A stretch of 64,000 nt of DNA from Paraphaeosphaeria minitans (taxonomy: Eukaryota; Ascomycota; Dothideomycetes; Pleosporales; Didymosphaeriaceae), in NCBI GenBank assembly GCA_015832175.1, contig WJXW01000010.1:1550001-1614000 (forward strand), in the 5' to 3' direction. A model generated the notes under the pieces. That model had not been told where the DNA came from and did not search any database. It saw only the letters and a program-made list of their open reading frames with translations. Numbering within the stretch: the first letter of the stretch is position 1; every line of letters starts with the position of its first letter. Positions 1 through 64,000 of this stretch are shown here, in pieces. The position numbers were made by a program, and so were the translations under genes.

Positions 1-895
1 GTCCTGGGAGCCTTGTGTCCTAGACTCGGGCACCATGGAGTCCCCCCAAGGCATTTGCGGCAATGACATGGAACCCGGGGCAGGGTAGGTGACGGCACGC
101 TCCATCATGGGCGGGCCAGTGGGCGAGATGATGGCGCTTGGGGCATCTGTAGACATTTCAGGCTCCTGGCTAGCCATAGCCTTGTGGCGGAAGTCGGTCA
201 TCAACATGGCCGCCGCCTCTATGTCTACCATTTCTTCACTGCTGGCCTCTATCTGTTCCAGAGTAGTCGCGGACTCATGTGCCACGATACCTTTCGATGG
301 GCCCGGTGCGGCAGTCTCTTCTTGCGTCTTGTTGCTGGTACGGCGTTTGACCTCGCTGGTCAGTGGCACGCCGCCATCTTTTGCGTGAACGGTGCGATCG
401 TGGCGGAGCAGGAGGTCGCGACGGACAAAGGTGCTACGGCATTTGTGACATTTGAAGGGTCGTTCTTTGGTGTCTGTGAGGGGTAGTTGTTAGCAACAAG
501 AAACCCCGCAACGCGCAAGCTTCGCGACTTCCGCGCATCAACAAAGCAATAAAAAAAGAGCTGCTGCAGCCATCCCGCCCGTGGACAGAAGCAAGCCAAG
601 GACGACGTGACGCCAACGCGAAGGTGCGATGCGCGATGGTTGAGAACAGTGTGTCGCACCAAGAGCATCGTAAGCACTCAGACATCACTGCCAGGCGGCG
701 CGTTGCCTCGGCGGAAGCGGCCATCGAGTAGGAACTCCATCAAGGTATGCATGGTGACTTACGCGATCTTTCATGACGACTGCGGTGCTCACTCCTGCTG
801 AAGGCGCGGTTGCAGAACTGACACTTGTACTTCTTCTCGGGTGCAGAGCCCGTTTTGCGGACGGCGGGCGATGCGGCGGCGGAGGCCATGGTCAT
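1..895 (-). CDS. C2H2 zinc-finger protein, 5' part, runs off the left edge
   Basis: Two exons are visible: 895-763, then 473 to beyond base 1, with a 289-bp GT-AG intron (donor GTAAGT at 762-757, acceptor CAG at 476-474). Splicing joins the end of finger 1 to the linker in phase and completes a classical pair of C2H2 fingers: finger 1 is YKCQFCNRAF...HRSRHERSH, the linker is TKERPFKC, and finger 2 runs from CHKC to HDRTVH. After the fingers comes a low-complexity tail rich in Ser, Pro, Met and Glu that stays open to the window edge. Fungal proteins with an N-terminal finger pair of this form are usually nuclear transcription regulators of the ADR1-like type; the target genes cannot be told. 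An in-frame ATG at 889 is an alternative start. Confidence is high for the finger protein and moderate for the exact start. Confidence 0.88.
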
Positions 896-3800
896 AGCAG
901 CAGCGGGCATGGACCGGCAGAGGGAGGAGACTGGGTCTCTACAGCGAGGTCGCTCGGGTGTGAGGGCGGTGCTGCCGGGTGCGCGTCGGTATTAAAGCGT
1001 GCAGGGCGAATCTAGTAGCATTCCTTCGCGTCGAAGTCGGCGTTCGCATAGAAACAGGCGTACCAGGTCGAAGCTAGATAGATGCACGACTTGTTAGTTG
1101 CTTGCGACGACAGGTGGGATGAAATAGAGGTAGGTGATGCACTGCACGTTGGGTGAAGGGCGAGCGCGGGCAAAGACGACGACGACGACGTTAGCGAACT
1201 AAAGGAGAGAGGGGGAAGAGGGAAGGCGAGGGGCAGCCAATGACAAAACCAGCCCCCCCCCTTCCCCCCCGTCAGTGCTGTAGCCCAGCAGGCAGAGTGA
1301 GGCTAAGCCGGGGGCGTGGTGCTGGTGCCACGTCCGTCGCGGGTGCGGCTCTCGTAAGTTTTCCAAGGTTGCCGCCGCCCGTTTATTTCACTAGATACTT
1401 GGGCAGGTATCGGGTGTTGATGCGCGGTTGCCCCTCACTGTTGACAGTGGTGTTCGCAGCGGGGTGCTCTTGCCCCTCCAAAACGGAGCTTGCAGCTACA
1501 CACCACCGCGTTCCTTCATCGCGCACCACCTAGACTATTCTACCTGGCAACTTCACAGACAGCCACAACAAGCAGACCCGAGCAGACCCGAGCAGACCAC
1601 GGACGGTGCTGCACCCGCGAGCTGACTAGAGCGCAGCATGCCCACCGCCCGCCCGTAAGTTCCAACCGCCCGCCCAGGACATCTGCCTCGTCGCGAATCC
1701 AAGGCTAGTCGCGCCAGAGTGCTGTACACGGCAGCCGTCAATACGTCTTGAGCTCGCCGTACAGCGTCCAGAAAGAGCGGTGATGGCCTCGCTATGCCCT
1801 ATGTATCTCCCGCCGGTCCACTTCTGCCAACGACCGCATATTCACACCGCCTTCCGGTGCATCTTCGTGCCAAAAGTTACTGACACAGCGGTAAACATTA
1901 CACTGGAGGGGTGAGCGACGCCCCTCTCAGCCCACTTTCGCCATGCCATCTTATGACGACCGTGGGAAAAGGGGGTGCTTTTGTCTCACCCAACGACGCC
2001 AGGACGGGCCTCGAAACTTCACCAACAGCGAGGCTACGCGCACGATAATCTTGGATGCGCCGGGACCGATCGGCACCAACTTACTCGTTCCTAGCGAAGG
2101 CCCGTAGCAACGGGAGCTGGATATCCTTCCCCGGACCCACCACCCTAGCTTTAGCACCATCGCGAGTCGCATGAGAAGGCCAGAGGTTGTCTCAGTCCTG
2201 GTTGTATATGGGACTTGTGCAGGCACTTCTCTCCTTGTAACCCGATCGTATACTGCGCTATACCTACCACCAGGAGCGCAATGATACGGAGAGCGCAATG
2301 AGGTGACCGAGAGCTCGACCTGTCCTAGCGACTAAGACGATGACATGTCTGGCCTTTGCCCCGCTGAGCCCGCTCGCCTCCAGGGATTGCAGGCGACGAC
2401 CTCGATCCTTACGCATGGGTGCCGGCGGTAAAAGAGCTGGAAACGCGCCCCGCTTGCCAAGTATCTACTTGTCCAACCGTTCCCTACGTTTCTTTTTGCA
2501 CACTCAACACCGGGAAAAGATGAGACACGGTCGTCTAGCGACCCTCTTGAGATGCAACCCCTCCATTTCCGCTGCATTTCTTCACAGAGGGGCATTGCTT
2601 TTGCGTCGAGCCCCCGCGCTAACACGGATCCCGTAATGCTCCAGAAGAAATGGGTCTGCTCCTGGTTTCATATGCGGATCAAGGCACCTTCCCGTTGCGC
2701 AGGAGGGATGGTTTGGAGAGGATGCTCGACGGAAGTCATTGCCAGGAGGACGCCCTAATGCTGGAAGGTAGTCTATAGGTCAATGAAACGCCAATGCTTT
2801 CGCAAGACACAAAGAGAGACTTGCTCAACCTGGTCGTTGCAACTCGCTGTACGACAAATTCTTCTAGCCGTGTGCGCATAGCACGGCAGCCCTGACAACT
2901 GCTCTTCACGTGGAAACATGCTTTCTCGGAGCGGCTAGCTAAAGCCTCAAACCCACCCGCGCTGAGGCGCACGTCGTCCGTTTCCACGCGAACGGCTAAC
3001 GTTTCTAAGCAACTTCCGGCAAGGTCCAGCCTGCACGTCCCCGGGTGCATGACGGTAAATGTATTCTGCGGTTAAAATGCATCCACGTTAGGTCATGTCT
3101 TCGCAACGTCTTGGAGGTGTGCGGTGATGGGAGGTTACACGGATGCCGTGGTTGAGGGATCCTGCGGCCGGATGATAGGTGAATGTTCCACGGTTATGAC
3201 CACTGTTGCGGTGTGTGCACTGTGCACAGGGCTTGTCGGTCAAGACTCAAGACTCCCTTCCGAGCTCAGAGCCGTGCGTCGCTGGACTTGAGTCAGCCGG
3301 CAACAGGACGGCCCTCCGTCAAGGCCTCCCCTCAAAGAGACGGTCTAGGTGTGAACTTCTGAAGTTGAGGTGGGGCAACGTCGAGCATGCCGGCTCACGG
3401 TACCATCATCCATGGCTGTCTCGTGGTGGGTATCGTCGCGGGTTGAAAGGCAGCGACAGCGACAATGCGCCTCGAGAGACGTAGGTACCCGGATTTGCTG
3501 CTGCTGCAACGGATGTGAATGGGCAATAAATCATGAAAGTCCCCCAATCGTATCAAAACAATGTATAAATGTATAGACTCAGCCGGCATATACGAAGTGC
3601 GTTGCGGTGCGATGTGCCAATGGAAAAGCTCCGGGCAGGATGCATGTTCCAGGATAATGACGGATCACGTGTGTAACCCCATGTTGAGGCAGTTCCGGTG
3701 TGCGATCCCTCGCCGAGTTCTGCCCAGCTGCAGCGGCCAGCTCGTGCAGCCGGATTCGAAGGCCCTCCTGGTGTACAGTGTGCACTGTGTCGTGCTCTCC

Positions 3801-4147
3801 CAGATCCCGCCAGTTCTCGCGTCCCAAGCTGTTCGTCGCTGTCTTCACGTCTGTTTGCACCGCTCATTCGTTCCGCAGCCGTGAATGGGAGCTAGCCTTT
3901 GATTTCGTCGCAAGCGCCCAGCGGCGTCGCACTGATCCCCTTTCCATACGCAGATCGCAGCGCTGCCGCCCACAGCACGCGGAGCTCCTGAACTTCGCGA
4001 CGCGGGCCTTCACCTCCATAGCCTTCGTCTAGGGCTTCCGTTGGAGGGCTCCTGCAGCTGCCGGTGGGGCCAACGAACGCTGCGCTGCGCTCCGTCTCAA
4101 GGAAAACGCAACATCCCACCCGTGCAGCAACCCGACGACGCTCCCGC
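896..4147. other. Gene-free stretch between two divergent genes
   Basis: About 3.2 kb between the divergent zinc-finger and CDC25 genes. It should hold both promoters and 5' leaders. Short frames exist on both strands, but none shows a recognisable domain, signal peptide or splice pattern. There are small simple repeats, such as a GAC run near 1170-1190, a C-rich run near 1252-1270 and GCAGACCCGA units near 1570-1600. Nothing else is seen. Confidence 0.6.
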
Positions 4148-7100
4148 ATGGCGTTCAACGGCACCGTACCCCCGCCGGGGAGCATGTTTGTGCGCGCGCT
4201 CTACGACTACGACGCGGATGATCGCACGAGCTTGAGCTTCCGCCAGGGCGACATCATCCAGGTCATAACACAGCTCGAGAGTGGCTGGTGGGACGGTGTG
4301 ATCAACGGCGTCCGCGGCTGGTTCCCGAGCAACTACTGTGCGGTCGTCAGCCGCGCCGACGACGACATGCATGACGACCGGAACGGTGCAGATGCCGTCG
4401 ACGACGACACCCAGTCCGAGCTTGGCGGCACCGACTACACCAACTCTGACACCGAATCCCTCAACGGCAACGACACCATTCTGCCCATTGAGCGCAATGG
4501 CAGCGACAACAACAATAACAAGGAAGAGGAGGCCGCGTTTTGGATCCCGCAGGCCACATCCGACGGTCGCCTGTTCTACTTCAACACGCTCACTGGCGTG
4601 AGCACCATGGAGCTGCCCCTCGAGACACCCTCGGCCAACGAGAACGGGCCCCGCGACCGCGTCAACGTCTTCATACCAGACTCCTCGAGGCCGCCGCCCG
4701 AGCTGCTGGCTTCTGGCTATAGTGTGGAGGACACGGACGACGAGAACTCAGCTTCGGACTTCGAGGGTCCGGGCATGGTCGGCTCGCACAGCTCTCTGGT
4801 AAGCTCGGCGCAGTCAGATGTAGTGCATGTTTATACTGACATGCTCTCTCAGCCGGGGCGCAAGAGGCTCTCAGACGGCGTGTCGCCTGCGACGTCCATG
4901 GACTCCATGAACCAACATACCTCCTTCGACCGGTCGGCGGATGCAAATGGTACGAGCTTTTCAATCGCCAATTTGCCCCCTCTCGGAACCACTGCCACCT
5001 CGTTTGCTAACAACCCTACGGGCGGGTCACACACGACACCTGGTTCTTCTCGCAAGTTCTACGATGATGTGAATCCCGTACCTCTGACATGGAACCGTAT
5101 GGTTGATGACATGCGACGAGCCATTGAGCGCTATCGGCAGGCAATCAATAATAGCGACCGCTCCGAGTTTGTCAAGCGAGCAGAAGACATCTCCGACCAT
5201 TTACGGCTGATTCTTGCCGCTGGATCCGGGACAACGGACAATCACTCGGGTAATCCTTCTATCATTTCGACCAACAAAGCCCTATATCCGCATTTTCGCG
5301 AAACCATGTCGAGGTTCTCGAAACTCGTCCTCTCGTCCCATATTGCTGCGGCAGACTTTCCTCCCCCAGATTCTTACTCCAAGTGCTTGAAAGAGGCCGA
5401 CGGCGTGCTGAACGGTGTATACGGGTTTGTTGAGGTGGCTCGACAACAGCGCACGGAAGACATCGCTCGCCTTGTTCCTGGCTTCGTCGTCGGTAATGCT
5501 GCTGGTGGCAACTGGCACAACAACGGCGTGGATGTTCGAAACGCCTCCGCCCCGACCTCTTTCATCGACCAAGAAGACTATGAGCCGATGGTCGAACCTA
5601 CCCTGAAACTAGACTCTCGTGTTTTGGAGCGCCTTGAAGATCTGAAGCGCTTGATTGTCTCTGGCATTCGCAGGCTTGATGAACAGCTCGTCGTCCGTGA
5701 CAAGATAGTGACGCCATACAGACATCAGATCATCGGCGACAGCGTCTGCAACGCGGCTGGAAAGGTTTTGGACGTTTGTCGTCCTTGGATCTCCACGATT
5801 GAGTCTATCAACCTCTCTGCCCTCAGCTCGACCATGCAGGGGCAGCAATTGGGCGAATTCAGCATTCAAAAGCAAAAGGTCTATGACTTGGTTTCAGAGC
5901 TGGTCATCAGTTGCCAAGGTGTCGCTGCCCCGTTGGCCGATGAATGGGCTGAAAATCGTGGCGACTCGTTGGAAGAAAGGATCAATGGCTGTCGAGCTGT
6001 GTCGCGTGATCTGGAGACCAGTATCGTGCAACAATACGGCTTATTACAGCACATGTCAGAGGCCGTACCTGTGGCTGACATTGCAATGCGCAACGACCCA
6101 CGACGAAACACAGATACAGAAGTAGGCGGCTCACATGCCCTCGGAGGCTCAAGTAGTTCAAGGCCTCTTCTTAAAGATGTGCCTCAATCGCATACATACA
6201 GCGAAGGAACGTCACTGGAAGATAAGGTGGTGGACCCAATTCGTACAGCCAATAGCAGCAAGAAGCTGAAGGACTTTTTCGGAGAAGTACCCAACATCCC
6301 TCAAACATCGGCTGAAGAGGTGCCTGAGTACCTTAAGCTCGATCATGAGGGTGAAATATCGTATGATCACAAGACGAACTCACCTCAGCTTCGTGGAGGT
6401 ACGTTGCAGGGTCTTGTGGAACAACTGACACGACATGATCGATTGGACCCTGCGTTCAATAATACCTTTCTCCTCACTTATCGTTCTTTTACATCTGCTT
6501 CGGAGCTATTTGAGATGCTCGTCAAGAGGTGGAGCATCCAGCCGCCGTATGGACTTGGGAAAGACGAATATCAGACCTGGGTCGATAAGAAGCAGAAGCC
6601 AATTCGTTTCCGTGTGGTCAACATTCTGAAGAGTTGGTTCGACAACTACTGGATGGAAGGCAATGACGAAGAGGCGAGGATTCTGATTCAAAGGGTGTAC
6701 AACTTTGCCAAGGATCATGTAGCGACAACCAGTACCCCTGGTGCTGCTCCGTTGATGACGTCGGTTGAACAACGATCACGAGGCCCCGACATGCCGACGA
6801 AACGCATGGTTCTTACCTTGAGCGCGCAGACACCCCAACCGATCTTGCCCAAGCACATGAAGAAGCTCAAGTTCCTTGACATTGATCCTACGGAGTTCGG
6901 ACGGCAATTGACCATTATTGAGTCGCGACTCTACGGCAAAATCCGGCCTACCGAATGCCTCAATAAGACATGGCAGAAGAAGTTGACGCCTGGCGAGCCT
7001 GATCCAGCCTCGAACGTGAAGGCATTGATTCTTCATTCGAACCAGTTGACGAACTGGGTGGCGCAGATGATTCTCACCCAACAAGACGTCAAGCGAAGAG

Positions 7101-7753
7101 TGATTGTAATCAAGCACTTTGTGAATGTAGCAGAGAAATGCCGTCTACTGAACAATTTCTCGACCCTTACTTCGATCATATCTGCCCTCGGCACGGCGCC
7201 CATTGCTCGACTTAACAGGACGTGGCAAGCTGTGAACGCACGATCAATGACGACTTTAGAGAACATGCGGAAGCTCATGGGTAGTACCAAGAACTTCACA
7301 GACTACCGAGAGACCTTGCACAAGGCGAACCCACCGTGTATTCCTTTCTTCGGTATGGTAGTTTGGCCCCGCTAGCTCCGAGTAATGGCTAACAGTGCAG
7401 GCGTGTACCTTACCGATCTGACGTTCATTGAGGATGGCATTCCTTCTCTAATCAAAAAGACCAACCTCATCAACTTCGCCAAGCGCGCGAAGACTGCTGA
7501 GGTTATTCGCGACATCCAGCAGTTCCAGAATGTACCTTACCCATTGCAACCTGTACCGGAACTGCAGGATTACATCCTGACCAACATGAACTCGGCTGGC
7601 GACGTGCACGAGATGTACGAGACGAGTCTGCAAGTCGAGCCCCGAGAACGTGAAGACGAGAAGATTGCAAGGTCAGTGATGACATGGTCTAAACTGCAGT
7701 TTTCAGTGGATTGACAGCTTAATAGGCTTCTCTCTGAGTCTGGATTCTTGTGA
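4148..7753 (+). CDS. CDC25: CDC25-like Ras guanine-nucleotide exchange factor (SH3, RasGEF_N, RasGEF)
   Basis: Loads GTP onto Ras at the plasma membrane, upstream of the cAMP/PKA pathway (family knowledge). Exons are 4148-7352, 7401-7671 and 7726-7753. The introns of 48 and 54 bp restore a continuous C terminus ending in IARLLSESGFL. The N terminus carries an SH3 domain (residues about 14-68, with ALYDY and the WW pair). Next is a WW-like segment (about 128-160) whose second Trp is Met. After a long variable middle come the RasGEF_N region (about 740-840) and the catalytic RasGEF domain (about 905-1130, with LTNWVAQMI, the long helical region and PFFGVYLTDL across intron 1). The in-frame ATG at 4064 is possible, but 4148 is preferred because the SH3 domain follows it directly. 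Bases 4799-4852 look like a further in-frame 54-bp intron (GTAAGC, TACTGAC, CTCTCAG); the protein is 1167 aa if retained and 1149 aa if spliced. Confidence 0.93.
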
Positions 7754-9082
7754 TGATACCCCTCCAACGCATTTGACATTGTTGATGATACGATTCCGAC
7801 TCGGCGTTTCCAGGGCTTGAAACGATGCCATTTGGCTTCCACGGACACGACTCCCAAGGCGCACATTACTGGGCATTTCATTCATGCGCAAGCTTGGGCA
7901 CAAGCTACGACAGGCATGCGACGATGCCCTGCGAATATTTGATTATCTTGTTCAGCGCTGGGCCTGGGAAGGTGTTGGCCCAGAGGCTTTCTGTTTAGGG
8001 ATGCCGTTCTACGTACCATGTCTGTAATCAATGCAACGAGATGCGCATGGCTGTTGACACAGAGTGCTGCTGATGCTGGAGTGCATGCGATGGGTACCAT
8101 GTGATTGGATCGTTTCGCAAATTATGCGTGGGGCAGGGACACAGCGTCTGACAATCGACACGGCAAGCCAAAGATCTGAGGCGGAGTCGCTACACTGCTC
8201 GATGGCGACGGTTGCTACGATAGTCTAGGCACCTACATGTGCGCTTGTCATGTGGAGAGGCCATCTCATCTTTCAGCCAGCCGCCCCCGCACGGCTCCCA
8301 GCAGAGAAACCCAGGACAGACAGTCGCCCTGCCATACCAAGCCTCGCAAGGCATTACTGCCATGTCCTTTCTCGTTTCCGGCACGCTGGGCTCGAAACAA
8401 CCCAGGTTTCCCTTGCGGCGAGACTTGCGGGCTGTCCGAATGCATTGCACTCGGCATCACACGTCCATTTTCCCGGTCTTTGGCGAGGGATGCAGCTGTA
8501 TGCGAAAGGGAGGGCTGGTGGCACAGCATCTGCAGCCCGCCGCTGGACGTTTGGCTGGCCCCGGCCTGTGAATCGAGACTCTGGCATCTGCATTGTCGCA
8601 GAGACCAAGCAGGTCGAGCGCCCATCGCTCCCGCCTCACACTTTCTTTTGACAAGTGACGCGCTCCAAAACAAGTCGGTGTCAAATCTCCAGCCTCCGCT
8701 AGACTACCTACCTATCTACCTATTTGCCCGCACCGTTTTGGCTCGGCGATAGACCGGCCGCCATCGTCTTACTATCGCGCCTGAAAGCACGCCGTTCGGC
8801 ACCAAAGATGCGGACAGGGCCGTGCTGTTTGCTGGCTTAGAGAATCTGCTCTCGATTTGGGCAGGTTGGATCCGCTGCTACGGCCAAAGGAGGGTTGGCC
8901 TGCTTGCCATCTTCCCCAGACACACCCGCCCCTGCTGAGTCCTGGCCTCCTCGCTCCAATACTTGAGTCGCGTGGCCCTCGATCGCCTTCGCCCCTCCTG
9001 TCGCTCTTTTGAACCCCTTGTTAATACCCTTTCCACCTTCTATACGCTCACTACGAACTTTTTTTGTTTTCTTTTTCTTGCA
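7754..9082. other. Intergenic: CDC25 3' region and GH16 promoter
   Basis: About 1.3 kb. Overlapping frames of 80-170 codons occur on both strands near 8190-8750, but they show no domain and reflect GC-rich composition. CTACCTACC motifs lie near 8700. A pyrimidine-rich stretch (about 9000-9082) ends just before the GH16 start codon and is typical of a fungal core promoter and leader. Confidence 0.55.
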
Positions 9083-10330
9083 ATGTTCAGAGTACGCGAC
9101 GCCATAGGCGCACTTCCGTGGCTAGTCCTTGCACTGTCTCGCTTCGGTACGTATTGATGGTCAGCATTCCGAAACGGACGACGCCTCGCCATCGTGTGGC
9201 GCTAACGCGTCTGTCTCTAGTGATTGCCGACTGCGAGTGCGGCTACTCCATCAATGGAACCAACAGCACAGAATACGAAGTCTTTACCGATCTTCTGGAG
9301 AACGACTTCTTGCACACAAGCGGTGACAACATAACAGCTTTCGGCTGGCGGCCACAGGAGTACAATGTCTCGGCCAAGGACGCGCGGGGCCCGTATGGCA
9401 AGAACTTCAGTGTTGCGAACGCAGAGTTGAACCCGTTGAAGAACGCTCAGGTCTGGTCTGGAGACTCGATAAATGGGGGCGATGCAGGCTTGAAGTTGTG
9501 GGTGCGCGGCGACCATTCGAGCGGATACGTAGGCGCTGCAGAATTGGCCACAGTGCGCAACGACACTCTCTACGGCAGCTATCGCGTAGGCATGAAGCTT
9601 TCGGGAGAGAGCGGGACGTGCGGCGCCTTCTTCTGGGTAGGACGAAGCTTCTTCACCCAACACGGATGGTTTCGCTGACTTGCGATAGTTCTTCAACAAC
9701 TCGCAAGAGATCGATATGGAATTCCTCTCGAGACAGTTCAACGAATCCCAAGGGACGGTCCAGCTCGTGCTCCAGTCACCCCAATCTGTGCGCAACGGCT
9801 ACGATGCATCCGGCACGGCTGGATATGAGATCCAGCATCTTCCCTTCCGACCGGACCAGCAGTTCCACGAGTACCGCTTCGACTGGACACCGGAGAGCGT
9901 CGTCTTCTACGTCGACGGCAAAGTCATGCACGAAATGACCCAGAACATTCCCAATGAGCCCGGACACCTGTTCCTGAACCATTGGAGCAACGGCGACAAA
10001 CTGTGGTCAGCGGGCCCTCCATCGGCCGACACATCGATGACTGTGTCATACGTCAAGGCGTATTTCAACTCGACCGATACTGCACGTCACGGCAAGTACA
10101 GCAAGCAGTGCCCCAAATTTGACTCTTCCAAGGTTTGCTCCATCCCAGCACAGACCGTGGCACCCGATGGCAGCAACGCACAAACATACTTCTTCTCCCA
10201 AGACAGCGGCAAAACACCCGGACAGCAAATCTACCACACCACCAACGGGAACGCTGCCGGAAGGCTCCTCGGCGCCAACACGATCTACGTGTCCATGATG
10301 ATCACCTTCCTGAGCTGGGCCATGTCGTAG
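9083..10330 (+). CDS. GH16 family secreted glucanase or transglycosylase, probably GPI-anchored
   Basis: Predicted to cut or remodel beta-glucan in the cell wall. Exons are 9083-9146, 9221-9636 and 9689-10330. The introns are 74 bp (GTACGT, GCTAAC, CTCTAG) and 52 bp (GTAGGA, GCTGAC, GATAG), giving 373 aa. A hydrophobic N terminus of about 22 residues is a signal peptide. The GH16 catalytic motif ExDxE is intact as EIDMEF at E167, D169 and E171, immediately after intron 2. Aromatic strands around it (YRFDWTPESVVFYVDGK and LNHWSNGD) fit the concanavalin-like fold. The last 20 residues are hydrophobic (YVSMMITFLSWAMS) after a small-residue stretch, as expected for GPI attachment. The exact subfamily (Crh-like or other) is not certain from motifs alone. 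Confidence 0.92.
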
Positions 10331-10719
10331 CTGCCGTCCAAGGACGTTGACGGCTTCTCCGCCCACGCGTCCCACCCCCGCTCGATGGCCTCGCGTTCAT
10401 TCCATCTTCCATTTTCCATTTTCCGTTTTTACCTCACGATCTAGCACGAGGCGGCACGGCGTTTTTGTATAATGGTCACACGGTTCTGCATCTTCTTCCG
10501 AGCGTGAGCGCACACACACTCACACCTCCACACCTTTGACGCTTGCTCTTTCTCGCCGGACCACGTTGCCTACTTATCACGATTTGAATAAGTTTTATTT
10601 GCGCTTTCGCTTCTTGTACACAAACGTTGTGGTTTCATGGGGAAAGCTTGACTGGTTGACGTGCGAGGACTTGCTTTTCTTCTTTTTCTTTTTTTCTTCT
10701 TTACTTCGTTTCTTGCTGT

Positions 10720-10803
10720 CCGGCAGGGGTTTTTTTTTTTTCTCTTCGAGCTTGGATTGGATATCGATACCACTTTTTTCCTTTTTTTTGGGGGGGGGGG
10801 GGG
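10720..10803. repeat. T-rich runs ending in a G homopolymer
   Basis: Alternating CTTTTT stretches, a run of about 12 T, and then about 14 consecutive G at roughly 10790-10803. This is simple sequence downstream of the GH16 gene. Its length is likely to be uncertain in the assembly. Confidence 0.8.
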
Positions 10804-11166
10804 TGTTGGATGGGATGGGATAGGACAGGATGGGAAGGGACAGGACAATGGAAGCTGTATGGACAAAAAAGGCTTTTGCAAAAGTATAATAGCTTGCTAG
10901 CTAGCTAGCACTTTACCCATCTATCGTACACTACATACATACATACGCAACATGAATCTACCGATGTGTGTTCCTTTTTTTTTTTGCTTACCGTGTTGCG
11001 TCCAGTCATCAGCAGCGCTGTTCTTCACCTCGGGCTGGGTCAAAGACGTAGGTACGTACGGTAGGTGAAGTCGAGGTTGACTCGGACTTCTTGCTCTTCT
11101 TCTGCCTAGTGCGTGCGGGGCATCTGGATGTCAGGCGCCCGGAGGACGCGATGGGCGAGCGTGCAC

Positions 11167-11258
<92 letters not shown>

Positions 11259-11259
11259 G
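11167..11259. repeat. (GTCT)n microsatellite
   Basis: An uninterrupted tetranucleotide array of about 23 GTCT units. No coding role is seen. Confidence 0.97.
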
Positions 11260-11270
11260 CTAGGTAGTCC

Positions 11271-11305
11271 AGTCTAGTCTAGTCTAGTCTAGTCTAGTCT
11301 AGTCT
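11271..11305. repeat. (AGTCT)7 microsatellite
   Basis: Seven perfect pentanucleotide units, a few bases after the GTCT array and sharing its GTCT core. It probably arose by slippage from the same seed. Confidence 0.95.
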
Positions 11306-11491
11306 CTAGAGGGTGGAGCCGCGTTGCTGAGCACGTGGCGTTGGCGGCGGGCGCTCGGGCTGCGATGACATAGGTGGGAGGGTGGGAAGGCATTCACCTC
11401 GATCGTCAGAGGTACGACAAGTTAGGTAGATACCTAGGTAGTAGCCTCCACACCCCACTGAAATTGGCCGATGATGTACAGACAGAAAGAC

Positions 11492-11571
11492 AGAGCCAGA
11501 GGGAAGCAGAGCTAGAGGGAAGCAGAGCTAGAGGGAAGCAAAGCTAGAGGGAAGCAAAGCTAGAGGGAAGC
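11492..11571. repeat. 16-bp minisatellite, five units
   Basis: Five head-to-tail copies of a 16-bp unit close to AGCTAGAGGGAAGCAG, with substitutions at only a few positions. Confidence 0.92.
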
Positions 11572-11913
11572 GATGTCTATGTCACTAATAATTTGTTAGC
11601 TAGGTATTCGATGCGCATAGGAATAGGTACGGCAAGCAAGGTTATGTTCAGACTCATGGGCCATGCATGCAATGCAGATAATTCGACTGAGCTGGCACTC
11701 GACGTTGCATCGAGCGTGGTCCCCCTTCCCCCGTTGTACATAGCGGTCGTCGTCCCCCAGAATTCTACACATGGTTGTCCACAGGAACAGTCGAGCTATC
11801 AAAGTGGCTATTTACCTACCACGCTCGTACTGCTTGTGCATCTAGGTAGGTACCTATACGTACACGTGATGCTCGACAGGATGCCTTGCCTTTCTCACGT
11901 CTTCCGCGACCAA

Positions 11914-11988
11914 TTCTGCTTCTGCTTCTGCTTCTGCTTCTGCTTCTGCTTCTGCTTCTGCTTCTGCTTCTGCTTCTGCTTCTGCTTC
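11914..11988. repeat. (TTCTGC)n hexanucleotide array
   Basis: About 12 units of TTCTGC. Because the unit is three-fold it keeps several frames open on both strands, but the frames contain only Leu/Cys/Phe or Arg/Ser repeats and are not genes. Confidence 0.95.
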
Positions 11989-13244
11989 GCCTCAGCGCCT
12001 GCCCCAAGAACGCAAAAAACGTAACGTGCTGGTCCAGCGGGGATGCAATGGCGTGCACTACCTACCTACCTACCTACCCATGGCGTTCGGTACAAGCGCT
12101 GGACGTGAAAGAGCGCAACACCTACCTACCTAACAGCTAGAAGGCAGGGCATCAAGTCCATCGAGTCAGATGAACCACCTACCTACCGCAAGTGCCTTCG
12201 GGCCGCCTCCGGACGTCAGGCATGTGGCTGTCCGGACCACAGCTGAAAGTGCAGCGTTCGGGACGGAATGCCAGCGCTGACGAGGATGCCCCTTCGACGC
12301 CTGTTCCTGAGAGGGGAAGGGCTCGGGATGGGTAGGTAGGTAAGTGGGTGGGTGTCGACGCCGCGGTGGAGGCATTGAGGGGTTTTTCGCTATCTCGGGC
12401 GCTCTGGTGATGCGTGCGTGCGTGCGTACTACCTCGCTCGTGCGGCATGGACGATGGGGCTTCTTTACGGTACCGATGCCTTCTGTCTGCACTGTTGTTT
12501 TTTTCTCATTGCTTTGCGAGATTTTGGGGCGGTTCAAGCTTCTGTCCAAGCCTTGTCAAGCTTCGATGGTGCGCGTGTGGACTGGGAACTAGGCGTATTG
12601 GTGGAGCGATCGTTGTGGGGTTGTGGGGCGGTAGGTACGGTAGCGTTGGCTGTACCTATTTAAGGGGTGGGATGGTGATAGTGCCTAGTGTTGAAGGGGG
12701 GAAGGTAGAGCGAGATGTTTGTAAAGGGGAATGCGGAGGATGATGCTTGACGCCTGTGACAGAAGAAAAAGATATACGAGGATTGTGGTGGAAATGTGAA
12801 TGGAAGAGGTGTTTATGTATTTGGATTCGTGATTCGGTACCTACTGTCGCACTTGACGTCGACGCGCAGGCACTCACTACTGAAGCAGCAGTGGTAGATA
12901 TACCGGATTTCGGTCTGAGCTCTGATGGATATTCTCAACTACTAACTTTCTCAGCAGGTAGGTATACCTCCCGCTCACTGAAGAGCCAATGCGAGAATCC
13001 TCAGAACCCCAAGACACGTTTGCAAATGTATCACCTCGCTTTTCCTGTCAGAACCCCCACCAGAACCCCAAGAATCCTAAGAGGTCTTTGCAAATACATC
13101 CCCTCGCTTTCCTCCGTGCCAAAAGCCCCATCAGACCCCCAAGAACCCATTCCAAAATCCATCCCCACGCTTTCCCCACCTCCCCCAAGACAATCTCCCA
13201 ATCCCCAACCATCCCATCCTCACCTAGATAGATACCGCAGCCCC

Positions 13245-13946
13245 TCAATTCCGACACTTGAAAAAGCAGCTCAGCTCCAGATCCTACAACAGTCAGCAAC
13301 CCCCTCACACAACACACAGCAAATCGCAAAACCCAAACGTACCTGCTGCCCACACCCCATCCCACCACCACCACCACCCGCCGACCACGGCCGATCGACC
13401 CGACATCCATATCGCGTCCCCACCCCATCATCGCTCTGATCCCAACGCATAACCTCGCTCACCTGCGTCGCAGGATTGACCCAATCCCAAGCAAAATGCA
13501 CCTTGTCGTCGTCGCCATCATCACCGTCGTCGTCGTTGTGGGCCCCGGGTACGCGATCCATAGCGAGTTCGCCGGCGATGAGTTCGTTGCGGGAGGTGAG
13601 CATGATGCGGAAGGGGGAGGGGGATATAGGTTGTGGGGCTGGGGGAACGGGGACTGCGGAGAGGGAGGGGGTGAGGAGGTGGGAGAGTTGGACGTAGGTT
13701 ATCTTCTTGGGGGTTGTGGTGGGGGGTTGGGGGAGGCAGTGTTGGGTGAAGTGGGCGGTGAAGGTGCAGTTGCCTGGGTTTGGGGGGTTAGCGGTGGGTG
13801 GGAGGGGTTGCTGGGGGAGGGGGGTTCTAACGGGCGTCGCGGGGGACGAGGGAGGAGTGGGTGTCGATGGAGTCGATGATTGGGCCTTGAGGTGCTGCGA
13901 TCGCTAGTGTGGCGAGCGCGAGGAGAGATGCGAGTTTGGAGAGCAT
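13245..13946 (-). CDS. Small secreted six-cysteine protein, paralog A
   Basis: Function unknown. Three exons (13946-13832, 13773-13343, 13283-13245) give 194 aa. Intron 1 (GTTAGA, GCTAAC, CCCAG) is phase 1. Intron 2 (GTACGT, GCTGAC, TTGTAG) is phase 0. The N terminus (MLSKLASLLALATLAIAAP) is a clear signal peptide. The mature part begins near the NCTFT motif. It then has a Pro-rich stretch, an Asp-rich loop, KVHFAWDW, RYGC, a Gly run with MGCG, and a C-terminal C-FFKC motif. There are six cysteines, likely three disulfides. The gene just upstream (14294-14956) has the same exon plan, the same cysteine order and matching blocks, so the two are tandem duplicates. The protein is exported and could act outside the cell, for example as an effector; that is inference. 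Confidence 0.83.
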
Positions 13947-14293
13947 CTTGCGGGCGGTTGTGGTTGTTGGAGGGTGGTCGGTTGTTTGGAGTATGGAGGC
14001 GAAAAGATGAGCTCGCGGTTCTTCTGAATGAGAATTTGAGGGGTTAAGAGAGGTTGCGCGGATATGGATAGGTTATTTACGCAGGTAAAAGAATTGACCG
14101 AAGCTTGGAAGCACGTACGTGGCTTTCGAGGTGAAGGCAGAGCAAGGCAAACGCTCTCCGACAATTCGTTTGCAAGTTTCCGGCCCCTAAGTGAATACCT
14201 AAGAACCCATCATTGCCATGAACCTTGCCGCGCCCTGCCCGATACTTGACCTCGCAGACCCAACCCAACCCAGCCCCTCGCTCGCTCGCTCGC
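13947..14293. other. Spacer between the six-cysteine paralogs
   Basis: A 347-bp stretch holding the 3' end of paralog B and the promoter and leader of paralog A, which point the same way. No other element is seen. Confidence 0.6.
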
Positions 14294-14956
14294 TCACGAC
14301 TCCGAATCAGCCACCGCATTACACTTAAACCAGCACCCCAACACCTTCTTCTGCACCCAGTCAGCCCACATTCCCGCATCCCCAATACACCAAATACTCA
14401 CCCTCCCACCCTCCGCATCCGCCCCATCACAACTCCCCCCAGACCCATCCCACCCTCTCTCCACCACACACCCATACCGCCCCTCCGCCCCCTCCCCGTC
14501 CTCGCTCCACCCCTCCGTCACCGGCCGCCCCCCCGAAGGCCCATACGTCCACCGAAACTTGACCTTTGTATTGTTCGGGCGCGCAACGTCCAGTCTGCCT
14601 GCGATGCTCTCCTGCGGGCTGTGGGCGTAGATGGAGAGGGGCGCGGCGTCGATGGCGAGGGCTTCGGTGAGGGGTGTGAGGGGGGCGCGCCAGGGGGAGA
14701 GGATGGGGGTGAGGGCGGCGGAGGTGGTGAGGGAGGGGTGGCAGGTTTCTGTGAGGAGGAGGGTGAAGGTGCAGTTTACTGGGGTGGGTGAGTGGGTGTG
14801 GGGATCGGGGTATGGATTTCACTTCGAGGCGCGAGTGAGGGGGGGGATGGATGGATGGATGTTTGACGTACGGTGGTGGGTGGTGGGAGCTTGCGAGGTA
14901 GCCGCGGCCGTGGCGGTCGTTGTCAATGAGATGATGATGGTGAAGATTGAGATCAT
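14294..14956 (-). CDS. Small secreted six-cysteine protein, paralog B
   Basis: Function unknown. Exons 14956-14872, 14778-14402 and 14350-14294 give 172 aa. Intron 1 is 93 bp and phase 1. Intron 2 is 51 bp (GTGAGT, GCTGAC, GTGCAG) and phase 0. Because intron 2 is a multiple of three and open, unspliced reading would add 17 residues; its canonical signals and the intron at the same place in paralog A argue for splicing. The signal peptide is MISIFTIIISLTTTATAAA. Blocks shared with paralog A, in order, are NCTF, a second Cys, E-x-IAG-x-L, KVKFRW (A: KVHFAW), RYGC-V, a Cys after a Gly-Ser stretch, and CWFKC (A: CFFKC). All six cysteines align. The protein differs strongly elsewhere, so the duplication is old or the pair evolves fast. 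Confidence 0.83.
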
Positions 14957-15911
14957 CTTCGGTGCAGCCGTACGAGGTTGTTGTGTCAATGTGGGCTTCT
15001 TTGTTGGCTTGGGTATCGCAGCGGTGCGGGGTTTCTTGCTACAAGCAGTACACGTCGATGGATGTCGAAAGATTGGGAGGCAGGAAGGAAGGAATGTATA
15101 CCACGCGCCGGCAGTTGAGCAACTGGTAAGAAAAAGATCTTCATCGAGTGATGCAGTCCTGCTCATGAGCACGGACGCGAAGTGAAGGTCGCACAACCTC
15201 CGGAAATGAACACTTAATTTCCTCAAGCTTCCGTGTTAGTCGTAGTCTGGGTAGGTCGAGTCGTAAAGTGTGCCTAGGCTTGTGTAGTAGTGCTTTTGAG
15301 AAAATGGTTTATCCGATCCCTACATTTTCTTTACCATCGACTTGACCCCGCGCAGGCTTGCATGCTAGTGGTGGAGGTTGTGAGGATCCATGATGTCGAT
15401 CTATCAGCGCGCAGCAGTGAACCCAGGGGCTCCAGCCAATGGAGGGTGGATGGATATGCATGCGTATCACAAAATGCCATATTTCTAATTGCGAATGCCC
15501 ATGGTAGAGGTGTACAAGTGAGCTTGTGGGACCAGGGTAGAAGCTTTCACGTGTGCTTCTCAGTAGTAGCGATAGTAAACGTAGTCCACAGTGCATTTCC
15601 AGAGTAAAGAAAAATCGTACAGATCAAAACATCTGCAACAGTAAGACAAAGATCTCGGTATACCTAGTCATCCCGCATCAAACTTGCCCTAAGGTAATAC
15701 ACCGTACTCAGACTGCTGTTCAGGTGCTGTTCAGGCGCTGCATTGTGTGCATACCACCCACCATCAACATCAGAGGCCTCGTTTCCAGGATTACCTAGCC
15801 ACCGAAATGAAACAAGTCGTCACAGAAACTAGTCCTTTTGCAACCGCGCAATGAAACTAATCGCCCTGGTTATGCGGAAGATGGATCGATCGTGGGTCGT
15901 ATCGCGAAAGA

Positions 15912-16314
15912 CGGCCATCCAAACGCAAGCTGTTCACATTGCCGGGGTAAACTTTGCCAATGCAGTGGCCCTAGAGGTAAATGTACTTGTCGGACGTGGC
16001 TACGCTGGTGACAGTAGGTGTGCTTGAGCGGCTTGCAACATGGGAAGCTGGCCAACAAAGTTAGAAACACCGATGGAGTGATGTTGCCTTTTGCTGTAGC
16101 TTCTAGCTCGTTCAGCCATCTAAAAGTAAGCTGTTCACAGTACCAGGGTAAATCCTGCTGATGCCGCGGCCCTGGAGGTAAATGTACTTGTTAGACGTAA
16201 CTACGCTGGTGACAGCAGGTATACTTGAGCGGCTTGCAATATAGGAAGCTGGCTAGCAAAATTGGAAACACCAACAGAGTGATGTTGCCTCTTGCTATGG
16301 CTTCCCGCTCAACG
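15912..16314. repeat. 201-bp tandem direct duplication
   Basis: Two head-to-tail copies of about 201 bp (15912-16112 and 16113-16314). Shared blocks in register include AAGCTGTTCACA, GGTAAATGTACTTGT, CTACGCTGGTGACAG and GAGTGATGTTGCCT. Most differences I noted are transitions. No gene is evident in it. Confidence 0.85.
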
Positions 16315-16732
16315 CTTCTTGCACCAATCTAGGCTCGTCAAAGGAGCGGTGTGGACACTTCATGACCGTCATGTTAACAGTGGAAATATTTGCGGTATCG
16401 TTCTCTTGGAAACCCTGGGAAACCTGGGCATGCGATTGAGAGACGGCGGATGCTCGATTCGATACACGGAGCTTCGTGGATTTTTTTTTCCACATCCCGT
16501 GGAACCGTGTCACCAAGAGCCAATGTATTGGAAACTGGCGGTAAACGAGGCTACAAAGGTACCCGCGCTGATGCAAAGGTCAGCGTCCGCGTTGTAGCTC
16601 CCAATCGGGCCCCGAGACCCAGCTAAGGCGATTGAGGCAAGTCTATGCGACGACGCTGCATCGTAACGGCGTTTGGAGTCAATGCAGGGTGTTTTCGCGA
16701 GCAAGGGAGAAGGAATCTATGGCGGGCACTAG

Positions 16733-16794
16733 AAGCGTGGCTGCCGTCTGGGAATACACTTCCAAGCGTGGCTGCCGTCTGGGAAGACACTTCC
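16733..16794. repeat. 31-bp tandem repeat, two units and a partial third
   Basis: Two copies of a 31-bp unit starting AAGCGTGGCTGCCGTC, differing at one base (T or G before ACACTTCC), followed by a short third start. Confidence 0.9.
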
Positions 16795-17966
16795 AAGCAT
16801 GGCGCGCATAGGCCCTGCGTTAGGTATCGGTCCGCATCCGAGCGCGGCCACGCTTGTCCATCTGGCTGCGGCTTGTGGTGTCTTGTATGCAGCGTCGATG
16901 GACAGAGACCAAGAAGTCGAAAACTGGTGCAAGGTTGGGTTTGAAAATGACCGTCACCACCCGTTGCAGGCAGCCAGGAAAACCATGCAAAAGAGGGCCA
17001 CCTTGTGGAGACCGGGATGCCGCGGTGAGAAGAGAATGCTCGGAATGCCGCGCAGGGCTGACCATCGCTCAGGTCCCCACAAGCCGCATGCCGATGGAGA
17101 AGGGAGCTCGCACTCCGAGGCCAGACCAGACAGGGCATGCGGGCAGCCACGTTTCATCTCGGGCTTCGCGCAGTACAGCGAGAGGGAGGCGTCACGGCGT
17201 CACGCTGAGGAGCGGTGAGCAGGCTCCAGCGTTGTGAGGCGTTGGGTCATGAAGCCTCGAAATGGCGCAAGCCGGACATTGACGCGACGAGTGTGGACGG
17301 GTGGCCAGACGGCCAGACGGCAGCTTTGAAGCACGTGTCAAAGGGACAGGGGCGAAGGAGTACTTTGGTGGACTGGCGTCAACGATTTGCGCAGAAACTG
17401 CTCGTCAGCTCCACCGCGAAACGGTTGCGGTGGGTCTGCGGTGTGGACATGGCGATGTTGGGATGCAAAGGATGCATGCTTAGTTGTGCCCCGAACCTGG
17501 ACCGATACACGCGCATAACGACGGAAGGCGATCCCGCTAGCTTAGCCTTTCCGGATGAGGTTCCAAGCCAAAAATAAGCAGGGTATCGTGAGATGCGCTG
17601 AGCAAGGCGCCACGGTGGTCAAGCTGTACGTATGCGAGCGGCATGACTCCATCCTACCAGCGGTAGTGGGCGAGCATCGCTGTCAGATGGGTGGAGAAGC
17701 TCGGTACGATTTGCTGCAAGCGGAGCTGGTCAATGGCCAAGGGGAGTCGGTAGGTGTGCAGAAAGGTCTGGAATGCTGGCGGGTGGAGATGCATTACAGG
17801 AAGATTCGCGATGCGTTGGTTCACAGCGAGGACTCAGGATGGCCGAGATGAGTCAGGCGAGGCTAAAGACGGGCACCATGCGGTGCTCCGCTTGATTGAC
17901 GGGACCCGTCGCTAGAAAATTTTCTACATTACCTAAACTTGGGGCGGCTTGGCGTAAAAGTCGAAG

Positions 17967-18113
17967 TGGGTGAGGTGAGGTGAGGTGGTTAAGAGGGTGA
18001 GGGTGAGGGTGAGGGTGAGGGTAAGGGTGAGGGTGAGGGTGAGAGTGAGGGTGAGAGTGAGGGTGAGGGTGAGAGTGAGGGTGAGAGTGACAGTGAGAGT
18101 GAGAAGTGAGGGT
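17967..18113. repeat. GAGGGT/GAGAGT hexamer array
   Basis: About 20 units of GAGGGT with GAGAGT and GTAAGG variants. It resembles a G-rich telomere-like array but lacks the TTAGGG unit, so it is treated as an ordinary satellite. It yields repeat-only frames (Val-Arg or Leu-Thr) on both strands. Confidence 0.85.
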
Positions 18114-18687
18114 GAGAGTGATATGGTCAAAGAAAGTGAGAGTGAAGAGAGCTCCAGAAGGGTTGACGTTGTGGTGAGTCGTGGTGAGCTCCGAGGAGAA
18201 AGCACTCGGATGGCCGCTTCCTGTTTGAGCGTGCCACAAGGCCGTGTCTCCTGAAAACTGCGGGGGACAAGTCTCGCGATGCTCGTGCCATGTATGACGA
18301 CCAATGACGGTGGAGAATGTCGCGGGTACCTAATGGGATCCCCAGGCCCAGGATCCGCAGGGCCGTCGGCGAACAAAGGCTGACGCTCACATGAGGCGGG
18401 ATTGAGCAAAGTGCAAGGCACGCAGTGTTGGCCTGCGAAGACGCAATGTTGCGTGAGTCAGCCAGCCAGCCAGCCAGCCAACACAAAAACAAGAATGCAC
18501 AAGAGAGTAATAATGCAGAAGAGAGTGAACACGCGGCTGGGAGTGAAACGAATGAAATGAGTGCCAGCTGCGAGTGAATTGAGTGAATGCACACGCAGCT
18601 GCGAAGTAGAGGTCAAGGTCAATCAAGGTGCCCGTGCGTCAAGCAGCCTCATCCCATGACCCCAAAACGACTTTGTACTACAGTCAC

Positions 18688-18767
18688 GGTGGGTGCGTAC
18701 GACACAGCACGGTGGAAATCTGTGGGCGTGTACGACACAGCACGGTGGAAATCTGTGGGCGTGTACC
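18688..18767. repeat. 33-bp tandem repeat
   Basis: Two 33-bp units ending in ACACAGCACGGTGGAAATC plus a 14-bp start of a third. The two copies differ in only a few bases at the unit start. Confidence 0.9.
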
Positions 18768-19217
18768 ACTGCCAGCAGGGATGCACCCGCTGAAAGCAGG
18801 CTAGCGTTGCTTGTGAAAAGCTTGTAGGCGGTTGCGCCATGCCATCAGACACTGCACGGGGCCACCTACCTACCCAGTCCAGTCATCCAATTTTCATCAT
18901 GTAAAAGTTCAACTGCCACATGAAAGCCTTGTTTAAAAGCCCTGCTGCCCCAAGCCTTGCCTTCGGACCTCATCGCCATGTTCTGTCCGCTTGCCCTGCT
19001 CCATCAATTGAATTCCCACAAGATCAATTCATAGCCCTCTCCTGCAGCCCTCCTCACCCCACCCCACCGCTTGGACGCCACCGAACACCATCGACACCTC
19101 CCGGAGATACCCCACACACACTTGCATCTCCTCATCGCTGCCCAGCACACCTCGACCCAGCCCTCATCCACCCCCCAGGTTGCCGAGCAGCCTTCTTGGT
19201 CGCCTAGCTCAGAAACC

Positions 19218-20579
19218 ATGCCGGGCCGTCTTCTTTCTCTCGTCCGCCCCGCGCCTGCGTCATCGCCACCCCTCGACCAGTTAAAGGCCCAGAAGAAGCA
19301 TTCCGACCTACCGCCTCTTTTCCCCCCTGTCTACTCGGTCGAGCGCCCCTCTCAGAAAAACAAATCACAAGAGTCCCTCGTCATGGAGGCTTTCAAGCGC
19401 CACGGCCTGGGCAGTCGCCAGAACTCTTTCAAGAAGAGCCCCAAGGCCAGTCCCAAAGCGGAGCCCCAGCCTGCAGCCATCCTGAACATGGTTGTCGAGT
19501 CGCCGCCCCTGGTCTTTTTCAATTCGCCCCAAGCTTCCACCGGTGCCATCATCTCTGGCCTGCTGAACATGGACGTCCACGAGCCCAATCTGACGCTCGA
19601 CAAGATGGAGATGCGTCTCCTCGCTGTCGTCACAACGAAGAAGCCCGTCCACCAGCATTGCCCGGACTGCACCTCCCAGACCACCGAGATCCACAAGTGG
19701 GAGTTTCTGCGGGGAGCCGTCCAGCTGTCTTTTGGCCAGCACTCGTTCCCTTTCAGCCATCTCATCCCTGGACACCTGCCTGCAACTACGCACGGTCAGA
19801 TCACCACGCTTGACTACTACCTGGATGCCGTCGGTACCTTGTCCAACGGTAAGAAGTTGGAGTACAAGCGCGCTCTGGACATCAAGCGCTCCATCATCCC
19901 CGGCCCCGACAAGCACTCGATCCGCATCTTCCCTCCCACCAATCTCACTGCATCGGTGAAGCTCCCTCCGGTCGTTCACCCCATTGGCGACTTTGGCGTC
20001 GAGATGCGCCTCTCCGGCATCACCCAGAACAAGGATGACTCGCAGTCGCGCTGGCGCCTCCGCAAGCTCAACTGGCGCATCGAGGAGACCCAAAAGTCCA
20101 TCTCGCCTGCCTGCCCGAAGCACGCCAACAAGGTCGGCGGAGAAGGAAAGGGCATCCTCCACGACGACACGCGCACCATCGCCAGCGACGAGGTCAAGGC
20201 CGGATGGAAGACGGACTTTGCCGAGGGCAACATCGACTGCGAGTTCCGTGCCCGATGCAACATTGCTCACAACCCCCTCTGCGACATGGACAGCCAGAGC
20301 GGAACGAGCGTGCGGCACAACCTGGTCATCGAAATGGTCGTCGCCGAAGAATGGGCTCCGCTCAAGAAGCTAAGCCAGGCCACTCCCACGGGCGCTGCTC
20401 GCGTCCTGCGGACGCAGTTCCACCTGGTGCTCACCGAGCGCTCCGGCATGGGCATCTCCTGGGACGAGGAACAGCCCCCGCTGTACGAGGACGTTCCCGC
20501 CAGCCCGCCCACGTACATTGGCGACTACGACGGCCCGCCCCTGCACGATGTGCAAGACGAGCTGCACCTCGGTCCCTGA
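19218..20579 (+). CDS. LDB19: LDB19/Art1-type arrestin-related trafficking adaptor
   Basis: Adaptor that brings the Rsp5-type ubiquitin ligase to plasma-membrane transporters so that they are ubiquitinated and endocytosed (family knowledge). It is a single exon of 453 aa; the ATG at 19218 follows a good context (GAAACC). The region from about residue 95 matches the LDB19 arrestin fold: KKPVHQHCPDC with a CxxC at 148-151, HKWEF, FPFSHLIPGHLPATTHG, LDYYL, PGPDKHSIRIFPPTN, and HPIGDFGVEMRLSG. Two PY motifs for WW-domain binding lie at the C terminus: PPLY (420-423) and PPTY (430-433). An upstream in-frame ATG at 19071 would add 49 low-complexity residues and is less likely. The protein looks intact. 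Confidence 0.93.
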   Translation: MPGRLLSLVRPAPASSPPLDQLKAQKKHSDLPPLFPPVYSVERPSQKNKSQESLVMEAFKRHGLGSRQNSFKKSPKASPKAEPQPAAILNMVVESPPLVFFNSPQASTGAIISGLLNMDVHEPNLTLDKMEMRLLAVVTTKKPVHQHCPDCTSQTTEIHKWEFLRGAVQLSFGQHSFPFSHLIPGHLPATTHGQITTLDYYLDAVGTLSNGKKLEYKRALDIKRSIIPGPDKHSIRIFPPTNLTASVKLPPVVHPIGDFGVEMRLSGITQNKDDSQSRWRLRKLNWRIEETQKSISPACPKHANKVGGEGKGILHDDTRTIASDEVKAGWKTDFAEGNIDCEFRARCNIAHNPLCDMDSQSGTSVRHNLVIEMVVAEEWAPLKKLSQATPTGAARVLRTQFHLVLTERSGMGISWDEEQPPLYEDVPASPPTYIGDYDGPPLHDVQDELHLGP

Positions 20580-21185
20580 GTCGGTACCTTGGCATCACGA
20601 ATCTCCTATGCGTCACCCAAAAAAAAAGTTTTTGATTTCACACCCGTCTTTGGTCGGAGGAGATACCCCATCTTGTTTAGCTCGAGCTGTCGAGCTGTTG
20701 TTGTTGATTACCATCACGAAAGCATCTTTGGCTCTTGCGATAGCTCTTCGCTTTATTTTTCTTTCTTTCTTACTTTCTTTCCATGTCATCTTCCACACAA
20801 GCAGGCTCCTGCCACTGTACACTAGCGCGGCGTTCAAGGGACATTTGGCTCGACGGCTCAACGCCTCGCCAACGGAAACCATCTCCATGTTTTCGCGCTG
20901 CGAATCTCATATAGTACATAGATGCGCACACACACTCACACATACATACAATAATACCCAGTGTGGCAGTTCTGACTTTGAATCCCAACCGATTTTTCTT
21001 CTCACGTGATGCATCAGAGATGTTTCCAGTGGCCGCAACGAGCAACGAGCAACGAGCAACGAGCAACGGCAAGGCAAGGCAAGGCACGCAACGCCTCGCC
21101 CTGCAGGGTTTGTCGCCGACGCGCCGCTTTGGGCATGGCGCACCCCCATCACGTCACGCCACGCCACGCCACGACGAGGTGGGAG

Positions 21186-21253
21186 GGGGAAGGAAGGCAG
21201 GAAGGAAGGCAGGAAGGCAGGAAGGCAAGAAGGAAGGAAGGAAGGAGGGAAAC
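21186..21253. repeat. GGAAGGCA/GGAAGGAA repeat
   Basis: A purine-rich array of GGAAGG units with GCA or GAA interruptions. Confidence 0.85.
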
Positions 21254-21330
21254 CTTTCCGACGCGCACTCCGAACCAGCGCTCCGACTCCGAAGGGCGAG
21301 AGTCGGAGTTTGGGGGTTCGGAATGGGGAG

Positions 21331-21445
21331 GGTCGGAGCAGGTTGGAGGTCGGAGTGGGTTAGAGGTCGGAGTGGGTTAGAGGTCGGAGTAGGTTGGAGG
21401 TCGGAGTGGGTTAGAGGTCGGAGTAGGTTGGAGGTCGGAATGGGA
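21331..21445. repeat. 17-bp minisatellite, six full units
   Basis: Six units of a 17-bp motif close to GGTCGGAGTGGGTTAGA, plus a partial seventh. Variants alternate between GGGTTAGA and AGGTTGGA, so the array may have a two-unit higher-order pattern. Confidence 0.9.
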
Positions 21446-22648
21446 GGTTTGTTGGGAGGACGGAGTTTCACGACTGTTGAACTACGGCAGCTTACTTTCG
21501 TACGTAGCTGAGGGCGTGTTTTGCGGGGGTTGGTGGAAGACGAAGTGGAAGAGTGCTTGGCTTGGTAAAAGGTGCATGTGCATGTATATGCAGGTTGTTG
21601 ACTGTTATCGTACGGTAGGTACCTGCTTCTGCTTTGCTGTGCTGGACAGGTGGACTCGGTAGACTCGGCCAACACTCGGGTTTCGATGTTAACACGCACT
21701 CACTCACACACAACGTCTGCACAATTCACAGTTCACAACTCCCCTCCTTCTCTCTCTCTCCTCTCCCTGCCCAAACAAACCAAAAAATTTAAAAATAAAA
21801 AATGGCTTTCCCACCCTACCAATCGGGCCCTCTACCCGGCGGCTACGGCTCACTACCGACATGCATGCATGCAGCTCTCTTTCTTTCCCCACTCCACTCC
21901 ACCCGCCGCGCGCCGCGCGCGTTGGTGACACATATAAATCCTACGGGTACGTGGGTAGGTACGTGGGTAGGTAGGTACCGTAGGTAGGTAGGTAGGCAGC
22001 TCTGGGGATGTGCGCAGGGGTGTGTCGGGTCTAGATTGTGGATTCTAGATTCTGGATTCTGGATTCTAGATTTCCGACTCTACCTACGTCCGGAAACAGA
22101 CGCAGACGCAGATGCAGATGCAGATGCAGATGCAAAATGGGGATAGTGGAATCATGTGATATAACGTTTGCAGGCGTGGGGGGATGGGCATGGCACGGGC
22201 GCTGTGCTGTGCTGTAGGTAGACTACTGTGCCTACTGTTAGACTAGTCTACCTGTCCGCAGCTACCTAGGGACTAGAGCGTGGGAGTGGGAGTGGGAGTG
22301 GGGATCCGCGGTGTGGGTGTCTTGCTGTTTTACGAACAGGTATCTACTTTGTGCTGGACATTGTGTTTTAGGTAGGTAGGTGGTTTGGCTTTTGGATGGC
22401 TGTTTTCTTAGATTGGTGTGGACGACTACGGTAGATATGGTAATGTGTGGTTGGATGGTTGGATGGTAGGGATCGCATGGCCTATTGGTGCATACGAAAT
22501 TCGTATGGATATAGGATGCTAATCCACGAGTGGAATTTTTGCAAAAGCTAGGGAAATGCAACTAGTCGAGGTACGGTGCGGAGAGGAACACGCCTTGCAA
22601 TCCCCGTTGCAGTCCATCCTTTCTCCTTTATGTGAATGTACCCATGCC

Positions 22649-22853
22649 CCAGTTCCAATACCAGTTCCAATACCAGTTCCAATACCAGTTCCAATACCAG
22701 TTCCAATACCAGTTCCAATACCAGTTCCAATACCAGTTCCAATACCACTTCCAATACCACTTCCAATACCACTTCCAATCCCACTTCCAATCCCACTTCC
22801 AATCCCACTTCCAATCCCAGTTCCAATCCCACTTCCAGTCCCCATTCCAGTCC
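22649..22853. repeat. 12-bp minisatellite downstream of the F-box-like gene
   Basis: About 17 units of a 12-bp motif CCAGTTCCAATA, drifting to CCACTTCCAATC toward the gene. It ends about 20 bp before the stop codon of the F-box-like gene at 22874. The unit length keeps all frames open, giving spurious Gly-Ile/Leu-Glu type reading frames. Confidence 0.92.
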
Positions 22854-22873
22854 ATCCTGCGCCTCGCCTCACC

Positions 22874-23818
22874 TCACCTCACAACTTCTTGCAGTCGCAT
22901 CGCCCCCTTCCCCAGACTAGAAACCTTGTCGTAACACCTCCCACACAACACCTCGCCCACCCCCTCCCACAAACACGCATCATCGCTCTGCCACGTCCCC
23001 CCGCCCCTCTGCCACACCCCCTCCCCCCTCGGCAGCATCATCTGCCCCTCCAACCACCGCGCCAACCTGGCCTCTGCATCCCCACCCACCCGCGCAAACC
23101 GCACGCCCCTCACCCCCGTAAACAGCTTCAACACGGCGAAATCGCACGCCTCGAACTGCGCCTGCCACACCCTAACCTCGAGATACTCGGCCCCTGAAAA
23201 CGCCGCCGCCGCCTGCGCTGCGGTGAACTGCGGATCCGTGTCCAGCCGGAGACATATCTGCCAGCGCGAGATGAGGTCCGCGACGCGGGGATGCAGGACG
23301 GGTTTCGCGGAGGAAGTGAGGTGGGGCAGGGAAGTCAGCAGGGCAGGATGGGCGTGGAAGATGTGAGGTGCGTAGAGCAGGGGTGTTGCTTCGTCGTGGG
23401 TCTTGCGACATGTGGATAGGATGGCTGGGTGGAGACATGTCGCCGTCGAGGTCTGGTTGTAGTGGCGCACGCTGAGGTTGTCCTTGCATTTCGTGAGGTG
23501 GTCGAGGTTCACGGCGTCTGGGCAGAGGAGTTCGGTGTAGATTTGGTTCCTGAGCTCCGCGGGGAGCCGGAAGAAGGGGGAGGCTTCTTGGTTTGAAGTC
23601 GGGCAGGGTAGACTTCCTATCCCCGAGGGTACGGACTGGCGTTGGGCATCAAGCAGAGCGCTCCTGGGGCTTTGTTCTGTCCCTGTTGGTCGTGGTACGA
23701 TCGATTTTGAGGTGTGTAGCTGGAGCGTGGGATGCGAAGGCTCAGTGGTGGGATACGCGTTCGCTCCGTTGTGTACCATGGCGGGATTTGGATGGTAGTA
23801 GAGGGCGTATGTTGCCAT
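22874..23818 (-). CDS. F-box-like (2EXR-type) protein of unknown role
   Basis: 314 aa in one exon. The anchor is SPFFRLPAELRNQIYTELL at about residues 80-98, the motif that opens the large fungal family of F-box-like/2EXR proteins. Next come the usual features CLHPAILSTCRKTHDEATPLLYA (written here only as a landmark; it lies at about 127-149) and IFHAHPALLTSLP. The rest is unrecognised. The family is very expanded in filamentous fungi, and most members have no known substrate. The start is uncertain: the same frame stays open without a stop for 82 more codons upstream, to a TAG at 24067-24065, and a second frame (23617-24057) overlaps it, so a 5' exon or longer N terminus is possible. A Harbinger element is inserted 277 bp upstream of the ATG. 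Confidence 0.7.
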   Translation of the reverse strand: MATYALYYHPNPAMVHNGANAYPTTEPSHPTLQLHTSKSIVPRPTGTEQSPRSALLDAQRQSVPSGIGSLPCPTSNQEASPFFRLPAELRNQIYTELLCPDAVNLDHLTKCKDNLSVRHYNQTSTATCLHPAILSTCRKTHDEATPLLYAPHIFHAHPALLTSLPHLTSSAKPVLHPRVADLISRWQICLRLDTDPQFTAAQAAAAFSGAEYLEVRVWQAQFEACDFAVLKLFTGVRGVRFARVGGDAEARLARWLEGQMMLPRGEGVWQRGGGTWQSDDACLWEGVGEVLCGRCYDKVSSLGKGAMRLQEVVR

Positions 23819-24097
23819 TGCTTTTGTTCCCCTCTCAGTCGATTGGTCTTGGATTTTGGCAGACTGCTTTTCAGATATGATTTGGCCCAGGAGTATGCAG
23901 GTTGCGAAGCAGCTACAGCTGGGAAGCAGGTGCCGGTGGGCGATTGAGGTGGTGAAGTCGCTGGTGTCGATGGATTCGAAATATTCGGTGTCGATTCTTC
24001 TGATGGTGTTGGAAACGCTGGTCGTATGATGACTGGCGATGTCGCGTTTGCGGTCATCGGAGAGCTAGTCTCCTATCCGGCTTGAGTATTGGACTTA

Positions 24098-27008
24098 GGG
24101 CCTGTTCGGTAGACGTGATCTAGAGGCTTGATCTCATCTCGATTACTAGATCCAGTTAGGCTCACATTAAGATCACGCCGTGTTTAGTTTAAGCGTGATC
24201 TTAACGTTATAAATAGAGGTCTAATCTAGGAGCAATTAACTAGCTAAATTAAACCCTGCTAGTGCTAATAGAATCTACGTTTATACCTATTTAAGCGCGA
24301 GATTATAAATTAAACTAAGTATAAAGTTAAGAAGTCTATCTTACCTAATTTTAGAGCTTTTTAACGCTGTAATACTTAGTAGAGAGGCCTTTATAAGCGT
24401 TATAAAAGCGTTAATAGTAATAACTTTAGTGTTAATTAATACTATAAAGAGGACTATAGCTCTACCTATAGGCGTAAATAAATACGCAGAGGATATGTGC
24501 CTAGGTCTAGCTTAGCTAGCTAGGTGCCTTATTAATAACTTATACCTATATAAAGAGATATAACTTTAGCAGAGTACCTTTAAGGCTCTTATTACTTACT
24601 ATAAATAATATATTAAAAATAGCTAATAAATTAAAGTTAAGAAAAAAGTATTTACATTTCTATATATCTATACGTAAGGAGCTAGGTGGCGAGAAGCTAA
24701 ACACTACTATAGGCACTTACTAAGCATAATTACTATATACGTATATAGAGATTTTGCTTAACTTTTACTAACGTTAGTAGTAACTTTTATAAAGTCCTTA
24801 CTACAGTCCTTTTACTATACCTAGAAGTTGTATATTTGCCCTCTAGCGCCTGCCTAGAGGCTATATATAATAACCTAAAATATATACCTTTCTTTAAAGA
24901 CTATGTAGAAGCTCTTAATAGGTTAAACTTTAAAGTTTATATGCTAGTAGATAACTCTAAATAATATAGAAATTGCTATAGATACCTCTTCTAAAACGTA
25001 TTAGCAGCTATTAACTTTAATATAAACTTTATATACGTCTTAGCTAGCTAAGAGGGCAGCGCTTATAATACTTAGGTGCTTATAGACACTTATTAATAAG
25101 AATTTATAGCTTCTTTAGGCAAATATTACCTAGTAGACGCTAAGTATACAAATAGCAATATAACGCTTATACTATATTATAGTGTATACTATTACCTTTA
25201 AGAGATAGCGCAGCTACTAGATAGTAGGCCTTAAATAGTAGAAAAGCTATTTAATTACTAGTATAGTAGTTTCTAAAATATTATTAAGTGTATATTTAGC
25301 GTTTTTAAGCGTTGTTAAAGGATTTTTAATAGGTCTTATAAGTTTAATATTATAACTTAGGTTAAGCTTATATACGCTCTTATAGCTGTATATAATCTAA
25401 TTAATTAAATAGGTAGTGTAGGTAAGGATTTTAAGTAGCTACCTACGTACGCTAGTAAGTAGTATAAGAACTTTTTCTAGGAGGTTACTATTACAGAGAA
25501 TTAATACCTAATAAATTAGCCTTTAATAAGGGAGGAGTAGGAGTTGTAGCGTAAAAAGATAGTAGAGGAGATATAGGCGTTATATAAATAAGCGATTTAG
25601 GAAAGTAAGGTATAGAAAAAAAGGCGTAGGTTACTAGAGTAGTAATACTATAGAGAGTAAGCAAAACACTAACTAGCGTATAGACTACTATTGCTAGTTT
25701 TAGTGTATTGCGCTAATCTACTTTTATATACTTATTAACTTTCTATAGAAACTCTATAACCTACTCTTTCTTTTTTAACTTACTATTACCCTCCTAAGTT
25801 AGCCTAATAGTGTATAGCTATAGCTACTTATTATGTAAAACACCTAGCTGCTTATTTACCTTATTCTTTACCTAGGTTTTCTGCACTAATTAAGGCTTAA
25901 GACTTAGATAGAGCTTAGTAATAAAGGGTAACTTAAAACGCTTAGTAATTAGTATCTTTAAGTAGTAATCTAGGATACTATATATTTTTATAAAATAATT
26001 AATTGCCTCCTACTAAGAATCTTTTAATAGAGCTTCTACTAATCCTCTAATTTCTATAGCTATATTACTAACCTACTTACTTAACTTATTAGCTAAAGTT
26101 ATCTTTTTATAAGATCTCTCTACTATAGTTAACGTCTCTACACGCCTTTTATAAGGCCCTAGAGTCTCTACTTTATTACTATCCTCCTTACTATTACCTT
26201 TAACTATTACTATAATTAATTAATTAATATCTCTTACCCTAGCTCTATTAGTAATTACGCTGTTAAATAGTCGCTAGTGTAGGTTTTTATACGCTAGAGG
26301 CTTTATATAATATTTTTAAGTATTTAGGTATTTTTTAAAGTACTCTATTAGCGCTTAGCTATTTTCTATAATAACACTAAACTTATTTATAGTAAATTTA
26401 AAAAAGTTATTTAGCTTTTACTAGACTTTCTAGTCTACCTTATAGTTATTATAGCGATTTTTACACTACTAGATAGATAACACTACGCCTAGTAGAGACA
26501 CTAAAGCTACTTTTTTAGCTACTACGCGCTACACTATTACTTTATAACTAGTATTTATACGTTACTTATAGTCCTCTATCTACTCTATAAGCGCTAAGAG
26601 GAGCGTTTTAATTATATATAGTAACTATAAACTCTAACTCTAGCTCCTTTTAGGCGTTAGCAATGCTATAAACGTTAATAGAGACAACGCTAGCGTCTAT
26701 AATAGAGGAAAGAGAGTTAATATTAGTAATAAAATAGGCGTTAAGCTCTATAAGAGCTTTTATAACGCTTTATACGCTAAAGTACTTAGAGTTAGTATAG
26801 AGGATTAATTAATAATACTAAAGTTTAATAAGATAAGACTTTTAGATAGGTAGTTACTAAATATAGGTTAATCTAGGTATATTAGAAGCGGGTCTTTAGA
26901 ACAATTTGTATAGCTACACTAATAAAAAATTCTACGCCAGCGCTTTACTGAAACTGGGCGAGATCAAGCCCAGATCACGATTTGAGATCACGCCCACCGA
27001 ACAGGCCC
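24098..27008 (+). mobile_element. PIF/Harbinger DNA transposon, RIP-degraded
   Basis: The 2911-bp element has terminal inverted repeats that start GGGCCTGTTCGG at 24098 and end CCGAACAGGCCC at 27008; similarity continues inward (CGTGATCT, then CTTGATCTC). It is flanked by a perfect 3-bp target duplication TTA (24095-24097 and 27009-27011), the PIF/Harbinger hallmark. The interior is strongly AT-rich with stops in all frames, while the flanks and outermost bases are normal, so RIP stopped near the element edges. A degenerate DDE transposase lies inside. It is surely inactive. Confidence 0.9.
24870..25420 (+). pseudogene. Remnant of Harbinger DDE transposase
   Basis: Reading the plus strand through the stops gives the order of blocks typical of the HARBI1/DDE_4 fold: a first acidic site near VDN followed by YRN, then QNVLAA, then FIYVLA and EGSAYNT (the second catalytic Asp reads Asn, as expected from a G-to-A RIP change), then YYLVDAKY with the third site, YYYLQE, RPQ, ELFN-like and IFSVFKR. 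Many codons are TAG or TAA where Gln or Trp would be expected. No intact product is possible. Limits are approximate. Confidence 0.8.
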
Positions 27009-27011
27009 TTA

Positions 27012-27799
27012 TCCGGAAGGTTGTCCGGAAGTAGGTGTTGAGCTAGTCGTTGTTGCGAGTAACAATGGCGAGACGATGATGGTATTGGAAAGTAAATCTA
27101 GGGGGTTATAAACGAGTGAAATTGAAGTTACAAAATATTGACCATGCCTACACCGTCGAGAATCACGTTGTTGGACAGCGAATCTGCCCGAGGGTGATGG
27201 TCCGAGCGTTGCGATAACAACACGGTGAGCGCGAAGTAGCGCCACACGTCACACCACCGCCAGCGGCCAGCTCACCACCTGCGCGCATCCGTGAGCTGGC
27301 TGCGACGCTGTCCCACAATAAAAACTTGTTGATATCTTCGCCTCCTGGGATGATGGAAGTTCAATAGCTCCTAGGGTCTCCTGCGTTGCTCTCGATCGTT
27401 GGATGGGCATAAGTGTGTTGGCGCGCTAGGTAGGTACCTACATATTCTGGACAACACGTTCATGTGGTTTCCTACAGCGCCCATCAAGGTCGCATCCCAT
27501 CACAGGCCGACCTTTCCCAGATTCAAAGGTTTCGTCGTGTCGTCAAGCCATGTCTTCTGGTAGGCTGTGCCATCGAAAGAGGAACTTTGATGACATTTGT
27601 TCCGCGGTAAATAAGCTACCAGCAATTAAGTTGCTCGATTAGTATGCCATGATCTAGTTTTCAACCTCTTCGTTCAGGAAATCCTTACTCCGCGCCCTCG
27701 GGGTATAATGCAACGCCTTCCCCTATAAGATTTTCTTGCTCAAACCTGTCCTCATATCATCATACAGTCCACCTCTCCGAGTTATCATCGTCTCGCTCT
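27012..27799. other. Intergenic after the Harbinger element
   Basis: Normal-composition DNA between the transposon and the 3' end of the Ala/Pro-rich gene. A GTAGGTACCTAC motif lies near 27430. A 78-codon minus frame at 27009-27245 has no features. No gene is seen. Confidence 0.55.
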
Positions 27800-28589
27800 T
27801 CAAACCACACCGCCAATTCCCAAGCCCACGGCCGCCATGGCTCCCACCTTCCACTCCGGTCCTACGGTTTTCGCAGCGCCCTGTTCGATAATCGTCTTTG
27901 TAACACCCAATCGTCCTGTGAGCGTTCCTATGCCTATGCTTCCCTTGCCAGGGGATGGAGCGGCGTCGGAAAGCCCCTCGTTACGTAGCGTGATCGTGTG
28001 AGGAAGCCATGTCCTAGAGGTACCGCCAACCCACGTCTCAATCCACTGTACCGTGATATATACTCCAGACTCGTCCGGTGAGGCTGCCGCAGGCGCAGGA
28101 GGAACTGGAGCGGGTGGTGCAGGCGTAATCGCAGGCGGCACTACGAGCGGCGCGGCCGGAGCAGTGCCGGGGACAATTGTAGGAGGAACTGCAGGAGGGG
28201 CTGCAGGAGGGGCTGCAGGAGGGGCTGCAGGAACTATTTCAGAAGGGATTGCAGGAGCTACTGCTGTAGACGTCGGCACATCTGGTGGAACGGTAGCGTT
28301 GACCCCAGCGTTTGGAGCTGCTGGAACTGGCACGGCCTGACGAAGACTGTGGGATCTGTCAGCGTTCGCTGTCACTTTCGACATTGCGTTCAACTCACTC
28401 GAGCTCCTGCATGTCTAGACCATCCAGGGCTTGGGTCATCGCAGGACCATTTGAATTTGGTGGCAAGACTGAAATCGTACCGACTCCGGTGGTAGAAGTA
28501 GATGTGAAGCGTAAGAGTTCAGCGAATTGGATAGCCTCGCCTAGAGTAAGAAGTGATAGGCTGAGCGCGGCGATTGCTGTTTTCCTCAT
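27800..28589 (-). CDS. Secreted Ala/Pro-rich protein with a C-terminal hydrophobic tail
   Basis: Function unknown. Two exons (28589-28399 and 28346-27800) with a 52-bp intron (GTGAGT, CGCTGAC, CCACAG) give 245 aa. The N terminus (MRKTAIAALSLSLLTLGEA) is a signal peptide. The middle is low-complexity Ala/Pro/Val with a repeated APPA motif, like a flexible wall spacer. A short conserved-looking block follows (VYITVQWIETWVGG, then SRTWLPHTITL); similar aromatic/Thr blocks occur in fungal surface proteins. The last about 17 residues (VGAMAAVGLGIGGVV) are small and hydrophobic, compatible with a GPI-anchor signal or a membrane anchor. Without splicing, exon 1 stops almost at once, which supports the intron. 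It is probably a cell-surface protein. Confidence 0.75.
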
Positions 28590-28674
28590 CTTGAGACAAG
28601 TCGATGTTGCTGGCGCTTGTCAGCATGTCGTCGTCCGTGTCGGTGTTTGGACTTACCCATATATGCTGACACCA

Positions 28675-28747
<73 letters not shown>

Positions 28748-29450
28748 CAGACCCAAGGACAGTGAGTAAAAGTGCTCCCTATTTGCTCAAGCGCTAGGCA
28801 CGAGTCACGATACTATGCAGCTGCTGTCAACCGCCGATGGCAAACGCTGTTATCCGTACACAGTCCGCTATTCCATCCACTGTCCACTCATATACCGTGC
28901 CCAGTTAAGCTCAGATGCGATACTTTCGTAGGGAAGATGTGGTAGCAGCAACAGTTCAAAGAGCGACAACGTAAGTGAGCGACTAAAGGTACTAGGTAAA
29001 GGAGTGTGGTGAATGTATGACATCCGAAAAAGTTGTATGTTGTAAAGAGAGAGAGACAGCGTGAAAGCGTTAATGGTAGCGTGGCAAGATATCGCGGTAC
29101 CTGAGGAAGGAGTGGCTGCCATTGTTGCGGCAGGCGGCAGTGTGGAACGGGAGAATGGGCGTTTAGTTAGGAAGGAGCAGGGGACGACGGTCCGCGGTGG
29201 CTCTTACCTTTTATGTTTTCAGACACTTCAAATCCTTTTAAACGAAGAAAAACACCCTCACCGCTGATCTAACAAACTTACGTGCGCCCTTTGTGATAAT
29301 GATTGCTGCTCTGAACACAAGTCAACAGTCGAGCAGGCATCATGAAGTCAAGCTTTGAGCGCTCTATCCCTTTCTTATTGCACTATGGTAAGTACATCCA
29401 CGCAATATTCCTACAATACAGCACACAAGCGAGGGTCCGCCATTCTCCCC
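28590..29450. other. Intergenic with a dinucleotide repeat
   Basis: Holds the promoter of the Ala/Pro-rich gene and the 3' flank of the GH25 gene. A GA/GT microsatellite lies at 28679-28746, within 100 bp upstream of the Ala/Pro-rich gene's start, so it may affect its promoter. No gene is seen. Confidence 0.55.
28679..28746. repeat. (GA)n-(GT)n compound microsatellite
   Basis: About 18 GA units passing directly into about 15 GT units. Confidence 0.97.
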
Positions 29451-30172
29451 TCACCCACTAGCCAACCTCCTCAACCCCGCCTCATCCCCATTGAAAACAT
29501 CACTATCCCCCCCGTACGCATTGCTATCCTTATACTGCCAGATGGTATAATACGGCCAACCCCCCGGGATCGTCCCTGGTGCACTCGCCCACCGCGCCAA
29601 CATCAACGGACTCGTGTCCTTGAACGCAGCACTATTCCCCGTGCATGTCGTCCACCAGCTCAGGTTCGTGTAGATAATCGGATACCGCCCTGTCAGACTG
29701 CGGTACTGGTCCGAGAACGACTGGATCCACGCGACAGTCTGGGAGGTCGAAAGGCCGCCGCAGTTGGCGACTTCGAGGTCCAGCATGCCGGGCAGTGTGC
29801 TACCATCGGCGGACCAGCCACCACCATGCGCGACGAAGAAGGATGCCTGAGCTGCGCCCGAGGAGGAGCCAGGCTGGGCGAAGTGGTAACCGCCACGGAT
29901 GAAGCCTGCGTTTGTTGCGCCGCTGTAGTGTTGGGAGAACTTTGAGAGTCAGTTGGAAGGATGGTGAGATGAGGTGGAGGCAGTGGACGTACCTTAGGGT
30001 CTGTGTAGGTCGTGCCTTCTGTAGCTTTGATGTAGACGAAGCGGAGACCGCCTGAATACGCGGCTGCGAAGTTGACGGTGGATTGGTAGTGGGAGATGTC
30101 GAAGCCTTGAACTGCGGCCTGGGATGTTGCGGCTAGGAGGGCCAGCGTGGAGAGGTGTGGTGCGAACTTCAT
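29451..30172 (-). CDS. Secreted GH25 lysozyme (N-acetylmuramidase)
   Basis: Predicted to cut bacterial peptidoglycan outside the cell. Exons 30172-29993 and 29939-29451 give 222 aa. The 53-bp intron has donor GTACGT and an AAG acceptor, which is unusual but the only one that keeps the GH25 fold in frame (DPK joined to FSQHYSGATNAGF). A signal peptide (MKFAPHLSTLALLAATSQA) is followed by GFDISHYQ with the first catalytic Asp (D25), VYIKATEG, IRGGYHFA, and MLDLEVAN with the D114-x-E116 pair. The C-terminal half has the expected IIYTNLSWW and IWQYKD. The length is standard for fungal GH25. Such enzymes are scattered among fungi and mostly bacterial elsewhere, and are often used against bacteria; the role here is inferred. 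Confidence 0.94.
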
Positions 30173-31360
30173 GATTGTGTGGTTACGCTGGGTATTTGGA
30201 AGCCGAGTTGACTTTGACCTTGCCTTGATCACGCAGTAAGGTCAGGACATCCAGACAGCTTTATACTCACATTCTGTCTTTGATATAAGAATCGTCCACG
30301 GACGGCGCACGACACTATACCCAAACTCTCACCTCTTTAGCGAGAGTTGCGACGATCCCGTCGTACAGGCTCCAATCGAAACCCAGCGCTCTAAACATGT
30401 GTGTACGTCGCTTCGTATTCCGGACTTGTCTTCGCCTCTGATCATCACACTCTTGTTTTAGAAGGGCAGGTGTGTTTCGCGATACGCATGCCAAAGTTCC
30501 TTTTTTTCGGAGGCGCAACGAAGCAGTTGAGATGTGTGGAGGTTGTTTCCTAGGTTGTGGAATCCCTGGAGACATTTGACGTGGACCGGTAGCGAGTTGA
30601 TCTGTACGAGAACTCGCGCAAGGGCTGAGCATCACGATAGGTGAACATCGTACACGACGTAGGTGGCTGAACGCCCAACTAGGGACGCGCGCGTTGCGGA
30701 CGCGACAACTGGCTGTTCCTACGCCGTGGACACTCTAGAGACTTTGGCGTGAAGCGGCCACCCAGGGATGCGCGCAACTTGGAAGCCAAATTGACACCGT
30801 CGTAGTGTTGTCGGAAATAAAACCGCACTAGACCGAGGAAAGAATACGAAATTGCGAAATTGCCGTGCGGCTGCTATTCTCATCGCGCGTGCGCGGAACA
30901 GCCTTGCGACTCTTGAGCGAAGATCGCCGTGCCTGCACCATGACACAAGCATGCCCTAGGTACGCGCGTACAGCGAATGCGGTTCCTCGCCCAATTTCCG
31001 CAACCAGAAGAAAGGCCAAGAATACCCACGATCCTATCAACGGGACCGGCAGTTTTGGAATGTAGGTAGGCTTCGGAATGTAGTCGTTACGCGCGAAGGA
31101 CTCCAGCCGAGGCCGATCAGGTGTAAAAATATCATTATCGAATGGATCGTGGTCCTATGCTCATGGTCGCGTAGCTGCGCTCGCAACTCTTCCGATCCCG
31201 CACGTACCTATATACAGTTGTGTGGTAGCATGCACTCCCAAATGCAAGTGAGTCAAGGCCTGATCCTAGTCCCGATACCACCAGGCCGTGGTAAGACAAC
31301 CCCTCCAAACGCCTTGCAAATGGATCAAAAACACCGGATATCAAAATCGTCCTGTTGGAC
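30173..31360. other. Intergenic between the GH25 and GH76 genes
   Basis: About 1.2 kb. It holds the GH25 promoter and the 3' flank of GH76, which is on the same strand. Frames of 60-106 codons on both strands show no domain or signal sequence. Confidence 0.55.
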
Positions 31361-32945
31361 TTAAATGATCAGCCAATATGCGCCACCGATCGTTGCAACG
31401 GCCATGAAGATGGTAAGAATCGCCGCGCCCGCCTTGTCTCCTGCTGTAGCAACGCCGTAATCCAGCTTCGGAATGCCTTCGTCTTGGCCGGTACCTAGGC
31501 TGGGGTTGCCCTTGCTGGTGCCGCCGGAATTACTTGTCAAGGGAGACTTCGACCATGGTACCATATTTGCAGCAATGATACTCAAGGCAGCTAATTGTTC
31601 ACCAACTCCCGACTTGCCATCGTAGCCGGTCTGGTACCACCGGTTTCCGCATTCGTATGACCCACCACCCGTGGTGGAAGGCCCAACACAAGCCTGTGCG
31701 GCTGCTATGCCTGACTTTTGTAGGAGTGGCATGACCGTGGGTGCTGTGAACGGTGCGAGTTGGGCGGACGCGGCGTACCACCTCGCGAGGTAGCCTTTGA
31801 AAGACACCATGTCGCCATTGCAGTTTTGCGGTCCTTCGCAAGGCTCAGTCAAAATGCCGTTGTTTTGGGCAGGGAAGAAAATCGACGTTTTGTTGATGAG
31901 TCCGGTCAGGCGCTCTCTCCAGATGTCGGAACCGTTCGTGTAATTGTACATCTGGCATGGTGAGCACACGTCACGACACAAAATTGGCGCGTTGATGACT
32001 TACGTAGGCAGCGCCTCCAATCATGATGCCGTAGTTGTAAGTCCACTGGTTTGTGTCGGGCTTGGTGCAATTCCCCTGATCCCCACTTCCCGCGTCAATG
32101 TTTGAGCCATCGTAGACAACAAAGTCTTTGGTTACAAGCGGACTTGTGTTCTGCAGCCAGTCAAAGATCTCCACTGCCTTGTCCGCGTATGTCGAGTTGC
32201 CGGTAAACAGCGCCAGGCGAGCTGAGAGCTGAAAGTATCCACCGTTCGAGGCCAGGTTCTTGTAATTCCACCCGGGCAACCACTGGTAAATCTGCCAGCG
32301 CACTCCGCCACCGCATGTCGCAGCTTCCCATCGGGTGCCAAGCTGGTTCCAAATGGACTGGCTGAGAGCGAGCCAGCCGGGGGTGCCATCGGGAGGGTTG
32401 GGAAAGTTGTACTCGGCGGCGCTCATGAGCGTGAAGGCCCAAAACAGTTGGTCGTCGTTGCCTTCATCCTTGGACTGGTTCGCAGGCATCTACAGTGTGT
32501 CAGATAGACGTCGTCTCGATAATCAGTCGTCTGCCCTGCAAAATCGATCGCGCTTGTGTAACCATGGGCGACCGCAGGACTGCGTCGGAACACAACTCAC
32601 ATAATCCCACTTGTCTCCTGCCTGGTGTATCAAGCCGGCGCGAATCATGTCGTTGTAGTCATCATCGCCAGTGTAGTACCAGTAGTCGATCAACTGGCCA
32701 AACATAGCACCGGCTTGCCACCAATAGTAAGGCGGGTATGTCAACAGCCCGGTTATACCGGAGAGGACCTGGCTGTCGTTGCTCGCATACATGGACCATA
32801 GTACTTGAGCGACATCTTTTGAAACGGCGCGCACCGAGTCCTCGTTCGTCGGGTCGAGGACAATGGCTGATGCGGGGAGCGAGCACAGGTTCACCGCCAA
32901 GAGCGACACGGCCGTCCAAGCCTGGGCGGCGGATAAAAGCTTCAT
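31361..32945 (-). CDS. GH76 mannan endo-1,6-alpha-mannosidase-like protein, Dcw1/Dfg5 family
   Basis: GPI-anchored cell-wall enzyme, thought to attach GPI mannoproteins to wall glucan by cutting and transferring their glycan (family knowledge). Exons are 32945-32601, 32489-32004 and 31951-31361, all in phase 0. Introns are 111 bp and 52 bp, giving 473 aa, the normal family size. A signal peptide (about 27 residues) precedes DPTNEDSVRAVS. GH76 landmarks are LTYPPYYWWQAGAMFG, GNDDQLFWAFT with the catalytic Asp pair D127-D128, GGVRWQIY, and YNYGIMIGGAAY just before intron 2. The C terminus has a Ser/Gly-rich stretch followed by a hydrophobic tail (AAILTIFMAVATIGGAYWLII, at the very end), as expected of a GPI signal. 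No key residue is missing. Confidence 0.95.
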
Positions 32946-34548
32946 TTCTGCAACATGTGCATGTGCGAGGGTGCGAAGAAAAGCGAGCGAAGGGGAGCGA
33001 GCGACAGTCTATGGCGACAGAAGTCTATGGCGACAGATTGGCGGAGGTATCGGTATGGGCAGGTATGTGGGAGTAAGAAAAGGTAGGGCCAAGTATCCGA
33101 GGCAGCCGGTTTAAGTCGCTGAGGAATGCGCGAACGAACGAGCGAGCGAGCGCAGCACGATGGATCCGGCACCGGCACACACGCAGTCGAGCGGCATGGA
33201 AGAAGCACGTCACGCACGCAGCATCTAGTCGGCATCGGGAGCCACCAGCCACTATCTACTTTGCCGTCATCGAAACACCGAAACACCCCCCAAAAGCTCA
33301 TCGGAGCACCCCAAAGCGGTCGGCGGCGGTCGGCGGGCTTGCACCACCGTCATTGCTCACTTCCTGCCTCGGGCAAGTGCGAAGCCTCTGCTGTGGACCG
33401 CCCGGCTCGTATTCGTACCTGTGTCTGCGCTTTTAATTTCGCCGCGAGCGCACCACCCAGCCGAAAATTGGGACTCGAGTCGCGATTGCACGGCGACCCA
33501 GGCTCAAGCTTTCCAAGGGAAGTGAAGCATCACCCAATGTGGGGGGGAGGGGGAGGGGGGCGTGGACGAAGCGCCGGCTCGCTGCATTGAAAGTTCGAAA
33601 CGTCCGGACAAAACACCACGACGGCCAGTGAAATGAAGATTCGCAGACAACGGAGCTGTTTCGGCCATTGGGAGGCCCGTATATGAGCTGCACGGCCGCG
33701 CTCGTTGCTGAAAGGTGGTTTCTAGTATCTACCCAGGTTTTGTGCAATACTCTGCGTGGCAGTCCTTTCCGAGCGCCCATCTTCCCAGTGACAGGTTCCA
33801 CGCCTGCGGTAGGTATTGTAAAGGAGGGCTCGCCTTGGGTGACAGCAAGGGGAGCTTCGAGTCGCCTCGTGATTGACGGAAGATATCCCAGGCGGGAATT
33901 CACCACGCGAGCACGAAGAGCAGGAAGTAGAGCAATCACCTCAACAAATGACCTCTGTTATTGCGAGGCCCAAATCTCGAAGTGGCAGGCGTGCGCACTC
34001 AGGAAAGAGTTCGCCGTTCACGGTCCAGCCAATCTACCCTCAAGGGAACATGGACTTGCACGAATAACTGGATCAAACCCCTCGCAATCATCTCGCCGTC
34101 TCTGGCGTCTTGCTCCTCGGCGCTTTCTACACTGGCCCAAGGTCCACAGAGTTGCGCGGCCTATCCGTACGTTCCGAAATGAGTGGAGGAGATAGCCTCT
34201 ACGGCAGCCGCAGAACGGGCCAATCGCAATGTTAGTGCTTCGCGGTTGATCTAGAGAGCATTACTTCTTCTACAACCAGGAACGCGCCGAGAGGATCTAC
34301 ATGGTTACGCGTTCTGTACACTATCGACTGTACGTGGACTTCTCAACCACGATGCGTCCGTGTCCATACTAACCCTAGGATAAAACCTCACCAAGTCTAA
34401 AGAGCGCCACTTCTTCTGGGAGCTCCTTATCGCTCGCGATACGGCAAAGAAGAAACCCCCTTAAACACGGCAATGAAGACCTTGGGTGCTATCCTTTAAT
34501 TGTGTATTGCACAGTCACGCTGTTGCCCTCCGTGGGCTGTCACTATCA
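32946..34548. other. Intergenic between the GH76 and IST3 genes
   Basis: About 1.6 kb with the GH76 promoter and the IST3 3' flank. A 168-codon minus frame at 33433-33939 and overlapping plus frames at 33126-33590 and 33668-34195 carry no recognisable domain. A short G-rich run lies at 33541-33560. No gene is called. Confidence 0.5.
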
Positions 34549-35538
34549 TCAAGGTGATCGCTTCGAGCGCGAACGCTTCCCGTTTTCCTCGTCTGAGCTG
34601 TAGCGGCGCCGCTCGCGACTGCGATCTCGAGGGTCGCGATCGTGTCCGTCTCGTGGCTTCTCCCTAACTCCCTCCCTGTCACCCGAACCGTCGCGAAGTC
34701 GCCGGGAGCTCTTATGACGGCGCTCATCTTCAGAATCCTCCCGCCTACTGCGGTGTTCCTTTCTTCTGGGACGACCCTCGTCCTCATCATCCTCACGCTT
34801 GCTCCGCTGCTCTTTCCTTTTGTGACCGTCTTTGTCTTCTGAGTCCCTGTCCTTGATCCTCCTGCGCTCCCTGTCGCGATCGTGACTTCGATCTCGCCTC
34901 GGTGAGCGGTTACGCTTGTGAGACTTCCGCTCCTCCTCCTTGCGTTTGCTCTTCTTGTACTTTTTGATCGCAGACTCAGCCTTCTCCTGCAGCCTCTTCA
35001 CCATAGATCCCTTCATCGGGTCCTCCTCGTCAAGATCGCGTATGGCCTTTGCCAGCTCAATCTCCTCCGGCAGCAGTAGGCGGTCGTCGTCCGAATCGCT
35101 TTCACTTTCTGTGCGTTGTCTCTTGCGTCGACCGCCATCTTCATGCCCAGCCACATCGACCTCTCCCATCGTGTTGTCTCCCATGTCCTCGTCGTCTTTT
35201 GGCTTGTAGCGTGTGTGATCCACCTTCAGCACCCTATCCATGATGGTCGCTCCTCCGAGATTGTCGACAGCGAGGTCGCAGCTCCTCTGATCCTCGTATT
35301 TCAGCCAACCGAAGCCCTTTGACTTACCCGTCTCCTTGTCGCGTGCCAGCCGTATCCACACGGGCTCTCCAAACTGTGAGAATATGGTGATGACGTCGCC
35401 TTCGGAAAGCTCGAAGGGCAGACCGCCGATGTAGATGAAGGCCGTGTCGCGGTAGTCGGTATGCCATGAGCCTTCCGGGTTGATGCCTGCCTCAAGCTCG
35501 CGCTTGTTGAGCTGCTGTATCGCGCGTATGGAATTCAT
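34549..35538 (-). CDS. IST3: IST3/Snu17/RBMX2-type RNA-binding splicing factor (RES complex)
   Basis: Part of the RES complex of the activated spliceosome, which helps pre-mRNA retention and splicing in the nucleus (family knowledge). It is a single exon of 329 aa. The N terminus MNSIRAIQQLNKREL with GSWHTDYRDTAFIYIGGL is diagnostic for the family. One RRM spans about residues 34-109, with RNP2 IYIGGL (35-40) and RNP1 KGFGWLKY (74-81). The C-terminal half is a long Arg/Ser/Asp/Glu/Lys-rich tail typical of filamentous-fungal and animal members and longer than in yeast. It diverges from the dynein light intermediate chain gene with 405 bp between the start codons. Confidence 0.95.
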   Translation of the reverse strand: MNSIRAIQQLNKRELEAGINPEGSWHTDYRDTAFIYIGGLPFELSEGDVITIFSQFGEPVWIRLARDKETGKSKGFGWLKYEDQRSCDLAVDNLGGATIMDRVLKVDHTRYKPKDDEDMGDNTMGEVDVAGHEDGGRRKRQRTESESDSDDDRLLLPEEIELAKAIRDLDEEDPMKGSMVKRLQEKAESAIKKYKKSKRKEEERKSHKRNRSPRRDRSHDRDRERRRIKDRDSEDKDGHKRKEQRSKREDDEDEGRPRRKEHRSRREDSEDERRHKSSRRLRDGSGDREGVREKPRDGHDRDPRDRSRERRRYSSDEENGKRSRSKRSP

Positions 35539-35943
35539 GGCGATGGTGCGCGTGCACTCGTGTAGGGCGCGATGAGAACCCGCAGTTGATCTGATACGTC
35601 AGATTGGGATGGGCAATGGGCGCTCGGGAAGTCGTAACGTCCGCGACGTGGCCAGGGCGACACAAGACAGTATCGTAGTGTGTAGAGAGAAGATCGTGAA
35701 CGTGACGGCAGGCCAGACATTTTGTCTTGGCGGTAGCGTACCGTACCTATCCCTGCATGGAAAGCTTCCGTCGTCAAACAAACGGGTCCAACCTCCACAA
35801 CATCCCCGCAGCACCCTCACACACACCTCGCTGTCTATCACTTCATTTACGCGCAGTCACGTCCCAGCCGGGCGCCGTGCTAGCGCTTTTGTAGCAGCGC
35901 ATGATCGTCTCGTTACTTTCTGGAACCTCCGAACTACTCCGCA
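35539..35943. promoter_or_regulatory. Shared divergent promoter, IST3 and dynein light intermediate chain
   Basis: 405 bp between two divergent start codons, so both core promoters and 5' leaders must lie here. No clear TATA box or named factor site is seen. Confidence 0.6.
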
Positions 35944-37654
35944 ATGGCCAGCGCGCGCAGCTCCAACTTTCCCGTGCGGCGGCCGACTAGCAGCAACCAA
36001 GAGAAGGAGGAGATATGGAAGCCCATGCTGGATAACATCTCAAGCGGAAAGCGTCTGCCAGAGAAGAGCTTGCTAGTACTCGGTAGGCCATGTAGGCGAC
36101 GCAGGACAGGGGCACATGCTAATGTGACCAGGCGGTACACCAGAAACACAGAGGGAGTTTCTTGAATCAGTAGCCACGGACCCCACGAACAATCGGAGGC
36201 CTCCGGATAGAGGACGGAAGCCGCCAATCGCGAACCAGTTCGCGCTGGGCTACACGTATCAAGACGTGCTCGACACTGACCATGAAGGTATACAGAGTGA
36301 CTCCATGCTCAGGGACGGGACTGACTCGTGCAGATACGCTCGCTCGTCTTTCTCTATATCTCCTCACGAACCCGTCGCCATCGTTTACGCCGCTCATAAA
36401 GCCGTACCTTCATCCTCGCACCCTCCCGCACATGCTAGTCGTCATTTTGCTTGACTGGAACCACCCGTGGTTATGGATAAGGCAGCTGCGCGACTGGATC
36501 CGCGTTCTGCGGTCGCTCATCGTATCTCTCGATATCGATGCGAAGGAGGTGCTTGAGGAGAACATTACAGTCCACCGGGACAGAGGTCGCAATCTTGGCG
36601 GCGCCGAGGGAAACAGTGCATTGGAGAACGTCACAGCACCCTTGGGGCCTGGAGAGTGGGATGAACCTCTAGGCATACCACTATGCGTCGTCTGCCAGAA
36701 CGCCGACAAGATCGAGTCTCTGGAGCGAGAGCGGGGCTGGAAGGAGGAGGAGTTCGACTTCATCCTGCAGTATCTGCGAACTGTACTTCTCAAGCACGGT
36801 GGCAGCCTTGTATATACGATGCCATCGGCCCCCGGGTCGCTTCAGACACTTATCCACTCTGCTTTGGGAATAAAGTCCCTCCTAAAGCAGAAGCAACTCA
36901 AGCACAACGTGACGGATCGCGACCGAGTGTTGGTACCGCCGAACTGGGATTCATGGGCGAAGATCAGGATCTTGAGAGATGGTTTTGACGTGGAGGGAGT
37001 CAGCAAGAACTGGTCGGTCGACATCGATAACATCCCGCAACAAACGATGGCTGCCACGAATGGTCAAGTCCCAGCCGAAGGCGAGGAGCAGGAAGTCAGT
37101 GCCCCGCCCCAGCAAATAGAAGAAGAAGACGAGGGCCCCACTGCCACCACAATCTACGAAGAGACAATCCGCAACCCCGAATCGGACTTTCCGCTTTCCG
37201 CACTGCGTTCCAAGCAAACAAACGGCATCGAGGTTTCAAGTCAAGACACACAGGATTTCCTCAAAGAGCAGGTCAAGGTCTTGGACCAACTTCGTCTTGA
37301 AGATGACAACGAGGCAAAGGTCAAAGCCGCGAAGAAGGACGTGGACAACTACCGGACGTACACAGACGATGCATCTGGCGTGGTGGAAGAGCACATTGGT
37401 CCCGTGCAGTTCAACATGGGCGGTATTCAAGTCAACGCTGACGAGATGGTCAAGCGGTTACAGGTACGTTTTTTGCAGCCATTCTGGGAACAATGCCAAT
37501 GCTAATATCTTCAAAGGAGCGTGAGACCAGCAGAGCCAATGAATCCGAGGGTATCACGACGCCACCCGTCAACGGTTCCGATCCCGCCAACATGGACAAC
37601 GAAAAGCTCATGTCCTTCTTCTCCGGCCTCATCAAGAAGCCCTCCGCCAAATAG
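35944..37654 (+). CDS. Cytoplasmic dynein light intermediate chain
   Basis: Subunit of the dynein motor that links the heavy chain to cargo adaptors for minus-end microtubule transport, including nuclear migration in hyphae. Exons are 35944-36082, 36132-36287, 36334-37463 and 37517-37654. Introns of 49, 46 and 53 bp have clear signals and give 520 aa. Exon 1 holds the N terminus through LPEKSLLVLG, which splices to GTPETQREF, a weak P-loop position as in fungal members. Then come NQFALGYTYQDV, the Ras-like core with LLDWNHPWLWIRQL, LCVVCQNADKIESLE, the helix EEEFDFILQYLRTVLLKHG, and the hydrophobic SLVYTMPS strand. The C-terminal part is acidic, ending in MSFFSGLIKKPSAK. Reading only the largest exon would miss the first 98 residues and the last 45. 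Confidence 0.93.
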
Positions 37655-38414
37655 ACACCTCCATCTTTCGATCTTCTACTGTTCGAAGCCTTCCCCTTAA
37701 CAAATGCAGCGCACGAGTGCTGTTCATACGCGAGGCCTGATCAGATGTTCTGGGCCGGTGCTTTTCCATTTTGCGAATCAAATTCAATGTGTCTATGTTG
37801 GGTTGGCGGGTTGGAGGTTAGCATAGCTTTATACCCACAGCATAGTCTGCGCTATCGATCTCTTGTGTCGTTGACATTTTCCGTAGGAGAATCTTCCTAC
37901 CCGCTTCTTATGCGACCACCATCCGTGTTTACCTGGACTGATGTGCAGTAGGCTGTCTGGGCTGATTGCTGGGTTGCGGTCGTCAAATATGGTGGTTCGC
38001 GGAACGTACGTACGCAGCGTGCCCGCCATTTGTAACCGAACGCAGAATCCATCGACCTCGTTCAAGCTTCGCAAAGATGTGCCACGAGTAGAGTATCATT
38101 GGCTCCGCTATGCAATCCATCTGTGGTTTGCGCGTTTGAGAATTACTAAGTTGCGTCTTACAAGCTCTAGGTTCCGGTAAACTACGGTAGCGGCTCCGGC
38201 TTCACGTTCCCCACACTCCAGCCTAAAGAGGATGCAAGACGTCTCCACCTTAGGACTAAGATCACAACCAGCGAGCATCCTCCTTTCGACTTTGTAATTC
38301 AATACCCAGATCTACATCCCTCTCCACTCCCGGCTAGAAGCTTTTCGCATACGGTACTCTAGAGCCGCCGTCCCTTCACCCCACATCCAACATACACGAC
38401 GTACATCCACCGCA
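37655..38414. other. Intergenic
   Basis: Contains the 3' flank of the dynein subunit gene and the promoter of the nitronate-monooxygenase-like gene. A pyrimidine-rich stretch leads to the ATG at 38415. No gene is seen. Confidence 0.55.
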
Positions 38415-39483
38415 ATGCCACCCCAACAATGGTCCCACACGCTATCATCCTACCTCCCCTGGACCACCTCCCCGCTCCTCATCTCCGACCCCATGGGCGG
38501 CTTCGCCTGGGCCCCGCTCGCCACAGCCGTCTCTCTCGCCGGCGGCCTCGGCCTCCTCGGCAGCCTGGCCGACATGTCGCAACTATCCTCCCAACTCACC
38601 GAAGCACGCTCCACCTTCGCCGCGTCCTCCAACCCCAAGATAAAAAAATGCGCCAACGCTACCCCTCGGCGTCGGCATCATAGCCTTTGCATGCAAGATC
38701 GAGGACGTGGCACCCGTGATCAGGGAGTTCCAACCCGCCGTGCTGTGGCTCTTCGCCGCGCCGCAGCTCGACGACTACGGCGCGTGGGTCGCTGCGCTGA
38801 GGGAGGCGAGTCCGGCCTCGAGCGTCTGGATCCAGGTCGGCACCGTCGAGGCCGCGCTGCACGTCGCCAGAACCGCGCGCCCGGACGCCATGTGCCTCCA
38901 GGGCGCCGATGCAGGCGGCCACGGCTTCGAGCGCGGCGCCGGCGTCGTCTCGCTCGTGCCTGAGGCGGCGGATGCGCTGGCGCGGGCGGGGCATGGCGAC
39001 GTGCCGCTGCTTGCGAGCGGGGGTGTTGTGGATGGGAGGGGGGTCGCTGCGGCGCTTGCTTTGGGTGCCGCGGGCGTGGTCATGGGTACGAGGTTCTTGG
39101 CGAGCAGGGAGGTGGCGATTCATCCTATCGCTCAGGCGGCGGTGCTGGAGGCGCGGGATGGTGGGCAGGCTACGAGGAGGAGTAAGCTGTTTGATCAGTT
39201 GAGGGGGCCGAATGTGTGGCCTGAGGCGTATGATGGGCGGAGTTTGGTGGTGCAGAGTTATCAGGATCATGTGGATGGAGTGGGCTTGGAGGAGATTCAG
39301 AGGCTGCATAGTGAAGCGGTGCTACAGGATCACAAGGGGTATGCGACGGGGGGAAAGGGGAGGGCGGCGATTTGGGCGGGGACTGGGGTGGGGATTGTGA
39401 GGGAGGTGGAGGGGGCGGGGGATATTGTTGAGAAAGTGAGGAGGGAGGCGAGGGAGATCATGGACGGGTTGGGGAAACTGTAG
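38415..39483 (+). pseudogene. Nitronate monooxygenase (2-nitropropane dioxygenase)-like gene with a frameshift
   Basis: FMN-dependent enzymes of this family oxidise alkyl nitronates. The N-terminal part (frame of 38415) has LISDPMGGFAWAPLATAVSLAGGLGLLGS, the usual opening strand and Gly-rich turn. The rest is in the +1 frame and has LPLGVGIIAFAC, LQGADAGGHG (the FMN-phosphate/His motif), LLASGGVVDGRG and GAAGVVMGTRFL. The two frames meet at a run of seven A at 38642-38648. A run of six would make one continuous reading frame of ordinary length (about 355 codons). No splice donor lies nearby that could explain the change. It is either a real one-base insertion (pseudogene, or strain-specific loss) or a homopolymer sequencing error; the rest of the gene looks selected and intact, which favours recent loss or error. 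Confidence 0.85.
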
Positions 39484-40581
39484 AACCACCCTCTGGTACA
39501 TGGAATTGGCTTTCGGAAGGTACTGCTTTTTGGCTTGCCACTTCACGGCCCTTCCCACGTAAACGTGAACACTGGTGTTAACGTATAAAGTTGCGCTTCT
39601 AGACACATATAGTAGCTTGAGTTGTTACTAGGCTTCACTATGAAGAATCCAATCAAGACTTGCCTTAGATCCGGTCTTTATGTGGACGCGAGAGACGTCT
39701 TTCCACTGCTGTGTTCATGCATGGTACCGACATCTTAGCTTGCCTCCTACATCCGCCTTGGACTATGCTTTGTGAACAAGAGCAGATACTCGGGCGGTGC
39801 CTGGCCATTGCTATGAGATGTGACAGGCGAGCAATCTTAGTGACGATGAAAATATAGCGAAGACAGTTGAAGGCGTCGTATCCGACGAAGAAACTTTTTA
39901 AGCCGTGACCCGCGCGGTTCCAAGTTCCTTGAAGAGTTTGTGGGCGCTCTGGCAAGAATAGCAGATGAAACACGAGGGATAAATCTCATGTATGGTGGTA
40001 TTGAAGCTCAACAGGCAAAATGTAATGGACAGGCTCAAACGAGGCGTGGGTAATCATGCAAAGGTTGACCTGACTTTCAGAGAAACAACTCAGAGCAGGT
40101 TGTGTACTTCCTCTGTCGAACGCGAATCAAATCTTCGACTTGAGCCATGTGTGCAGAGCTGGAAGCATAGAGGCAATAGCGTTTTGTGGACTTGAGCCCC
40201 CGGAGTCCATCGATCTTCTTGATTGTGATATTGTTCCTTGCGCTTATTAGACTGCCAGTATCATCTAATTCATGTGAAGGTGGCAGGCCATACGGACATA
40301 TGGCAATGATATGCACGATGGCATGTGATTCCAGTTTCCCTTGCTGTTGTGAACATATGCTGAACCGCAAAGCAACGGTTGCTTATCAGCTGTTGATCAC
40401 GATCAATGCTGATGCACAGTTGAACAGTGGCACAGTGGGACTGCGATGTGACCGCGCATGCGAGCGTCCGCCATTGAGCCACTGGGAGACTGCATATAGG
40501 CGCCATCCGCGCGATTGTGTGATAACGCCTTGAGATTTCCGGCGCAAGATCATCGCCAATTTTGGGTTTTGTTGATCACTT
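39484..40581. other. Intergenic before the retrotransposon nest
   Basis: About 1.1 kb of ordinary composition with short frames on both strands and no recognisable gene. It ends at the CCTTT target site of the outer retrotransposon. Confidence 0.55.
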
Positions 40582-40586
40582 CCTTT

Positions 40587-40717
40587 TGTTGAATGGTAAA
40601 GTAGAGAGTATGAGTGATGGATTGATCTAGCTAGTGGGTGACGTATATATCAATAGAGGACTAGCTCCTTCCATAGGCGCTAGGCACCTTCCGGCTGCAC
40701 CAGAAGTTCCTTCAACA
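40587..40717 (-). repeat. 3' LTR of the Copia element
   Basis: 131 bp. It differs from the partner at 55296-55426 at only six positions, all G/A transitions. It has the terminal inverted heptamer TGTTGAA/TTCAACA. Confidence 0.95.
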
Positions 40718-40789
40718 GTCCTCCCAGGCGGAGGTGCCTATATACCGTAATTTAATACCTAAATATCTCAATTATGAGGTCCTTTTTAG

Positions 40790-43290
40790 AGTCGTTAGAT
40801 CATGTCTATTAACCTTATTAGGGTAAGTAATAAGAGCGCCTTAGTACATAAATCTACTAGATTGTTAATTAATAGCACATACTTAACTATAAATTTACTA
40901 TCTAAGTATCTCTCTTAAACAAAGTAGTAATATATATTAATATATTTAGATTTAGCTATTAGCTTCTAATCCTAAACTAAAGTAATAGTAGCTTTATTAT
41001 TAACTAAAAGTTAATAGGTAACTTAGGTATTAATTATCTTAGATATAGCTTATTGTATCTAGATAAGGTAGGTAGCAGTAAGTAACACTACTATATATTT
41101 AGCTTCTATAGTACTATAAGCAACACAACCTTATTACTTATAACTTTATGTAATAGTAGTAGATAACGCCTAAAGTATAAAACCTAAAAATAACTTTATA
41201 TTATCTAGGTCTATTCTAAATAACGCATCTAAGTACATGTCTATAGTAATAACATAAGAGTTAGGGTTAATAGAGGAGATTCTTAATTATCGCTCTACAC
41301 TATAGAGATATCTTAACACCTAGAACGCTAGCGTAAGATAAGTAGTTAATAGATTTAAATTATATAATTCTATTATACTAACTAGGTAGGACAGGTCTAG
41401 TCTTAAGACAAGAGTGATAAAATTCACTAACCTAATAATTAACTAATATAATTATTGTTATTTAGAATCCGCCAGTACATTAGGTAATAATCTTAGAGGG
41501 AACGTGTTTAGATCTAGTAGAGTTTTCCTTAAATTATATTTATCTATACTATACCTTCGCAGAACAGTAAGGATATAGGTGGTTTAGTAAATAAACATAC
41601 TGCTATTTTCATTATAATTAATTTTAAGGCTAAGGAGAAGTTTTAGTTAACCTAGATCTTTATAGGAAAACTATTGTCTAGTAGAATATATAAATAAGTT
41701 AATGCTATATTTTGTACTAGCTATTAGCACGTTATTAACGTATATCCCTAGTATTAATTCTAGGCTAATAAATATATATAGGTTAAAGTCTGCCTGTCTA
41801 AATTAAAGTCTAATAAGAAAAGTATATAACACTTTATACTACTCTTGTCCTAATTGCTTAAGGCCATAAAGCGTTTTTAAGAACTAAATAACTAATTAAG
41901 AATTACCTACACCTTCTAGACATTAACTATAGATAAGGTTTAGTAGAAGGCTATTTAGGTATACTATATTAAAGTCTAGTTACTATAGTCCCTAATATTA
42001 TATTAACACTATAAATAACATTATCCTTAATAATTTATATTATGCCACTAGTAAGTATATTTCTAAATAGTCTAGTCCTAGTTATTATAAAAAGCCTTAG
42101 GCAACTAACCTTACCTTACACTTTACTACCTTACTTTATTTGTTCCTCTTAGTATTAAATACCTATTTTATACCCACTAGCTTTGCATTAGTAGGTATTT
42201 TGTCTTAATATATAATCTCCTAAGTATAGTTTTTAGCATGTGCTCGCAATTCATGTTAGATAGGTTCTTACTATATTAGGCTGCAGGCCTAGGTATCTAA
42301 ATAGGATAGTAGTGTTTCCTTATTAATATATACTAATGTTCTATATATAGCTATCTTATAGACCTAGATATCTTTATTTATTAAGAATATTAAAGGTTAG
42401 AATTCTAAAGTTGTATTGCAAATAGTTAGACTATATTAGTTTAATAGTAGTTTACTAGACTAATATAGTAGTCTTACTACCCTACTTAATCGCGTTGTCT
42501 ATTCCTTAGGTGTAGTAGAAGAACTTATTTATAAGTTTATAGTTATTACTAATTATCTTAGTAGTAAAGATAGTAGGTGTATTATAAGTTGCGTTAATAA
42601 GGGCGAGGGATGTATTATAAGTCACGTTGTTTATAGGGAGGTAGATAATATTTCTTATTATAATATATTTATTCGCGTAATCGCATCTTAATCCTATGTT
42701 AGTTATAGTTATTAAGACGAATTTAGTAATCTAATTACATTAGGTATCTCTTTAGTGTGTCCTCTAACCTTTAGGGCCTCTAGTTTTGGAGGTTCTAGGA
42801 GAGGGTGTTAATAGGAGACTATTTTATAAATAGTGTTTTAGATAGAAGTATTAAAAAGTGACTTATTTAATAGCACTATAAAAGGTTAGTACTAAATATT
42901 ATAGGACTTAATAATTTATTATCGCGACAGGATAAAAATTCAGGCAGTTTTAGTGCTACTACTATGTCTTACAAATATACTAGTCTTAGCGTAGTGTAGG
43001 AATTTCAACCCTAGTACACGTGTCTCCTTTAGTATATAGATAAAAGCCTTTATACTAAAAGGGTAAAAGTGTTTAATAGCTAGTTTTTTGTTATAGAGCT
43101 ACTCGTGTAGTGTTCGCTTAAAGGTGTTAGATAACGTTAGTAGAACGCTTATTAGAAAACAAGCTATTATAACAGCCTTACCCTATAGTAGAAGAAAATT
43201 ATTAGAATAAATTATAGAGTAGGCTATCTAGGTAATAGTATAATTAAAACGCTCTGCCGTACTATTAAGCTTATAATAGTATAGTAGTAC
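40790..43290 (-). pseudogene. Copia pol remnant: end of integrase, reverse transcriptase, RNase H
   Basis: Read on the minus strand through stops, the segment gives an integrase C-terminal part with AERFN, then reverse transcriptase with IYVNNVLIAS in place of the usual YVDDLLIAS catalytic block (Asp to Asn by RIP). The Copia RNase H follows, with CVAYSTIEAKYI, a LVNNKATI block and KSKYINI-YYFVQE. The order and motifs are diagnostic of Ty1/Copia. The limits are approximate. Confidence 0.8.
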
Positions 43291-43602
43291 TGTTGGTTTG
43301 GCTTAATCTGCAATTAAGCATTTAAGGGTTAATAGTATACTATCGTGCAAAGGGTGAGAAGTAGGTTTAATTAATTACGTCTTGTCTATTGTATAAAGGG
43401 GCACTAAGGACCTTATAAAGTCTCTGCCTCTTGGCGCTAACCTAAGTAGGGGGTCCTTATACAGGTCCTTATAGGTAGGTAGGGCCTTATAAAGTCTCTA
43501 CTTCTTAGCGCTAACCTAAGTAGTAGGTCCTTGTGCAGGTCCCTATAGGTAGGTAGGCCCCTATTTTACTTAGTGCTATTTATACAATAAACTATATAGA
43601 CA
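43291..43602 (-). repeat. 3' LTR of the middle element
   Basis: 312 bp starting TGTTGGTTTGGC. It contains an internal tandem duplication with a period of about 74 bp (GGCGCTAACCTAAG blocks near 43433 and 43507). Confidence 0.92.
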
Positions 43603-43999
43603 CTAGTAACTTTTCTTTTATACAATAGCTTATATCTATTATACGCTTTCTCTTTCCTATCCTTCTCTATCTATATAGTTAGCCTTCCCCTATTAGAATA
43701 GGTTGTAAGGTAGGTGCAGTGTTACTATATAGTAGAGGTCCTATTTACACCTACTCTTATATAAATAGGTAGTAATAGCTAACCTACTTAGTTCTTACCC
43801 TACTCTTTTACATAGTAGTAGAGTTATATTACGTAATAAAGCTCTTTCTAGATATATATCTTATGCGTAAATAGAAAGTGGGGTGTTAAGTAATATAATA
43901 CTTAGCGCTAGGTCTTAGTAAGTAGGTATAGAAGGATCGCTCTTAGTCGTGCGATAAAGGTATATAGTAGAAGTAAGGTATAAGGTAGCTTTCTATACT

Positions 44000-45506
44000 T
44001 CTTTTTTATTACTCTATTAGTCTTATTTATCTTCCTCCTCTTTTATGCAATAGTTTTCTTCCTCTAGCTCTCTTTTAAAGTTAAGGATATATGCTTATAT
44101 ATCTATAGTAGAGGGTTTATATTTATAGAAGTTAGCGTACAGCGATATATTTTACCTTTTAGCTTACTAGGTATTCCTTAGTAGATAGTTAGTAGACTAG
44201 CATTTTTCTTTATAGTATATAAAGCATTTCTACTTTATATAAGAGCTTAAACTTTTAAAGTTACCTTTTCTTTTTAGTCTAAAGGTTAATCTGCCTCTAG
44301 AGGGGCTAGATCCTCTTATATAATTAGAATTATTATATTATTAATTAGTGTAGTACACCTCTTTACTATCTTAGAAGAACTATAACTTCTTCCTATCTTT
44401 AGTAACTTAGAGTAACGCACGAAGGTCGCTAAGTAAGCCTTCTACTATATTTTTAGGGTTAAATATAGCTTATTTAAGGTTAGAATAGCCGCAGTATGCT
44501 TATATAATAGTAGTGTGTAGTTGTAGTTTACTACTAAAGCCTTATCTAAAAGCCCTTTAGGCTAAAGTAAGCTTATTAATTATTACTTTTAGGGTCTTAT
44601 GCGATGTAGTAGCTAGATTATTCTTTTTATAGCGTTTAAAAGTAAGAGTGGTTTAGTCTATCTAGTACTAATTATAATTAACACTAGTGTTAAAGTGCCT
44701 ATTTAGTCTATTATACAATTTATCCTATAGAAGTCCTAGTCTAATATTGTGTAGGTAGTAGGTACTCGCACAATTAGAAAGAATTTCTAGAAAGATGTTT
44801 ACATACTAGTCCTATAGTATACCTAACCTGTAGTATAGTTCTCTAAAGACTTTTGTCTTGTCTACTAGAATATTATACAGCCTACTAGTATAGTTATTCT
44901 TTTTACTCTAAGCCTTCTAAAAGAGGATAATCTTGTCTAGCTAGATATAAGTATAATCTCTTAGTTATTAAGGAGACTAGGAGTGTCTAGCCTTTTTGTA
45001 TAATGTAGTTTATTAGGTAAAAGCAGTCTAGGTTTTAGGCTACTACTACTAGTATAGCTCTATATATAGTGTCTCTGTCCTCGCATGTATAGGGATAGGC
45101 CCTAGCTATACTCTATATATATATACATTGCCTACAGATAGTGTAGGTTACATTATTAGAATCATGCGAAGTAATTTAGGTTACGGTTATAGTGTTATTG
45201 TATAAAAAGTCTATAGCTTATAGTTAAGCTATAATAGTTTAAAGAGTTTCTTTACATAGGTGTTCTTTATTATAGAATTAGTAGTAATAAAGCCTTCTTT
45301 TATAAGAAAAGTAATAAGCTCTTTTCTTACTATATAACTAATCTTATTAAAGGTTTTCTTCTTCTAGTTATTAAAATCTTTAGTAAAAGAAGAGATTACC
45401 TCTTTACTTTTAAGGCTACTTACGTAATATTGCGCAATTATATACACTATATAAGTGTTTAGCTATTTTAGAAAAGGGGGTAGGTAGCTGTGTAGATCTA
45501 CTCTAT
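44000..45506 (-). pseudogene. Gag-like remnant of the middle element
   Basis: On the minus strand, read through stops, the segment gives helical gag-like sequence (LYLARQDYPL near 44935) and a cysteine cluster KCFICYKEKC near 44220, close to the zinc knuckle of fungal Copia/Gypsy Gag proteins. No pol motif follows before the left LTR. The limits are approximate and the product is not translatable. Confidence 0.6.
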
Positions 45507-45916
45507 TGTTACGTACCAGATAATAATGTGGGACTTGGGCGCTTATAAAGGTGTAATGGAACAGCGACAGGGTTACAAACATAACAAAAAGACACTAAGT
45601 AACTTAGATTAGGTCACGTAATGTGCTTAGTCGCTTAGTAGCACTAAGTAGTAGAGTAGGTTACGTAATGTGCTTAGTTACTTAGTAACACTAAGTAATA
45701 GAGCAGCCCTATTATATAGAAACATGAGGATAGACCTCTATACTTGTGTTTAATCTATTTATTAATCTATTATTTGGATTCTAGTAGACTAAATTGTTAA
45801 CTTGTTACACTTTGCAAGATACTATTATATTAATAAGACCTTCTACCTTCTGTAAGTACTCCTGCCTAAGAACTAACCTTAACCTTTTAGGACTAGCTAC
45901 CCTTTTAGATTTAACA
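45507..45916 (+). repeat. 5' LTR of the Gypsy element
   Basis: 410 bp starting TGTTACGTACC. It contains a short tandem duplication with CTAAGTNNCTTAG-type inverted motifs (about 45595-45705). Confidence 0.93.
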
Positions 45917-46249
45917 TCTTAAACACCCTTAATATAAGTACTTTACAAACTTCTACCTCTTCTATAGCTTTAGGTGCCGCTAAGATTACTTTTATAAAGG
46001 ATAGTAGTAAGGCGCACAAACCTAATTTCTACTTTAGTAAACAATTTTAAACTAATATCTAGATTCTCTAGTTAGACCTCTACTTCTTTAACTTAGATAA
46101 ACCCCTTAAAAACAAAAAGAAGATTATCTTCGCAGCAATATATATATAAGGAGATGTAGGATTATAGATCTATCTCTACCTTAAAAAGTACCTAGGAATA
46201 GACCATAATAATAATAATAATAATTACGTAAATAAACACGCTAATGCAG

Positions 46250-49200
46250 TTAATATTATTAAGAATTATAATAACTTTAAGAAATACCTTAAATAACTCT
46301 TTAGGATTGCTAATAAGGACTCTATTACAAAAGCAAAGATTTAGACTATAACTTAGAAATAATTAGTAGCTAAGTATATAGCTAAGTTTTGCAGATACAC
46401 TGTGTAGCTTAACTAGAATAATAAATCTCTTTAGAACATGTATAAATAAGGACTTAAATAGAAACTATGTAAGGAACTCCTACATAGTAGTACATAAATT
46501 ACTAACTTTAAAGAACTATATAAAGAACCTATTAGAATTAATAGAGAATAGTTTTTACTGTAATAGGAGCTCTACTAAAACCCTAGGGCGATAAGCTTTA
46601 GATAACTAGTAAAAATAGTTTATAAAAACCTTATTAGAATTGTCTAAAAGCAACAGCTAAGGAACTACTAAAGATACAAACTAATAGAAGATGTCTAGTT
46701 TAACTATATAGGTAAAGGAAAAAAAAGAAGAATAGGCCTTAAGTAGCCTAATAAACGCGTCTCTAATAGAAGTTAATAACTAATAACTAAGACCTATAAA
46801 TGCTTTACATATGGCAAACTAGGCTATATAGCTAGGAACTATAGATTAAAGAACAAAGTCTATTAAACTAAGTTAAATATACTAACTATTAAGGACTAAG
46901 AACCTAATAAGGAATAGAAAGTTATTATAACACTATTTAGTTACTAACGCGTTACACTAGAGTAAAGTAAGTAATTAAATTTACCTAACTTATAACTATA
47001 CGAAGATCTAGAAGATAACTCCAACGTATACTATAACATAGAAGATATAGAAGAGATACTAAGATCTCCTACTCCTTACCTATAAAGTAGGCAGGAAGAA
47101 GATAACCCTATATTACCTAAGTATAAACTAAATATTTAGGACTATATAGAACCTTACTAGGCACTAAAAGAGATATAACTCTATAAAAATAAGAAATTAG
47201 ACTACGTACTAAAGTACTATCTAGACTACTAAAATCCTACACACTAATTCTGTATATAGACGCATTGCGAAGAACTAATATATGTATAATATAAGGCAGA
47301 GAAAGAGGAGAATAAGAAATAACCTAGAAAGAAACTGCGCTGTAGATAGGTGTAGATAAACTGCTTTATCGCAGCTTATAATAAACACCTCTAGAATAAA
47401 TAATAAGTAAAATACTTTCCTTATCTTACGCTAAAGGGTAATAAATACTATAATATGCTTATTAATAGAGACTGTATATAACTGTACTAGTATACGTGTC
47501 TAAACTAAGACTGTAAATACTACTATATAGCTAAATATTTGGACAGCTTTATAAACTGCCCTACATAAGAAGTAATAATAGAACTACTAATTTAACTAGT
47601 ATATAGGAATAGTGAAGACTGCGAGAGGAAAAATAGAAGAATATCCTTATAGGAAGAAGAAGAAGATAATCTATATAAGCTATATACTTAAGAATAATAA
47701 TAGAAGCAGATGCTTAGAAACACATACTAGGCACTAGAACTTAACTACAACCTACACAAACAGATATCTTTTTTAGGCCTAAACTTAGATAAGAAAACGC
47801 CTTTATTAAATTAAATACTATAGTAAGTATAGTATTAGTTAAGCTACTAGTACAGCTTAAAAGAATATAGGCTTAAGCTCTTATAGACTTAGGAGTAGAA
47901 AAGAACTTTATATCTTATTAGATAGTAAGATAAGTAGGACTCGTAATATTAGAGAAAGAAGTACCCTATATTATCTATATTGTAAATAGATCCCTAATGC
48001 CTAAGACACTTTAGATATACTAGAAGGTTACTACTATAATAATAGTCTAAGGATATAGAGAGGAACTTACCTTAGATGTCTTATTAGGATCTAAGTATAA
48101 GTTAGTCTTAGGATTACTTTAGTTAATAATACACAACCTATAGATTAACTAGGGTACAAAAAAAATATTATTTAAATGCTATAATTATGTATTATAAGCA
48201 AAGCCTACACATTAATTAAAAATAATAGTAGATAAGGGAGTTATTAATAACATAATACTGTAATAAATAGTTAAAAAATAGAAGTACACTTTAGTAGACG
48301 CTAGTAGAAACTACTAGATTAAAAAGCGTAAGAAAAAGGACAACAGCACACCTCTTACCTTACTAAAAGAGTATAGGAAATAGACATATATATTCATAGA
48401 AAAGGAAGGAAAAGTAAACCTACTAGAACATTAACCCTAGGATCTTATAATAGACCTAGAAGAAGGGAAGACGCCACCCTTTAGACTACTATATAGTAAG
48501 ACAGAAGAAGAACTCCTTAAAGAACGTAATTTTATTAAGACAAACCTTAAGAAAGGATATATATAACTATTAAAGTTACTAGCAGTAAGCCCTTTCATGT
48601 TTATTAAGAAAAAGGATGGATTAGATAGACTATACGTTAACTACTAATAACTTAATAATATAATAATAAAGAACTAATATCTACTACTAAATATTATAGA
48701 GTTACGAGATTAACTATCTTAAGCTAAGATATTTATAATAATAGATCTAAGAGACGGTTACCACCTTATACAAATTAAAAAAGGTAAAGAATAGAAAATA
48801 GCGTTTTAATCACGCTATAGACTATTTAAGTATAAAGTTATACTATTTAAACTTATAAATGCACTAGCAGCTTTTATGGCACTTATTAACAACGTACTCT
48901 ATAAATATCTAGACATATTTATTATCGCGTATATAGATGATATCCTTGTCTTTTCTAAAAACGAATTAGACTACACTAAGTATATATAGATAGTACTAGA
49001 AGCACTAGACAAAGCATGCCTTTGCATTAAACTTAAGAAATATAAGTTTAACATTAAATAACTTAAATTCCTAGGACACATTATTACTATAGAAGGAATT
49101 GAGATAGCACTAAGTAAAGTTAAATATATTAAGAACTAGCTAATACTAAAGATAGCCAAGAATGTCTAAGAATTCTTAGAATTCTATAGATTTAATTAAC

Positions 49201-51150
49201 AATTTATCTAAAATTACGTAAAAGTTATAATACCTTTAATAAATCTTATAAAGAAGGACGTACCCTTTAAATAGATAAATAAGTGTAGAATGTTATTCTA
49301 ACTCCTTAAGATAGTATGTATTATAGAACCTATTCTTGTTTATTTTAGAAGTGATAAACCACTACGCTTTAAAATAGACGCTAGCGATCTTACGCTAGGC
49401 GCCTACGCTAAATAAAAATATAATAGTAAATAGCACCTAATTGCCTATTACTTATGTAAATTTAATAACGCTAAAACACAATACAACGTATATAATAAAG
49501 AACTCTACGCTATTATTAAAGCCTTAAAGTACTAGAGGATTTACGCGCTTAGTTGCTTAACGCTAGAAATCTATATAGATTATAAGAATCTTCTAAGGTT
49601 CACGATAACAAAAGAACTTATACTATAATAATAAAGATAGTTATAAACTATAGGGCAGTATAAGTTTAGAATTATCTATATAGCTAGGAAAGAAAATAGC
49701 AGAGCAGACGCTCTTAGCTAACAAAGTAATCTAGTAGGAGAAAAGGTAAAAACTTTCTCTATAATCTTTTATAAAGCTAAAGATAGATCTCTAGAACTAA
49801 TAGTAGAACTAAATTAACTTTTAGTAATTAACTAAGAAGTTCTAAAATATCTATAGACTAAGATTATCTAACAATACTACGATGACCCTATATACAGACA
49901 CCTAGGTATTATAAAGATAATAGAACTTATCTAAAGGAATTACACCTTTAAAGGAATTAAGGAAGCTATAATAACTTATATCTATAAATGTGTAGAATGC
50001 TAAAGAAATAAATATAGTATATATCTTAAATATAGAGAGATGTAAGCAATTAGAATACTAACAGCACTATAGGAAGACATTGCTATAGATTTTATTACAG
50101 GAATTCTAAACTCTAAGGATCTAATAACAGGAATTAAATACGATAGTATACTAGTAGTAGTCTACTAACTAACTAAGTATATTAAGCTTATTCTATGTCT
50201 TAAAAGAATAATAGTAAAGGAACTTACTTTTCTTATCCTAGACTAACTAATTAGATATTATAGAATCCTAAAAATAATTATTAGCGATAGAGATAAGCTC
50301 TTTATGTTAAATTATTAGATAACACTTATAGCCCTACTTAGAATAAAATAAAAGCTATTAACAGCTTACTATCTATAAATAGACAGATAGACAGAACGTA
50401 CGAACTAAACTATAGAAATGTACCTACGCATCTACTACAACAGTTAGAAGAATAACTAGGTTTTATTACTACCTATAGCACAGTTAGCCTATAATAATAA
50501 AGTATTAGTAGTATTAGGATATACACTATTCTATGTAAACTATAGAAGACACCCACATCTCTTTAATTAACAATTTCCTATAACAATTAAAGTAAAAGAA
50601 GCTATAGATATAGTAGAAAATATAAAGAAAATACACTAATAACTCTAAGAGAATTTTAAGAAAGCTTAGTAGCAATTAATTTTATACTAAAACTAAAAAC
50701 AAAAAATAGCACCTTAGCTAAAGAAGGGGGATAAAGCATATCTACTTATAAAGAACCTTTAAACTTAGAAAAAGAAATATAAGAAATTAGATTATATTAA
50801 GGTTAGACTATTTTACATTTCTAAGTAAATATTACTAGTAAACTATAAGTTAGAACTACTGCTAGATGCAAAGATACACCTAGTATTCTACGTATTACTA
50901 CTAGAACTAGCAGACCCTAATACACTAGTTAAAACCACCTTCTACTACTAGACTAAAAAAGAAAATAAATTTAAGGTTAAAAGAATTCTAGAATATAATT
51001 AGTATAGTAACGCGTACCTTATTAAGTAGAAAGGTTACTTACATAGCAAAAACACTTAGGAACTAAAGAACTACTTAGGAAACTATTAATAAAAGATTAA
51101 AAAATTCTATTAATAGACTTACTTAAGATAGTAATACTAAAGAGTTATCC
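46250..51150 (+). pseudogene. Gypsy gag-pol remnant with chromodomain
   Basis: On the plus strand, read through stops, the blocks occur in Ty3/Gypsy order. Gag has a CCHC knuckle near 46795-46850 (two Cys now Tyr). A protease-like DLGVEKNFIS block lies near 47890. Reverse transcriptase has FIKKKDG, DLRDGYH and the intact YIDD catalytic motif at 48930-48941. RNase H has KIDASDLTLGAY near 49370. Integrase has a CxxC end of its zinc region near 49995, DFITG and an ERTNQTIE-like block. The chromodomain at 51012-51085 has YLIK-x-KGY where the key Trp codon is now TAG. Most stops sit at Gln or Trp codons, as RIP produces. Confidence 0.9.
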
Positions 51151-51678
51151 TAGAACTTAGGAGGCAGGTTATCTATTACTAACTATATAGACGTGCTAGG
51201 TTTAGCTAGACTAGTAGGCTAAGTAGGATAAGCTAGATCCTTCTCTAACTCTAGCTCTGCTAGAGCAGCACTTTTTACTATAATAACCTTACTAGTATAC
51301 TTTTTATTCTGCGCTAACTATTTTACTAACTAATTCTCTTTTACGCGCGCTATATATAGGGCCTTAAACACTATATTTTATTCTTTTTACACTTTTAATA
51401 TTTACGCCTTTAGCTTCTTCTTCTTAGTAATTAACTGCAAGAACTTATTCTTAGTAATAGCTATATTACACTTTAAGCTTTATTTCTAACACTTACTACA
51501 CTTCCCTAAGCTAATATAGACTTTGTAAACGCAGGAGTGCGACTTATAGAAGGAGTACTTTAACACTATAACTACTTTATAGTTTTTAATAGTAAAGATA
51601 AGGTTGTAACAACGCTTTATAGAATTATAGTTAGCAGGTATAATTCTTTAGGACGAAGAATAGAAAGGGAGGGGATAA

Positions 51679-52088
51679 TGTTATGTACTAGATAATAATA
51701 TAGGACTTAGGCGCTTATAAAGGTGTAATAGAATAGTAATAGGGTTATAAATATAACAAAAAGACGCTAAGTAACTTAGATTAGGTTACGTAATATGCTT
51801 AGTTACTTAGTGGCACTAAGTAGTAGAGTAGGTTACGTAATGTGCTTAGTTGCTTAGTAACACTAAGTAATAGAGTAGCTCTATTATATAGGAATATAAG
51901 AATAGACCTCTATACTTATGTTTAATCTGTTTATTAATTTATTGTTTAGATTCTAGTAGACTAAATTATTAACTTGTTACACTTTGTAAGATACTATTGT
52001 ATTAATAAGACCTTTCACCTTCTGTAAGTACTCCTGCCCAAGAACCAACCTTAACCCTTTAGGACTAGCTACCCTCTTGGATTTAACA
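51679..52088 (+). repeat. 3' LTR of the Gypsy element
   Basis: 410 bp, same length as the left copy. The differences I see are C/T or G/A transitions. Confidence 0.93.
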
Positions 52089-52293
52089 TCTATCTACCTA
52101 GTACTTTTGTGCAATCTCTCCTCTTAAAGTAATAGCCTTAATGTTTATTACTTCCTCTACTTATTAAAGCTATATTGCTTTGTCTTCTTACTAAGGAGGT
52201 AGTATTAATTATTACGCGACGTCCTTAGGTTGTAGTTCCTCTAGGAAGTCTCCTAGTCTTAAGGCTATATTATTATTATCTTTCTTAGTTATA

Positions 52294-52378
52294 CGACGTG
52301 TCTGCGTTTAGTTATTACTAGTTTAATTATGCGACGTGTTTGCGTTTAGTTATTACTAGTTTAATTGTACGACGTGTT
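52294..52378. repeat. 38-bp tandem repeat in the middle element's leader
   Basis: Two 38-bp units starting CGACGTGT plus a partial third. They lie between the 5' LTR and the Gypsy insertion. Confidence 0.85.
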
Positions 52379-52402
52379 TTTTAGGGTTGTGAATATACTT
52401 AC

Positions 52403-52632
52403 TATCTCCTTTCTTTTCTATAGAATAGCTTAGACTAGATTATACAACTCTTTATAGATATACGCGCTTTATTTCTGCTTATTATATAATCTAAAATTTA
52501 ATCTCTAGTAAAGGTATTATCTCCTTTCTTTTCTGTAGAATAGCTTAGACTAGATTATACAACTCTTTATAGATATGCGCGCTTTATTTCTACTTATTAT
52601 ATAATCTAAAATTTAATCTCTAGTAAAGGTAA
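52403..52632. repeat. 115-bp tandem duplication in the middle element's leader
   Basis: Two copies of 115 bp (from 52403 and 52518) starting TATCTCCTTTCTTTTCT, with a few transition differences. Confidence 0.9.
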
Positions 52633-52720
52633 TAATATAGAGCCTACGTATCTAGCTTATAGGGCGCTCTGTCTTTAGACCTTACTAGTTTATAGTTAAT
52701 TAGAATTAACTACTAATTAG

Positions 52721-53032
52721 TATTAGTTTAGCTTAATCTATAATTAAGTATTTAAGGGTTAATAGTATACTATCGTGTAAAGGGTGAGAAGTAGGTTTAA
52801 TTAATTACGTCTTATCTATTGTACAAAGGGGCACTAAGGACTTTATAAAGTCTCTACCTCTTGGCGCTAACCTAAGCAGGGGGTCCTTGTGTAGGTCCTT
52901 ATAGGTAGGTAGGGCCTTATAAAGTCTCTACCTCTTAGCGCTAACCTAAGTAGTGGGTCCTTGTGCGGGTCCCTATAGGTAGGCAGGCCCCTATTTTACT
53001 TAGTGCTATTTGTACGATAAACTGTACGGATA
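52721..53032 (-). repeat. 5' LTR of the middle element
   Basis: 312 bp, same length as the left copy, with TATTAGTTTAGC at its start in place of TGTTGGTTTGGC. The same internal duplication is present, so it predates insertion. Confidence 0.92.
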
Positions 53033-53037
53033 AGTAC

Positions 53038-55290
53038 TATATTATAGTGTATACCTTAGTTGCGCAAAAAGGTTTAAAGTAATATAGATATATACTTACC
53101 TCTATTATTAGTTTTAAAATGTTAAAAAACTTGTGTTAAGATAATATTAGAAATCTTATATCCTAAGAACTAACGCTTAAAATAGGCTATAAAGTCTATA
53201 ATAGCCTAAGGTGCATCTAACTTCTTTTCTAGGAACCTAACCTATAGGTAGTAGGTAGCACTATTAATAAAAAAGATATAGTATCTCTTACTACTAAGGC
53301 TCTTTATACTAAACTGTCCTAATAGGTCTAAATATATAACCTCTAGTAGTTTAGGTAGATGTATTATTTGCGTAGTTTCTAGTATAGGTGTTTTATAGAT
53401 AGACTTAGACAGGATATATGTATTGTAATAAAAGTTAAATAGTCTTAAGGGGATAAAGTAAGCGTCTTAATATAGTCTTTAAGGGTTAATAATATTATAG
53501 TGTTTAATAGTAATATACTATTCTTTAAAGGAACTAAAGCACGCTATTACTATTTTACTATATCTTAATATTCTATCTTTATTTAGGGTGTCTGGCGCAG
53601 AGATAGGGATAGTGTTATAGAGGATAGTGTTATTATTAGTCTAAATTTAGACAACTCTATCTAAGTAATATACCTATAAGATATAGTTATTATTGCAAAG
53701 GAGGTAAAGGTTATTCTTAGAAGCCTATAGGTTAAATCTTACACAAATATAACTTTATAAAAAGAGTCTTATTATAAATAGGTCTCTACTATAGAGTGTA
53801 TTAGTAAGTTTAGTAATTTTTATTAAATTATTAGAGAGATAATAACAAAGTCTAATTATTCTAACACCTTAAATAGGAAGGCGTATGCCTCTAGTAATAG
53901 TAATTATTCTAGAGCCTAAAGATAGGCTTAAGAAGTTATCCATACATCTAAATATATACTATAAGGCGCTAGTGTTAAATAACTAGACTAGGGTAGATAT
54001 TAATAGATAAGAAAGGGACATAGCTTAGGCACTTATTTTATTATAGGACTATTTCTTGTGTATATTAACGACTAGTACAGCGTTAGCGATAAAGGCGTTA
54101 ATATTAGTGTTACTATTATTATTATTATTATTACTAATAATAATAGCTTTATTAGCTTTCTAACACTTTATTCTATATCTATCTATCTTTTATCTAGTCT
54201 ACTTTGCTTTTACGTAGGCCTATACCTAGGTCTTTTCCTATTTATCCTTATGCTTCCTTAGTTAGTCACAGTTAGTATACACATAACTAATAAATATTAT
54301 ATTGTGTTTTTAGCACTAGGTATACTCTATAGGTAGTAGTTTTAACCTAGTATATGCTGTTTAGGTCTAGGCGGCATAGGTAGTGTTTTTAGAGTTAGTA
54401 GTATTAAAGAAAAACTTCTCTAATATATCTAGAATTTTAGGTTTAATGTCCTAGAATACTGTAACACTATAGGTGGCTAGATTATTAATAATATTATCTA
54501 TAACCTCTAGAAAGGTTATAAGAAAGAAAGAACCTTTAACCTTATTACTTTTAAATATAGTTCTTATAGCAATAGTAATAGGTTAGGTAGATGCTATAGT
54601 TCTCTTAGACATTCTTGTCTAATAAGTATAAAACTTATTAAGGTGGCTGCGAAGGTTATCTCTATTATAGTAGCAAAAGTTAGTTAGACTATAAAAGAGG
54701 AGGATTAATAAATTACTAGTATCTTAATTAAATCTATTTATTAGGTATTCCTATACCTATAGTAAGGTTTTGTAGTTTACTACTACTATAGTAAGATTAT
54801 TATATATTAATAATAGGATTATTACTATTACCTTATTATTATTAGCTTCCTATATCTTAACAGTTTTACTATAAATAATTAGGGCTATAGAATTAGCGTT
54901 AGCTAGTAGTGCTAGGCGTAGTTTCTTATTTAAAATAATAGGCTAGAGGCCTATATATTAAAATGCGATTGTCTAGACTAATTAGTACTCTAAGAAGTTG
55001 TTACTATAGGCGTTTAATTATAGTAGTAATAATAAATCTAGCTTAAAGCTAAAAGATAATATTATAATAGTAATAGTTAGTAGTTATAATAGTAGTTATA
55101 GTTACTATAAGTATATTGCGGTTTATAAGGGTTATAGCTAGTGTAGTGCAAGGTGTCTTTTTTATTAGAATTTTAGAACGCAGCAGCAGTAGCCTTAAAA
55201 TATATTATAATAGTATAGGATCTATAAAAGAAATCTATTACTATAGGTAATCGCGATAATAGAGTATTAGCAGTAAAAGCGCTAGGCTTA
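53038..55290 (-). pseudogene. Copia gag, protease and first part of integrase, remnant
   Basis: On the minus strand, after the right LTR, comes an unreadable gag region, then a protease-like block near 53990 (WLFNTS where the family has W-x-D-T/S-G). The pre-integrase and integrase core follow, with YLDLLGQFS-like sequence near 53300. It stops at the insertion site of the middle element (AGTAC at 53033-53037) and continues beyond it at 43290. It is destroyed by stops. Confidence 0.7.
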
Positions 55291-55295
55291 TAACC

Positions 55296-55426
55296 TATTA
55301 AATAGTAAAGTAGAGAGTATGAGTGATAGATTGATCTAGCTAGTGGGTGACGTATATATCAATAGAGGACTAGCTCCTTCCATGGGCGCTAGGCACCTTC
55401 CGGCTGCACCGGAAGTTCCTTCAACA
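55296..55426 (-). repeat. 5' LTR of the Copia element
   Basis: 131 bp, same length as the left copy. The outer end is TATTAAATAG where the other copy has TGTTGAATGG, a clean G-to-A RIP pattern. It is followed by the CCTTT target duplication. Confidence 0.95.
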
Positions 55427-55431
55427 CCTTT

Positions 55432-57210
55432 TAGTGTGTGGGCGTGCCCGATAAGCACAAGACAAGCACCTTACGCTTGATTTTAATGAGCCAAGGTGAG
55501 AGGGCCATAGTTATGGCAAAGTGGACGGTTTTGTGGCTCACTGTTCGTGTATAAGCGGGTACCATAGTTTGTATACTCTCCGTGAATAGCTCACTGCTTC
55601 AATCCATCCTACATTTGTTTTTACCGCTTCCCGAGTCGTTATAACCATAGTACTCGATTCTCGGATATTGTTCGGTGCCTCGACACAACAAGGATAGAGT
55701 TGCTTAAACATGGTGTCCTGGATGCATGGTCATGGATGCGCACTTTAGCCGTCGCCCGAGCGCCCGCGCGCTACAGCACCCAGCAAGATCTTGAGGGTGT
55801 ATGCAGTCATTCCCATTCGGTGCTGATAAGAGATGCACAATCATAAAATGATGCGCAAGTTGTGCTATCGAGTGTGAGTGGGTGCGCACACACGGCCCTG
55901 CAGGTGTGAGTGTCCCCATCTATGGAGAGCATGTTGGCGATGGTCACGAGTAAGAGACATTCACTCTTCAGAGAAGCAGAGTTGGATACTGCATCTTTGA
56001 GCTCAGCAACCTGTTCGGAAAGATCGCCATGCTGTCGAGCAGCTCACTCAGAGACCCTATTGCGCAATTCAGTCCAGGCCTGCCTGGGTCACTCTTCCCC
56101 GCTTGAGATCCTTTCCGGTGCTCATGGTTTGATGCTGCGCCGCCGGAATGCATAAAACGGCTTTCCCGGCCACCCGAAGTCGTTTCGGCTGGCAGCTACG
56201 AGCTTAGCCTGCGATTATTCCCCCAATGAAAGCAAGCCATGTGATATAGGCCATCCCTGGAAGAACCCATGCGAGTCTTGCCAATGCTGAGTCCTTACCT
56301 ACCACGAACGGGCCGTTTTCACACTTTGTATGCGGGGCGAACACGGTCAAATTCACCGTGGTGACAATCAAAGTCGGAAGCAAACCAAATCTGTGCCGCG
56401 GTGGGCCACGTCAAGCCTCAAGATCCTCGTTGTGCGCGGGAGAGTTAAATTCCCGAGAGGGCAATTGTTTCTCGCGATTGTTTCTCGCGAAGAGAGAAAC
56501 AATGGTGGTATTGGCTGAAGAGGGGCCCAAGATGGTATCGATAGGCAAGACGTGGAGACGGGAGCAACTCTTGTTCTTCCCGCAAGCGCTGTGGATGCTG
56601 AGGCCCGTGCTAGCGTGTTGATCGGGTGCAGGTGGGCATGAGGTGGGGGTCGGTTTTAGCGCATCAAACAAACAAAACTCAACGTTCATTGGATTACGAG
56701 ACGAAAAATAACGGGTAAAAATGTCAGCCTTGGCGCGAACCCTGTGACATCGACCAAATCAGACAAATGCCACGCGCAAGCCAACGTCAAGCGAGTGGTC
56801 GGCGCGTATTTGGGCCTGCCGTACGGTGCGGCGCCCCTCTAGTGTCTCGGCAAGCTGACCTCCAGATCCATTTCTATCTCCTATGTGAGGGTCCATGCTA
56901 TTTTGCGGCGTAGTGCTGCGTGGCTGCTGCTAAATCGTTTGCCTAAGCTGGGGTTGGTTGAGTCCATGTTGGAAGAGATCTTCGAGCGCCTGCTGCCCAA
57001 GAATAGCCACTTTTTGGATACAGCTTGCGGGCTGCCCGTGCCACGCGGGTATTTACGCATAATAAATATACGCTGCACGCTTGTCACGCCTTCGAAGTAG
57101 TTTCCTTCTCTTTTGGTCCGCTGGCGTACATTGTTTTACTCGTTTAATACCCCCAAGCGCCCCCGGTCTGGACTGGAAGCTCGCTTGTCACATCCACCTC
57201 TCGTTCCATC
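55432..57210. other. Intergenic after the retrotransposon nest
   Basis: About 1.8 kb of ordinary composition up to the DUF3176 gene. Frames of 60-92 codons lie on both strands (for example 55910-56155 and 56411-56689) without domain or signal. An inverted CTCGCGA pair lies near 56470-56490. No gene is called. Confidence 0.5.
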
Positions 57211-59772
57211 ATGCCCGGCCGTGGCAGATTTCCAGTGTCCCCATACTGGTCATCAAACCCAAACATTCCAATATACCTTGAACAAGGCGAAGAACGGAAG
57301 GAACCTGAACACGAGGCGCCCCGACCAACCTCCAATTCATCACGTCAACACCCAAGGCACGCCCCCGAATTCATATGTCCTACCTGCGAAACGAGCTCAA
57401 GGGACACGCCAATACACTGTGTGTCCGTCGCGGCCTCACCAGCTCCGCCGTCATATAACTCTCTCACACCTTTGCCCAAGTCGCCCAGGCATCTGACCGT
57501 ACCTACCCTTACCGTTCAAACACCACGAGACTGGGAGAGACCCAGGCCGCCTGGCCGGTCCCTGCAATTCGACCCGGAGGGAAGACCCAATGTACGCTTT
57601 CGTCGGAACGCATTCTCACCCCTCTCTCCGACCGTGACAGAAATCGATGAGATCGACTGGAGTCGCAAGAGTCAGGTTGGGCTCGGGATAGTGGGAGGTG
57701 CTCCTATTCGTCATGATACCAGCCCAATCACGCCTGGGACCGCGGAAAGAAGGGGCGAAGAAGAGGCTGAAAATATAGGCAAAGCGTCAAACTTTGCCCA
57801 ACGTATTGAGCAGAAGCTATGGAATTACACTGCTTCCAGAAATGTGGTGAAGAGGTGGATAATTGAGATCACCAGTTGGTCGCTCAGCGTCGCTTGTATG
57901 ATGGGCATTGTCATCATGCTGTTCTTCTACCGGGAACAACGCATCCCGAAGTGGCCTCTAGGCTTGACTCTCAATGCCTACATCTCCGTCTTGGCTAAGA
58001 TCGCATCTGCGTTTTTACTGCTACCAGTGTCTGAAGCAATAGGTCAATTGAAGTGGAGCTGGTTCCACAAAGGAAAATCGAAGAAGATGTGGGATTTTGA
58101 GATCTTCGACAACGCCTCTCGAGGACCCTGGGGCTCGCTCCTTCTGCTCGTTCGCACGAAAGGCCGGTCCCTCGCAGCACTAGGCGCCGCTGTTACACTT
58201 TTTGCTTTGGCTCTTGATCCATTCTTCCAACAAGTCGTTGAATATCCCGAACACTGGCGTCTCCAAGCGGAAGGCAAAGGACAAATCCCGAGAGCGCTGG
58301 GTTACGATCCTTTCCAGTCAGATGCAGAGTACCAGATGGCAATGCAAAGTGTCCCAGTAGACCAAGCCATGCTTGCCCTTGCGGAGCGGTTTTTCTACGA
58401 TAACGGCACGGTGCCAATGAATTTTGGCAAGGGAGTCAGAGCTGAAGTTCCACTCGGGTGCTCCAACAGCAACTGCACCTGGCCCGACTACGAAACCTTC
58501 GGCGTCCACAGTGAGTGCGTCGAAGCTACCGATCGTTTAGAGTTCAAATGTCTCCATAAGACTCTTGACTGGATCCAATCCCCACAACTTGATCCCGATC
58601 TCCTCACGGACCCAATTTATCCCAACGGGACTGCGTGTGGCTGGTGGCTCAAGGCAGACGAACCGCTCCTTATGACTGGCTACGATGTAGACAAAAATAC
58701 CGCACACGCAGGTGAGGTACTTCTGATGCGAACTCAACCCCTTTACGATATGTACTCGAGAGAATGGCTACCAGGGTACGAAGCCAAACTCAACAACAGT
58801 CGAAGTCCACTGGCCCACGTTGTCATAGTTTCAGGCCGAGATCTGGAACATACTCACAGAAACGATACTCCCATAGCTCATGAGTGTATCATATCATGGG
58901 CTGCGAAGACTGTAAGATCGACGTACACAGAGGGTGGCTACAGCGAGGAAGTCATCAATGCCGTCATTAACAATACAGTTGGCACCACTCCCTGGCTTAC
59001 CGACGTGATCCCCTCCGTCAATGAGGCATTGATCAACTACGACTACTACTATCTGGAAACTCCGATCTGGGTGCAAGGAATCAACGGCACCATGTATAGC
59101 GTTAACAACTTCACTATGCTAGCCATCGTGACAATGTTCGACGATATGTTCCCCTCTACCTACACCCTCGTCAATAGCACGAACATAGAAGACGCTATGC
59201 TGCGCTACAGATGGTGGAAGTCGATCAACCCTCACACGCGAAATATGACCTTCAATTCCTTCCTATTCGACAATGTCACGACCCACCTGGAACTCATGGC
59301 CAATGCAATGACCAACTTGATGCGATCAGCATCGACTCACACAGAATTGGTCCACGGTGAAGCTTTCGATCAAGAAAGCTTTGTGGAAGTGAGATGGTGG
59401 TGGATGGCACTCCCACTCGGTCTGTTAGCATTTTCCGGTATATTCCTGCTCATTACAATCATTCGAAGCGATAGAGAGCAGGACCACGTAGGCATCTACA
59501 AAACGTCAGCCATCGCAACCCTACTGTTCGGCCTGCCTGATAAGATGTCGGAGAAAATGACATCGGACAACAAAAATGGCACGCCACGAGCGCAAGCCAA
59601 AGAAGTAAAGGTTCGATGGGTTCCGAAGATAGGATGGCGATTCTCGGGTATGAGTGTATCGACCGCCTCGGCAAAAGCTGGAGGCTCCCCCGTCTCCACA
59701 GTGTATTCGCGTTCCAGCACTGCTCCTACGGTCAAGGCGAAGAAATCGCCTCCCACGGAGCATTGGATCTAG
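57211..59772 (+). CDS. DUF3176 family membrane protein
   Basis: Function unknown; a family restricted to fungi and often multi-copy. It is a single exon of 853 aa. The N-terminal about 210 residues are Pro/Ser-rich and probably cytosolic. Then come three hydrophobic segments: about 222-241 (SLSVACMMGIVIMLFFY), 254-277 (YISVLAKIASAFLLLPVSEAI) and 320-341 (SLAALGAAVTLFALALDPFF, the family's best-known block). Between them is the typical KWSWF and FEIFDNASRGPWGS region. A large loop with many Asn-x-Ser/Thr sites and paired Cys (such as LGCSNSNCTWP) is likely outside the cell. A fourth segment at about 729-751 (LPLGLLAFSGIFLLITII) leads to a short cytosolic tail. The start codon follows a pyrimidine-rich leader. 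Confidence 0.92.
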   Translation: MPGRGRFPVSPYWSSNPNIPIYLEQGEERKEPEHEAPRPTSNSSRQHPRHAPEFICPTCETSSRDTPIHCVSVAASPAPPSYNSLTPLPKSPRHLTVPTLTVQTPRDWERPRPPGRSLQFDPEGRPNVRFRRNAFSPLSPTVTEIDEIDWSRKSQVGLGIVGGAPIRHDTSPITPGTAERRGEEEAENIGKASNFAQRIEQKLWNYTASRNVVKRWIIEITSWSLSVACMMGIVIMLFFYREQRIPKWPLGLTLNAYISVLAKIASAFLLLPVSEAIGQLKWSWFHKGKSKKMWDFEIFDNASRGPWGSLLLLVRTKGRSLAALGAAVTLFALALDPFFQQVVEYPEHWRLQAEGKGQIPRALGYDPFQSDAEYQMAMQSVPVDQAMLALAERFFYDNGTVPMNFGKGVRAEVPLGCSNSNCTWPDYETFGVHSECVEATDRLEFKCLHKTLDWIQSPQLDPDLLTDPIYPNGTACGWWLKADEPLLMTGYDVDKNTAHAGEVLLMRTQPLYDMYSREWLPGYEAKLNNSRSPLAHVVIVSGRDLEHTHRNDTPIAHECIISWAAKTVRSTYTEGGYSEEVINAVINNTVGTTPWLTDVIPSVNEALINYDYYYLETPIWVQGINGTMYSVNNFTMLAIVTMFDDMFPSTYTLVNSTNIEDAMLRYRWWKSINPHTRNMTFNSFLFDNVTTHLELMANAMTNLMRSASTHTELVHGEAFDQESFVEVRWWWMALPLGLLAFSGIFLLITIIRSDREQDHVGIYKTSAIATLLFGLPDKMSEKMTSDNKNGTPRAQAKEVKVRWVPKIGWRFSGMSVSTASAKAGGSPVSTVYSRSSTAPTVKAKKSPPTEHWI

Positions 59773-60873
59773 GAGATCCTGCTCATGGACACCGCCGGGC
59801 CTTATGCTCGCGTTTTGAGCCGCTCTTTGATGTACATGGTAATTAATTTGATTACCCCTTCGAGCTGCGCCGTCCACGAAAAACTCATACGCTCCCCCGA
59901 AAATGATTATTGGGTCTGCTTGCCTGTTCGCGATGAATGTATTACGTACCTCTCGCTGGTTGTGGTACCTGGCCCGATTGGACACAAGGATGATGAGGTC
60001 CCATGTTCGTGCAGTTGCTCGAACAGCTGTTGGTCGAATCGCAAAAGCCGATTCCAGCGGCAGCGCATTGACACGTGAGATCGGATCGTCGCTTCACTCG
60101 TTCAGAGCCGATTGTACCCTCATATCACTACCTTCTAGATACGGCCAAGACTTTGTGAGTCCCAAGGTCTGCATTGATTTCCTGCAGAAGCGATGCGGCG
60201 TAGTCCTGGCAAGAGATGGTGATTCCCAACTGAAGAACCCGTCGAGTAGGATTCAATAAACTCGAGGAGCCAACGAAAAGCGTCTGCGTAGCATTGCAGT
60301 CCATGCGAGCAAGCCAGGCGCTTAGAGGGCAAGCCATACGCTTCCGTCCAACGGACTATCTGGCCAGTGAGAGACGTGTATATCTGGTTGTAGTATCTAG
60401 TCGACCGATTGGATACGGTTGCTCCAATGATGAATGCTGAAGATTGGCACGCCCGTCGTCGTGGTTCAGGGCGGCTAAAGGGTTCACGTGCCGGTGCTGA
60501 GCTTTAGCCAGATGCAGGTTAGACCGGCGCCTATTTTTAACGTAATGCGTCCACTATCACGCATCTGCATGGAATTCGACATGTGGACACAGCGCTTCGG
60601 TACTCTGAATCACTCCCGTGTCGCTCCAATCAAGGCCAAGACTCCAACGATGCCCTCTCACACCCGATGCGTTTCGACGAGGATAAAGTCAGCTCGCACC
60701 CCGACTTTGAAAGTCCAGAGGATCCGGATCTTCCCAGCGCATTCTTTGCAATTCAACTTCTACTCCAAGGCTGTGCCTTCCATTTACTGCTTTTACTAAT
60801 TTACACGTGCTGTGCACTGTCTGCAAACCAAAAACAACAAACACCAAAACAACTAATTCACCACATCGTCAAC
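59773..60873. other. Intergenic, including the promoter of the repeat-peptide gene
   Basis: About 1.1 kb. The same frame as the next gene is open from 60583, but its first 97 residues lack features and lie before a clear signal peptide, so I treat them as non-coding. The last about 60 bp before the ATG are rich in CAAA/ACAA, typical of leaders of well-expressed fungal genes, after a pyrimidine-rich stretch near 60755-60800. No other gene is seen. Confidence 0.55.
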
Positions 60874-61923
60874 ATGCGTTCCGCTCTCATCATCGCAACT
60901 TTCGCGCTCGCCGCCTTCGCTGCCCCCATTTCTGAGGCCGATTTCAGTGTCGCACGCGACCCCCGCTTCAGGAACAACGGTGGACGTGATCTTGTCGTTG
61001 AGACCCGTGCGATCAGAAATCAGGGACGCGCCATCAGGAATCAGGGTCGTGCCATCAGGAATCAGGGGCGTGCCATTCGCAACCAGGGCCGATCAGCTGA
61101 GGAAGACGACGAAGTAGAACTATCAGTTGAAGAGATCGAGGCACGCGCGATCAGGAACCAGGGACGCGCCATCCTGAACCAAGGGCGTGCTGCAGAGGAG
61201 GACGAGGACGAGGAGTCAATCGAGGCCCGCGCCATCAGGAATCAGGGTCGTGCCATTCGCAACCAAGGCCGTGAGGCCGAGGCCAATCCTGCCATTCGCA
61301 ACCAAGGACGTGCTATCCGCAATCAAGGCCGTGAAGCCGAAGCTGAGCCTGCGATCCGCAACCAGGGCCGAGCCATTCGCAATCAAGGCCGTGAAGCCGA
61401 AGCTGAGCCTGCGATCCGCAACCAGGGCCGAGCCATTCGCAATCAAGGCCGTGATGCCGAAGCTGAGCCCGCCATTCGCAACCAGGGCCGGGACGTCGAG
61501 GACGATGAGGAGACTATTGAGGAGCGTGCTATCCGCAACCAAGGCCGCGCCATTAGGAATCAAGGCCGCAACGCTGAGGCTGAACCTGCCATCCGAAACC
61601 AAGGAGGAAGAAATGGACGCCGCAATGCCGAAGCCGAACCTGCCATCCGCAACCAGGGACGCAATGCTGAGGCTGAACCTGCCATCCGAAACCAAGGAGG
61701 GAGAAATGGACGCCGCAGTGCTGAGGCTGAGCCTGCCATCCGCAACCAGGGACGCAACGCTGAGGCCGAGCCCGCTATTCGCAATCAGGGCCGCGCTATT
61801 CGCAATCAGGGCCGCGCTATTCGCAACCAGGGTCGCTCTACCTGGGCCAGCGGACTCATTGAAGCCCTCAAGGCCCGCGGCTTTAACAGCTCCAACCTCG
61901 TTGAGGCCCGTCAAGTGAACTGA
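60874..61923 (+). CDS. Secreted precursor with 24 tandem AIRNQGR-type peptides
   Basis: A single exon of 349 aa, not recognised as a named family. Residues 1-17 (MRSALIIATFALAAFAA) are a signal peptide. Residues 18-45 form a short pro-region ending ETR. Then come 24 peptide units: 21 exact AIRNQGR, one AILNQGR and two AIRNQGGRNGRR. Units follow one another directly after Arg, or are separated by spacers: EAEAEP, EAEANP, DAEAEP, NAEAEP, SAEAEP, and three longer acidic ones (12-18 residues) that end EAR or EER. The last 28 residues are a unique tail starting STWASGLIEALKARG. The layout resembles fungal pheromone and RiPP-type precursors cut by Kex2-like and dipeptidyl-peptidase enzymes, but cuts here would be mostly at single Arg, and the core lacks the aromatic residue of known dikaritins. 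Mature products are likely short AIRNQG(R) peptides; this is inference. Confidence 0.9.
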   Translation: MRSALIIATFALAAFAAPISEADFSVARDPRFRNNGGRDLVVETRAIRNQGRAIRNQGRAIRNQGRAIRNQGRSAEEDDEVELSVEEIEARAIRNQGRAILNQGRAAEEDEDEESIEARAIRNQGRAIRNQGREAEANPAIRNQGRAIRNQGREAEAEPAIRNQGRAIRNQGREAEAEPAIRNQGRAIRNQGRDAEAEPAIRNQGRDVEDDEETIEERAIRNQGRAIRNQGRNAEAEPAIRNQGGRNGRRNAEAEPAIRNQGRNAEAEPAIRNQGGRNGRRSAEAEPAIRNQGRNAEAEPAIRNQGRAIRNQGRAIRNQGRSTWASGLIEALKARGFNSSNLVEARQVN

Positions 61924-64000
61924 AAAACCATTACAGTGCTACAAGCAAACATCTAGTCCATAGTGAGCCAAAAGTGTAGAAATCCCCGTCCTGATACGGC
62001 ATACAGTCGATTCGTCCTTTGAGCTTTCTCTGTATTTTTTCGAGAGTTACCGCGTGCCGAGAAATGTGCAAGGATGCGACAGGATCGAGACAGAAAGTGA
62101 CGCAGCGTACATAGATACCTGAGTAGACTCTGAGACAATACAGTCCATCTCGTCGCGAGTGATCAACTCTCCCCATGATCGTGATCGAATCCCTTGATTG
62201 CACCGCGGTGAAGTGTGTGTCGAACACCAGTGGCCTGAAACGTGTAGTGCATTCGCATGAACCAGCCCTGTCATCACCTCTCTGCTGTACACCCACACGA
62301 AATTTTGCCTTGTTTCTCATCACAAATCCATTCGGAGTGCCTCAACAGCAAAGAAAATTCTCCCCCGCGACGTAGGTTTCAGGTCAATTGTTGTGAAATG
62401 CAGAAGAGCATCATGTGTCAATGCCAGTTATGGGAGTTCGCGGAAAGTTTTCGTGCACCCAGTAATCCGTTGACATGGCCAAATCACACAAAACGCGATC
62501 GCTCGCAGTGATTTGCCCCAGCGAGGGAACCCTTGGATAACTTGAACTTGCTATTTGGCGAAGAAAAGGGGCACCTTTCATGTATACAAGGCAGAATTCA
62601 GCATCACTGTGCCTTAATTTCGAAGGGAAGGCTCATATTTCCTGGCGGAGAGGTGTTACATAGATGTGCTCGTACGAAAAGAATAAACACGAATCTTGTG
62701 GTCGTCCTGTGACTCATGAGGACAATCCCTACCCAGGTTCGATTCCATGTGTTCATCTGAAGTCTTGCGAATACCTTTCAAATGTGAGTTTCATACTTTG
62801 AAGCAGTTGAACAAAAATAATCGGAAACAAGCACAGCATTAACACGTCCGGCACTGAAACTTACTAGACTCTTTTCGGAGGAACTGCCACACCAACTTCT
62901 TGAACTAAGAGACGACCGTGCCGACGCCCAAACCTGCTCCCATGACAGAGTGAATAACTTTTGATGCCTATTAGCAGGCCTAGTCTAATTGCTCAATAAA
63001 TAGTCACTTATTGTGCAGGATACACTATTGAGATATGTCACTGTGGCGCTGATACGTATACGGCAGAAAAAGGCATTGGGGAACCAAGCTTGTGGCCGAC
63101 CAGCATCCAGATGCCATGTAGATCCATCCTGAACCGCCTGCACAAGCCAAGCGTTGACAACAAGCGTTACCGCGGTCAAATTTTGACCACGATGAGTGAA
63201 GATTTTACTACTAGGCTTTGGGACTGGACCAATGTACCACCACACATGTCGAATACCTATACTAAGATTGATCCCGTGACCGAAACGTTTGCTCAAGATC
63301 TGCCTCGCGATATCTGTCAACGATCTAGCAAGAAATAGTACAAGTAATCATAGGCAGCACAGGAGCCGCGCGCGATGTCTCCTGTATGTGCGACATTTTG
63401 TCACATTGCGCTTTCCAGCATCTTCGGTATCTTGAAGAATTCAACTCCGTTCCGTCCATAGCCCACCAAAAACATACTCAGATTTGACCAATCATTATAT
63501 CCAGGCGCTGCGGCGCAGAGCAGCGGGGTCGGACGAAAATGGGGCTGAATAAACCGGGGTCGAGCGAATATGGGGTTCAATAAGCCAGGGTAGCAGCCAC
63601 TTTGGTGATCAACGACCCACACAACAGGTGGCATATCGCTGCCATTGGAAGTCTGAACCTAGATGCTTATGACAATCGCGGCTTTAGCCATAGTTTAGAC
63701 GTGCAGTTACGCGGGGTTGGAACAGTGAAATGCTTTGGAGCATGTTATCTCGACCTGTTCAGGACCAAATTTCATGCTCTCGGCGTCGGTCGGGACGATC
63801 TCGCACTGCCCCACGTAGGTACGGTGCCGTACCTGTGCGGCACGACCAGCGCTTCAGTACGAAGTACTTGGCGTTCACAATTACTCCATCAATGCAACAA
63901 TAGGCATGGCTCTGGCGAAGTAACTTATAAAGCCAAAGCACTGACGATGTTTCGAACGAAGGACAGAAAACCAAAAACCATCACAACTCATCATCAGCGA
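61924..64000. other. Gene-free right end
   Basis: About 2.1 kb after the peptide precursor. Short frames (for example 63090-63338 plus and 62985-63320 minus) have no domain. I looked for tailoring enzymes that accompany peptide precursors (DUF3328/UstY type, tyrosinase, methyltransferase) and saw none here. A GGTTCGATTCC word at 62737-62747 is not part of a tRNA fold. The window ends before the next gene. Confidence 0.5.

Follow-up and report, generated by a model that had tools for sequence, protein, structure and literature searches.

A repeat gene of Paraphaeosphaeria minitans with the features of a secreted AIRNQG peptide precursor

We identified a gene (gene A) in Paraphaeosphaeria minitans, described as a mycoparasite and studied for biocontrol, that probably encodes a secreted multi-copy precursor of the Kex2-processed-repeat type. 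Its main product would be linear AIRNQG, likely a short extracellular signal, and we give this reading a probability of about two in three. Processing of the precursor is well supported by sequence features. Its actual secretion, its actual cleavage and the linear form of the peptide are predicted, and the signalling role is suggested by analogy.

A first-pass annotation of the window (the whole 64,000-nucleotide stretch of DNA analysed) described a reading frame with a signal peptide, 24 repeat units and a unique tail. Our recount gave exactly the same frame and tail and the same units (21 AIRNQGR, one AILNQGR and two AIRNQGGRNGRR). The parts of gene A are:

60874..61923, + strand: precursor open reading frame of 349 aa, a single uninterrupted frame from the ATG at 60874 to the TGA ending at 61923
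60874..60924, + strand: signal-peptide-like N-terminus MRSALIIATFALAAFAA, cleavage site assumed; similar in genes B and C and in relatives
60925..61008, + strand: pro-region ending in VETR, an aliphatic-x-x-R putative Kex2-type site (motif as given in PMC8528282)
61009..61836, + strand: AIRNQG(R) array of 24 units with spacers
61093..61146, + strand: acidic spacer SAEEDDEVELSVEEIEAR, with aliphatic-x-x-R at its end
61189..61230, + strand: acidic spacer AAEEDEDEESIEAR
61492..61527, + strand: acidic spacer DVEDDEETIEER
61273..61290, + strand: Ste13-type spacer EAEANP, the first of nine
between 61273-61290 and 61773, + strand: the remaining Ste13-type spacers (EAEAEP twice, DAEAEP, NAEAEP four times and SAEAEP)
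61588..61623, + strand: long unit AIRNQGGRNGRR, with a second copy at 61681-61716
61837..61920, + strand: unique tail STWASGLIEALKARGFNSSNLVEARQVN

The N-terminus is hydrophobic (Kyte-Doolittle mean 2.44 over residues 4-17), and its start motif recurs in 12 of the 13 family sequences defined below (the exception is P0011); the putative signal peptide is based on these two features. The start codon, signal-like region and 5' flank are common to two neighbouring paralogues. Tyr, Trp and Phe are absent from all 24 units, as the first-pass annotation said of the core; Trp and Phe are present in the tail. Each repeat is better taken as a hexapeptide, AIRNQG, followed by an Arg to be removed.

The gene A units are under strong purifying selection. 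Nineteen of the 24 21-nt unit DNAs are distinct and the differences are nearly all silent, so the array is not a fresh DNA duplication. With all pairs pooled, pS is 0.76 and pN 0.037 over the seven codons, and pS is 0.783 and pN 0.031 (ratio 0.039) over the first six; the nine 6-residue spacers have a ratio of 0.18 and are less constrained than the units, all these values being approximate because pooling counts related copies as if they were independent and pS approaches saturation. In a simulation, each unit received as many base differences as it shows, at random positions. AIRNQG is kept in 23 of the 24 units, against a simulated mean of 1.64 and a maximum of 7 in 20,000 runs. The peptide is what selection keeps, a conclusion that does not depend on the approximate pN/pS ratio.

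Gene A lies on contig C10 of the genome that we searched (47.45 Mb, 30 contigs) and comes first of three genes in tandem on the same strand. The other two are:

contig C10 1614115-1614399, + strand: gene B, 94 aa, with AIRNEGRR, AIRHQGP and other single units
contig C10 1615870-1616961, + strand: gene C, 363 aa, with AIRNQGKR, AIRNEGKR, PINRINGR, PISRNTGSYRR and other units

The three genes have related signal peptides, common 5' flanks and different cores. Gene C, 4 kb downstream of gene A, shares 362 of its 363 residues with P. minitans PMIN02_007405. We compared flanks over 450 bp upstream plus 60 coding bases, and the similarity includes the coding start in part. The flank of A aligns with that of C at 71 bits (E 9e-17) and with that of B at 52 bits (E 4e-11), and the alignment between B and C scores 33 bits (E 4e-5). 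In a control made with the A flank only, no more than 24 bits were reached against 40 other segments, taken from the first 20.4 kb of the window. Shared flank blocks include GTGCYGTGCACT. Two further flank elements and the upstream neighbour of gene A are:

60767..60779, + strand: 5' flank element AAGGCTGTGCCTT, identical in gene C and AGGCCGTGCCT in gene B
60807..60818, + strand: 5' flank element GTGCTGTGCACT, identical in gene C and with one change in gene B
57211..59772, + strand: DUF3176 protein, with no visible tie to peptide processing

A Pfam scan of ten open frames around the locus identified this DUF3176 gene upstream and a RIO kinase downstream; three further downstream frames among the ten had no Pfam match. 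On the upstream side, beyond an AT-rich block, the same scan found a nitronate monooxygenase (38644-39480, 21 kb from gene A), a dynein light intermediate chain, an RRM protein, a RasGEF and an arrestin-like protein.

The AT-rich block occupies 16 kb of the window (40001-56000, GC 0.27-0.35), about 5 kb upstream of gene A. It contains two similar 74-bp arrays (43407-43564 and 52843-52994) and two similar 47-bp arrays (45592-45703 and 51767-51878), and looks like mutated transposon remnants. Elsewhere in the window, at 22649-22837, a 12-bp unit, CCAGTTCCAATA, is repeated in 15.8 copies with 97% matches.

The neighbourhood bears on one of the first-pass options, a RiPP precursor such as that of ustiloxin (a dikaritin, cyclic), which we consider highly unlikely. 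A signal-like start, short repeats and a Kex2-type plan would fit such a precursor, and the genome has at least 27 stretches that match UstYa (DUF3328). None of these was found on contig C10, and the nearest frames tested are DUF3176 and RIO kinase, with one nitronate monooxygenase 21 kb upstream. A dikaritin core is expected to have an aromatic residue for cross-linking, and the 24 units contain no Y, F or W. Precursors of this type are also reported to be without the Ste13 signature that gene A carries (PMC6339444).

We identified nine proteins in a search of a protein collection with gene A at E ≤ 0.001, in which the 8000 candidates sharing most words were scored. Gene A itself is absent from these nine annotated proteins, and it is probably unannotated or annotated in a different form. 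We take the family as A, B, C and ten proteins (P0001-P0007 and P0010-P0012), 13 sequences in all, in which P0007 is a near copy of gene C. P0008 and P0009, with E near 8e-4 and TPR-type Pfam labels, were set aside as unrelated composition matches. The hosts with a name, P. minitans, P. sporulosa, Karstenula rhodostoma and Paraconiothyrium brasiliense, all belong to the Didymosphaeriaceae (order Pleosporales), a statement that covers the family apart from P0002, P0005 and P0012. When gene A, P0006, P0010 and P0012 were used to search the genome, no family members appeared outside the A-B-C locus, the weak matches lying on contigs C11 and C9 (E 0.3 and 1.3).

AIRNQG occurs 23 times in gene A, six times in P0004, four times in P0003, twice in P0005 and once each in gene C and P0007; the other seven of the 13 sequences have none. 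Some relatives thus share AIRNQG, and others have different, though related, units on the same carrier.

Of 44 AIRNQ or AIRNE units, 27 are preceded by Arg and 15 by Pro, so that 42 follow one of the two residues expected from processing. The count covers A, B, C and nine relatives; P0007, which nearly copies C, and the unrelated P0008 and P0009 are left aside. The two exceptions are SG-AIRNEG in gene B and RA-AIRNQG in gene C. All nine short spacers in gene A parse fully as X-Ala, X-Ala and X-Pro dipeptides, three each. The core follows three dipeptides in gene A and one (SP) in P0004 of Paraconiothyrium brasiliense, which points to Ala as its N-terminus. In P0002, AVRGSx units follow EAEA, EAEAEP or EP, so that the number of dipeptides varies and the core start is constant. 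Such X-Ala/X-Pro dipeptides are described as the Ste13 signature of alpha pheromones; the same study reports the signature absent from Rep1, cyclic-toxin and epichloecyclin precursors and proposes it as a mark of peptide hormones (PMC6339444).

In gene A, the last four residues are IEAR, IEAR or IEER in the acidic spacers and VETR in the pro-region. Similar endings after acidic letters occur in ten of the 13 family sequences (not in B, P0004 or P0011). Kex2/kexin is described as taking Arg at P1, with an aliphatic residue preferred at P4 and P2 varied (PMC8528282). Two N-terminal context types in gene A thus converge on Ala-Ile-Arg. Units that stand alone between two spacers set the register against an NQGRAIR reading, with a cut after AIR still possible. 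The genome has one kexin P-domain match, with a subtilase domain and 'Kexin' as its best PDB match (E 3e-179), and two DPPIV/Ste13-type genes.

Dibasic sites are few in gene A (two RR; no KR, KK or RK). Once 17 aa are removed, a cut at RR gives three fragments, of 231, 29 and 68 aa. The 12 other members of the family each yield 4 to 16 fragments; gene C has 15 KR/RR sites and P0002 has 11.

These features suggest the following route. In the secretory pathway, kexin would cut after single Arg residues, at the aliphatic-E-x-R endings of the pro-region and acidic spacers and at the NQG-R endings of the units. A Ste13-type dipeptidyl aminopeptidase would trim EAEAEP-like letters in pairs (XA, XA, XP) and halt at Ala-Ile, and a Kex1-type carboxypeptidase would take off the terminal Arg. 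The main product would be linear AIRNQG, at 21 copies per precursor, with AIRNQGGRNG (two) and AILNQG (one) as minor products. AIRNQG may then act outside the cell as a short hormone- or pheromone-like signal, to self or to another organism.

Several points run against this model. The NQG-R ending, with Asn at P4 and Gly at P2, is not a preferred kexin site, and gene A has only two dibasic sites; the internal AI-R could also be cleaved, so that other products are possible; two of the 44 family units do not follow Arg or Pro; and dipeptide trimming in gene C would run into the core. For mushroom Kex2-processed repeat proteins (KEPs) expressed in Pichia, some products are described that apparently end at single arginines, with Ste13-type trimming and linear peptides (PMC9769878). 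This analogy and the reported absence of the Ste13 signature from Rep1 and cyclic-toxin precursors (PMC6339444) lead us to prefer a linear secreted signal.

The same spacers weigh on the idea that the product is a wall or surface protein, either uncut or cut into fibril-forming pieces like Ustilago Rep1. The precursor is repetitive and of a secreted type, and Rep1 peptides are reported to form amyloid-like surface fibrils (PMC8528282). The gene A units are short and polar and contain no aromatics, an uncut protein would have no obvious need of dipeptide spacers, and Rep1 is reported to be without the Ste13 signature (PMC6339444). We regard a wall role as quite improbable.

Gene A is also unlikely to be a divergent alpha-type sex pheromone of P. 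minitans. Ste13 spacers, a multi-copy plan and a STE2 receptor gene in the genome favour this identity. The AIRNQG core has six residues and is without PYG[LM]P[IV]G, the signature given for Pleosporales alpha pheromones (PMC6339444), and the two adjoining paralogues carry different cores. The strict PYG pattern has one match in the genome, outside the frame of the longer ORF at that place. A relaxed PYGxPxG-like pattern has 17 scattered matches (27 in the control), one of which is the strict-pattern match; the other 16 were read in frame and none resembles a repeat precursor. A Cys-pair pattern has 14 scattered matches (three in the control, and thus above chance), all read in frame and none a repeat precursor; each of these cores is single in its stretch, amid stops or few KR/RR. 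That the patterns yield no tandem precursor with either type of core counts for the pheromone reading, but they would miss an altered or intron-split pheromone, so the absence is weak. In this genome, which has a STE2 gene, the patterns found no tandem alpha-pheromone precursor built on either of the cores known from Dothideomycetes.

The main rival to a self signal is a role towards hosts or competitors. The released peptides may act on other organisms as effectors, antimicrobials or anti-competitor agents, for example during sclerotial parasitism, and the acidic spacers would hold a cationic peptide quiet until release. We consider this possible and rather doubtful. Net charge in gene A is +51 for the units and -43 for the intervening spacers, a balance similar to that known in other cationic-peptide precursors. 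Cores and N-terminal halves vary between species and between P. minitans records, as in arms-race genes, and gene A is about 5 kb from the 16-kb AT-rich block. Six mushroom KEP knockouts are reported to have no apparent phenotype, and biotic roles are suggested by the authors (PMC9769878). A peptide of six residues, of which one is basic and none is aromatic or Cys, would make a poor membrane disruptor, and Ste13 signatures are argued to indicate hormones, with effectors named as a non-exclusive option (PMC6339444).

Whichever organism the proposed signal addresses, its core appears to change within the family. P0002 and P0006 have the signal region and tail of gene A, yet carry 12 AVRGx units and seven GFR[SGA]N units, respectively. 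The tail STWA[SN]GLIEALKARGF occurs in these two only among the 12 other family sequences; a protein search with the tail alone scored 34 candidates with none at E ≤ 10, and its low power is plain from its failure to recover these two proteins. The carrier is retained and the peptide exchanged in some relatives, a pattern that suggests rapid change of a secreted peptide. Among 38 distinct six-residue starts after a Ste13-type prefix (from A, B, C and nine relatives, with an expression that also catches some pro-region or spacer text), 17 have their first basic residue at position 3 and six have it at position 4. The remaining 15 fit neither position, six of them having no basic residue, and an Arg-3 rule across the family is thus a tendency only.

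Gene C homologues labelled P. minitans (P0007, P0010 and P0001) have one half in common and the other half different. Between P0007 (PMIN02) and P0010 (PMIN03), the second halves agree at 159 of 161 aligned residues and the first halves at 47 of 134. Nothing in the genome matched residues 1-118 of P0010 at E ≤ 10. These genes may be mosaics, alleles or paralogues, and strains of P. minitans may differ in the family. P0011, from P. sporulosa, has Cys-containing stretches (VFCPCRDW and ALCICRDY) beside YVRGQHKR and INRINGR units.

A tentative extension is that the cluster is a peptide-signal cassette locus. The signal peptide, acidic and dipeptide spacers, tail and promoter would form a constant carrier, on which whole arrays are converted between hexapeptides (AIRNQG, AVRGSx and GFRxNQ, many with Arg near position 3). 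The secreted peptides would then be specific to a species, or even to a strain, and be read by an unknown receptor. If true, this would be a fast-evolving recognition system apart from the sex pheromone. A constant carrier with swapped cores would offer a clean system for how peptide signals change, and a family that seems strain-variable in a biocontrol mycoparasite is directly testable.

We found no Pfam match above cut-off for gene A at E ≤ 1, none for B, C, P0002 or P0006 at E ≤ 0.01, and no match for gene A in a PDB sequence search at E ≤ 1. Open-literature searches returned nothing on gene A; the string AIRNQG had no match in the text of 5.39 million open papers, and AVRGSN had none either. 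The first-pass view of an unmatched core therefore stands for the AIRNQG string; the class, which is KEP-like, is known, and the gene is not isolated, since it is one of a tandem family. The secreted multi-copy layout that the annotation likened to alpha-pheromone and Kex2-repeat precursors is borne out by the arrangement of the predicted parts.

Among known systems, multi-copy animal neuropeptide precursors have units that end in G-R, as in gene A, or G-K-R, as in its relatives. Gly-Arg and Gly-Lys-Arg ends are an amidation-like signal. The genome has no match to the amidating enzyme peptidylglycine monooxygenase (PF01082), but control genomes gave none either, so this difference is weak. Ustiloxin- and phomopsin-type RiPP precursors share the signal peptide and repeats; gene A differs in that it has single-Arg sites, Ste13 spacers, no aromatics in its units and no UstYa found on its contig. 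Ascomycete alpha-pheromone precursors share the repeat plan, XA/XP dipeptide spacers and Kex2/Ste13/Kex1 logic. Gene A has their Ste13 dipeptide signature and differs in its hexapeptide core, without PYG[LM]P[IV]G or a Cys pair, and in its tandem paralogues with different cores.

KEPs are described with a signal-like start, many identical short peptides between basic residues and Ste13 dipeptides (PMC6339444, PMC7329392), all of which recur in gene A. Gene A differs in having two dibasic sites, mostly 7-residue units and two N-terminal processing types in one array. Its 24 units exceed the three repeated motifs expected of a KEP, and apart from the two RR sites its repeats are not split by KR, RR or KK. 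Le Marquer 2019 describes cutting at KR/RR and then KK and requires at least four fragments (PMC6339444), and Umemura 2020 requires at least three repeats of at least 8 aa between dibasic sites (PMC7329392). With two RR sites and three fragments, gene A should fall outside both surveys by their written rules; its relatives with 4 to 16 fragments may well be in the survey lists. Umemura type #15, which includes Paraphaeosphaeria, is probably something else, since 45 of its 49 members are reported with DUF3328 genes (PMC7329392). Single-Arg arrays with uniform 6-residue products would escape dibasic-site surveys, and fungal secreted peptides may thus be undercounted. The precursor class of gene A is already known; as far as literature searches show, what appears to be new is the family, its single-Arg array and the exchange of cores on a constant carrier.
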